Source: Strix aluco (lineage: Eukaryota > Chordata > Aves > Strigiformes > Strigidae). From it: DNA of 64,000 nt. Below, piece after piece: positions 1-64,000 of this stretch; position 1 is the first letter of the stretch; every line of letters starts with the position of its first letter. A program made the translations under genes and the position numbers. The stretch covers positions 9,346,948 through 9,410,947 of the forward strand of contig NC_133948.1 in the NCBI RefSeq assembly GCF_031877795.1, read 5' to 3'. Under the pieces are notes generated by a model that saw only the letters and a program-made list of their open reading frames with translations, was not told the DNA's origin and did no database searches.

Positions 1-38
1 ATACAATATTTATAATGACATAAATTTCTCTGTAACAG

Positions 39-210
39 TCTGTGGAGAACTGTGTGTGCATCATGCGGAACCTTTCCTATCATGTCCACAAAGAGGTCCC
101 TGGAGCTGATAAGTACCAAGAACTAGATGCCAGTCAGACTACAAGCACGGGAGGCTCGCAGAAGAAGAAGAAAGACGATGCTGGTTGTTTTGGTGGGAAA
201 AAAGCTAAAG
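39..210 (+). CDS. ARVCF: ARVCF exon: arm-repeat end and basic loop
   Basis: The exon follows acceptor AG at 37-38 and ends at donor gtacgt (211). It starts in phase 0 with SVENCVC and ends after one base of a glycine codon (phase 1). It encodes the end of an arm repeat ([19 protein letters not shown]), then a Ser/Thr-rich stretch and the lysine runs KKKK and KKAK, which form an NLS-like loop in this family. The open frame runs on to 437, but the good donor and the match of the next exon show that this is intron readthrough. Confidence 0.95.
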
Positions 211-3200
211 GTACGTGTTGCAGAGAGCTCAAAACTGGAAGTGGATTTGGGGGTAAATTTTGCTGTGTAGGCCTAGGGCTCTTGCAAGCACATTCATCAT
301 GCTGGTTTAGAATGATGCAGTTTGTGGAGGTACCTGTTTGTGGTGTCATGGCATGTGTTCACCTTCCTTTTTGCGTTACTACTGGATATTTGGGGATTTT
401 TTCCATGATTGCTATAGTTTTGTTTGGCTTGAAATAGGAGTGGTGCATGCTGACAGATGACACTGCTGTTGGACGAAGGTGGACGTGCTCTGCCTCTCCT
501 CTGCATTGCTGTGTTCTTCCATCTGTCAAATCTATGCTTATTCTGCTTGCTTGGCTCCGTAGCATGGCCTCTGGAAGCCAAGCCAGAATGCGTTCATCCC
601 CATGCGTGGTAGTCCTGTCTGGACGTCTTCCATGCCTCCAGCCTCTTACGTTTGAAAACAAACTAAAAGCTTACCCTCCCACTCACAACCAAAATATACA
701 ACCTCCTAATTCTGTCACTCTTTCAGTAATTTAAATTGCAAACATGATTTTGTAGCTTTTAATTGTCAGTCACTTTTAGACCTGTTCTCTCCTCTGGGGC
801 ATGAGTGTTGCAAATGAGTTTCATTACAAGAGAGGATTAATAGTCTCAGTAACCCCCCTTCCATCTCTACTTTAGAAAGAGACACTCAAATTATATCCTT
901 TTTCTTTGTTGTTTTAGAGAAATTACTATTCTAGACTGAAGTCACATATAATTAACTCTATTTTCTGTCTAGGCTCCATTCTTCTCATTTATGTGTACTC
1001 GTATCCTGGCTTACTATTTATAGCCAGATCTAAGCAAGGTTTTGGTCATGGAATGTTCCACCAAACATGGAATTGTTTGAACTTGACGGACTGGGTACTG
1101 CACGTTACTCTTCCTTTTATCTGACCTGTACATGTTATTAAAATGTTATGTGTTTCCATATGTGTTAGGGAAGTCATCACAGTGTGAACTTGCTTTTGCA
1201 GACTAGTCTGTCATCAATTTAAACTGTGTTTAAAATAAAATAAAAAATCGATGGGAATCTTTTAATGACTGGGGGAAAAACTGAAGAAATAATTTTACCT
1301 GGCTGGCCAGCCTGTTCTCACAGTGAATTACTAAAACTTCAGTGTGATACCCGTTGGAAACCTTGAACATGCACTGACTTGAGCCTGTTCCCTGCCACTT
1401 GCAGTCCCTGTTGTTTTGCTGCTTGAGAGCAACACAGTCAGTGAAAACATTTTTAGACATAAAAGCTGTGAGTGTGCACTGTGGGAGGAGGGAAATGTGC
1501 TGATTGAGAACTGTCATCATCCTCTTGATGGCAGTGAAAAGAGAGCACTCTCAGGTGGCTGTCCTTTGACAAGTGTCTGCCTCTTTCCTCTGGGGCCAAC
1601 CTGTATACTTTCTGTGTCTGTATGCCCTGATAGTTTCTGTTTATCAGTCAAAGCATCTGATCATGTCTTTTTGGACAAATTGGTCTCAAAATCATCTGAC
1701 ACTGAGGATGAACCCACAGATTTCAGCGAGCAGTGCAGGCACTTGGTGACAGCTTGGGTTTAGCTCTGTGTGTTCAGCGGGAAATGACAATTTCTGAAGT
1801 ATATTTTAACTTTTTTCCTCCTTTTTGCAGTATTCTTTTTAAGGTGTGCAATTCTTTAGAGGGAAATCAACTGGTAATAATGCTGAGCTTGCAGTTGGTA
1901 GTATGTAGATCAGAAGGATAGAGGGGGACAGGTAGCTGTTGGGCTTAAAAAATAAAAATTGAAATACATTAATAAATGTGCTTTTAAAATCGTAAAGAGA
2001 AGCTTCCTTTTCTCACTATTTATGTGAATACTGATCTGAACCTGCATTAATTTTCTCAGTCTAGGACTTCAGAATAGATCAGTTCTCCCCTCTTGTTCAC
2101 TTAATCTTGCAGTGTTTCCATGTTTATTTTATTTTATTTCATGGTCATTGATCATGGCATTTCAAACACCTCTGCAAAGGGCTAATCATCCTTCTGTCCC
2201 CTCATTTCTGTGAGCACCTTTTCATTTAATGAAAAGAGGAAGAAAAAATTGCTGTGCAGAGAACGACTGGGTTTTTTTCAGCAGGAACAAAAGGGAGAAA
2301 GTGGAATATCTTGTTTTGGTTTGTTTTTTTTAATTGATTAAAGTTCTGTAGTATTCTTGTAACACTCAGGCTTTGAACCTGTTCTGTGAAATTCTGCCTC
2401 TTTGTGACTGTTCCTTTGTATTTTCTTCCTTCCTGTAAATTTTTGTTTTTCTTCTGCTGCTTTTCTGGTAATTAGAGGAGTGGTTCAATCAAGGTGAGTC
2501 TTTGCAATACTTTCTTTTCATCATCGCCATAATATGCTTTGTTCAGCTTTTACATGCAAGGCTAAGAGCTGAGATCAAGGTCTTGTTCATTCACCTTCTC
2601 CTCTGCTCCCCCAGTGCATCCACCTGTTCATTTCAGTAGGCATGGAAATCCTCAAATTGAGTGAGCATTTGCAATTTGGTCTTCCCACACTGCAAATAGA
2701 AAAGACAAGGTTTATTTATTCCTGGTGTAGGTGCAGTAAGGGAATTGATTTGCAACTGGCCTGATGACCCCATGACAGAGGGAACACTTAAGTGTGCAGG
2801 TTGCCTTGCCAACCCTGTTGTATCAAAAAACTGGCTTTGCTAGCTGGTCTGGGTAGCAGTAGCCATGAAGGCTTCGCAGCTTGGATGTGTATTCTCAGGG
2901 ATCCTTGGTATTTTGTTAGCTTGGGCACACATGCCTGGGCTGCTATATCTTTATTACTGGCACTCAGACTAGCTAGACGAAGCTACCCCCAGTAAATGCT
3001 GCGGGGAATACGCCTTTTAGTTTCTCATCCCAGCCCAGTGAGTAAAATTGCAATTGGAATACACAAGGCTGAGGCTAAACTTTGCCTCCCTGGCTTCTCG
3101 GCTGGGAAGTTGCTAGACTGTGAGTGCCCTGGAGACTTCCAGTGTGTTACTGAGACTGACTTAGGCGTAAAGGCAGGGTCATTTTCAGTTTGTGACATTT

Positions 3201-6200
3201 GATTCAGATCAGTGGGTTCTGGAGGTTGAGCCAAAGGAGAAACATTGGGAGGAAAAAAAAATCAAGAACCACCAAAAAAACCCCACAAACCTAATTGCTC
3301 CACCCAACAAATGGTGCTTAGTAGTGTTCTGCAAGACACTACTTTCAGCCCATGACTGGTGAGCCTGGGGAGGATGGGCATGTTGGCAAGACAGAGCTCA
3401 GCCCTTGCTTTCTGTTGCTCCGCTGCAGTCCGGTTCAGTGGGTATAATAACAAGCACAGTATTGACTGTTGGGGGCGGGGGGGTGTTGTTACGAAGAATC
3501 TTTTTCCCTTCAACTTTTTTAACCAGAAAGAAAGCATTTGGGAATTAATCCTTCAGCAAAAATGGTCTAGCTGAATAGCTGTTTTGATTATTCAGTAAAG
3601 CAAAATGACATTTGAGGAAGATCAACAACAACATTAGTGGTTAATAACACTGGGTCACACTTCAAAGTCCATACTGAGTTTCTGACAGATTGAAAATGCC
3701 AAAGGTCATGTTTTGGTTGTTTCTTACATAATGAAGGGGGGGGGGGAGAGGAAAGAATTTTAATCCCACTGTTTCAGAGACTGTAAACTGCATCTTGCAC
3801 AAGCAAGTCTCATGTCAGGCAGTCTTCCCAAACCAGAGTGCTGTGCCAATTCCTACAGCCAGGTCTCATAAAACAGACCTGTCAGCAGGCATGTTGAAAG
3901 CTGTCTGTCTCTTGGCAAAGTTCGGAGCTATGCTTCTGAGCCAACGTTATTATCTTTTCTCTGCCATACCTTGGGCTGCAAAACTTGGAGAGCAGGGAGA
4001 GGCATAGATGGTCAAAAATTGAAATGTACAAAACCAGGATCTTAAACTTCTTTTCTACTGCTAGTGTGGCCATTTCAGCACCCCTGTGCACTAGCATTAC
4101 TGACAGGCTTGAGTGACAGATGGGTGGTGGTAAGAGTTACAGAAGCTGGTAGTGAAGCTGGTTTTCTCATGATATCGGTCAGGCCAGGAGATGGCTGAGA
4201 GATTTGCAATTGGTAAGCTCTTGAACTTGCTAAATAGGGTCACCTTTTTAGAAACTGCAAACCAGTATTTGTGGATCTTGTAAAAATCAAATGGGAAAAA
4301 TACCAGCTGGGCTTCAGATTGAAACCTTTGCCTTTTAGAAGGATTTCTTTTGGAATCTTCTTGCAGCTTCGTCACCTTCTCTGTATAGGAAAGCCCTGCA
4401 AAATGTAGGTGCTTTAGGTATTTCTGAACCTGGCCCTTGCTCAAGTAATTTGTAGAGTTGAAACCCCCTTGGTCAGAGTTCTGTGTTCTGAATTGCTTCC
4501 ATTTGTAAACAGCTGGCAGCTTCTGATTTGAACAGATGTGGGTTTTGCCTTCGAGGCGGGTTGGTTTCTGAAAAGACTGAGACACAAACTAGCAAAGGCT
4601 TTATAGAAGATGGCTGGTATTTGCAGTCTGGCCCAGAAATTGGGAAACAGTGACTGAAGATCACAGAGCACAGGTGGAGTGTGCTGTCTTAATGAAAGAT
4701 GGTTTAGTAAGTAGGCAGCTGCTTCTGCATTGCTACATGAAAAGATGTAGCAGCCAGCACTGCTCTCCTGGACAATCTCTTCCTTAAAAAGTTGTGCACA
4801 AATACATACTGCTTGCCAAACGTTGCACTAGAAAGAAGGGACCTCTTACTGTGCCATCTCAATTCTGCAGGGCTAATAGAAGTTCCAAACCCCAACATTT
4901 AAATTACAGAGAGAACTTCTGAAATGAGTAGTTGTGTTGAATAGGGTCTGGCTCTCCAAGTAAATGTTCTGAGGTTTAAACTAGCTAATGCTAGAGACAT
5001 GAAATGCAGGGTCATGAAAAAACAGTGTGTCCTACTTGTAGATGGGATGGAGTCATATTTATTGCTCTCCCTTAAGTCTATAATCTTTCCTAAACACTGA
5101 CTTCCTTCAGTGCTTTTTTTTTTCCTCCCCCTGCCCTGCTTTTTCCTGTCAATGCTCTAAGGGTCAAGAAGGGTTTGCAGCCAGTAACCGGGTTCAGCTG
5201 CCATTATGAAATGCAGTGTCCTTTGGTGATGCACAGCATTTTTTCTTTCTGGTATTTGGTTTCCCAAGCAACGTGTTTCTTGTTCTTTCATGGAACAAAA
5301 ACTTGATGGAGGTCTGCAAAGTGCAGATAATTCCTGTCCCTTCCTTTGGAAAAGATGCCTTTCCAAGGAGTGGCATGGTACCTGGTTGTGTGACCTTTTG
5401 GCAGCTTGGATGGGCTTTTTCATACTTTAATTAAGCAAATTACTTCAGATGAACAGAACTTCTAGATGCATGTTTTGTTTTGCACAGTAGTTAAAGCTGG
5501 CTGGTATTTTTGCAGAGTGTTGGCATTTCAAAACAGAAGTGTGTGATATTTCCAAAGAAAGGGAGGGGATGGAATACTACCTTGATGTTTGGTGTTTTTT
5601 CCTTTTGATGCTATTTCTAAATATTCCCATTGGTATTTAAAAGCTCTATTTCTTCTCTGCATAGTACTGCATATGTTCATCCTCTTCTCAAGGGGAAAGG
5701 TAGAGTAGCCCATTGAATTCACTGTGTAGGAGCTGTATGGGCTCCGTGCTATAACAGGGCAGGGATTGGCCTTACCCATTTTGTGACCTATTCCCAGTTA
5801 AGGTCAGACTAATCTCCACACTGCATTTTCAAAGACCATTTTCCTGTTTGCTTTTAAGCATCCTGACTGGTGGAGATTTCTGCCCTTCTTATAAACCTCC
5901 ATTAACAGCCTGGTAGAGTCCCTGTTCAGAAGCCACCTCTGGCAGCTTAAATTGTCATCAATTCAGAACAATTCATCCCATCACACCTGCCTTCCCTGCT
6001 CTTGAGGGAGAGGGACTAAATAACTTGATTTTCCCCCTCAGAATAATTTGGGAAAGCTAAATTGTATACTGGTGTCCTCAGAAGCCATGCAGATTCCTGC
6101 ACTTCCTTCCAAATCTCTCTCTGCTGTCTGTACTTCTCTGATGCTTGCTTATCCCACAGCATCCGTACTGGTTTACCCAAGGCAGTGTGTCTTCTTGGGG

Positions 6201-9200
6201 GGAGAAGATGGGATGAAAATTAATCCTTCCTTCCCCAGCTGTTTACATAACCTTGATTTCCCAGCCCAGCTAAAACTAAAGTCCAGGTTTTGTTCTGCTT
6301 TCTATGAAGAACTGTATAAATTAAAGCTGATGTAATGGTTTGAAACTGTCTCTTAGCAAAGGTATGGAATTATTTTCATTAGCTTCTAATAAATAGTCAA
6401 AATGGCACTGTATTGATTGAAGGGCAAATCAAGGTCAATTTCTTGGCTCCTGACTGTACAATATATTAAATCTAGGCCTTCCTGCCTGATAGTTGCACTG
6501 AGAATAGAGGCTGCAAAGTCTGTTGTTTTTTGCTCTGCTGCTCAATTTCTGCTTCAGCTAAGCTTCAGGTCAAAATTTCTCTGAAAACAAGAAGTCAATA
6601 CTAGCCTTCTGAGTTTTGCCAAGAAAGGAAATGGCATGATTTTCCAAGGTTTTAAGCACTCTTAGAATGTTTGTGGATCAACCTGAAAGTAGCACAGATT
6701 TTTGTCCCTAAGTTGCTCATGCTTAAACCACAGCTATGCAGCTGGATTGCAAGTCAGATATGTACAAATGTGGGTAGTAGTATTGTGATTTATATTCTGA
6801 GTCTATATCTTCTCTCATCTTGTAGATGCACATGACAGTAACTTACCTGTCAGTATGCTGACAGTCTTTTCCATCTGTTGTCTGGTTTTTTTGCACAGGA
6901 AAGAAGAATGGAGATTTGGACAGGAATTTTGATACACTTGATTTGCCTAAGCGGTCTGAAGCAGCAAAAGGTAATGCTAATGTTTGTGCTTTTGGAAATA
7001 ACAAGTAGTCTGGGAGCTGGAGGCTCTTAAAGGAACTTGAGATGTGAGCACATTGGTCTGATCTCTTTGTTTTGTATCCAGTTAATTGAAGTAATGGATG
7101 TGTCAGTGCCTGCTGTTATCTGGTATTCAATACTGGATATAACTAGCTTTTATATAAAGCTGCTGAATTGGTGGAATCTTGAAGAAGCCCATATGATTTG
7201 GTGTTAGGTGATTGTAACTCCATAGAGGGTTTAGTGTATGCTCTCTTCCTTTATAACTCCATTTTCAAATCGCCTGCACTAGACGTGAGTGTAAGGAGTT
7301 ACAAAATGCATTAAGTGAGTGTGTGTATCACTAACCTTTTCCCTTGCCTGGCATCTCTGTAGTTCTTCAGTGTTCCAATGAACTAGAGAGTGACAGCAGG
7401 GAATAAATTCAGGTTTTTTGTCTTTGCTCCTAGTCAGTCTTCTGAATATGGTATTCCTCCATGTCTATAGTGAGTAGTACTTGTAGTTTTCCAAAATCAG
7501 GAGGTTCACCGAAAAATTGTTGCGCATTTCAGTTTTGTATTTCAGCTCTAGTGCAGGTAAAATCTTTCACAAACAATCTGCATTCCGTTCCTGGATGTGT
7601 GGTACTCTTTTTAATTGGAGATTAGGAGATGATTTGGGATCTTGTTGGACTTCTTACAGCATTGGACAGTGTTTTGAAACTCGCACAGATTTTCATTTGA
7701 AGTGTGGGCAATGACATTGCAAAGATTCAGCCATTGTCATGGCAACTACTGTGGTGCCACCCTGTCAACCTAGCCTTGCAGGAGAAGCTCTTCAATAGCA
7801 CCCTTACCTTAATGATCTGTGACTACCCAGAACTACCTGAGTATTCTTCAACAGGGAAATCTTAAACTTCCTGCATCACTTGTACAATTTCAGAGAGTAT
7901 GAAGAGACAGTGTAACTCAATGGAGAGATCCTTGGACTTGGGATACCTGAATTACACTACTTTAGTAACCTTGATCGAATCAACTAATTTGTGCTTCACT
8001 TTCCTTATTGTTAACTGAGGGCAGCAACAGAGGCCATATCTAACATCCTTAGAGAAATACTGATAGTCAGTATCGGTATAATAATTGTACGTGTAAAGTG
8101 CTGCACTCTCACTTAAATTCATGGGCAGTGAAGCTCTGATGATGTGCAAACTAATCCTAATACATAAATGGATCTAATCTATTTACAGACATTCTTTACA
8201 ATGGGTACAGTTTCTAGGCTAGTGTCTAAACACTAATTTTCATTTGGTGCATTATTGCAGAAGATGCTAATGCACCTCTTAAAAGGTGTAATGCCATCCT
8301 AATTTGGAGAGTTGCAGGAAACTTGTAAGCAACCTTCACTTTAATGCCATCATTTCAGGGCTGGGCACTGATTACACTGCAGAGCAAGGAGACATCTTAA
8401 AGATGCAGAAAAATAAAGGAATGCAAAATGTAGCGAGGGCTTCAGCACTTTCATTCCTTTCTAAATGTGATTGGAATGTAGGTGCCACTAAAGGGGAAAG
8501 ATGAAAATCAAGGATTTCTGCAAAGAAATAGATCTTGCATAACTTTTTTTAAAATAAGATAAAAATCTTTCATGTGGCTCTGTTAATAGTAGAAGTGTTG
8601 TGGCATATCTGATGGGAGATGTATCTGTCTCTTTGAGTTTACACAGCTCATTATTAATTGCTAGAAATCACACACTCTTGAAGAGATTTTGTTTGATTAT
8701 TTCAAGATACCCCCATTTAATCTAAGATGAATAGATTTTTAGTCTGACTATATATCTCATGCATGATTAGGGCAGATTAATCCCACAGCATTTTGAAAGA
8801 AGCCCTTTGACTTGGAAAAAGGAATGAGAAACTATTTGATTGTGTGCTAAGAGTAAAAACATAAATTCAGTGATGTGGTTTTGTTTACTTTTTTACTAGT
8901 AGTTTCCTGCTAAGCATCTAGTTCCTGGATATTAAAGGTTCTAACAAGATTGCTAGGACTTTGAGTTGTTCAGTAAGATAAGAAAAATTAAATTGCAGTT
9001 TTAAAGCTCTTAAAAGCTCTGGTCATGTCTATACCATAGAGTATAATTGGCTCTGATGAGATCAGCTCTCAGCTGAAGCAGAACCTGGTTACTAACACTG
9101 AAAAATCGTGCGAGTTTTAATGATCAGAAGCACTCAGTTTGAGTGACACAATGAAGTGCTATTTCAAAAATCAACAATTATGGATTAATCTCTTTCATGT

Positions 9201-12200
9201 ATTATTAAAGCCATATTAAAGTGAGTTTTCAGCTGGAATCTTTGTGGGCAAATGAAACTGCAGTAATAAGATCTGTGCATGCAGTGCAGCAAAGGAACAT
9301 TGTGGTAGTTAACAAATACTGGGATGCAGTGTTGTCAAGTTCCCTGTCATCTTATAGTCAACATCCACAGTGCTTATCCGGTGGCTCTAAAGATAAGGTT
9401 TCAAGAACCTGACATCATGATTTCCCTATAAAATATTCTTAGGTATGATCACTGAGCTTAATTGATAGTGTGCTTATGATTTCTGGAAAATCCACAAACT
9501 AGCAGCAGTGAACTAGTTCAGACCTATTTTTCCATCATCTCTGGAAGCTTCACTTGGTCTCCAAATCACTTTAATTGCAGGAATCTCTACCTATCCTGTA
9601 GCTGAACACCATAAAACCGTAGTTTCTAGTTGGTGGGTGGGGGTGGATTAGTGTCTGTGTGGGAGGCAGAGGTTTTCTTAGTCTTTGTTCAAGACACCTT
9701 AGGAACACATTCATATCCTGAACAGTCCAAAGGGTCTTGTGAGTTATTACCTAATTTAAATGCTAGTTGATTTTGGTTTTTTCCTGGAATTTGTTCGTTC
9801 TGGAGAGGAATGAATGAATGAATTCTTTTTTTTCAAAGTGATGAACTAGAGTCTCCTTTCTTCTGATTGCTCTTGGTTTTTTAATGGAAATCAGATTTTG
9901 CTGCAGCACAGCATTTGAGCAGCCCTGAAACCATTTCTAAGCCTTTAATAATTTTATGTGCTAGGCATTCTGGCAGGGGAAAGCCTCCAGTTCAGGGTTG
10001 TTATCTGTGGTAAACTGGATAATGTCAGACGGGAGAACTTGCAATGCTTTCAGAAGCTGTCTCATCTGATATTAAAAAATAAATATATATGCTCTGGCAG
10101 TGTCCAGAGTACTGCTGTCCTCATGAGGAAATATTGTGGAAGAGAAGCTTCTTGTTTCCTCTTTGTTGAAAGGAGCATATATTTTTTTTCTGACAGTCAG
10201 AGAGAGGGAGGATAAATTTGGGGGGGAAGTGATAAGAGCTTGTAGAGAGCCATATGAGAAGGGGACATCTCTGACAAGAAATTATGCATGCTCTCCTCAG
10301 GACCTTGCTAAATTTAGTACTTTCAAAAATTGCTGCTTCTGTGAGGGGGGAGGAAAAAAAACCACCTTGCTGAAATCCCTTCCCCAATATAAAGTAGGTC
10401 ACTGATGGTGTTGGCTGTTCCTGCAGTGTGTTCTCTTCTGCACCACCACAGTGTGAATGCTGATTTCTCCTGTGTACACATTAAATACATAGCATAGTAC
10501 AATTCCTTTGCTTTGTTCACAGAATCCTTCTTTCCAAGCAGGAAGAGTGGCAGGAGGCTCATGCGCTGGGGGGGGAGGGGGGGGAAATCAGGATTACTCA
10601 TATCTGTGCAGTGGAAGGCAGTGTCTCAGATGGCAGACTGTATGATAAGGTTTTCTGAAAAGAATCAGCATTGATATGTGTCAGCCCTCTGAAGATGTTA
10701 TAAAGGTTGTCACATCTAATCTTCCTGATGTGAAGGTGTTAGATTGTCCACCTCTGTTCATCAGTGCTATGGAACATGGGAAGAGAAAGTCCAGAAGACC
10801 AAAACAGCTTTTCATATGGAATCAGCAGGCTATTCCTAATTAAATCCAGACTGCTGTGCTATTTGGTTTAAGCAAATCTCATGGCTTTTTGTTTATTCGC
10901 ACATACATTTAATGGCACAAAAGTAGATGCTCTAAGGTGCTTTGGGTGTTGAAGTTCACCTATGATTTCAGTTTCGTTAGGGAGTTGAAAGTTTTCATCT
11001 GTAAGATGATGTACAGGTACATTTCAGCCTGGTGGATGAGCTAACTCATTCTCTCCTTTAAATCAGTTATTAAAACGGTTATTATCATTTCCGTTTAGAT
11101 TATTTAAGCTTACTTCCATTTTAATGGGAACATAAGTTTAGGAGAGAGTCAAGCAGAAATACTAAACTAGTGCTAAGTCTACTTATGGTTGAACAAGTCT
11201 ATTTTGTTGTAGCAGGGACCTCACAGAAAAGTTGAATTTATTTGAAAGCTCAGCTTTGTGTGTACACTTATCCTGGTCAGCAGCCAATGTAGGTAGGGAA
11301 TGAGATTTTGGGTAAACTTGTCAGCAGGTGAAGCTGAAATTTCTCCATTATCTGAAATCCTCAGTTGCTTTCCATGTAGCCTGATGCTGATGATAGATTT
11401 TCTATTCCAGAAGGTGAGTGTTTAAATTCGCTTATAAATCTTTGTGTTACTGCTCCAGGAAATTAGACTTCCTGGCACTGTCAGGGTAATGACTTTAACT
11501 TAGTAGATTACAAAAATGCTGGCAATTTGTCTTCAGCTAAAGGCAACATGTAGTGGAGGGAGAGAGAAACCTCACTGAAGCTTTACTCTGATTTTAGGTT
11601 TGTAATTAAGATTAGCTACTGTTCTCATTTCACTGCCATTTTAATTTGCTTTCTTTAAATCTTTACAAGTTGACTCAAGCACTCAACTGCCCTTTCCAGC
11701 TCCCTTCAATCATTAATTTTGATTGTTGTATAGTGAATAAGTGAGTAGAACTGATTGATTAATGGTACCATCCACACCCCTCCTGTGCCTGCTAGTGGAA
11801 GTTGAGGGACTGGGAATATCTCCTCTATGAGAGCAAGTAGCATGTTCGTGTATTAACATCTTTTAAGTATTTCATGCACGTGGTTGAGAATTCCAATCAG
11901 AATTATTAAGTATCTCTTATTTCTGTTGCTTTACTAAGCAGAGTGTTCATTTTGGTCCCGTGTGTTTTTCATAATTTACAAAGCAGTGAAAGATTTCTCA
12001 TCTGTCTTCCAATGCTTTGAGTCAGAGAAAATTTATTGCCTTGCATAGGAAAATTCCCATATGGAGCCTGCCCTTGCCAAATTTTCTCCAGCCTGGTACC
12101 TGTAAATTCTCATTCCTCTTCTCAACATCTGTGAAGAATTCAGACCAGGCACCTGAGGATTTTTCCTTTCTTGCATACACACTCTTTCCATAGCTGACCA

Positions 12201-15200
12201 CTAATTGTTCTGGAATACTCTGCTTTTATTGTCATAATCTGCAATTCTTGTGTTGAGCCACTTGTTTGTCCAAAGCTGGGTAGAAACGTGGCAGCAGGTT
12301 GCTTCCTGGCCTGCTGAGCTGTGCTCTACAAGTGAAACTCTTATTTGTGGTCTTTATGGATCTGTTAAATTCGATTATGTAGAAAATAAATTGTAAGTTT
12401 AGGGCTGAAACTGAGGGGTTTGAAAGATCATATGCGGAGATGCAGCTGGAATGTGAATTGAAGGTACAGGAGTACTATAATGTCTTTTGTTTCTACCCAA
12501 ACACATCTTCTGTTGAAAAGAAATAAACAGCTTCTTGTTGTTCTTAACATGACAACTCAAGCAACTTGAACCAATATCAAGTGTATTACAGAATGGTGAT
12601 TATTTTCATTTCAAGTAGACTGGCCTAAGCCTTTAAAAAGGAGTTGTAGCCTATATTGACAGAGTGTGACACCTTCTGTGTTTTAGCGATGTGCACATTT
12701 CTTGCATGAGTCAGATATGGAGAGGGTTTAATTGCTACTCACTTAGCATTGATTTTAAATGGAGTGCAAAATTCTGTCATCAATAGTTAACTTGATAAAA
12801 CTTCCTTAAAACAGAAAATCATTCCGGTAGGAGTGTTGTTCTTTCTACAGAGTTTTTCTTACAGTTTACAGGCAACAGTTGTTCTCTGTAAACTCTAGAT
12901 AAGGTGAGCAGCGATAGGTGGTGGTGACTCATCTGCAGAGGTGAGGAGCTGTTTGACTTTTGTCTTAATCCTAGTCCCAGTAAATACTCTAGGGTACCTA
13001 AAAGGAAACTTGCTGTAGGATTGTACCTGATTAGAAAAGTTTTGCAGTTTTTGCTTGAGAAGTTTTATGTAGGCCAGCAAGGCAGGAGAAGGAACAAGTA
13101 GAAGGGTCTGCCTCACTTTTCAGGGACAGCTGACTTTGAAACCTGTTGAATAAACACTGCTTCATTGTAACGATACTCCCTGCCACTAGCTATTCTCAGT
13201 TCTTGCTGCCTGTTGCCAGGATCAGTCAGTTCTTTATGGTAGATTTGTGTCATGCCCATGCAGACCTGCTGGACATCATTGCTAAAGCAGTTCTAGTAGT
13301 TAGTGATTCACAGTCTTGTCTTGTAATAAGCTCACCTTGCTGCACAGATGTTGCATAAAATAAATCATTAGCACAATTCTTAAGGGTCGTTTCTCCCTTG
13401 TTGCTTTTGTGCAGGTAGTAAGCCTTGAACAGCTTGGCCTTTGAACGATGTTGTCCATGGAACAACTTCTGTTTCCTTCTACATAACTCAGTGGCATAAG
13501 GTTGAAAAAAACCAAACAACCCCCACCTATTTTTAACAGGTATTGAACTAGCTGACCAGTTAAAGCAGCAGGTTTTCCCCAGATAGGATGTTTTACCCAC
13601 AGGTACCCATGGTGAGAGATTGTCATGCAATGCCTTAAGCAGCAGCAACTAGACAAAATCTTTTGGGCTTTTATCTTGACGCATGCTGCTGCAACAGGAC
13701 TTTGCAAACATCTAAAGGGCACAGTTATGCTTTTGTATTGCATTATATTGCTAGAATCTGGATTTAATAAAACTAAGTGCTCTGTTGTGTAGGAGTCAGT
13801 AAACTTTTGTAGAGGGAGGTAAGTTATATCACTGAACATCACTGAGTGTCCAAGTTTCTCTTACGGTCTGCTTGTTTTGTATGTCACTATTGTTTGTAGG
13901 TGAAATGTGGTTTTCTTCAAGTGCTGTATCTTTTTAGCTCTCTCTTGACATACACATGACTTAAGTGATGTTTGTAGTTCAGTAGTTACTTAGGTATGAC
14001 AAACTAGTGTTTGTCAACCACTAGATATCTTTGTAACCACTGACGTATGCATGCATTGTCTTAGGATCAACATCGTCTTGAGGTGGAAGATGTGTGTCTG
14101 CCTTCTATCTGTAGTTTTACTATAATCATTGGTGGGTGTGATCACTTTCTTTTATGTAGGCATTTAATGTTGTATATTTGCAGTAGTTATTTTTGCAGGA
14201 ATATTCAAATATTAGTAAGCACTCACTGTTCAACCTTGCTTTTCACAAGTATGTACGACTTTTCTGAATTCTGCTGCTAATTCTTTACACTTGTCAATAC
14301 AATTCTATCCTACAACATTCTTACTTCAGAGACTATGAGGAAACAAATATTTTTCTGGGAGAAATACTAATGATATGACTGAAACCCTACACAGTAACTG
14401 TGTACAGTAGTGCTGCTGAGACTCTCACAGCTCTGCTGTGTTGGGGTTTAGTTATTCCACCAAATCATGTGAGAGGAATTTGAGACTGTTGTAAGACCAG
14501 CTCTTATTCTGGTGTTATCTGTCTGCTCAGGAATGTGAAGAATAGTTTTGGCTTTACGTTCTGATAATTGCTACCATGTTTGTCAAATTGTTGCTCTCTC
14601 ACTTCTGAGAATGCCTTGACATTGCAGCTCTGAGCTGTGCTTTGCACTCCCTTGCTTCGTCCATAGGGACATCAGACTAAAATTGTATTTACAGATGAGG
14701 CAGGCTAGATTACTGGTAGAGGTGAAATGGCATCTGTGGAACAGAAAAGTTCTTGCAGCTGTAGTAAGGGACAGCTCAATGTTGGTGTGACTAGACTATC
14801 CTATAATTTGTCCAGTTAAGAGAGATTTACTTTTGCGTCAGGAAGATTTGAGTTGGGAATTTGAAGAGTTCTGCTTCATGGAGGATATATAACCAATGTA
14901 AATTGGAGAAGTTTCAACTGTGATAGTTGAATGCCACTAATGTCTCCCCACCCCGAATATGGACACTTCCTAGTGTCAATGTCTTTTTTAGTTTTGGACT
15001 ATGTAGCTTTGAAGTTTAAGCTGAGGGAACAGTGGGAAACAACTGCTGGGATAGGGAGACAGGAGGAGCAATTAGTGATATGAGAATTTCATTCAGCTCT
15101 GTATTTATCCAGAGTTGAGCATATGAAGCTCTTCATGAAGTCATGAGGTGGTGGTTCTTGTCCATCACTACTTGGCTCTGCTATAATTTGTTTGCCTGTA

Positions 15201-18200
15201 GAGCTCCTCTTTTTCCCTTTGTCTTCTACCTCTGTCTTAACAGCTAGAGGTCACATGCAAGGTGAGTTTGGAAGACAGCTTTCTTTCTGAATTGTTTCAG
15301 ACTCTTCCTTCTGAATGAGAAAAATCTGACTCGCCTCTAAGTTACTTTGGTTATCCTGGAAATAGTGAATGAACATCCACAACTACTCCTCCTCTTTATC
15401 CTTCTCTTGCATTCTTGAATGCTTAGTCTTCCTCAGTGTGTGGAGGGGAAAAGCTGGCAGTTGGAGACAAGATTCTTCCTGTCCGCCTATTAGGTCCTTT
15501 CACCCATGGCTCTCCTGGGACTATAAAATAACTCCAGCAGTCAGCTTCCGGCTCCTTCTTGCCTGAGGCTGACACCCAAGAATATAGATCTATTATAATA
15601 ACTAGCAGTATATTGAAAAGACAAGAATCCCAGGTGGTAAATTCCCTTTCCAACTTGATGTGAATTTGTGGCCAAGTTATAAATGCACAGAAAATGACTT
15701 ATGCATGTGGTTATAACATCTTAAACTAGAACAGCCTATATATACTTGCATAATAAAGTAGCCTATGAAAAACCAAACAGCAGGAACTCCACTCAAGCAC
15801 ATGGTAATTACAGCAGCTAAGGAGATGGAGTGATCTGGAGCTTCAGCAAAAGCTGAAAGTAAGAAAGTCTCATTTTCACATTCCAGCATTGCTACTGACT
15901 TGCTGAGTGGCCTTAGGCAAGTTAATTGCATTCAGATGCCAGGGCTATAGTGAACGCGTTCATGAAGTGTCTGCTACTTCCACTGTCTTCGCTAGAATAA
16001 ATACTGGTATTTTCACTGCTGCTGTGATAACCAGTGCAGATGGTACATGAAACATTTGTAAAAACAGCAAAGTTCTGCCAAAGTATTGTGTATCACAACT
16101 GTTGCTAGCACCACAGTGATAGAATAATTAAATAAAAACATAATTTCTCTTAAAGGTGGATGGTAGTGGCTTGCCCCAATGGGATATTGTGTGAATGGAC
16201 TGAGAAGTTCATGTTGTAGAGAGTATTTTGAAAATACCTAATACTGTGAATTGTTTGGTATTCTTGCAATGCATATTACACTTACTGTGTATTTTTATGG
16301 AGTTCAACTGTGTTATTTATGATGCTCTGTATAGACAGGTATATACAGAAACCAATACATAACTCGAGACCTTGGCAAGTTTTACAGCCCAGCTACAACA
16401 TTTACTTTAATTATAGCAATTTGTACTCTCTGGCAATGCAGGATATTAAGACCCCAATGTTTGATCAGATTTTCATGTCCTTTATACTTGGCTAACATTT
16501 CTGATGATAAAATAGTTAACGTTGGAAGGTGATAGTGGTCAGTCATACTTCTTTCTTTTCACAGCTTTTCCTGTACTGTTTGCCCCAGCTAAAAATTGTT
16601 AATACTCTTCTTTCCCCATCCTTCGGTTTGTGTATCCGTTTTTGCATGTCTCATTTAGGATTTCTATTCTACAAGCAATTCTAATTGTTACTCTAAAATA
16701 GAATGCCTGTTATTACAGAGCATAGCTCATTACACAGATGTTGCTCAAGGACTGTTTATAAAATGAGAATGTGCCAAGAAAGCCTGCCAGGAATAAAAGC
16801 AGGAGTTGGTGGGGAGGTGCTTAGCCCACATAACTGTAACTGCCTCAGTCTTGGGACTTAGTCACTGCAGTGAAAAACAGCATCCATCCATCCAATCCAT
16901 CCATCCATCCCTGTTGCATTATGTCATGCCACTTACTCAGTTTCAGTTAAGAAACAACAGCAATGAAAGTTCAGAGACTTTTTCGCCCATTTTCACATAG
17001 CTGTAAAAAGTGAGATGATACTTGGAAGAGAGGTGCGAATCAGAAAGTTGTCCTGATTGCCTAGCCAGTATTATTGTGAAGCACAAGGAAAAGGAACTGA
17101 GCTTCTGTCAGAATTTAGAGATGAAATTTCATGTCAAAATCAATTACAAAAACCTTGTTGCAAAAAGTTACGGTTGTCTCTAGTGTCCGTCAAAAGTACC
17201 GCAGTGAAGTTCTGCTGACAAAGCTACTTGACAAGTTAAGAGAACAGCAGAAAGTTTCAGAACAGCTGAGGCAGAAAAATGGTGTAATGTTGATTTAAAT
17301 CCCTTGCCAGATTTCCAGAAATAGTGTGTGCATAAGTAAAGGAAGTAGTTACAGCTCCGGGTGAGTGTTATGAAGGCTTTGCCTTTAGGAGTAATAGGAA
17401 TGTGAATAGCTTTTTCTGAGTCCTGTGTGACTCAGATGCTTTCAAAACTCCGTGCTAGACAGACATCTCTTGATTCTTACTTACGGCGTCTGTCTGGGAT
17501 ACTCTGGCTGTCCTGTCTGGTATTCTTTTAGCCACAAAAATGCAGGCTAATGCCCCGTAATTAAGCATTGAAACAGGTTCCTCAGAGAGATTTTGAAGGG
17601 TTCTCTATCACTGAAGGGTTTCAAGACCTGAGTGGACAAAGGCATAAATAACTTTGAATTCAGCATTGAGCCTGCTTTGAGCAGGAAGCTGGCCCACACT
17701 CTCTTTCAACCTACTTGTTCGATGTGACTCTTGTTAACTGATTACAAAGTCAGCCAAAAAAATTCTGTCTGAAAAAAATCAGCACACTTTTTTAGGGACA
17801 AGGTTTTTCCAAAACAACTTAATCCATGACAGCTAGCTAGATGACTCGGGAAGAGGAATGAGAGCACTCATTTGCCCATGCAACCTGGGAAAGGTGCATA
17901 TATGTGAAGTGCATCTTAATTAGTGGATCTCAGGTTGATTTTTTTTTTAATTATTATTACTATTTTCCCCCCCCCCAAGGTATGGCTTTTTAAAAAAGAC
18001 AAATATATTTTTACTTACAGGACATGCTTTCTCTGGTTCTAGCACAGTAAACCACAGAGTCCTCACAGCACTATGTTAATCAATCTCTGAGGGTCTGCTT
18101 ATAACAGCTAATGATGGGGGAGAGAAAGGGGAGTAAAAATGAAATAGTTGTATGATTCTGAACAAATTGCAAATTGAGATACGAGAGATCAGGCAAGGAG

Positions 18201-21200
18201 GCCTTTCTTATAATGCAGCCAAAACAGGGGAGGTACGTGCGGTAAGGTGTCTAGCATTTTTTCCACTTTTGCTTGAACAGTATTTATTATAGTTAATGGA
18301 GAGCTTTAATCATGGAGTTAATATGAAAATTAAAATAAACGGGAATGTCAAATAACCTGTGTATTCTAAATTGCAGAAGCCGCTGATGCTCATTAGTCAG
18401 ACTGAAGCTGCAGTCATGTTTTGCAGAAAGGCAAATAAAGAGAATCCAAAAATTAAGACTTTTGTTTTCTCAGCATTAATTTCTAGTGTGTTTACCTACA
18501 CAGCTGCTGCAGTCCTATTATCTGACTCATTACTTTGTAAACCACTTTGAGATCTTGAATGTGAAAGCTGCTATATAAAGCCAAATTTATTTCTATAACC
18601 CTGAGTACTCTGCACAGGCTTAAAAGCCTCCCCCCTTCTCCAACATGACAGGGGAATGATATGACTTAATGTGCCATATACCTCTAACTGTGGATTGAAG
18701 AAAAATGACCTTGAACTGAGAGGCAGGCATTTTACATTGTAAAGCAGACGCTTAAATTTACCTGTCAACTGGAGGCGGGGAAATCTTACCTCTGCATGGT
18801 TTAGAAAGCAATGTCAATCCAACTGTTCATTGCTCTGAACCCACTGAGGGCTTGATTGCTGACCCAGGCATTTACAGGTGATCAGTATGAATGTTGATCA
18901 GTATGTGGTAGAAAGGAAAGCATTTTTATTGCGGCCTCTCAGACCATTAGTTTCAGCCTTGAATTTTCTGTGTCTTGGTCACAGGGAAAACTGGAAGTCT
19001 GTAATAGCATGAAACGTTAATTGTCTGTTCAGGAATAGACCATGATTCAGGTTTGTCTGGAAGGGTATGCAAAGAGCAATCCTTCTACCTCATGTCCAGT
19101 TCAGTCCTGTTTTGCAGGCCTTAGGGTATCCTTACTTTACTGAATATATTGTTGCTTTTATAGGAGACATTTAGAGCAACTTCATATTCTCTTTTACCAG
19201 TAACCTCAGTAAAGTGTAAGTACCTGACACATTGTGACAGTCTACTTGAACAGGCCAAGTCTAGAAGAGATAGTGTGGGAGGGAAAAGGGGGACACGGAC
19301 TGCTGAAGTGAGTTGTGCAGTGACACGGCATTTCAGTGGCAGAACTGGGAACAGAGATGAGATTTTCTGATTCCTAAAGCAGTATATTTCTTTTTGGCTC
19401 ATGCTAACAAGCCAAGTAGCAAGACCACTCCATTTTTCTTTTTATCCCTCTCATACAAATCCAGGAATAATATTTAATGAGTTTTGTTTTGAGACCTGTA
19501 AAATTGCAACCAGCAAATCTGTAATCCTGATTGAGCATATGATTGCATCTTGCCCTGCTGAGAACTTAAAAGTGATGAGCAAGAAAAGCATCTCCAAAGA
19601 CTTATTCATAATATGAGGGGACAAGAATAAGATCTACAGAAAGGTTCTGCCTTAAGTGGAGTGTCCCCAATGACCTTTAAACACTTAGGAAATTGGAAGT
19701 CTGCATTCCTTGCACATGCAGGTTTCCTACTCCCCTTTTGGGGATGCTTTGTGCACTGAGTCATAAAACGCGCTAGTGATCACTGTGGAGCACAAAAGGC
19801 AACTTGCAGATGTGTAAGAGGAGAGATGAGAAATGTCAAGGATGACTGAAGTGTTAGTTGCATTGCAGAGTGTTTGGGATTTCTCAAAGAATGAGAAAGT
19901 GTGGGTGTTAGGAGCATGAGACCTAATCCCATGTATTCAATTAAATGAGAGCTGCTTCCAGGAGAGTACTTCCTTTCAAGTTAGTGCTAGTGTCTAAAAC
20001 TTAAGACTTGGTAAAGGCATGTGTGACTTAGATTTGGGCAGTTCTGCAAGGTTTTGCTTAATGGTTAAATCCTAACGAGCAGGTCCAAATCCTGCATACC
20101 TGCTTGCTGAAAGCAATGCTGGGACTGAACCCATTGAAATTAAACTGTATTTTCAGTTTTCTGTGTGGCTGGATCCCAGCTTTCCTGAAACACTTGAAAT
20201 TTGGTGCCACTCTTTTCATGGCAGTCTGGAGGCCGATTTCTAGATCCAGCTACAGACTCAGGTGGCCCATGAGAAGCCATCAAGGCATTCATAACAGTGC
20301 CTTGCATATATGAATGATTAGAAATGGGTATAGGTTGTAACATGATGAAAATTTTGATACTCTTGAGGAAGTATCACACCTTATTTACACTTACACTGAC
20401 CTTTTTAGAGTTTTCTATAGGCATGAACAACCTCCACAGTAAATGTCAGCTTCTGATTAGAATCTTTTACATGGGTAGTTTTAAGCTCAATTTTTAATTG
20501 CATAATATTACCATAAGAAAGCTGCATTGAAATTGAAAACTGTCCTAAACGAAGTGGCTGTTGGGTTAGGGATCTTTTCACTATTTTAACCATCATGAAG
20601 TGGTTTCAAAGAAGCTGTCAGAGTTGCTTTGAGGTAGCGTCTGCTGTGACTTTGTTGTGAAATTTCTCCTATGACTTTCTGGTGGTTGGTGAATGTGTGC
20701 CATTCCTGTAGGATGGTAAAGGTGAGGCCAGGCTACAGTTGGATGCTGTGTAATGTTCCCCGGTTGTTGTCTCTTGGAAAATGTCTCTCTTTCCTTTATT
20801 CATTTCAACTAAAGATCTCATTCACTGCTACATGCTGGGGCCCCTATCTTTTTTCTTTGCCTTTTTTTTTTTTTAACTTGCAAATAGATTTACCTGTGGT
20901 TTTTAAAATGTGTGTGTGTTTGGCCAACTAGGACTTCAGAGAGCTACTTCTCTCCAGATCATGTTGTTTATCTCACATTTTGATCCAAATTTAAGTTTTA
21001 TAGCAAGATCCGTGTTTCCAGGAAACCTATAGTTCTGTGGCCAAACCTGGTTTTGTGTCAGTTCTGCCTGTGATTATCAAATATTCAGTCAGCGCATCAA
21101 ATAGCAGACATGTTTACATTTAATAGAAATTTTCTTGTTTTTCTAAAAAGCTGCAGAGAATGATTGGCAGAGAGGAAGACAGTACCTCCTCACTCCTTGC

Positions 21201-24200
21201 CTTCAATGTGGTACGTCCCAGTGCATTCAAATGAGGGATGAGCAGCAGCATCTTCTCTTGCCTCTCACCATCTGTAGTTCCTGCCTGGATATGGTGCTTT
21301 GAGCATGGGTGGAAAGTCTCTGTTTGAAGGCATTAAGGTTTCTAGCTTATGCTGAAATCCATGAGAATTAAGTACCCAAATACTGTACCTTGAAAACCTG
21401 GGCTGCAAGGCCTGTGTTTTGTTAGAGGAGTTGAAGAAAACCTTCTGTTCATGCTGCTTCCACTCTGGCCTGACATTTATTTGACATTGAAAACATGAAA
21501 TTCTTTTTCTTGGATGCTTGGGAGATACTTGAATTGCCTGACAGCAGCTCAGTGACTGTAATTGAGACAGATTAGAGGCACTGGGCTGCTGTTGGGTGCA
21601 TGTGGCAGCTTTCATGAAATGGAGAGAGGAATTGAAACACACTTTTGACTTCGGAAGCTGTAGCAGGAATTAATTAGCAATTTCAGGACACAAACAGGAT
21701 TGGAGGAAGTGTTTGGGTTGGTGTATAATACATTATTTAATAACATGAGGGAATCTTTCCACATGGCACTTATAAAATCCTTATAAAGGCAAGATTGCAG
21801 AACTCTGCTTATAATGAACCAAAGAGACTTCCGTTATCAGTTCCGGTGATTAGGAGTCACTGATCTTTCATTTCTCTAGGCTGAGACTGGACCTGCTAGC
21901 TGCTTCTCAGCTTGGATTCTGTATAACCTTTCCCCCAAAAAAAGGTTAGTTGTTTATATCGAAGTATTTTCTTCCTACTGGGAAGTATTTTGAGGTATTT
22001 GATGTTTCTGTGAGGGTAGATCCACTGGAGAATAGACAGTCTTATCTGAGGAAGTCAAACTGTGGAGTTCTGCTGCCTTAACTGCATTAAGCAGACAGGC
22101 CTCTAACAAGCAGCAGTGTTGATATAAATAACCAAATACTTGTGTGATGGCTTATGACCATTTATGAGATTTTTATATAAAAATGATGAGAAGTGGAAGT
22201 ATAAGTAGACTTGGTGAAGCATGAGTAACCCAGAAAGAAGTTTTCAAATTGGCTTCCAAGTGTAGTTCGGTGTGCGTGAGCTCTGAAGGATTTAGTTTTT
22301 TTCTTGAAATTGTTTTTTCCTTGGCACTGAAAATAAAACTCAGACAGGCTGCGAAGGGGAGAACCTGACAGGTGCCAGCCCGAGTGGAAATACTGTCTGT
22401 CGATCCTTGTCTGTGCAGCTCTAAGCGGTGCCCATTGCTGATACATCCAAACGCTTGTCAGGAGCATGTGGGCTTTCAAACCAGAGCAGAAAGTCCCTCA
22501 GCAGTGGAACGGTGTTTTGAAGCGCAGTCAGTGGAAACCCCCATAGTCCCATACCTGACAAAACAATCCTGTTTCTGTAAATTCCCAAGTTATTGGAGGA
22601 TTTGGTTTTGCCTTGCTGGTTAAGATGCAGTGCCAGCATGCCAGTACATAAAGGCAGAGAAGGGCTGGTCCCACAAGGTGCTGTGGGTCCTCCCACACCC
22701 TGACTCCCCACAGGCCTGGTGGAGAGAAATAGCATCCATGGAGGTCTGGAGGAGCGTGGCCGCTGCATCCAGGCAAAGCAGTGGCTGCTTGTTGCAGTCA
22801 CACACACACACACCCCCCACCCCAACACCAGCCAGGCTGCCAGAATTGCTGGCTGCTGCCTTTCCTTAGCTGCCAGCTCTGCAGTACCACCCTGCGGGTG
22901 GGTAAGCACAGAGCTCTCCAGTCGTGGCAGCTGGTTCCCACCTGGTGCTGGATCTTACAGCTTTGCCCTATGTAGCACCGTGGCCTCTCTTCCACTCCAC
23001 AGCCCCTTACAAGCTTTGATTTACTGGCCTACTATGTCCAGTATAAGTCATATAGTGGGGAGGGCACTTAGTGGGACTGTACCCAGCCTCATGATCCAGT
23101 GCATTTTATACAATCTCTTTTGGGAAAGAAGATACTTAAGAGGTCTGCAGAGGTAAGAAAGAGTTTTCCATGCTTTTTCCACCTTTCTTGCATAACTTGG
23201 TACTTAATGTCTGAGGGTGTGTGGATACTTTAACTACAAGTATTGCCATGTAGGCTTTCTTATTTTGCTATGCAGCTATCTTCTGTAGTATTTCTTCTCC
23301 CTTTCTGTGCTTCTCTACTTGCTAGGGTTTTCTGACAATAAGTTTATAAAGCTGTTCAACATCTAAACAGTTCTGAATAATGTCAGAATCTTTTTAATAA
23401 AATAAATGTACTTAAGTGGCATCTGGAGCCAAGGACTCTAATGCATGATTCCTTTTGCAGTAAGCTTTTCTCTGCAGACAGGTTTCTACTACTGAGCTGG
23501 GAGGAAGCTAAAAGCTCATTAGCTTCCTGGAGTCAAAGCAGCTGATTGGCATCTGGAACTGCAAAGCTGAGTTTTACAGGGGCTTGAGGCCAAAAAATGG
23601 CAATTTGGAACACATGATCCTTAGTTAAACACACACAAAAGACCAGAGGAAAGAAAATGGTAGGTCCAGGCAGCCACAAGTTGAAGGAAGGAGTCCCTTA
23701 ACAGTGCTATTGATTTTCAGTGATGACTCTAGTTCTGAGACATTTTTGTGTTATGAGGCTGTTGGACTTGTTGATAAGATACTAACAGCAACACATTGTA
23801 TTTTATTATTGGACATAGCTGTGGTGTGATTTTTTTTTTTTTTTTTTTTTTTAAAAATGGGCTTTCCTTCAGGGAATCACTCAGTATCTCTCTTTAATAA
23901 ACACGTTTGATACAGTAAACTCAAACCTTCTGATGGTTGGGCTAGACAATTAGGCATTTGCACTAGTAATGGCAGTGAAAAGACCCTGTCTCGGATCTCA
24001 GGTCTGTTCAGCTGCATCACATGGCAGCTATCGTCAGAAAAGCAGTAGCATGCTTTTCTGAGCTGTATATGGGTTTTGTAAGGAAAATGGTTTTACCTCG
24101 TTTTGATTTTTTTTCAGTCTAAGGAAAAGTCCCTGAAAACACACATGTTCTGGCATATATACATGAATGTACAGTTGTAAAAACACACTTGTTTATATAA

Positions 24201-27200
24201 TGTGAAAAGTAATAATTTTCCTCAAGTTCCCAATCCTCATTAGCTTTGCCAGCCGTCTCTCTTTTGTTCCTTTGGGAAAGCTTAGCTAAATGGAAAAGGC
24301 TTGCAATGTGCTCCAGAAAGCAGTGAATTCAAGCCCTACCAAGGCAGAGATTAAGCAAGTTCCAGCCTAGAGTTTTCTCCATTTAAAAGCTTTCCCCACT
24401 AAGAAGAGCGGTCCATCTTCACACCTGCTTGTATCGAATGAGGCTTTCTGTAGTGTCACCTCATTACTGCATCTTTCCAGAGTTGCACATAGGGAATGAT
24501 ATTTGGCTGTGCTATGGATTTGGATTATTGTGGCATCCTCACATGTTCTTGGCTTGTGTTTGCAGCTCTGAGTTGACACCTGAGGTTACAGTCAGTTGAC
24601 ACCTCCCTGAGCTTCTGCATTTCCTACTGGTGTAAATGGGCCAAATGTTGGAAGCCAGACGAGCCAGACAGGATGGGTAATACTCTTATTTCTAGCGTGG
24701 ATTGTGCAGTCCTTGGAATTGCTGTCTGTGGCTGAAAAAGAGGGGTGACAAAATTGAGCTGTTTGGTGCCACACACAAGGAGGCACTCGGGACATGTGAG
24801 TGGTCACCATGCACTAACATCAGGGTCCTTTCAGAGAGGAGAAAGAAAACAAGTCAGTAATTCTGGACCCTTGCAGAGACAGGAACAGACATGTCAGAAG
24901 CACCCATGGTCAACAGTAGTAGCAGCAGCACTGAGATCTAAAAGAATAAGCATGGACATTTGGCCTTGTCCACTGTTGTTCTAATATTCCTGTTAGGCAG
25001 CAGACAGCATCTGAAAATTCAGATTTTCTCTCCCAGGGAAACATAACATAGTCGATGCCACTCCTGGTACTGATCTTGTATGCGTGGGCCGACAATTGCT
25101 GTCTGTTTAAGAAGTCCCCAATGCAATGGCATCATCACTGTGCCCAGTGTCCTTTTGGTATCAGCTGTTAGAGGCATGTGTCCAACCTGAAAGCTTCAGA
25201 AAGAAGCTTCCCTGGAGGCAGCAGGCAAGATTGCCTGCATCTAGGAGCATTTGCATTGCTGCTCTCCTGGCGTATTGATCTGCTGTCAGTGAGATCACCA
25301 GCCTGATAGACCTACTCTGTCTTTTGTCCTAAAATACTGTAGTGGTTGAGACAAGAGTAAGGGACAACCCGTAAGACTACCACAGACACAGAATTTCCCC
25401 AGGCAAGAGAGTGGAGAGTGTTCACCCCTGGCTTAGAGTTTCAGGTGCGTTTGATCCACCAGGAGTACAGTACCCTTGCAGGGCTGGCAATGTCACACCG
25501 TGAAACCCTGCAGAGCTGGCAGGCTTTTGCTGCGAAGTTGTTTCCTATTCACTTGTGTATGTGAGCCAGGATTTTGAACCAAGTCCCATTTTGAGATTTT
25601 GCAGTGGTGATGCAGGGCCTGGAGTGTGTTCTGGGAGCTTGCAAATACCATGGTAAACTGGTTATGGGAAAAGGGGAACCTGCACTTCCAAACAGATCCT
25701 GTTTGATGTGTGGCTCGCAAAGCAGAGACTCCAATGGGTGTTTTGTGTATGTGAGAGAGGGAGAGAATGTTATTTAATGGTTGATTTTTAGATATAAATT
25801 GCATTTCAAAACAGAATTGCTTTTGGAATAACATGATTGTCCTGTTCCCTTTAAAATAAAATGCATTCAGTTATCACTGTGAAGTAAATAAAAATAACTT
25901 TGGATCAGAGAACCCGGCAAGAAAGCAAGTGTTAACATTTAATGTACTGTACTTAAAGTCTCCATGGTCAGATGCAAGTCTTCTGGGACTGGGGTAAAGG
26001 AAGCTATTTACATGAACCATCCATTTTAATCATTCAGCCAAAGGGCTTGCTGTTAAATTTGGGTCCAAAGCATTGCTGCCTGTAACAATAGTATTTCTCA
26101 AAACTAAACAAAAAACACTGCCAAAGGTGACCTACAAATGCTTAACTGTGCTGCAGTTCACCCACATGCCTCCTCCCTTTCTGCGGAGACCTTTAGCAAC
26201 TCTCCCTTCTCTGCATCAGCCTGGCTGCCAGGTATGTCCTGCCCTTCAGTAACAGGCCTGCCGGGACAGCGCATTCCCCTTTTGAACTAGTAGCTTGGGT
26301 AGTGCTCTAGTTATCTGCAGCAGCTTTCAGATCCTTATTAAGTATTGGTCCTCCAGAGCCTTTGCTACTGATTAGTGAACAGAGGAGAGAAGGTTGTTAA
26401 TGGAACGTCTCCAGTTGCCAAGAGACTTAGCTGCATATGCTTGAAAAAAGCCTTTGTTATTGGGCGGTGTGTCAAACACTGTTGGGAGAAACACAGCTTG
26501 CAGGTCCTTTGGAAAGGGGAGATTGTATTCGCTTTAAAATGTCTGTTCACAGAAACCAGAAGTGCTGGGACTCACACAAGGTCAAAATGGGTTGTGTTTA
26601 ATTGAGCCATCTCTTTGTTGAATTGCATATTCTTTGGATATGAAGTGGAATATAACCAACCTCTTACAAAGCACTCTCTGTAAGAGAAGTTACTTTGATG
26701 ACAGCTTGTGGAGCTTGGGAAACGTAAAGAATAATAGAAATAGCAAAAGATCGTTTGCTTTCCCAGGCATCCTTATTTCTCCTGCACTGCCGTGCCCTCC
26801 CATTTCCTTTCTTTGCTGTCTTCCTGCCTTCCCTGCAGTCAGCCTAGCTCCTTGTGTTGTTTTTTTGCATACCTCACTCTTGGTAGTGCTGGTAACGTTT
26901 CTGTTAGAGCCTTTGGGGCGGGGGGCTGCCTGCTTTCCTTTTTGACTAGCATGCCATTGCTTCTTTCATTGTGGGAATACATGGTAATCTGGGAAGAGTT
27001 TACGTAATTTTAGAACTTGTGTGTGATTTAGTAGATTAGTTGGAAAGGTCACACACTATGGTGTTCATTTTCTAAATAGAAGAAACTCCTCTTAAACATT
27101 CCCTCAAGCCTGATTTGAGTCTCGTGTGTCCCATATTATTCTGGTTGTTCTTTTCAATTCTATTCAAAGGCTGTTCTGTCTGTCTTCAGAGCTCCTGCTC

Positions 27201-30200
27201 AGTGGTGGATGCTGCATTCATGATTGAATCTCTGCAGTAAGTGTAATACCTGTCCTGATTTACTGTACCTTGAAGTGAAAGCTATAGGGACTATTCAGAA
27301 CTTTCCAGCTATTATTTCTTCTTCATTCATTGCAGAAGTTTGCTATGCCTCTGTTATATGACACTCAGTATTCTACATGTATCTGCATCGAGCTGCATTC
27401 TCGATCGATTATGCCAGGCATTTGGCTCTGTTGGAGCTGGCTGCGTTTTTGCTGCCGTTAAGCCTTTCAATTAGAAGAATCTTGCAAGTTTACGTTGGCA
27501 TTCAAGCTGCTTTGTGCACCGGGTGCTGAAGCACAGCATACAGATGGAATGGAGCTGATGGGTCGTTTTTTTTAAGGATCTGATTACTGTTTTTATAAAA
27601 GTAACCAGCTGCCTCCCCCTGGCCTTCTGTGGGGTTTTTCACATAATCTACTATAAAACCATACTGCGGGGTGAGGCATTCCGGGAAGGAGGGGGTTGAA
27701 CTGCCACACTGATTTGCTGCTTACATATTCTAAAACATTTCTGCAGCAAATAATTCTGAACTCTGCTTTACAACTGTTTAACTTGCAAACAATGAGCTAC
27801 ACAGGCTGTAATTAAGTTACCAGCCTGTTGTCAGCAGAGGGCAGGAGTCCAAGATCTGTGGAGCTTTTCTTTCTTGCAGAATCAAATTGTTCGGTTTTTT
27901 ACTGACATGATTCTTTACTACTTTTTTTCCTCTTTTTTTTTTTTTCCTTCTTTTGGCTCATAGCTTCCTAGTTGCTTAGGGAGCTGCTTTCTTATTTTAC
28001 AAAGTCTGTTAGTATATGACCTTGCAGAGAAGTTGCAGTTTGGGCTCCTCTCGCTCCATCTGCCGGTAGCTGCCACATCTTGTGCTTGGAATTGGCCAGC
28101 ACAGTGGATGTGGCTCAGGATGAGCAGATCAGCCCTTGAACTTCCCCATTCCTGGTTGGCACACGCTCGGTGCGGTCCTGGAGTGCATCTCTTGGTTCAG
28201 TGTCATCTCAGAAGGAGTCCAGGTAGTGCTGCGAGTTCTCTGTGTTGGGAACCAGAGTGGTAAGTGGGAAATTTGCTTCAAAAGTGGTCCGAAACACTAA
28301 CGTAAACATGCCTATGGACACTGCAAGAATGAGTAGCTGAGTTCATTTTAGTGTTTGAGGGGGGTTTTTTTCCCCTAGGGCTAGGAGTTTTTTTCATTTT
28401 TCCTACAGTGTTGCTATCATCCTTCCAGCTTCATATGAAGTTTGCCTCTCTTTTTAAACAGCAACCCAGAGTTTTTTGTATGGATAGAAAATGAAGCAGC
28501 ACATTTCTGCTACAGCAATAGAACTCTCATCTGACCAGTATCCACATGTATGTAATTTCCCATGCCTGTAGGGGGAGAATAAATCCTGAATGGAATGGGT
28601 GGTGAAGGGGAACAGATTTGGCAACCTTGCTCCAAAGAGAGTTGTCCGAATTTGGGATTAAGCTGGCATATCAGAGATAGGCACCTGGTGCAGTATTTTA
28701 TGTTAGTGCCAGAAAGTAGCTAAGTATAGGCACAGGATCAGCATTGCCAAGATGAAAGCAAATAGGTTTGTGGAGGAGATAATCCAGGAACTGCTGCATC
28801 ACTCTCAGCACAGGGACTGAGGGTGGAATGGACTGAGACGGCTAATCAGCCCCAGTTAATTCCTCAGGTGTTTTCCATTCAGGATTGAAATTGCTGTCTG
28901 TGCTGTCACTGTTCTGCGGGCAAATAAAGGATAATCCACTTGGCACCTCCTGGTAGCATGAACTTCACACAGAACTAATCCATTTACCAATTTTGAGCAA
29001 CTCTGCTGCAAAGAAGCTCATCTTTCTTTTTTTCAGAAAGATGAGACTACAGCATGTTGGTGAAGATGAGTCTAATGTGGAAGATCTTCCTTTGTATACA
29101 CATTTGTGCCATTAGCTGGGGGGAATGCTTAGATGCTGTAAAAAGTCTGATGCTCACAAGGACATCGGTGTCTGAGGCATTTTTCCGTTTCTCTAAAAGG
29201 CAAAAGCTAATATAGTGAACTTGTTTGCTTTCTGCAATGAATAAAAGCAATAAATGACTTATCCCCGAGCTTTTGTAGGAGGAAACAGTGTAGACTGCAA
29301 CTCAGCACAAATCCATAACCAATGGAAAAGTCTCATTTATTCCAGGAGAAATTATCTTTTTAAGGGCAGTGCTGAATCTGGGCTATAATTAAAACAGCTT
29401 TTTAAAGAAAAAGAAAAACAGTGGATGTTTTTCTCATTTGATGTATTGCCTATCGCTAATGACCCTCTTTTCTCATTTCCATTTAAGAAATGGATATAAG
29501 CAATTAGCCGTGTATTGCACAAAAGTAGCATTACCTGAAAAAATAATTAAGATGATCTTGAAATTAAGGAAATCAGTTTTGAAGAGAAGCAGGTGCTTAA
29601 TGGAGGTGAGACCAGCTGTGCTTCCCAGGAACGTGCTTGAAGCGCTTCATGGAAAAATGTGCGAGGCCTCCATGCAACACTGGAAGGAAATTTTTAATAA
29701 TTCAGACAAATTGCATCCTATAAATAGCAGAGCTGGATTCATTAGGACAGGAGGCAGATGGAGAAAATATAAAACTTGTTTGTTTCCTTTTAAGGGACTA
29801 TAATGCTTATGAAAAGTGTCAGCTTGCTGTCAATGAGGGAAAAACCCTCCGGTGCAGCAGTAACTTTCTCGCTATTAGGTTCTCATCTCTGCTAATGAGC
29901 AGCCATCCATGAGGGGCATTCATAATACTTTGTTTTAGCAACTCCTGCCTGCCTTTTTCTGGCATCATCGGGCTCAGGCAGCAGTTGAGGGGAGCAGGGG
30001 AGACATCAGGGAGGACAGAGTTTCATGTATGGTGCGTAGCACTTGCTAACTCTGTATAAAACAGATGCTGATAAGACAGAGGCTTAAATGTAGTTGGAAA
30101 GTGGGGATGTGTGGAGTAAGGTGGGAATCATTCACCAAACTGGCTAAGGGATTGTGCCCCAAAGCAGGAATGTGCTGGTAATCAGTAAAGGAAATGCTGT

Positions 30201-33200
30201 GCATTATTGAAGAGAGAAGGTGAAGACATTTGTGAGATGCTCTTACATTAGTAAGTAGGAAAAAGGAGAGGCTTTCATGCATGAAGAGAAGTAATGACAG
30301 AAAGCGGGTGGGAGGTGCGTGACTGGAATGCAGCTCTGTCCACAGGAGGTAAGCAGAGGTGAGAGGGTTGTTCCATCTTGGTATTTATACACAGTGAGGT
30401 GCTGCAAAGAAGGGTGTCCAGTCAAAAAGGAACGTACAGACTGACAGAAAGTGCACTTAAATAACAGGAGAGGGTGAACATGTGGGACTGTTTCCAAGTA
30501 TGCTAAAATTACAACTAGGCACTTTAAAACAAAGCCGTTGGAGAAGACTGGCTGAACAATTGCATACTATTCAACCACAGGCGAGTCTGAGCTCAAATAC
30601 AGAAGCAGTAAATGTTCTGTATGAATATTATCTGTTAATGAACCTGCTTTCATGTCTTCTGCTGATCTGATTTACATTTCAGCAAAGCTTCCTTAAAAGA
30701 TAACAGTCAAAATTCCAGTAAGCTATCCTAAGAGATTTTTCAAGTGTTAGTGTTCAGGAAAGGAATACTGTACGCTTATCAGGCAGCAGTGTTTTTTTTC
30801 TTGAGGAGTTCTTAGATTGCCAATTCACCTTCTGAAGTGGCAGAGGAAAAAGGTGATATGAAGGTCATATTGGAGTCAGATAATCACGATCTTATTCAAG
30901 GAATGGAGAAAAGCTATACAACTGTTCATGCTTCATGTATTAAGTAACTACAGTTTTTCTCAGCATTCAATATAGAGGGCAGTGATCCCAATGCAAGGAG
31001 AGGACATTAGAGAAGAGGAAAGTAAGTGGTATGGATTCACAGGATGCCTTTGGGGATTGCCATCTGTTGTGGCTTGCACATATCTGTAGGGTGTCATGTA
31101 GCAAGCAAGTGGTGGCATTAAAACCAGTCACAGACATGGAGCAGGTTAACTATCCAGTCGTTTGAGAAGAATGCAAGTGTGCTGGGATGCCTGTGAGAAG
31201 CTGAGCAGGGAAAGTATGAGCCAGCACATGGGAGCTTATGGATCCCCATGCATAGATCGGGTTTTTTGGTATGGAGCAAAGAAACACTTGGCTGATGAAG
31301 TGTGTTTTCTTGCTTTCAATGGGATAAATAAGCCCCATATATCCAGGGGGTTAGCATGTTTATGGGTAGTGTTATACAAGGTTTAAAGTATTCAGTTCTG
31401 AGATCTTGACTCACAGCAATAACTGGTATGAAAAATATGAAGAAACAGTTAGATTTGAAATGTAAGGCTTTAATTTCAGAAAGCCTTTAGCAACGGAGAA
31501 TTTTTGAAAGAAAAAAATTAGTAGGATATCCTATCCAGGATAGGATAGCATTGTTAAGTTTTCTTGCTTCTAGGTTTGATCTGAGATGTCTGAAATATGA
31601 TAATCTGTGATATGTGCTGAAAAATATGTATATGAGAGATGGGTGATTTTGAGGAGAAGGTACTGAAGAGAGGAAGTAATTTGTGTTTTTAGGTTTCCTG
31701 TCTTGCTAGTGGAAAACTTGCTTTGAAATATGCTACATTTCTAGGACAGCATCTTGATATGTGAAAAACATTCTTTTCATGTGTACAAATAATAAAAAAA
31801 ATTATTCTGCTCAAAACAAGCTTCAGATTTCCTCTTTGCCCAAGCTCATTTGCACCTTTATGCTTTCTTTTATGTCATGTTTTTCCAGAAATCCTTTCGT
31901 AGGTAGTGCCTGCTGAACTTACTGCAAATACCCCAAGAGCCACCAATCCAGAAATATCTTGTAGCTACAGTGACTGCAGATGAGTCTGTGTTGACCCTAG
32001 GTGGCTTGTGCCTTCCTACCAAAACACTTCAGAGGATTTAGTTTTTTGTTCACATAATCTGAACAGCAGCCTGACCTTTGAGGTTGTGTTTGTCTGGCAA
32101 GTCCTTTAACTGGATGCTTGCATGCTCTTCCCTAATCAGAGGAGTGTGTCGTGCCACACTTAGTGAAGAAAGATAGATAAAAATTGCTTCAAAATATGCT
32201 ACAACTTGAAATGATGGACTTCTTGCCTAAGACCCCCTTTTTAATGTGGGTAGATGGATAAATCCTAATTCTATGGATGAGCAAGTCAAGACATGGATGC
32301 TACTGTCAGTTAGCATCACAGAAGGAGATGAGATCCATGGTAGAGCTGGGAATAGTTCTCCTTCCTGTCATGTTTAAACTGCGAAGCTGATACAGTGACT
32401 CTGGGGATATTTAGTTAACGTATGTGTCTGTCACAGTCTCCCAATGTGGTATGATGCCAGTGTATTTCTTTACCTAGTATTAGAACTGGAGTCAGCATTT
32501 CTCCCTTCCCACTGGGGATCTTAGTCACTTTGATGTCTTGCATCTTTCTTTTGTGACCTAGGTGTGAGAAGGGGGTGGCTGATGTGGTTGTGTGGCTTGC
32601 TCTTTTTGGCCCTGTTGGTGTCTGTAAAGATACTGAGATAGATCTGAATGAAAACAGGAGTGCAAGGTGAATTTGCAACCCAGTCTAGAGATGCAAAGTA
32701 AGAATTGTTGCAGACAAAAATTGTGTATTGTCACCTTGTTATTACATGCATATAATCAGCCTGCTAGGCAGTATATAACATCGCACAGATTTCAGAAAGA
32801 ATTGTCAACCTGAAGACAAGCAAAGGGACCTTCAGCCCAGGTGAATGTCCTGTGCATGAGTTCCCGTGTGCACCATTTTCAACAACTGTGGATAAAATGT
32901 CCTGGACGTGGCAGAAGCCCTTCTTCCTGTGGTGTAGCTTTTTCTTGGCTGTTCTCTTACACAATGAAATAAAGGTGCGTTATGTGTTTATTCATACATT
33001 GTCTTCTCTGCTTCTCTCGCTCCTTTTTCCTCTTCCCTCACCTGCAGGCTTTGAATTACTGTACCAGCCAGATGTGGTCCGACTGTACCTCTCCATCCTC
33101 ACCGAAAGTCAGAACTTCAACACTCTGGAAGCTGCGGCAGGGGCTTTGCAGAATCTCAGTGCTGGCAACTGGACGGTGAGTGCAGTCTTCTCTTTAGTCT

Positions 33201-36200
33201 CTTTTGTTTTCTTTGTGTAAGTAAAGAACAAAGCTATGTGCCATTATAAGTGTGCTGTTACTTCGTGCATTTACATCTCCTTTAAAAATGAATGATGTGG
33301 GGATTACAAAGAAATTATTTCCATCTTATTTGCCCACTTAAGATGTTTTGCATCTTCTGGACAGATGGTGTTTATGTAGTGGAAGTGTCGCTGAGCTTAT
33401 GACGATTTAACCATGAGCAGGTTTTACTACTTAAACTACTTAACCATTGCTTTGTCCATTCAGAAAAGCCTGTTGTTAGATGATTAAGTGTCCTGAATAC
33501 TTAATTGATTGGATCCTCAGATTTCTTAGGAAACGGCACTCCAAAGTGTCCTCTGATATCCCCTCTGAAGCATCCCCAGCACTAATCAGGCAGTTCTCTC
33601 AAAGGTATGCCTGATCACTTCCAGAACCATGTGGCAAAGTGGGACTGATCAGCAGCCTGAGGATCAGCAGGGTGGTAGTTCATAGCTGTCTTGAATACAG
33701 TTTATTTTAAAATCAATCATGAAACAGAATAAAAGCATTAAATTGGAGGTAGGAGAAGATAACAGATGCCTTGGATGCTTTACTGTTCCCTCCCAATGAC
33801 CGCTTTTTTCCTAATCCAGAGGAATGTGTTTTCACACTGAGTGTGTACAGAACAGAAACTGGCAGATGATGCTCCTTCCTTCTATTTCTGTCCTCTTTCC
33901 CCAGCAGCTTGCTAAGCAATAGGATGAACTTCTACATCCTTTCTTCCTTGGTGCTTGATGAACTTGAATGATGGGTTAGGTTATAGATGCATCAGCACAC
34001 ACAGCCTAACTAGTCTTTGCAGGGAAAAAAATAAGTTACAGCACTGAAAGAAGTTCCGGGGCAAGGAAAGGGCAGGTATATGAACTCACAATACCTTTGT
34101 GTTGTTTCTTTTCCCTTGTGTGTTCTGATCAGTGGTCCACGTACATCCGTGCAACAGTGCGGAAGGAGAGAGGCTTACCAGTGCTCGTGGAGCTGCTCCA
34201 GTCCGACTCCGACAAGGTTGTGAGGGCTGTGTCAATTGCCCTGAGAAACCTTTCCATGGATCGTCGCAATAAAGATCTTATAGGTATCTTCTGAACTTTT
34301 CTAACCAGACTGGGATCTTTGATATCCTTGGGAGACCTCACATTTTCTGTCACTTGTGCTGAGGATTCGTTTTGTATGCGGTTTCCATCCATGCTATCTA
34401 AGATTACTCTGTAGCCATCAAGTGGAGGGCTGTCATTTCCAGCCCATTCAAACAAGCCACAGGCTGAGGGAAATCACTAACTCAGGAGAAAAAACAAATG
34501 TAGATTTTTTTTTTTTTTTTAGGGGAGGGGAACATGTGTAGGTGTGCAGAGGATTGGGTGGGTTAAGAGGTTTCTTGTCTCTTCCTTAGCCCTGGCTGAC
34601 ATGACACTTGTGCTCCTAGTCACACATGGTGGTTACAGAGACATTGCTCCTTAGGCCTACTGTTTAGATTAGAGTGGGGGTCTTGCCCTTAGCATGCAGA
34701 GCTAACTTAGGGAAGCAGAGTGGGTTCTAAAGTTGTCCCTTTTTTCTTGCTGCCTCTTCCCCTTGTCATACTTTTGTGTGGTAGGTAGAAGCTGGACACC
34801 AAACAACTTACTCTTCTTCAAGTTAGTTCTTCAGCAGTGCTCACTAGCTCCTATCCAAGGGGGTAAATAAGCATTCACCTGCCCATAAGCAGGAATCTTG
34901 AAAGATTCAGCTGTGAGTTGAGTTTTCCTCTAGATGCTTCTGTATTTACCTGATGTATTTGATTTAAAATATAACCTCGTCAGGCCAGGAAATATTGGTC
35001 ACATGTTTAGGGCCATCATGGAAGTAGATAGTAACAAATTGTAAGATTCTGCCTTAATATATCAGGTTCTTTTTTAATAGTTCAGAGGTGTAGCTAGGCA
35101 AATGGCACAGACAGACATCTGGGAGTGATAAACCCTGGACTCCTTGTTTTTTCTCTAGTACTATACATTGAGAAGGCTAACGGCACCCAGGAGGAAATAC
35201 TCTTACCTTTGTTGGGGGAAGGTTAATAAATGCATGGCTGCACACCTTGCCCCAGAAGGCCTATTACAAGGCTAAGTTGAGTAAGCCATGTGCGTGTATT
35301 AGCATGAATATGTGGCATTAGCAACAGCTACTGGATGCTTTTTGCCTCAGGCATTGCAAAGTATGATAGACGCTGGCTGTAAAATTCTCAATAAGACTGC
35401 TTTTTTTCTTTCCCCTCAATACCTTTAGCATTCATGATGAAGGACTTTGTCTTGGGTATCAACTCTCAATCACCTTGAAATAATGAATGATAAATACACT
35501 GTTAAGTTACAGTCTTGGGGTTCAAAACACGTGCAGTATGAAGTTTTTCGACGTGGCAAACACCCTTGAGTTTTATCATTCAGGATGGGAAGCTGAAATT
35601 ATTATTAGGGCTGACTAATGGTATCTCTTCCCCTTACCTAGGTAGTTATGCCATGGGTGAGCTGGTAAGAAATTTGCCCAGCAGGCAGCAGAGATCTGCA
35701 AAGAACCTGGAAGAGGATACAGTGGTTGCAGTGTTGAATACTATCCATGAAATCATTACTGACAGCTCAGAAAATGCAAGGTCTCTGATCCAGACACAGG
35801 GCATTCAGAAGCTGGTAGCTATCAGCAAGTCAAGGTAAGTGACAGTTGAAAGCAAAATGCATAAGAACTCACTGCAAACATGAAAATGTCACTACAAACA
35901 GCAGCTTTTGCTCTGTGAAAGTATTCAAGCATCCTAACCTTTCAGAGCCTTTAATTTCAGAACAGTTAATATATATATGCAGTAAAAACAGTCAGCACCT
36001 TTAAGAGGTTTACTTGATTAAAAAAACCCAAAAGTTAATTGAGTAGTCACTTCAGTCATGTTAAGACATGCTCTCCCCTTACCAGATACATCTTAGCACC
36101 GTGTATGCATTTAGCAGACATCATTTGCAGCGAAACCATGATCTTTATTTTTAGCGTGGGAGGCTTTTTTCCTGTGGCAGTGTTCCATTCCTGGAGTGCC

Positions 36201-39200
36201 AGTGATGAAATCTGTTTCTTTTAAGTAAAATGGTTAATGATGTGCAGTAATCCTTCTGGCTGAAGGGCTGGTGGTAGTGGTAATTTGAAGGGACAGATTT
36301 TCACTCTGCAGTTCTGTTGAAAACTGCGTTCTGACTGCTTCAGAGAAAAGTTTGTTTCATGTAGTTTAGCCAGTTAGACATGAGCTTCTTTATAGGTGTG
36401 TTTTCAGCAAACTTTTGGGAGAGTAGCTGAAGACTTTGGGTTGCATTGTTATGAAATGAGTCAACCAAGAATCTAGCCCTGTATTATTTTATAGAGAGTG
36501 CTTGTGTACTGACTTAGTAAGGAATGGATAAAACTTCATTTTTTTTATAGCTTATTTTTTGCTGCCCCAAGTTGCTTTGTAAGGTATTCTAAACCATGAA
36601 GTAACTTCACTGAATTGTGAGGAATTGTAAGTTGGGGTGGAGGGTTGAAAAGTGGCTTAGAACCTGGTTTGGGGGTTTTTTTCCAAATAAATCCAGGCAG
36701 GATGGAATCCATATGTCTTTTGTTAATGACAACTGTGAGACAAAAGAGTTACCCTGGCCTCAGTGCTTGACCAGCAAGCAATACATATGAAAACCCAGAA
36801 ATTTGCACAATTTACAACTTTTTGTTTGGATTTTTTTTTTTCCAGCAAATACCCATAGATATGAAGAAGTCACTGAATGATATCACATATGCTATAGCTT
36901 ATATGTTCAAAGAGTAGCTGTGTGGAGTACTAGGTATCTCCTGGATATTTTTTTGGTGCAAAGAAGTCAACATATGAATAGTCTTATATTGCTTGATACT
37001 TAAGCTCTAATTTTATCTTGCAAATCAGCCAGTCTCCCAGAGAAACAAAAGCAGCATCTCACGTGCTTCAGATGATCTGGAGCTATAAAGAACTACGAAA
37101 TGCCCTGCAGAAGGATGGGTGGAACAAATCACACTTCCAGGTAAAGATGCTGAATCTTAGATTTAGTTAGTAGTTATGGAAATGCCTGAATGGAAGATGT
37201 CCTAACTTATACTACAGTCCGATAGATTGTGGGCTTTGGTTCTGTTCTTCTAGGTGTTAGAACAATGTATTGTAGTCTGTTCAGTCACAGCATCATGCAT
37301 GTACTCGCTGGGTATGTTTTTCAGTGGTCTGTGAAATGTAACTCTTCAGGTTTTGGAAGTATGCCACCTTGTATAGGCCAAATGCCCGTGCTTTACTGGA
37401 GGAAGAATTAGCATGTCTTTCCTCAGTTGTCTCTTACTTGAAACGTTCCATCTAGCAGTGTAGGGCAGACACCTGTTCCTGATATGCAGCCTCCTCATCT
37501 TTCCTGGTGAAAAGGTTGTGCTCCTTTTACAGACCAACAATGCTGCCATTTAGATAACAGGAAAAATATTCCATCAACAAATCTGTATGAAAATGAAAAA
37601 TACTCCAGTGCCATATTATCAACGCAAGGGGGGCTTAGCAGCATTCCCTAATCTCTCTCCATACTGTTGGTTTGTTTATTTTTCTTGTTCAGTTTCTCTG
37701 AGTAGCAATCTCATATTTATGTGATTTTTGTCTCGTAGTCTGTTTCTGCAACTCCAAAGGGTTCCAAAGGTACTGCTGGCAGGTCTGGCTACGATGACAG
37801 CACTTTGCCTCTGGTGGATAAAAGTCAAGGTCAGTTCTGCTCTTTATCACTTCTGTTGTGCTTTGCTTGCTTGTTTTCTGGATTTGGTGCATCTGTGTTG
37901 TAGAAGTGATAGGGCCAGGAGTGAGGGGGTAAAAATATGTTACCTATGTGGGTGGTACTTTTTACCCCACAATTCCTATTAGCTGGATATGGATAGTATT
38001 CCCTCCTTTGCGAAATGTTGTTTTCTCAACTTGTATGCAACATAATCAGTTAAATCTTCCTGAGAAAATTTGGAATAGACATGAATTGGAACTTTGAAAG
38101 AGGAGAACAGCCCTGTTTGTTATATATTAATAAATCTAGCCTTGAGCCAGGCAGTGGGCTTGGCCTTACCCCTACTCAGTACTGGAGTCTTTTCCTTTCT
38201 GAATAAATGTGCCTGTTTGGTAGTGCTTCTTCCTCTACTGTGCAGATTTTTTCATTGGAGATGGTTTATCCAAACACTAGCTAAACCTGTCTGTGCTTGT
38301 TTATCAGGCCTGACACAGCCATGCCAGCACTGGTGCAGCTCCAGCTTTAGTTTCGTTATGATTGCTTTGTCTCTAAATCTGGTTCTAATTTCTAACACTC
38401 AGATGTCAAAATTTCTTTTCAGAAATCTTTAGTCTCCTATGGCAGAGTTTGCCATGTTGCACTTTACCTGGTTTAACTGCAGATTACTGCAGAAAAGGCA
38501 GCCCCACACTGCCTTGCCTGTTTCCACCTTCCCTGTCTTTGATCAAATCTGACAAATTACGCAGAGGATGACTCGGGTCAGTTTGCTGATCTGACAATAA
38601 ACTTCTTGTTTTCTTTGTTGGTTAGCTTTCTGTTGGCTCAGTAAGCTGCTAGATTGTGTGCCATGTGAAGCTGCACCCTCACTTATTTTCTTTCTTTCCT
38701 ATTCTGGAGAGACCAGAGAGAAGCGCGTTAATAGCGGTAGGTAGTCCAAAGCAGAACTGCGGTTTGTTATCGCTTGGAGAGAGAGTTCTATATTACAGTG
38801 CCAAAGCAGGAAATATAATGTGTGCTCTCGAGAGCTTAAACTCCCCTTTATGAGTGGATAACAGTTGAATAGTTTGGGGTTTTTTTTACAGTAGTCTCTG
38901 TGTTCAGTACTTTACGGACCTCTCTGGTCCTGTGACTAGTTTAAAACTACCAGGTGATGACAAAAGCAAATGTGACTCAAGTTGTTTCAATATTTCTGTT
39001 TTATAGATAATGAGAAATCTGGGAGTCGTGATATGATACCTATGGATGAACTTGGCCCAGGTAAATTCAGTCATAGATCAAACCCTCTGTCTGTTTCAAT
39101 AGAGCACACTGTCACTCACGGGAAAGTTCAACTATTTCTCTAGGTGATACTCTTTCAGATGGAGAAAGCTGACATTTAAAAATAGAGTATTACCTTACAA

Positions 39201-42200
39201 AAGATTGGTTGTCATCTTTTTTTTTCTTTTTTTTTTTTTTTCTTTTAAATACATGCAGAATGTACATACCAGTTTCTCCACTACTTTAAGCATATAATGG
39301 AGATATACTGACTTAGCTTTCATACTAGTCTCTGGCCCCTGAGGCAGCTTCATTCCCTATTACAGATCTGGAAGTCTGGGGATTCAGAAGGAAGAAGAGA
39401 GTTGAAAATTTATTTCAATGTAATGTTTGTGCTTGAATCAGTTCTGCCTTTGTTTTCTGTTGGTAACACCAAAACCAAGTTAGTATGTGTGATATTCCTG
39501 ACTCCACCTTTCATTTACCTGCATCTCGCTGGGCCTGGCTTTTCTTACAGATTGAGAACAACCACCTACTGTCAATGAAGTGCTTTGAGATTGATAAGCT
39601 CTGTAGTTTAGGACTTGTAGAGGGTTTTTTTCTTTACTGAGGTAGATAAAGGTGCTGTGTGGTCTCAGAAATTTGCTTCTTCCTGTTGATGTTATTTTTA
39701 TTTAAATACCTAAATTAATGCCTTGAAATCAAACAGTTTGATACACTGCTATTTGTGATTGTAGCTGTAAAAGATAGCAAGTTGGAACCAAGCTGAAAGC
39801 CAAGCATGTTCAGAAGTTAAAATAATAGGTATATATTACCTTTCGTATTCTTAGAAAAATGAGATGCCACCTGCCATGAATCAACTGTCCATATGTATTT
39901 TACCTAAGGGAACACTGAAACATTTGTTCCCACAATGGAAGAAAATAACTTCAGAGAAGATTGCTTGGCAGGATAGCTGTGTGCTAGCAGGTGCTGCAGC
40001 ATGGGCAGTGCTGATTGTTTATGGTCTCAATATTAATTGTTGCCGTACGCTTTCCGGAGTTACTGGTACAGCTCTGAGTACAAAATTAAATGCAAATTAA
40101 CAGCACGTGTACAACATCAGGCAGATTCTCTGAGCCGTTCTGTTCTCCAGTCTTTTTATCACTATTGGAAGATGAAAACTGTCAAGTTTTCCTGACCCCA
40201 GTTCTTGAGTGCTTTTTAACTCCAGCATGACTATAACTTTGTGCTGTTTCAGAGATCAACTGAGAAGGGACTAAATTAATTTATCCAGTTTACTCTCCTT
40301 AATTCTAAGGAACTGAAATAACAACTCACCTCTTAACTTCAGGCTCTTCCAAATGCTGTATGTTTTTTGTCTTATGGGCATACTTACATGAGGAGCTGCT
40401 CTAGACTATATTTTCTGTTTCTGTCTTCATTGTGGACTTGCATTCTGGAGTTTTTGTTCTTTCTCCACTCTGGAGTGAACTGGCAGATATAAGGAGCAAA
40501 TCAATGTGCAGTCCTCTGGGTTTGTACCTCCAGTAGGCAGTTCAGTTGTACCCTCACATACTAATCAGTCTACACTGAGCTTCAGGAGAGACTGACCTCA
40601 CTTACGTTTGCAAAGAAAATGCATGACAGAGTAGCAGAGAAAGTTGTTCAGCATCCCAGTTTATATTTTTATTTCTCTTTATTGCAGAACATCTTGTGCC
40701 CTGGTTTCAGTTGTGTGGTTTTCCCTTGCCTTCCTCTCTTTCTGACTTCACTTGCCCTAAGATCTTTCTACTTTATATTCACTGTCTTTTAGAGAATTCT
40801 CATCTGTCTCTAGCTTTGTCCACTTCATTTAATTCATATACTTCCAGACTGTGTAGTTACCTTTCTGCTGCTTTCTGCTGTACTGCTTTGGTACTGAACT
40901 GTAATTGCCTCAAACACGTTAGAGTGTGCCCGTGCAGAACTCCGTGAGTTTCCATGCCACGCATGTTAGAGGTACCCGTCCGTTCAGCCGGACCCTTCCA
41001 GTCCAGAGTGTTCATCCTGCTCCCCTGCACTGTACAAGACTGCTTGTTCCAGAACATCACCGCCTGTCTGCTGCTCATCTATTGCCTCTTTATTAGGGTT
41101 CAGCTGTCTTGGTGCCTGGGCCTTTACTCTTAACATGTTGACTCTTTCAAGATTGCAAAAAGGAAATTGCTATTGGTATTTCGGCTTGTTTGCTAGTGCT
41201 GTGGGGGTCATCCTTCTCTGTTCAGGAAATTAATTGACTATCAGCATGGCTAGGGAGGCAGAAAGATATGTTCCCCATCAGCTGGCAGTACTAGACCAGT
41301 CAGATTCCTGCTGTCTGGAGCAATGGGAGGGCCTGGGTAGAGCGTGGATGTCCTGGGAGATGAAAGAAAACATGTATTATGAGTTACTGTGGGATGCACT
41401 AGACAGCCCAGTGCAGAGATAGCTCAGGTCTGTCAGACCTCATCAGCTCCAGACAAGTGGCTCTGCACCGAGTAATCTGAAGATCATCAATGCTTATTGT
41501 CACGGTGGTGCCTGAGGGTGCCTGTGACCCTGAGGTGTCGGTAGAAGCAGGAGAACTGTGATCTCAAGGCTGTATGCCAAATTTGTGACTTCTCTAAAAC
41601 TGTATATGAGCCTCAGTTAACCTGCAGTCAGAGCATCTGTGAGATGAGAGTTGTTCAGACCAGAGACGCATAGCTCAGATGTCCCTGTCCTTCATGTCCG
41701 TCTTTAGGCATAACTTTTCCTTCCTCCTCCTCCTCCTTTTTGATGGGTCCAGAGGTTTGATCTTTATAAGTTGAGAGCTGTGTGAGGGCACAAATGAACC
41801 GACACTCAGCAGGCATTTGTTCCTGTAATCTGTGATGACATAAAAATGTTGCTGCAGAGTGAATGGGAGATATTCAGTGAAGCAATGCAGAAGACAACAA
41901 GCAGAAATTTGAGAGAGAGGAGTAAACAAGCCAAGAATGGGACATGCCTCTATTGACCAATATAACTTTTGTCTATACGTTGGATTGTATTAACTCAGAA
42001 TAATGCACTTAGACCTTTGAGCAGTAAGATCTGTATAGGTCTCCTTTATGCCACAGAAACAGAGTTAATTTTGATCACTTTTTAGAATTAATCTGAAACA
42101 TGGGAGAAGCAATATTTTCTAATTGCTTTGGAGAGCTGTGGTCCTTGGGGCACTGAGGTATATTACTTCTGTGATGCAGCCTCCTTCAACATATTTCTCA

Positions 42201-45200
42201 TTTTATTAGGTCAAATCATGAACTTCCTATCTCTGCTGCTGCTTGCTTATCTTGACAGAGTCATAGCACAGTGTGTGGTTTTTAGAAACATAATCCATTA
42301 GTACGGATGTGTGCAGCACTGTTAGCATGCAGACCGCACAGCACTGGGCTGACAGTATGAATTGCAAAATATGTTGGAACTTAGATATTAAGAACAAAGT
42401 TCTTGCCCATTCTTTGTTGTTAGATTACTGCCATTGTGCAAAAGCTTGATCTTCCTGTTGCTGCTGTCCTGGCTAATTTTTTGTGATTGCAGTCCTTACT
42501 TCTGACCTTGCTCCCTGGGCAGTATCACAGCTGTCCATGCTTCACTTAATAGCTGTTGCTTTCTAGGGGTAGGTTAAAGGTTTCCTTTGTATCTTGACAA
42601 TTCATTTAAAAAATGTTCGTGGATCATCCATGATGATGGCACTACAAAAATGCAAAGTGATCCATTACATCATTATGAGTATAATTAATATTAGATTGTA
42701 AAAAGCTACTGCTCAGTTGTGAGTTTGATTTTTTTTTTTTTTTTTTTTAGGGGGGGAGTCGGCATGCTTCCATCATTTAAATACGTACCTGTATGAACTA
42801 TTTACTAAATAAATGATGAATCTTTAGATTAGGATATGACTTACTTGCAGTATTCACGCCTATCATTTGAAAGAGAATTATTGGTTCCTCCACAAATGCT
42901 GGCTGGGTAGATGGATGCAGCTGGTAGGCTTTAGGTTTTTTCCTTTTTGTTCAAAAAGGATAGCCAAGAATGTTAGGCATCTTCATTGTCAACAAAGAAT
43001 TGTAAGTAAAGCTCTGTGTAGCAATTATTTTCATGCTTTAAGATCTCTGTACTACAGGTATAACTCAAAATTCTTGTTATGTTTAGGTAGCGTAGTTAAA
43101 TAATCTGTTACTATCCATGATGTCATAAATATATGCTACTTCAGGTGCTTGTTGCAGGTCTGTGTGCACTTTGATTCATGAGATACATAGGAAGACTACA
43201 GCTCTTTTAAAACTAACCTGGCTGTGACCAACATAAATACCATTTAGGGTCCTGCTCTGCGACTGTGTTTGGTACAGGTCACTCCAGCTGTGTGTGCTTT
43301 TGTCATGTGGGCAAACAGTGCCTCTTTATGCCATGGGAACCCCGCAAAAAGCATGACCGACTTTTTCTTAATGACCTGTTGCAAGCAAGGGATGAACCGA
43401 GAGAGGAGCGTTTTGATAGTTTATGTAAAACCTTTTTGTGGTATTCTAAGAACCCAGTTTGTCAGGACATGAAAACATTAATGATCCCTCAATTACATAG
43501 TGGAAGACAAAAGCCTACAGGGAGCTATAAATTTGAGTGTCATTTACCCCAGATTACAGTGCTGTCAGAGCAGTGCAGGAGAGGATCTATTTGTCACTGA
43601 TAATGAGGGAAATTTGATGCATCAGGAAAATAAATTAAGATTTGCATTGGCTGACAATGATTCAGAGCAAAGGTTCTGAAATAATTAGAGCCATTTCTTT
43701 ATAAAACCCTCTCACACTTTTCTTCCTGGTGTTCATCGTGCTTTCATATTGCTTCTTAGTTGTCAGGAGAAAAAGCACCAACAGGTGCTACTTTGTAATG
43801 AAAGACAGTCCAAGCACAGCGGGGTTTGCATCAAGATTCCTTCCAACTCGACAGGGCCTTTTTCTCAGGGCTCTGAAAGGGACTCTTCCAAATTATTGTC
43901 ATGTCCTGCTAGTAGTCGGGCTCAGGAAGAGCGGGAACATGCTGCAGAGCATTCAGAGAATGAACACAGCCAATTAATCAGGCTGCTAAGCAAGGAACAC
44001 AAGATTTAGGCTGAATTTGGAGCTCATTAGCCACAGGGCACAAGATGAAAACTTGCTGCTTTTCTTGGGCACACTAAAAACTGTGGCAGGCTGGGATGAA
44101 AACAGTGCTGCTTGCTAATGAGTGCCAGCATCTGGCAGTGATATAAAAAGAGGGCTTTTCTGTTTTGTTTTAGGCTGGTAAAAATGAAAATTCAGAGCTG
44201 GAGCGCATGTGAAAAGCATGCTGCCAGCATCTTTGGGTTGCGATGGTGTATTTTCCTGTTTCTTTGCTGAAGAATTCTGCTTGCATCAGCTCTGGTTTTG
44301 CTCTTATTTATGCTTCATGCCTGATTGTCATGTTATTTCTCCTCAGATGGGTACTCCACCATCGATCACCGGGACAAGGAGCGCAAATACAAGACCAGTG
44401 ATAACACGGGGGATGCCTCGGAGAAAGAGCCTTTAAAAGTGAGCTTCCTCTTACTGCTGTATGCTAGTTAGTGCCTGTAAAAGAAAGGAAGCCTGATGTC
44501 CTCAGCAAATGTAGATATTCACCAGGGGGCTGTAAAGGGCTTTGGTGTTGTTAGGGTTTTTTTAGATAAAGGCACCATTTCATAACTTAGTACTTGGCTA
44601 ACTAGAAATAAAAACAAAATGCTGCCTTCCAGTGCAGGAGCAAATGCAGGCAATCACTGTATTCTTGTAAATGGATGAGGTTGGAAAAATAGAAAGTGTC
44701 TGTTCTGTCACCCTTGTCCAGGCAGCATTCCCTAGCCCTAAAGTGTGTAAGTGTGCTCAGACTTTGTTTTGAGAATAATCACTTCAGACTGTCACACTGC
44801 TTTATTGTTTTCAGTATAAGAAGTAGATGTGAGCTTGTGTGTCTGTGTGGTGAACAGTGGTTGTTTCCCCAATACTCATTCACAGTCCTGACGGTGGACC
44901 ATGGGCATAAGCCAAGGAGATGGAGAGGAAGGGAGACATATGCATAGTTACGTGTGTGCCTTCTAAAAACAAATTTAGACAACTTCATAATTTAAAAAAA
45001 AAAAAATCTTCACAAAGCTCTTTGTGTTGTGGGTTGTGCATGAATGTGGCTTAGTAGGCTCTGTGTAGTTTCTGCTGCATTGCTATGCCTTTTAAGTAGA
45101 CCTTTTTAAAAGTTGCTTAATGCTGTGGCCATCAGTTCTCCCTGGCCTCAAAACAAGCTTGTGTTTTCCCCTGGGGGAGTAATTTCGAGGAGGAAAGGGA

Positions 45201-46591
45201 GGAAGAGGAAGATTCAGGAGTCTGTGGTGAAAACACTATTGTTAATCTGCAGAAGGCTGTCCTTAATGACCTTCAGCATATTGCTGATAATATCAGAAAA
45301 TCCAGGTGATTCACGTTCAGTGGAAACAATAGACTTATGTCAGTTGAAAGGAAAACCCGCTATTACTGAACAAGGGAAATAAAAATGTGATCTGGAGGAA
45401 AAATATTTCCACAGATCATGAATTAGGAATACGTCCTGCTGCATCAGTCTGCCTATATTAAGTTGCTTGGTCATGCATTTCCTGCTGTGTCCTGCCTTTC
45501 CGTGAAGGTACCCTGGAGAATGGCTTCGATCCAGCTGGATGACTTTTAAGCACAGATCACTCTTCAATTTGCCAGTTCTGGGTATAGATGCACCCTGTTG
45601 CAGGCTGCCCAGTTAGACTATTTCGTAGAGGTGATTATGCTTCTTCATTTGTTTTTGGGAACTGATAAAGCTGAGCTGATTACTCAAGTCATGCAATGTG
45701 CCCCCCTGTTCCAGTGTGTCAAGAGATGGCCCTGCTTGTGTCAACAAAATAAAGTTTCTAGTTCCCTCATCACAATTCTAATACATTTTACAAGGATGCA
45801 GTGGGAATGGATGCAGTAAGTGACATAAGAATGTTGATCAGTAGGAGCTTGACAGAAAATGTCTAACGAAAATAGGTTAAGGCAGGAAAATTAAAAAATA
45901 CTTATTTTCACCACTCAAAGTTTATTAAAGTGGTCCAATGCAACCCTCAAAATCACATCAAGCAGCCCAAACTCCAGTGTATGTCTGAAGTGAAGCACAA
46001 CCAGAGCTCAGTGAGTAGCTGCTTTGCTTGCATGAGAAAAAGAGAACAAACATTTCACCTAGACAATGTGTGTCCCATAGTCCGTGCTGCCTCTTGGTTT
46101 TAAGGACAGAGGGTAACCTGAATTCAGCCTGTTGTGCACATCAAAGGTATGTGCTGCCGTGCCTTCAGCTGGGCAGAGCCAAGTAGCTGCTACTTGTCCT
46201 TCTACCTGTACTGTGGAATAGGAATGTATCTGTGGGGTCTTCTGGCTTGTGAACTGTTTGATAACCGTGGCTCTGAGGCTCAAGAGTGGCTGAGGATTGT
46301 GAATAATGATGGCAGGGAAGTGCAGCCTTTTGGCTGTTGCAGATGCTTTTGTCAGTATTGTGCCTTTGCTGATCTTGTTTCTTTCTCTACCACTAATTTT
46401 CCCTTGTGCTCCTTTAAGCTGACTTGTTTGGTGGTTTTGTTTGATTAATCCGCTCTGTTTTGCCTTTAACTCCTCACCCTGTGCTGCAGAATGACACAAA
46501 TAGGAAAAACATTAACAGGAGTAACAGGGCTTCGGTGAATCTGGTGGATGCCCGTGACATTAAACCCCAGCCTGTTGACTCCTGGGTCTAA
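39..46591 (+). CDS. ARVCF: ARVCF, 3' portion (ten coding exons, partial at 5')
   Basis: Armadillo-repeat protein of the p120-catenin family, which binds the juxtamembrane region of classical cadherins at adherens junctions and can enter the nucleus. Coding exons: 39-210, 6899-6970, 33048-33175, 34133-34283, 35642-35834, 37029-37140, 37739-37829, 39007-39060, 44347-44438 and 46490-46591. They total 1167 nt, 388 residues plus TAA, and every junction keeps frame with GT/AG sites. In order they encode the end of one arm repeat ([20 protein letters not shown]), a basic loop (KKKK and KKAKGKK), further arm repeats ([24 protein letters not shown]), a flexible tail and the C-terminal PDZ ligand DSWV. 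The tail motifs [11 protein letters not shown] and EKEPLK, plus the COMT neighbour, distinguish ARVCF from CTNND1, CTNND2 and PKP4 (family knowledge recalled, not searched). The N-terminal coiled coil and first arm repeats lie left of the window. Confidence 0.96.
2396..2475 (+). promoter_or_regulatory. Pyrimidine-rich splice-control region before the microexon
   Basis: A long U/C-rich tract, with runs such as ttttcttccttcctg and tttttgtttttcttc, precedes the 18-nt exon. Two TGC triplets at 2455-2460 lie 15-20 bases before the AG. Known neural microexons activated by SRRM4 have UGC between the pyrimidine tract and the acceptor, and PTB-type proteins bind such UC runs to repress them. The sequence fits; neuronal regulation is inference. 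Confidence 0.55.
2476..2493 (+). CDS. ARVCF: ARVCF alternative 18-nt microexon
   Basis: Eighteen bases lie between an acceptor (taattag, AG at 2474-2475) and a strong donor (gtgagt from 2494). The phase is 1-1, matching the flanking exons (210 ends in phase 1, 6899 begins in phase 1). Inclusion adds six residues, so KKAK-GKKNG becomes KKAK-EEWFNQ-GKKNG. The insert splits the basic cluster. This is the position and size of the optional exon C of p120-catenin, and an equivalent insert is, to my recollection, known in mammalian ARVCF. It is too short for ORF finding. Skipping leaves the frame intact, so both isoforms are possible. Confidence 0.85.
6899..6970 (+). CDS. ARVCF: ARVCF exon: acidic end of the loop ([12 protein letters not shown])
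   Basis: Acceptor tttgcacag ends at 6898; the donor gtaatg starts at 6971. It is 72 nt, phase 1-1, and encodes [18 protein letters not shown] then SEAAKG. The motif [10 protein letters not shown] followed by EAAKG is a close match to mammalian ARVCF as I recall it. The symmetric phase means that skipping would keep frame but delete the linker between the basic loop and the next arm repeat. Confidence 0.95.
7895..8115 (+). mobile_element. MIR-type SINE relic
   Basis: In order: a tRNA-derived-like start (agtgtaactcaatggagag), ttggacttgggatacctgaa, the core with tagtaaccttgatcgaatca, tgcttcactttccttattg, and a tail with ataataattgtacgtgtaaa then gtgctgc. The order of these blocks matches MIR elements (remembered consensus); it is heavily diverged. 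Confidence 0.65.
15880..15940 (+). mobile_element. MIR/core-SINE fragment
   Basis: The stretch ctactgacttgctgagtggc followed by cttaggcaagttaattgca matches the conserved core of MIR-type SINEs (ACTTGCTGTGTGACCTTGG then GCAAGT). Confidence 0.55.
16881..16910. repeat. (ATCC)n microsatellite
   Basis: catccatccatcc repeated with one interruption (aatcc), about seven units. Confidence 0.9.
17560..17740 (+). mobile_element. CR1 LINE, decayed 3' end
   Basis: The segments aaacaggttcctcagagag, tctatcactgaagggtttca, agacctgagtggacaaagg and ctgctttgagcaggaagctgg, then ctttcaacct, match in order the familiar 3' region of CR1 retroposons of birds and reptiles (recalled, not searched). Many substitutions and a lost terminal repeat show that it is old. 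Confidence 0.75.
18525..18595 (+). mobile_element. Amniote core-SINE 3' end
   Basis: aaaccactttgagatcttga followed by gaaagctgctatataaagcc resembles the tail of old amniote MIR-like SINEs (CTTTGAGATCCTTGGATGAA then GGCGCTATATAA). Confidence 0.6.
19305..19390 (-). mobile_element. MIR/core-SINE fragment, reverse orientation
   Basis: On + it reads gtgacacggcatttcagtgg, then cagaactgggaacagagatg, then ttctgattcctaaagcagta. This matches the inverted core SINE (GGTCACACAG..AGTGGCAGAGCTGGGA..CTCCTGA). Confidence 0.55.
22799..22813. repeat. (CA)n microsatellite
   Basis: About seven CA units, followed by a C-rich stretch, inside a GC-rich patch of the large intron. Confidence 0.9.
23830..23852. repeat. 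T homopolymer (23 T)
   Basis: Uninterrupted T run followed by five A. No SINE body is attached on either side. Confidence 0.95.
27180..27860. promoter_or_regulatory. Putative conserved non-coding block with a CTCF-like site
   Basis: A complex, repeat-free stretch inside the 26-kb ARVCF intron. It has homeodomain-type cores (tcaattagaag, gtaattaagtt) and, at 27831-27844, tcagcagagggcag, which fits 13 of 14 positions of the CTCF core CCASYAGRKGGCRS. Function and conservation are inferred. Confidence 0.35.
29290..29960. promoter_or_regulatory. Putative enhancer-like block with MEF2 and homeodomain motifs
   Basis: Repeat-free, AT-rich but complex sequence in the large ARVCF intron. It contains an exact MEF2 consensus CTATAAATAG (29718-29727), an E-box CAGGTG (29590-29595), ctataattaaaaca and tgctaatgag (29890-29899). 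Enhancer function is inferred from motif density only. Confidence 0.35.
31527..31547. repeat. Perfect 10-bp inverted repeat with 1-nt spacer
   Basis: tatcctatcc, a, ggataggata. The arms are exact complements; nothing else near it suggests a gene or terminator. Confidence 0.85.
32250..32380 (-). mobile_element. Possible MIR relic, reverse orientation
   Basis: atggatgagcaagtcaagac, agcatcacagaagg and ggtagagctgggaatagttc keep the order of an inverted MIR core. Divergence makes this tentative. Confidence 0.35.
33048..33175 (+). CDS. ARVCF: ARVCF exon: arm repeat ([14 protein letters not shown])
   Basis: Acceptor cacctgcag ends at 33047; the donor gtgagt begins at 33176. It is 128 nt, entering in phase 1 and leaving in phase 0. 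It encodes 42 full codons from [17 protein letters not shown] through [15 protein letters not shown]. The [11 protein letters not shown] motif is the signature arm-repeat helix of the p120 family. It sits at the end of a 26-kb intron. Confidence 0.97.
34133..34283 (+). CDS. ARVCF: ARVCF exon: arm repeat ([13 protein letters not shown])
   Basis: Acceptor ttctgatcag ends at 34132; the donor gtatct starts at 34284. It is 151 nt, phase 0 to 1. It encodes [20 protein letters not shown] and then [44 protein letters not shown] and IALRNLS(M/L)DRRNK are near-invariant in ARVCF and its paralogues. The junction with the previous exon reads NWT-WST, where the mammalian protein, as I recall, has NWMWAT. 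Confidence 0.97.
35642..35834 (+). CDS. ARVCF: ARVCF exon: late arm repeat ([12 protein letters not shown])
   Basis: Acceptor ccttacctag ends at 35641; the donor gtaagt starts at 35835. It is 193 nt, phase 1 to 2. It encodes [20 protein letters not shown], then a variable loop ([10 protein letters not shown]), [20 protein letters not shown] and [11 protein letters not shown]. The loop before [16 protein letters not shown] is variable in family members; the rest is conserved. The intron in frame before it (from 35566) is open but is not part of the exon. Confidence 0.96.
37029..37140 (+). CDS. ARVCF: ARVCF exon: last arm repeat ([16 protein letters not shown])
   Basis: Acceptor gcaaatcag ends at 37028; the donor gtaaag starts at 37141. 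It is 112 nt, phase 2 to 0. The first base completes a serine codon, then [20 protein letters not shown] and [17 protein letters not shown] follow. The motif SYKELR...LQKDGW marks the end of the armadillo domain in p120-family proteins. Confidence 0.96.
37739..37829 (+). CDS. ARVCF: ARVCF exon: C-terminal tail ([11 protein letters not shown])
   Basis: Acceptor gtctcgtag ends at 37738; the donor gtcagt starts at 37830. It is 91 nt, phase 0 to 1. It encodes a Ser/Gly/Lys-rich linker ([18 protein letters not shown]) and then [23 protein letters not shown] is a conserved tail motif of ARVCF and its relatives. Confidence 0.94.
39007..39060 (+). CDS. ARVCF: ARVCF exon: short symmetric tail exon (IPMDELGP)
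   Basis: Acceptor gttttatag ends at 39006; the donor gtaaat starts at 39061. It is 54 nt, phase 1-1. It encodes [18 protein letters not shown], where GSRD(V/M)IPMD(A/E)LGP matches the ARVCF tail. Because it is symmetric it could be skipped in frame, leaving the PDZ ligand intact. Confidence 0.92.
41566..41665 (+). mobile_element. Possible MIR relic
   Basis: aaatttgtgacttctctaaa, tatgagcctcagttaacctg and catctgtgagatgagagttg recall the second half of MIR (TGTGACCTTGGG, GCCTCAGTTTCC, ATCTGTAAAATG). Weak. Confidence 0.3.
42729..42755. repeat. T run then G run
   Basis: Twenty T, then A and seven G. A simple low-complexity tract. Confidence 0.9.
43480..44170. promoter_or_regulatory. Putative enhancer-like block before an ARVCF tail exon
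   Basis: Repeat-free complex sequence with aataaattaaga, gaaataattagagcc, gccaattaatcagg, gctcattagcc, an E-box CAGGTG (43782-43787) and tgctaatgag (44113-44122). The last 10-mer and the 8-mer CAGGTGCT also occur in the block at 29290-29960. Function is inferred. Confidence 0.35.
44347..44438 (+). CDS. ARVCF: ARVCF exon: tail ([14 protein letters not shown] ... EKEPLK)
   Basis: Acceptor tctcctcag ends at 44346; the donor gtgagc starts at 44439. It is 92 nt, phase 1 to 0. It encodes [15 protein letters not shown], then [20 protein letters not shown] and ASEKEPLK are conserved in ARVCF; the middle is charged, polar and variable. It begins about 180 bp after a non-coding stretch that looks conserved. 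Confidence 0.94.
44439..46489 (+). other. ARVCF intron before the last coding exon
   Basis: About 2 kb, AT-rich, with an A run at 44993-45006. No gene or recognisable repeat was seen. Confidence 0.85.
46490..46591 (+). CDS. ARVCF: ARVCF last coding exon with PDZ-binding C terminus
   Basis: Acceptor gtgctgcag ends at 46489; the stop TAA is at 46589-46591. It encodes [20 protein letters not shown] and then [21 protein letters not shown] is the class-I-like PDZ ligand of p120-family members, known to bind ERBIN and ZO-1-type PDZ domains. It is shared with delta-catenin and PKP4 but absent from p120 itself. The AT-rich, Asn-rich start differs from the more GC-rich mammalian exon. Confidence 0.96.
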   Translation, partial: NDTNRKNINRSNRASVNLVDARDIKPQPVDSWV

Positions 46592-46603
46592 TTTGCATGC
46601 ATG
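46592..46603 (+). other. ARVCF: ARVCF 3' UTR start, before a probable UTR intron
   Basis: Only 12 bases separate the stop from a good donor (ATG|gtaggt at 46604). A junction this close to the stop would not trigger nonsense-mediated decay. If the donor is not used, the UTR simply runs on. Confidence 0.5.
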
Positions 46604-48014
46604 GTAGGTCCTTTTAATGGTAATTGATGCTAGTGATTAACTTGTCTCGTGCATGATCTGTATCGCTGTGGAATCTCTTCAAGGCTAACTGCTAACTGGG
46701 TCCTTTCAGACAAATGAAAATGCACTTGGAAAAAAAAAGTGGTGTTTGTATTATTCAGTGTATCTTTAATGAAACGCAATTAAACACCACTGTTTGATTA
46801 AAAAATAACCTGTCAAATAACCAGGCAGAAAATTAATATTGTGAATGATTAGTTGTCAGCTGAAATGTGAAAGATTTCTGCTGCTAGGCCATACGAATGA
46901 ATTTGAATAGTGTGTTCCTGCTTCCACCCATTTTTTTCCCCCTCTGTGCTCATTATAAGGATTAGCCTGAGACTTAAGGAAAAGCATATCCTTGACTATT
47001 TATGGATGTCCCCTGAGGTTCCCATGAATTACACAGCCCTGCCCACCTGCAGGAAAGCTGCTGGCTGTACACAAGTTACTTTGCAAGGAGAGATGATTTT
47101 GGTTACACAATAAATGTTGACCCACAACTTCCACTTCTCAATTCCTTTTTTTTTTTCCTGTTGCTAAAGAAAGGTGCCTTTTTGTCGCTTTCTAGTTCTC
47201 TGCCTTTGCCACGTGCCAAGTTCCTCAGTAATGTCACTGGCCTTTCTTCACTCCTGCCACTGTTAATCTGTCTCCTGCTGTGTTGCTAGACAGCCCTCTA
47301 CCCCGGTTATACCTTCTGGCACTCCATCAGATGTGATACTGCGTTTGGAACAGCAGGTTTTGTGCCCCTGGCTATGACTAAAGGAAAAATCTTAGTGACT
47401 GTTGTGAAGGCACTGGGCAACTTTTCCATCAGAGTGGACAACAGGCCTTTAAAGGCCCAAATTCCAAAACATGGAGCATCATCCACCTCCATAATTCTAC
47501 ATGAAAATCACTTCCATTAGTGGGAGAGAAAACTCCTGTATGTTTTTGGGTGGTGATATTGGATTTTTTTTTTTTCTCCTTCTTCTTTTAAGAGTCTAGT
47601 ATTAGTGCTAAGTGTTTCCAGACTGTTTCTGTTGCTGGGTTGGAAGCACCTGCCCCGAGCAGTCTCAGGTACTCCTGTGCAGTGACGGAGCAGACTCTGG
47701 CACCGCTGGCTTCTCACAGCTGGTCAGCACGGCGTGGTCAGCCTTGTGGGCTCAGCCAAAGGGCAGAATAAATGTCTGTGTGTAGTGCCTGTATGCTTCA
47801 CTCCTGTGCTCTTCCCCTGAGCAGTGAAGGCTTACAGGTGGGGTACAGACCTTGGAAAATTAAGTCTGTGCTCATTTTCTCTGTCGTACCCTTCAAGGAA
47901 CACATACGTTGGAGATAGGTTGGCATTTCCAGTCACAGTCCTACCACTGGGTGATGGAGATCACCAAGGTCATGTTACTTGCTGGTATTAATCAGTTTTG
48001 ACTTTATTTTGCAG
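46604..48014 (+). other. Probable 3'-UTR intron of ARVCF
   Basis: Bounded by ATG|gtaggt and ttttgcag|GGC. Just inside it, 46740-46890 is AT-rich with many TAAT/ATTA homeodomain-type cores. The remainder is ordinary. Confidence 0.5.
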
Positions 48015-49798
48015 GGCTAGAGTCCAACCACATTTTTTTTAATTGAGGGGGAGAAACAAACATTGAATCGACACAGAGGATCTCATCAGTCACCACTGCC
48101 ATTCAGATTTGGAGGGCGCTGCATCACTGACCAGGCTGCAGATTCTAGGAGGATGTGGGGAGAAAACACACGTGACTGCCATTGCCAACCCCGGAGCACC
48201 ATGCCTTACAGCGAGACAATTTGCTTTTTAACTCAGTTACATTCCCACCAGAAATAGCCACCACCTCCCCCTCCCTCCCACTCCTGCAAGAAGAAAGAAA
48301 GAAAGCAAGAAGAGAGAATCCAAGCTTCCATCTAGCTGGCTGTGTTCTTAGGTGACTCTTACGTGTGGATGGTGCCAAGTATGAGAAGTGAAGGTCATGC
48401 GGCAGCAAGGACGACAGCTTCACAAGTGAAAGAAAGAGAAACTGCAGAATATTTGAAATAACACCATAGGTGTAGCCATGAAGATAATAGCACTTTTCTG
48501 GTTTGGGGCTCATTGTTTTGTTTTTTGTTTTGGGGGATTTCTTTTGAACTGTGAATCTAACATTTTTAAAGGCTTTTTGAAAAATGTTCCGGTTTTTTTT
48601 ATTGTTTCCACAGAAAGTGCAGGAATGTTGAGTGGGTTTATTGGATTTCAATGAAGGGAGAAAATGCAGAACAAAAACTATTAAACGCTGGTCAAATGAA
48701 CTGGAGAGTGGATGACAAAATTGATGCAAGCTGTATAATCTGCTTTTAGAGTAAGCTATATCAATCACAGTGCTATATTATCATTATAATCTGGTGTACA
48801 ATACTTCTGCCTTTTGAATTCTGTAATGGCTCTGTTTTTATTTCCACATATTGAAAAGCAGTTTATTGAAGGTTTCAGTGTCCCTGGTTCAGAAATCTAT
48901 GCTGAGAAATCGAGTTGGCTGTTTTTTTGTTTTCTTGTTCGCAAAGATTGCAATAAGGAGCTTTTACATTTTAAATGTACCGGTGTTGCATTGATGATGA
49001 TTAACAATTTCTTTTGCCATAGCTGTTAACACATTGGAAGAAAATAGGAGCTTTTTCGTAGGATGTCTTATTTTGAACATGCTATAAATTCTAGATGGGT
49101 CTGTCACTTATATTTGATGGTAAATTTATCACTGTTAGATCCATGTTTGCTTTGGACTATAGATCCTGATGAAAAATGCCACAAAGGGAACTGGTTTGGC
49201 ATTTTTTAAATCATCGTCATGATTTCTGTGTTCCTTTCATTTTCTTTTGAGATTACATACTTCATTTGGTGTGAAAATCACCCATGTGCAACGGTTCTCC
49301 TCTAAGATACCAAGGCCTGCTTTGTGTAAGGGGGAAATTTTACCTCACAAGATCGTACTCTGCATATATGGTATCTGGTAATGCCGTGAACTAAATGACT
49401 TCAGACCACTGATTTTCTCCAGGCATTGGTTAAGGGAGGGCAGCAGATGAAAGTAGGAAGCAAATGTCTCACTAGTAGCATCAGAGGACTTTTGCTGATT
49501 TTATTTGGTTGCCACTGTTCTTTGATTGCCACATTTAGTTTTAAACAAGCTCCTAAAAACGGTGTGACTGGAAAGCACATTTTTGAATCTAGCAAACATC
49601 ATTTGCTGTTTTCAGTGCCTGCCGTTTCCTTTGTAATTAAAAAGGGGAAATATCCAACAACCTCACCTCCCCCAAAATATTACTGTAATAGTAAACATCT
49701 AAAATTTTTGTAAAAAAAAAAAATCTAAAAAACTTTAAAAAAAAAAGGCAAGTACCAAGAGCTTTGTATCTTCTTGAGTATATTAAAAATTTGACATG

Positions 49799-49850
49799 AA
49801 TACATATATATAAATAAATAAAAAATCTATATATCTATATATATATATTG
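49799..49850. repeat. TA-rich low-complexity tract
   Basis: Runs of ATATAT and TAAATAAATA overlapping the proximal ARVCF polyadenylation signals. Confidence 0.9.
49813..49822 (+). promoter_or_regulatory. Polyadenylation signals AATAAA (two overlapping), proximal
   Basis: Overlapping AATAAA hexamers lie at 49813-49818 and 49817-49822, inside a TA-rich run. They are followed about 25 bases later by ttgttgtg, a plausible GU-rich downstream element. This would end ARVCF at about 49840-49850. Confidence 0.55.
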
Positions 49851-50514
49851 TTGTGCAGAGGATAGGTTAACAAAACCATTTAAATAGTTTGCAGGAGAGG
49901 GAAGCATTTGTTGATTCAGGGAAAAAGACTGATGCCAGAAGCTGTCAGTGATTTGGATGATACATGTGCTCCTTCGCACCCTCCCTTTTTGACCCTCATC
50001 TTCCACGTATGTTGCAGTGGTCACTTCTGGATCCTGGGGAAGGTGAAGCTGCTTGGAGCAAATTAAGATAGCAAAGATTTGGTTTTTCACCTGCATGAGA
50101 GTCCTATTGGGCCAAAGATGCTCAGCAGATCGAGGGAAGCAAAGATACACATCTGTGATTATCTGTGTCGGGGCAGTGTCTCTCTATGTGTAGACATAAA
50201 GTGTGGCAATGAAACCAGATACATAGTCTGACTGTATATTATATCAATGGTGCTCTTTTCATACTTGTTCTGCCAATATGCGGAGACCCTTTTAACCAAG
50301 CTACACAGAAGAGTTTTATATCACTTTTGGTTATGTACTTGGTGTATTCTTTTTGTATATGAAAGGATTTTTTTAAAAACGTTCAGTAATTAGCAATGGA
50401 ACCTGCTTTGTAGCTGATTAGAACAGTGTAAGAGAAGGGCCGTGCTGTCAGTCTGTCCCTGATCTACTTCAAACCATATATTTACCAAAGGAGTCTGAGC
50501 AAAAGTTCACTTAA

Positions 50515-50520
50515 AATAAA
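50515..50520 (+). promoter_or_regulatory. Polyadenylation signal AATAAA, distal
   Basis: A canonical hexamer in ttaaaataaagacctg is followed 30-45 bases later by tttgtgatttagttattg. It is a possible distal end for ARVCF transcripts at about 50540. Confidence 0.45.
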
Positions 50521-50540
50521 GACCTGACTGTTGAAAGGAG

Positions 50541-53500
50541 TCTCTGCTAAGACTTTGTGATTTAGTTATTGTACAGATATTTCAAAGCCAGCAAGAGGTT
50601 AACAGAGAAGACTGCAGGAAGGGGGAAGTGAAGTGACTAGGGGCCAATTATGTCCATGACCTCCTATCCCATATATCCCATGGCTCTCAGTGGGGCGCTA
50701 CAGGGACACTTGAAATCTGGATTGGAATCTACTTTAGTCTCTGTCATTAGTGGGCTAAAAACACTGAGGAGTATTTGAGAAGCAAATTCAGACCCTATCC
50801 CATGTTTCCCCAAAAATCCTTTCTGTATTTACGCTGCATCCTGTGATAAGCAAACCTCCCTGTCAGGTTAGATGGCACTGGCTGCCCAGGGTCGTTGCAG
50901 GAAACTTGTTTTCCAGGGGGCAAGTGTTCGTGGCAGCCAGCGTAGTTGTGAGCTCACAGTTCGGTTTATTGCTGCAGAAAGGCAAAGGATGGTATATCAA
51001 GAAGTCAAATACCAAGTCCATGGGCCAAGACTTCCCCTGGGAATCACACATCTTACCCTGCCCTTCCCATGCCTTACAATAATAACTAATTCCCAAGTAT
51101 GTAGCAATAACCCATCATTACATTACTGTGGTTTTTTTCTTCTCAACAAACTGTCATTTGGATGTTGAGGAAGGAAAATGGATTGGGGGGTGACTTGCAC
51201 ATGGGACTTACTGCCTTGTATTACCAGCCCACCAGCTGAAGCCCAAAGCAAGATACTTTGAACCAGGTCTGGTGGTTTAACATCCTTTTTATCTCCGGCT
51301 GCAAGCTCGCTGGTGGGATGCATGCCCACACCTGCCCTTACCTCTCCCCTTGTTGGCGCAAGTGTGACTGGCTGTTTGAGCTGTTCTGGGATGTGGGTGG
51401 ATGAACCTGTAATTGTTGTATTTTTGGCAGCAGGGACTGTATGTAAAGAAGGGAAAGCGGCAGTGTGTGTGACTAAAGCTGCAGTAGGGTCTGGAGTCTC
51501 CTGCTAAAAGGCAGGCAGTGCTTTTTAGGGCTCAGGTGTGTGACCTCCTCTTTTCCTGTTGGCTCCACTGTGAAAAGTGGAGGGAATCTGCCTGCAAAGG
51601 GCTGGGGTAGAAGAGATTTCTACCTGCAGAAATTCTAGTGGGAGGGATGGTCGTGAAAGGAAGCGATGGTGTTGCAAGACTCCTGCTACAGAGGAGGAGG
51701 AAATTCGATGGCCCAGTGAGGGCTGAGATAACATAGGGGAGAGGGAGACTTCTGATGGCATGTAATTACTGCAGAACTTTCTTCCCAGGGAGGTACTTGC
51801 ACATCTCCCAAATGTCTTCACTAAGCTGTGGAGGTTTTGTGTGTTAAGACTCCCCTGGAGAAGCATCAAGCTTGGTGGTTGAGTGTGAGCAATTGTACTT
51901 GTGCTTACAGCTCCCAGGTTGGTCAGTCTGTCTGCAGAATCCAGGAGGAGAGTGGAAAGGCAAGGCTTTAGGACATTTTGTTTCTGTCTTGGAGTTGAAT
52001 AGCAATTTAGCCATAAGTGTAACTTGACAACTCAAGATGTGTTGCCAGCTTGAAAGGTTCCCCAGAGAATAGCTTGGGCAGCCATAGGTCCTGATCTTCA
52101 CTGTCTTTGGGGCAAGACACCTGCCTATCCTAGTTCTGTTCTTGTGCACTCAGAAATGCCAATTCTGAATGCGTCCGTATCAGGAAAGCAAATCTCGTCT
52201 CCGTTGCCAAGACATCACAAAAGGGCCTGACTTGGGGACTAGGAACTGACTTGCTCTGTGACACATCAAGAAAGGGGGGGGGTGGCATGTTTGTTACAGC
52301 AGGTGAGTAAGTTCTTGCCAACTCTGAGGAGTTGTTTTCAGTAACGCTTTCTAGCATGCGAGGCTTATGCTAGGCAAAGCAGTTTTTGCTCCTAGAGTAG
52401 TTCCATGAGATTGAAGGTGGTGAGTTACCTTCTGTTACTTGCCTTAAAGTTGAGCATATAGGCTCAGCTACCTGTGAGAGGCGTACACATTAAACCCTTT
52501 GACTAAGCAAAGCTTCAGAAGCCGAATGGGCACGTTAGAGTGGTCGTAGCCTCTTCTGCTGTCCAACTGCCCACTCAGTGAAAACTAGAGTGCCAATAAC
52601 TTCAGCCAGCATTTTTGTGCTGTTGGGGTGGAGTCGTGCTCTCACAGTTTTTGAAGGTGTTTATATAGGCATAGTTTCTTGCAAAATTTGTTTTTATGCC
52701 CCTAAAATCTGGTGTTCCCTTATCTTTGACAGAGAAATTCTCTGATTTATTGGTACAGTAACTAATCTAGTGCATTTAAGGGGAAGGTATTATGAACCTT
52801 TTTTTTCCTGTCTTAAGTTTTACATCAGGGTAGGATGTGAAGTCCAAGGTGAGAAGGAAGGTGGCGCAGATGATACAAGGCCTGCCAATCTGGTTCTTAC
52901 TGTTCAGAAAAACAAAATAACTAGACTAAGAAGCTTACTGGTAATTAGTAGCTAATGTGTTTGTAACTATCATGTGCCTTAAAATTTTCATGGTAGGAGA
53001 ATAAAAAAAAAAAATCAACAATGTGTTTTCTGTAATACTGCTCAACATTCTCTCTGTAGTTTAGACTGGTGGGATTTTGCATTGTATTTACACTGTACTA
53101 TAAACTGAAACACTTAGAATGGTTTGATTTTACAAGTATGGAGAGGAAAAAAATGGTGGATTATGCTTTTCATAGAACAAATGTTACCGTGACAGAATGT
53201 ATTATTATTATAGGATCTTTCCATAATGCAGACAAGTAGAATGCTTGTTAGAAACCAGGTATGTAGGATAACAATTTGGTGTGTTTTCAATAAACCATGC
53301 CTGGAAAGAATACATGTGCCATTGGTTATCTTTTTGTTATGTCAGGTCTCTCAAATATTCTTTGGCTTTGCAACAGCCATTTTCTGTGGCAAGGGATTAT
53401 TCAACCCCAGCTCAGGTCAGCACTCAGTGTTAGTAAAAGGTCAGTGGTAAGGAGGGCAATTGGAATATCCTTTAAACTACTATAGCTGAAAATTTTTGAT

Positions 53501-56500
53501 TCATTGCCATGTGTCCTGTAAGGACCCTGGACTGTAGATCATGGGATTTTTTCCTTTTTAATATACAAGCGTATTTCTGTGGGAAAGACATCTGCATCAC
53601 TGTTAAGGCCTGCACATTTGGGACCACAAGCCTGACTTGCTGATGGCTTTTCCCTTTGGGAAGTTATTAACCTTTCCCAATTTAGTCATAAAATCCATGT
53701 AACTTTACAAAGAGTTCACATTTCTGAAATGTGTGCAAGTATTCTCATAAATATGTGTGTTAGAATAACAGAAAATCTTCTGAGTTTATTGTAGTGATGT
53801 ATGAGATTTGGTTGACACGAGAAATTGTTAGTTTGGGGATGTGCCAAATAATTTACATTTGTTGCTGTGTGGGGGAAAAATCCTGATACTGAAAAGTCAA
53901 CCATGTATTTCGAGTAACAGCCAGTTACCGACAGATCTTAATTCTCTGAGGACTGCTTCTCCCTGGCACTGTCATCTGTGTTGATAAGATCAGTAGGGAG
54001 ACTGATGCACCTAAACACATCATACTTACCACCATGTCCTCATCAAGCATGACAAAACCCAGTAAATCTTGACATAAGTGTTCTGCAAGGTCTTACAGAT
54101 AGAGGGGAGGTCAGGTTTTCTGCGAGTGAAAGGCTGATGAATCATTGCCAGTAACAGATTTTGCCATATGTTAATTCCTGATTGTACCATTCACAGCACT
54201 ATAAGGTTCCCTTTACTTGCAAATTCTTGCAGACAGCACTTGGAAGGTCATCTTCAGCCTGCCTTCCCTCATTTCAGATGTCCTGAATGCATTCCCAGGA
54301 GTTTTGTAAAATCATCTCCAGATTCTGTTCTTGCAGCCGGAGGATTTGCTTTCACAAGTGCCGTGGTAAGATGTGGGCTCCTGGGCTTAGCATCTTGCTC
54401 CTAGGTATCGTCAGTGTTCCACTGTAATCAGGAATCTGATTTTTTTCTTTGTGGGTGCACTAATATGGCAATGAATAGCAGATGCTGTAGGTAAGGTACT
54501 GAACTAAAACAAATACGTTGTTTCTACAAGTGACCTTTTATAGCTGTCAAAGTGATTTCATTTCCAGCTTATCACAGGTTGGGCAAATGGAAGCAGCGAG
54601 TCCTGCAGGTGAAAGGTTAACCTGGTAACAATGGGCAAGAAATATCACAGCCCTCATCTGTTTTGGGTTTCAGCAGTGTCTTGGGGAAATATTCTGTCCC
54701 CACGGGTCTCTTCCCCAGTGTCTTACTGTGAAGGTCTCTGTGCAACTGAAGCACAGCAGTGGCAGAATCTCATTCTGGTACGAGCTGACAGAGGGGATTT
54801 TTTACAATGGGAAGTTGTTTTATAATGGGACTATTAACAGCTGTAGAGACAGAGGCAAAGACTAAAACTCTTTTACTATATTTAACGTGCATGCACAGCA
54901 AACATCTAGCTGTTAGTCATAAGATATCTTATAACTGATTCCTAATGGATTGACAACTCAACCAAATAAGCACGCATCCCTGCCCTGGAGGTGTCACATT
55001 TGGTGGGAGAGTTGGGATCTCAGTGGCCTCTCTTTTGCTGCTCTTGTAGGGGTTTCTGTATGTTCTCTTCACTGTGTCTAATGTTTGACTCATTGCTCAA
55101 AATTCTTCAGTTGGGTGCTTTTCACTTCCTCATACCAGTGGGAGGAAGCACTAGCTCCTGTACAAACATACGATGACTGCTGTTTGCTCTGATGAGTAAT
55201 TTCTGCTGTAAGGATTGCTATATCAATGCTGTTAGGCTCAATTTGGTATTAAATTAGGAAGCCAAAAGGACTAGTACTGGGTTTCACTTCCTCATAAATC
55301 CTCCTCTCTTGTACACTGATTTAAAGAATCAGTAAGACGATGTCATGTCCCTTTGAGGTAACAGAGAGGCTCTGGCAGAAACCAGACCTCACATTCATGT
55401 GTTGCTTGAATCACAAAGACAACCTAGAGAGTAGCTGTCCTTTGGAGAATAGATCTCAATTACCAGTATTTGGTGGGATCAACCCTTTGTGACACGAGAT
55501 GTGAGAATTTGCTGAAAGCTGTGTGTTGTTTTAGGGCAGTTCTTTCTATTGGGAGCTTTCTACCAGTGGTGCACTCTCAGTGGGCAGTCTTCAAATGCAG
55601 GCTTCCAGATGCACAGGTCCATACCTGTTTTGTGCAAGTAGAGCTTGCATCTTCTAATTGCAATAGGCTGATGATGCAGTAACACTCAGTAGGTTTTTAG
55701 AATATATTTGATTTAGAAGATCCATTGTCTACCTTTTGCTTCTCCCAGAATTCAAAGTATGACTTGATTTTGAAAAGTAACTCCTCTTCTCCCTGGGAGA
55801 TTTCACATTTATGTGTCAGTGACTCCAAATCATATTTGCTCAACTGACCAAAAGCCTTTCTTCTAATTGTCAGTCATGCGAACTGAGTCAGGCTTTTTCT
55901 TTTTCATCCCTTGCCACCAATAATTAAGAGCATTTCAGAAGTGTGGTGAAGTGGAAACATTTTTCTTGTGTATGGAATTTGTAAATAATCTTATGATACA
56001 TACACTTCTGTTTATTTTTACAATTTGCCATGCGGAAGAACCTTCTAATGAATTAAAAGACCTTTTTTTATACTAAAAGGTGGCTGTTACATCTGTGCAT
56101 ACGTTACGCTTGTGTTACTCGCTAATGCATCTTTTGAAATATCCATGCTAACTCTACAGGTTTCCTCCTTCCCTAATTTTCTTGACAGTCTCTTATATGG
56201 TAATTTTGGCCATTAACTAGCAGTAGGAATGTCTTTTCTGATCCTCTTTTGTAAAGTGCAGAACAGTCTACCTGTTTGCTCTTATGCGTCCTTCAGCACC
56301 TATCTGAGACTTCGGTCTGTTTATCAGTATGTGTTCAGTGCCCTGCTATGGCAGGAGGGTCTGTTTAGGTGCAAAGGTGTTCGAAGCTGGAAACAAAAGA
56401 GGATTCTTTGGAGTCATAACTTTAGGTATACAGACAAAATTTCTGGTCAGCTGCATGTATCCAGATTTTTCCAGTGTGCTCTATAAGCTTGTGTATGCCG

Positions 56501-57629
56501 GTAAATGGGCTTGAAGATTATTTTCTTTTGCAAACTTTGCAAAAATTGCTTGGAATCACCTGAAGGAGTTTGGCCCGGTGACTTTGAGTTGAGTCTGAAT
56601 ACCAAGAGGACATGCTGCTAAGCAAGTGTACAGAATAAATCACTGACTGACGGTGTGAGAGGGAAGTGTTAGAACTTAGGGTCTGCTCCTACGCAGGACA
56701 GCACAACAGTCACAAGGCGCTGCTTCTGCATAATCTAATCCAGTATACTAAATCTTGTGTCTTTCTCAATGTGACAGTGTTTAGATTGCTAATGAAACTC
56801 TGATGTTGCCTTCTCATATCCCTGCGAAATGCACACATTACAAGCTGGCTGGGTCACCGTGGTTTGCTGGTCCATTTCTAAACTGACTCTGTCACCTTAG
56901 CCAGTTCTAGGTTTTTTTATACTGTGGGGCAATTTTCTGCTATGCTCATTATTGGTGTCCTGGAGGTGGATTTTCTGTACCACACAGGCCAGGGTAGATA
57001 CCACTTCGGTAAGGTGGGCTATGAAAGGAATAACAGGTCTGAAAGAATCCATAATGGGAAAGATGAGAATGGTTATCCCTGACTTTCACTCTTGATTTTC
57101 AGCTGTTGGATCTTTCTGTGGCTGTTCCAAGGCTGGAAATCCCAAGCGCAGTGCAGAATTCATGGGAAACAAAGGAAGTCACGTGCTTGCTCTATTGTTT
57201 TTAAGTTTTTATTTATAAATGCGACCATTGCCTCGTTATATAATCACAGCAGGACATGCCAGGAAATGCCAGTGGATTTTTGCATTGTTCAGGTGAGTTA
57301 GAGACTTCAGATTTGACTTTGTATCTTCTCAGTGACAACCTCACTATTCACATAGTGTTTACAACACTGAGGTTAGCCCAGGGTGTGCAGGACCACCTGG
57401 TAAAGCCCATTCTCTCTAGTCTTTGTTTTTACATGGCATCTTAAACATAGACAGCACTTCAGAGTAAGCAGCTTGCCCTGCCCCTAAAAAGCAAACACTA
57501 TGTATATACAATATAAAGAGAGGATAAGTAAATATGAGGGGATAAACTGCATTTTCTCGAGTTCTCTGATATTAGTAGTTTTCGTGGTTTTTTTCTAAAG
57601 AGCCTGCTCCTTTTGTTATTGTCTGTTAC
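50541..57629. other. ARVCF-COMT intergenic region
   Basis: No exon with plausible splice sites and no RNA gene was recognised. It contains short simple runs, a weak SINE-like stretch at 53600-53690 and otherwise unique AT-rich sequence. Confidence 0.7.
53600..53690 (+). mobile_element. Possible MIR relic
   Basis: cctgacttgctgatggcttt followed by gggaagttattaacctttcc, then tttagtcataaaatcc, follows the MIR core order. Weak. Confidence 0.35.
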
Positions 57630-58268
57630 TGTGTTTATTTTATACTTCAGTTTTCCCTGTCTCTGCATGGGCAGATTAATAATTTTATTTGTTTTTCTTC
57701 TGCAAAATTCTGGTTTATTTTCTCATCGCTGCATGGGTTGGTCTTATTTCAGTGCATGCCCTTTAGCATAGAGATGATGAACTTTTGCAGTAACTATGCA
57801 AAAATGTATCTGGTATCGCAATAGGAGCTTTCACTGCATTAAATGGAATGCTAGTAATTTAGCAAAATCAGGGCTCTTGAAATGGTATTGTAACACACAT
57901 GCTTTTTTCCACTCTTGATAATGATTCATCAGTTTAGCTTGGGGACACAAGTCTTCAGAAGTTGCAGTGACTTTCTCCACCCCACCCTAAGCCCAAACTG
58001 TGGTTGTTCGTGTTTGAGTTCAAAATAACTGTTGGTCAAGGCAATTTGCATCAGCTTGGGTTTGCTGAATTATGTGAAACAATGGAACAGACCTTTGAGC
58101 AGTTACCCTACTTATTCCCTGGTTTCCACCTGGTCTAAAATTATCTCCACTAGTGCTTTAATTACAGGCTCAAAAAAAACAAACAAAAAAATTAAAGCAC
58201 AGACAAATTAACCTGTGCAGTTGCATTTACATCATTTGAAACAAAGGTTGACTATTAATGGCGCTCTT
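57630..58268 (-). other. COMT: COMT 3' UTR (probable) with poly(A) signal candidates
   Basis: Downstream of the COMT stop on the - strand, ATTAAA occurs at 58162-58157. Canonical AATAAA occurs at 57719-57714, 57689-57684 and 57639-57634 (seen as TTTATT on +). A UTR of about 0.55-0.65 kb is the simplest reading; an earlier end near 58140 is possible. Confidence 0.4.
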
Positions 58269-58448
58269 CTATCCCAAAAACACAGCCTTTTCCATAGCAT
58301 CCTCCACTTTCATATATTCCAGACGAGATGGGTAGTTAGTGCATTGGAAATGGGGGTTGTTGCGGATATAGTTAAGGAATTCTGGAGCTCCTGGGACGAT
58401 GACATTGTCAGCCAGAAGGACCGATCCCTTCCTCAGCAAGTTGCATTC
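58269..58448 (-). CDS. COMT: COMT last coding exon
   Basis: On the - strand the acceptor (tctttctag) precedes 58448; the stop TAG is at 58271-58269. It has 59 codons: [20 protein letters not shown], then [20 protein letters not shown] and [25 protein letters not shown] carries the metal ligands Asp169 and Asn170, and LEY the substrate-binding Glu199. It ends in ...VFLG, several residues shorter than the human C terminus. No long open frame shows it on the - strand, so it was read by hand. Confidence 0.96.
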
Positions 58449-61400
58449 CTAGAAAGAAGAGAAATTGCTTCATGGTGGCTGTTCAGCAGACGTTGGCTTG
58501 AATGTGACGTGCTTTCATGTCATACTCAAGTGCCTGCACCAAAAGCCATTGTACTACAGGTTTGGAGGGAAGAGAGACATGCGAGAAGCTGAGTAACTCT
58601 CTGATCCTTTGTGGTCATGTTTAATATGCTGACTTCTTCTGTTAACACAGTCAGCAGAACATTAGAGATGCTGATAACACGTTGGGTCATTCAGGTTCTG
58701 ACATAGCAAATCAAGTGCAGTGAAGGTGTGCAGTTTGCTGCTCTGATTGTTTCCAACTATGTCTACATGATCAGTAAGATGGTTTTGTTTTGATGCTCAT
58801 GACTAATGTTTGAAAACTTTTTTAACATCACATTAAAACGTTGTAGTAGCTCTTTAAGATCACCCCAGAGACTGGCATGTACCAGTCTCCTTTGGTCAGT
58901 TTCAGTCAAACTCCAAAACCACTACATGAATAAAAGGGATTTTCTGTGCTTGTTTTTCTTTCATCTTGTACAACTTCGTGCCACGTTGTTCAGGAAATGG
59001 GCATGAAGCAGGGTTTGTGCACAATGAAGATCACTCTGACAGATTTCCACAAGATGTAATTAACTTGCAGTATTCACTTCAAGTGCAATGTTTATCCTCG
59101 GTAAACCTACAAACCTAATTTTTACTGGTATTTTTGTCTAGCAGAAGTTGCTTATCTGAGCTTACCAGCTGTTTCAAAACAGCCTGTAGTTAATCAGGCT
59201 GGTTGTTATCCTGTGTTTACAGGCAGCAGTTGTAGCCAAAACATGGGGTGGGTTTTGTCTCTCCCAGTATGTTAGAGAAGCCCTCTTGATGAGTGAGCTG
59301 CAACGGCTGTTTAGCTTACTGCTCTTGCCTCTGGTGACTGAACACCAGTCAGCACAGTAGAAGCAATTTTAGAGACATGGCAAATATCCTCTGGTCTGTT
59401 GCACAGCTTATAGAAGCCTACAAGTGACAACATGCTGTGTTTTCCACTGGTCATCAGGATTTCAGGTGCTCTTTGTGACAGGCTATTCTAGAAGTGCATG
59501 AAAAAGAATCTGCTGTCTGGGCCACTTTCAATATATATTTAATCTGAGTATTTTATATTTCATATTGCAATACATGCCAAAATTGCATGTTAGAAGGTTT
59601 GTAACATCTGAGAAAATGTGGGGATCCTTTCTTCTTCTTTCTGGTCTTAATTTCATAAGGGTTTTTTTAAGCAAAGCAACTTTGTCACAGTTGCATCAGA
59701 CTGACCACCACGATGGAACTAAACTACCTGTTTGTTTTGGCTGTGTTGTGAAGGTTAAGCTCTGATAAGGATGTGCTAGCTCTTCCCAGTAGAAAGAGCT
59801 CAGTCATCCTTACACAGCCAGTTTAAAAGAAAACATTCTCTGGGTACAAAATAACTGTAGGGGGGGAACATTTTCTTCAGCTACTGCTGTGTAAATTCAA
59901 TACTGGCTGTTCATAACCCCAAACAAATTTCCTTTCCAAACAGCTATCTGGAGGACAGGGCTGAAATTAAAAAACAGGGGAGCCTGGATGAGAAAATAAT
60001 GTTGTGGTCCTCAAGCAGGGGTCAGGAAGTAGTTGGCAGGTTCTCAATGTAAGAGGCAGACTCAAAAAAAGTTGATTTATTTGTGAAGAAAATAATTGAA
60101 AAATGACATTTCCATACAAGTAGTTAGGCAGCTGTAGAAAATTTTATCAGCCTGCAGCTCCAAAGCTAGGAGAGTATCTCTATGTGCTGTGTTGATAGAT
60201 ATAGATGTTGTGAATCTCAGTTATTTAACACTTGAAAATACCTTCCTATCCAGATGTCCTCTAGCAGTTACCTCACTTATCATTGCCTGCTGCTGTTACA
60301 GCCAGCTTGTTTTGTAATGCTAACAGTAATGGTTAAGGCGGGTTGGGAAGAAATGAGCATAATTTTTCCACATTCAGGGCTGGACATAGAGTTGGATGGC
60401 ACTTCCCTAGCAAGTGCCTGACTGGGGCAGTCTACACTCCTCCAAAGGTTGCTTTGCAGCCGGTTAATTAGGTAGTGTAAAGACTCCCATAAAGATGATA
60501 CCCAGCTGTGCTACCAAAATAGTATTTCATTGAAAGGCTCTGCTGGCACCACAGACCCAGGTAAAAAAAGGGGTACTGCAGCTGGGATATGCAGGTCCTA
60601 AGTCTCACCTGCTCCCAGGATCAGGATGTTTTTGGGTCAAGTGTTCTGGTTAGTGACCATGCAGACACTCCTTCTAGGGAGCGTAAGGTCCAGACCATGC
60701 ACTCCTCTAGCTGGGATTTCTACTCAGGCCCATTTGTTCAGGAAACAAAATGGTTCAACGGTATTTGCCAAGTCCTGAGCTATGTAGTATTAGCAGTTGT
60801 CCTTGACATAAATTTGGGATCCTGTCCCCCAGATCCTCTTTTCTTGTAAGGCTCCTATTTTGGTTGCCATTCATGGTACAGACGATGAGGTCATTCATAA
60901 AGACTATAGGCCTCACAGACATTAAGGCATTTGCTACTTTACTTTTAAGACTGGAATTGTGCAAACTGACCTGAAGCAGGATGGTGTCTGGTGTGTATCT
61001 GTCTTTCCAGTGGTCCAGGAAGACAAAATCCAGAGTATCCACTTCGTATTTTTTCTTCAGCTGGGGAATAATTTCCTCTGAAGGGCCTTCTAGGAGTTTT
61101 ACCTGAAATGCAAATCCATCTGATGAATTGTGAACCATTAAGAAAACACATGTGCCTCTAGCTCATTTTAAATTGTGGCCAGACATCAGCGATCCTGTTT
61201 ATACCTCAATATTGCCTCAGTTGAATTATTTCATAGATTTAGATCAAGTGTACTTTTTTCTTTTTGACAAATCAACTCAGTTGTATTCTAAAATATGGGT
61301 TTGGGTGGGTTTTTTAAATAATATCAGAAAAAGTGACCTGTTGTTTCTGTTGGATGCTGTGCTCCTTTACTGGAAACATGGGAATCTCCTGTTGAAAACA

Positions 61401-63263
61401 GTACTTTTAATTACTTTTTGAGTTACATCTCAGTTGAATCTTGTAGTCCAAGGGAAGCAAAAAATACAGAGAACCGGTTAGTTTAGAATAACACTGGAGG
61501 CTACAGTATGTGAAATTGATATGGCCAGTAGAGGGAGGAGGCAGGACAGAGGCTATTACATCTTCCTCACAGGTTTATTGGCTTAAGTACTGTTAAACTG
61601 AAAGAAGCTGCTGCACATTGATTTGTTAAGCAAGCGCCATTTACTGTGAGTGGAGGGAAAAAGTGGTAAGGAAATCTGGTTTATGACTCATAGCCGATCA
61701 GGAGATTAAATCAGATGGGGAAAATGCAATTTTAGATGTCACTAGTACTTCAGTTTCTCTTCAAGAAGTTAAGAAACGCATTAGAGATCTCATGGTGGGA
61801 TTTATTTCCTCTGGTTTTATCATCTACATTGAAGTGAGTTGTCTAGTCGAACAGACAGGCACTTCTCAGGCATGAATCCCCTGGCCTGCTATAGACGTCT
61901 GCCGTGGTCTGAGACAGATTATAGACTGGAAATACCTGCGTCTCAACCAACTGTACAGAGAGTCAAGGCACCTCAGACTGCACAAAATTTAGGTATACGT
62001 ATTGTGACCAGCTAGATTTGGGTAAGTACATCTCATCTGAAGTCTATTGTAAATAATGCAACTGCTTCTTGTGAGCTTTTGAAACAAATGACATTGTGGC
62101 TCAGTTTTCTGTTCTACTCAGTCTTGACACTGATTTGAACCTGTTAGTTTAAATAAAGAAAACCAATCTTCTAGTCTAGCTTTTGGGAGGTAACATAGTG
62201 AAGTCCTCAGCTATACTGCTGTGAGAGGTCAGGGACTGTAACTAGGCACGGAGCTAGTTAAATTAGTAAGGGCTGTGGGTGCAAGAAAAAAATTAATACA
62301 AAATGTCTATGAATAAATGTCGGATGGAAATCATAGAAAAGCTTCTGATTATCAGGAGGAGGAATCTGTGGGGCAGTCTTGCAGTTCAATAATAGCAGTA
62401 AACCTAACCAGTTTTGCCATAGTGGTTACTTATTTTATGAAAAGGACTGTGTGCGCTGATGTCCTGTGACCATAATAAGTGAAATAACTGACTCTGGAGC
62501 CTCCCTCCAGGTCTGTATTATTCTTACAGTCACTATGGGCTTTGAAAATAGCTCTCAGCAAATGGCCTGCCTACTGTACTAACCAGAGAATAGTGAAGAG
62601 GCCAAACTGGAAGATGAAGTCTAAATGCTTTCAAAATGTTAAGGAGATACAGATGTATCTGTTTCTGGTCTTGCCCCTCTGAATCTTCATCCTGACTCCC
62701 ATAGCGAAGAACTTTGGAGAACAGCCCTGATTGTTTTGGTCACACACACACACACATCTTGACAAGCCTCAAACTCTACCCTGACTCTCAGCTGGGCCTG
62801 CGTCAGACTCAGACTCCTGACTGGTGCTAACAAACTTAGCTCACTTGCACTGTATATACAAAAGAGCAGATGGCCTTGGTCCTCTGCATGGACACTGGTA
62901 GCTTTTCCCTGCTATCAAGCCCAATGGTTAACTCTGCATGTTCCCACTTAGGATGTCGTACTTGCTCAACAAGTAAAAAACCAACTTAAACCTATTATTG
63001 GTTTTATGGATAAAGTCCCACTCTCCATGCATTGCTTCTTCATACCAACCAGAGACAAATGGTGTTTACCTTATCTTGTACTCCAGCAAATTCAATCATC
63101 TGTTTAGCTATAGCAGCAAATTCTGGGTTGAACTCCACAGTGAGAAGATGAGCTCCTGCCTTCAGGAGCCGAGCAATCCTAACTGCTGAGTAGCCACAGT
63201 ATGTTCCCAGCTCCAGTGCAACTGATGGATTGGCCTCTTCCACTGTCTTGTCTAGAATTAAAC
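58269..63263 (-). CDS. COMT: COMT, 3' portion (three coding exons, partial at 5')
   Basis: Catechol O-methyltransferase transfers a methyl group from S-adenosylmethionine to catechols (dopamine, adrenaline, catechol-oestrogens) in a Mg2+-dependent reaction. In mammals it has soluble and ER-membrane forms. Exons in transcription order: 63263-63070, 61102-60971 and 58448-58269. They give 167 complete codons plus the stop, in frame, with GT/AG sites. Visible features are the SAM-binding segment [11 protein letters not shown], the acidic ribose contact in TVEFNPE, metal/catalytic residues in FLDHWKDRY (Asp141 and Lys144 of human S-COMT), LADNVI (Asp169, Asn170) and LEY (Glu199). All key residues are kept. 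The N-terminal exons, which decide whether a membrane anchor exists, lie beyond position 64000. The gene points toward ARVCF. Confidence 0.97.
58449..60970 (-). other. COMT intron (last)
   Basis: 2.5-kb intron between the catalytic-core exon and the final exon. No further feature recognised. Confidence 0.9.
60971..61102 (-). CDS. COMT: COMT exon: catalytic core (FLDHWKDRY)
   Basis: On the - strand the acceptor (catttcag) precedes 61102 and the donor gtcagt follows 60971. It is 132 nt, phase 0-0, 44 codons: [20 protein letters not shown], then [24 protein letters not shown]. The Asp of FLDHWK (codon 61015-61013) is the Mg2+ ligand Asp141 of human S-COMT, and the Lys is the catalytic base Lys144. 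Confidence 0.97.
61103..63069 (-). other. COMT intron
   Basis: 2-kb intron with a (CA)n run at 62741-62756. Nothing else recognised. Confidence 0.9.
62741..62756. repeat. (CA)n microsatellite
   Basis: Eight CA units in a COMT intron. Confidence 0.9.
63070..63263 (-). CDS. COMT: COMT exon: SAM-binding region
   Basis: On the - strand the acceptor (ttattcag) precedes 63263 and the donor gtaaac follows 63070. It is 194 nt; the first two bases complete a codon, then 64 codons begin [20 protein letters not shown] and end [25 protein letters not shown] is the Rossmann-fold SAM-binding motif, and [19 protein letters not shown] follows. The residue aligned with the human Val/Met polymorphic site (FAG-V-KDK) is valine, codon gta at 63081-63079. 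Confidence 0.97.
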
Positions 63264-64000
63264 CTGAATAAAATGGAAATAGGTTAACTTTTGACAAAAT
63301 CAAACTGGTTCACATACAGAAGAGCAAGTTAGTGACAAGAAACTTATAAAGTCTGTGTACTCAGTCTCTCGGGACATTCAAAAATTAAGGGTTGATGTCA
63401 AATTATATATTGTATCCTTTGCAAAGTGACTTATCTGTCACCAAGATGACCATGGACATTCTAAGTTTCAAAATTCAAACTTTTAACTAAAAAAATCTTA
63501 CATTTCTGAGTAAGGAAGGGCCTGAATTAACTAAAATATTTATAGTGTTAGAAGGGAAAAATGCACTGTTTTTTCCCAAGAACTTATTGCAGAAACTGGC
63601 CATATTTGTGAAATGTATAACTCCTGAATTTTGAGTGCTCATATTTGTTGCAAATGTTACATGCAGTAGTCTGATACAAAATTTCTTATCCTAAATACTT
63701 GTTTTTAAAGGGAAAAAGAAAAGTCTAGTTATAAAGTTGCAAAATATTTGGATTCACTAGATGAATTTGTGGGATGGAAAACATTAGTCAATTGTTAACA
63801 ACAAAAAAATGTTTCCCAAAAGAAGTGACAGTGTACTACATTCAGTCCTTCTGAAGAAAAGGATTTATTTGTGAGAAAACTGTGTCCTCTTACTTGTATG
63901 ACTAGAAACTGAATAACTAATCTGAAAAAGTACTTGAAGCATTTTTACACTGAGCCATGGAATTTTTCAATGTACATATACATTTCATTACATGGTATTT
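63264..64000 (-). other. COMT upstream intron (partial)
   Basis: AT-rich sequence to the window edge. I looked for the preceding COMT exon (ending in a ...DKKG-like segment) and did not find it, so it should lie beyond 64000. Confidence 0.75.

What the first reader, a model, noticed from the sequence alone, without database searches (positions are those of the whole stretch)
2476..2493. 18-nt in-frame ARVCF microexon splitting the basic loop
Eighteen bases with a proper acceptor and a strong gtgagt donor sit in phase 1 between two phase-1 exon edges. Inclusion turns KKAKGKK into KKAK-EEWFNQ-GKK, interrupting the NLS-like lysine cluster as exon C does in p120-catenin. Conservation of both position and length across paralogues would suggest a selected switch in nuclear entry or partner choice. 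ORF-based annotation would miss it.
Basis: partly seen in the sequence, partly recalled or inferred. Interest (0 to 1): 0.75.

Follow-up and report, generated by a model that had tools for sequence, protein, structure and literature searches.

The report
ARVCF counterpart of p120 exon C
A bird ARVCF gene carries a real 18-base exon that can add six amino acids to a positively charged loop of the protein; it matches a known optional exon in the sister gene p120-catenin and is already present in database ARVCF proteins from fish to humans, so it is genuine but not new.

Summary
Window 2476-2493 is an 18-nt, phase 1-1 exon with a weak acceptor and a strong donor, between ARVCF exons 39-210 and 6899-6970. 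It turns KKAK-GKK into KKAK-EEWFNQ-GKK. Of 286 possible frame-keeping mini-exons in its 6,688-nt intron only this one has sites as strong; 0 of 300 shuffles gave an 18-nt equal. The exon is already in public ARVCF proteins: the slot is filled in 96 of 118 relatives (best-listed hits of an insert-bearing query), including six birds, reptiles, human (EEWFHQ), coelacanth and teleosts. p120-catenin has DEWFSR-type inserts in the same slot in 26 of 120 listed proteins; there exon C blocks nuclear import (PMC4996431 passages). So the exon-C reading is right, but annotation has not missed it. One difference matters: ARVCF has a second basic run (KKKK) upstream that the listed p120 proteins lack. A loose bipartite-NLS pattern survives in 97 of 100 insert forms, so a simple nuclear-entry switch is unproven. 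No RNA data were available.

The parts
2476..2493 (+). 18-nt cassette microexon of ARVCF, phase 1-1, encodes EEWFNQ between KKAK and GKK
   Evidence: orthologous insert in database ARVCF proteins
39..210 (+). upstream ARVCF exon (ends [16 protein letters not shown], phase 1)
6899..6970 (+). downstream ARVCF exon, 72 nt, itself phase 1-1 ([24 protein letters not shown])
2436..2475 (+). upstream splice region: pyrimidine-rich tract with TGCTGC at 2455-2460 (-21 to -16) and a weak aattag acceptor; SRRM3/4-like layout
   Evidence: layout described in passages of PMC5247714 and PMC10551640
2494..2499 (+). strong donor gtgagt
   Evidence: 12.0 bits
33048..46591 (+). eight further ARVCF coding exons (33048-33175, 34133-34283, 35642-35834, 37029-37140, 37739-37829, 39007-39060, 44347-44438, 46490-46591), ending ...PVDSWV stop
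   Evidence: Pfam Arm repeat

Best explanation
This is a conserved cassette microexon of ARVCF, homologous to exon C of p120-catenin (CTNND1). Shown: the exon, its frame and its conservation in database proteins. Inferred: it is small and has a weak acceptor, so it is skipped by default and included where an activator such as SRRM3/SRRM4 binds the UGCUGC upstream, most likely in neurons. Inclusion places an acidic-aromatic hexapeptide (EEWFNQ) inside the basic cluster KKAKGKK of a flexible loop that projects from the Armadillo domain. By analogy with p120, where the same kind of insert blocks an NLS and mimics loss of the RhoA-binding motif, inclusion should lower importin and/or RhoA binding and bias ARVCF towards junctions and cytoplasm while leaving cadherin binding intact. 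In ARVCF the effect on nuclear entry is probably only partial, because a second basic run (KKKK) eight residues upstream is untouched.
For: Exon anatomy and open frame in both forms. Uniqueness among candidates. In-slot hexapeptide in 96 of 118 ARVCF relatives listed by an insert-bearing query: EEWFNQ 58, EEWFHQ 32, four rarer forms 6; 16 are clean skips and 6 are otherwise. CTNND1 with DEWF[SAT][RK] in the same slot in 26 of 120 listed proteins, among them crow, killdeer and a turtle; 92 are clean skips, 2 otherwise; shark CTNND1 P0088 has EDWFSR. p120 exon C peptide, block of nuclear translocation and of branching, rescue of embryoid-body formation by exon-C forms, and mouse brain as a rich source (PMC4996431 passages); CTNND1 exon 11, which I take to be exon C, is called predominantly neural and NLS-disrupting (PMC7372553 passage). 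The loop is low-confidence (pLDDT under 50 at residues 502-546 of hoatzin P0206, insert at 528-533) inside a confident Arm domain, and it has no counterpart in the crystallised p120 chain 3l6x.
Against: No spliced read or tissue was examined. Two or more UGC within -30 to -9 occur at 39 of 439 AG sites of the same intron, so that motif alone is weak evidence. A loose bipartite-NLS pattern survives inclusion in 97 of 100 insert forms. The 962-residue human form is called the canonical long isoform (PMC13089046), which does not fit a strictly neuronal exon if the six extra residues are this insert. The RNA support of the database proteins, many of them predictions, was not checked. One listed ARVCF protein (vole, P0158) has a five-residue insert (EEWFQ), so length is not fixed in every entry.
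Confidence: 0.75

Rival explanations
1. The microexon switches partner binding (RhoA or another loop ligand), not nuclear entry: the upstream KKKK run together with KKAK keeps a bipartite import signal in both ARVCF forms.
For: Upstream basic run of three or more in 114 of 118 ARVCF and 0 of 119 CTNND1 proteins with a readable loop. Bipartite pattern in 97 of 100 insert and 18 of 18 other ARVCF forms, 0 of 119 CTNND1. In p120 the same basic motif is also a RhoA-binding motif (PMC4996431 passage).
Against: The bipartite consensus is a loose pattern recalled from memory and was not tested experimentally; in p120 the same kind of insertion did block import.
Confidence: 0.35
2. Constitutive or tissue-neutral tiny exon whose six residues are kept for loop shape only; skipped forms are minor or prediction artefacts.
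For: The long human form is named canonical (PMC13089046); the insert varies little.
Against: Clean skip forms are 16 of 118 listed ARVCF proteins although the query carried the insert; weak acceptor; a 956-residue human form is in use.
Confidence: 0.15
3. Chance splice-site-like sequence, not an exon.
For: No expression data here.
Against:: unique in the intron and conserved in slot and sequence from fish to mammals.
Confidence: 0.02

Closest known systems
p120-catenin (CTNND1) exon C
   Same: Six residues (18 nt), same slot between KK(A/G)K and GKK, [DE][DE]WF core
   Different: Different gene; residues 5-6 differ (NQ/HQ versus SR/AR/TR/SK); ARVCF has an extra upstream basic run that the listed CTNND1 proteins lack. 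The exon phase in CTNND1 was not resolved: the printed oligo fits phase 0 or 1
Human ARVCF forms of 962 aa (O00192-1) and 956 aa (E9PDC3)
   Same: Difference of six residues (PMC13089046 passages); human ARVCF X1 carries EEWFHQ in the same slot
   Different: The bird has EEWFNQ; that the six-residue difference is this insert is inferred, not read
SRRM3/SRRM4-dependent neural microexons
   Same: Very short, frame-keeping, weak acceptor, UGC near a pyrimidine tract (PMC5247714 and PMC10551640 passages)
   Different: Neural inclusion and SRRM4 dependence of this exon not tested

Membership tests
p120-catenin exon C-type microexon | 18 nt, frame-keeping, between KK(A/G)K and GKK | tested here: met
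p120-catenin exon C-type microexon | [DE][DE]WFxx peptide conserved in orthologues and paralogue | tested here: met
   96 of 118 listed ARVCF, 26 of 120 listed CTNND1
p120-catenin exon C-type microexon | alternatively spliced | tested here: inconclusive
   in-slot insert and clean skip both exist among database ARVCF proteins (96 and 16 of 118), but no RNA was read
p120-catenin exon C-type microexon | blocks nuclear import / RhoA motif | not testable with these tools
   seen for p120 only (PMC4996431 passages); the upstream basic run of ARVCF argues for caution
SRRM3/4-dependent neural microexon | UGC just upstream of a weak acceptor | tested here: inconclusive
   UGCUGC at -21 to -16 and a weak acceptor, but 39 of 439 AG sites in the intron have two or more UGC in -30 to -9
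SRRM3/4-dependent neural microexon | neural inclusion, loss on SRRM4 depletion | not testable with these tools
   no RNA data
ARVCF gene | Arm repeats, SWV PDZ ligand, high identity to bird ARVCF, methyltransferase (COMT) neighbour | tested here: met
   98.2% over 394 aa to turkey, Arm, SWV end, methyltransferase hit on - strand at 63040-63309

The most novel reading that the evidence does not exclude
An exon-C-type microexon older than the split of ARVCF and p120 that has drifted in function: in p120 it closes a single basic NLS/RhoA motif, while in ARVCF an added basic run preserves a bipartite import signal, so the same six-residue insert would change RhoA or splicing-factor partners of nuclear ARVCF instead of its entry.
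Probability: 0.25. Interest if true: 0.45.

Novelty: already known. Interest (0 to 1): 0.25.

Why it matters
[quoted passage not shown] A conserved six-residue switch in its basic loop would be a compact handle on that balance. Human constructs of 962 and 956 residues are both used in one paper (PMC13089046 passages), so knowing what the insert does bears on such work.

Tried and rejected
Rejected: chance splice-like sequence and 'unannotated' status. The peptide alone is no proof: EEWFNQ also occurs in mouse keratin 10 (PMC3339034 passages). Another look-alike in the same intron, ERWFSK at 4694-4711, has no AG just upstream and is followed by TAG; I take it as chance. UGC count was not striking by itself. 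Rfam gave no hit at gathering scores. Of ten paper searches, six looked for ARVCF text on this exon or its splicing, one searched the peptides, one ARVCF with splicing factors, one CTNND1 with microexon and one the SRRM4 motif. I found no passage that names an ARVCF exon C, but only some listed papers were opened, and three older papers that I asked for by id are not held, so this is no claim of absence from print. One search had a fault (only the longest spacer was tried for the bipartite pattern, giving 0 of 100 insert forms); one search corrects it to 97 of 100. CTNND2 and PKP4 loops of vertebrates were not tested.

Bias and dropped rows: one search used an insert-bearing query and listed 120 of 1,275 hits, so the share of insert forms is no inclusion rate; two of the 120 (P0004, P0007, unnamed source, both skip) were left out of the 118. 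Of the 118, 96 are in slot, 16 clean skips and 6 otherwise: four with an EEWF insert in altered surroundings or length (P0136, P0158, P0167, P0169) and two with other letters there (P0159, P0210). One search counts the first four as insert and the last two as no insert (100 and 18). One search scored only the 7,996 candidates sharing most words and listed 120 of 2,891. Of 120 proteins listed (220 in all), eight show an insert-like hexapeptide by pattern (six) or by reading (P0025, P0088); in two of the eight (P0066, P0068) it does not sit in a normal loop; many of the rest skip it or lack the region.

Full report
What is there. The + strand of the window carries the 3' part of ARVCF. Eleven exons join without a frame break from 39 to a stop at 46591, giving 394 residues ending in PVDSWV. 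The second of them is the reported one: 2476-2493, AGGAGTGGTTCAATCAAG, between aattag and gtgagt, phase 1 on both sides. With it the loop reads KKAK-EEWFNQ-GKK, without it KKAK-GKK. The window protein is 98.2% identical to turkey ARVCF over 394 residues and 97.0% to hoatzin over 334; the loop strings of hoatzin and of the owl Otus sunia printed read the same as the window's. I infer a bird.

Chance. With splice-site matrices recalled from memory, the acceptor scores 1.9 bits and the donor 12.0. Of 286 AG..GT intervals of 3-30 nt in multiples of three in the 6,688-nt intron, only this one reaches both. Of 300 resampled introns, 0 contained an open 18-nt interval as good, and 0 contained an 18-nt AG..GT interval whose peptide was as close to DEWFSR. 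A review describes neural microexons as having weak acceptors with UGC motifs bound by SRRM4 (PMC10551640 passages; also PMC5247714 passages). TGCTGC lies at -21 to -16 here, and by the positions printed none of the other ten ARVCF acceptors has two TGC in -30 to -9. But 39 of 439 AG sites in the intron do, so this is a pointer only.

Relatives. A search with the spliced protein listed 120 of 220 hits; eight of these 120 carry an insert-like hexapeptide, among them yak ARVCF (EEWFHQ), teleost ARVCF, and shark and goby CTNND1. A second search with the yak loop listed 120 of 1,275 hits. Of 118 of these (P0049 and P0121-P0237), 96 have a hexapeptide exactly in the slot: EEWFNQ 58, EEWFHQ 32, EEWFHE 2, EDWFHQ 2, EEWFHP 1, EGWFHE 1; 16 are clean skips and 6 are otherwise, one of them a vole protein with five residues, EEWFQ. 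The insert forms include killdeer, manakin, quail, turkey, owl and hoatzin, turtles, crocodilians, lizards, a caecilian, coelacanth (EGWFHE), ray-finned fishes, rat and human isoform X1. The listing favours insert forms because the query carried the insert. A third search, seeded with CTNND1, listed 120 of 2,891 hits: 26 of the 120 carry DEWFAR (11), DEWFSR (10), DEWFSK (4) or DEWFTR (1) in the slot, 92 are clean skips, 2 are otherwise. So slot, length and core sequence are shared by the two genes, and the exon is likely older than their split. Vertebrate CTNND2 and PKP4 were not tested, and the exon phase in CTNND1 was not resolved.

Function known for the paralogue. In p120 the six residues of exon C interrupt the RBD2/NLS motif. 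A reporter with the interrupted NLS no longer enters the nucleus, and exon-C forms lose the branching phenotype as the 622-628 deletion does, yet they still rescue embryoid-body formation, which in that study needs E-cadherin binding. [quoted passage not shown] Another paper calls CTNND1 exon 11, which I take to be exon C, predominantly neural and NLS-disrupting (PMC7372553 passage). For ARVCF, a 2026 paper uses human forms of 962 and 956 residues (PMC13089046 passages). The six-residue difference fits this insert, and rat and marmot proteins of 962 residues carry it, but the identity of the six residues was not read.

Where the insert sits. In a model of hoatzin ARVCF (P0206, 804 residues, mean pLDDT 64.2) the Arm repeats are mostly confident and residues 502-546 are below 50; the insert is at 528-533. 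The p120 crystal chain 3l6x has no residues matching residues 41-84 of the window protein, which hold the loop. The insert therefore changes a flexible loop, not the Arm core; that cadherin binding stays intact is inferred.

A difference from p120. Of 118 ARVCF proteins, 114 have a basic run of three or more within 16 residues upstream of CF, as the window does (KKKK); 0 of 119 CTNND1 proteins do (one of the 120 gave no segment). The pair KKKK...KKAK fits a loose bipartite NLS pattern (two basic, spacer 10-12, three of five basic) in 97 of 100 insert forms and 18 of 18 others, and in 0 of 119 CTNND1 proteins (correcting). This suggests that the insert may not close nuclear entry in ARVCF as it does in p120. 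The pattern is recalled and loose, and I saw no experiment on it.

Verdict. A real, conserved, exon-C-type cassette microexon; ordinary in that its orthologues are already in the databases. Which partner or compartment it controls in ARVCF is the open and testable part.

Noticed in passing
window 6899-6970: The 72-nt exon after the microexon is also phase 1-1 and so skippable in frame. Fish proteins show the other combinations: P0009 and P0027 lack both, P0036 and (unnamed source) P0064 have EEWF(S/N)Q joined straight to GL(D/E)LLYQ, so the loop may be a two-cassette module.
   Followed up: partly
window 39-210 (KKKK of QKKKKDD): A basic run upstream of KKAKGKK, present in 114 of 118 ARVCF proteins and in 0 of 119 CTNND1 proteins with a readable loop.
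   Followed up: partly
window 60755-63309, - strand: COMT-like exons lie tail to tail with ARVCF: 63040-63309 hits Pfam Methyltransf_3; 60755-61162 looks COMT-like by reading and recall only and had no Pfam hit.
   Followed up: partly
window 4694-4711: Second DEWFSR-like reading (ERWFSK, score 25) inside the same intron, without an acceptor next to it and followed by TAG; probably chance.
   Followed up: partly
window 6971-33047: A 26-kb ARVCF intron separates the basic-loop exons from the following Arm exons; not scanned for further microexons.
   Followed up: no
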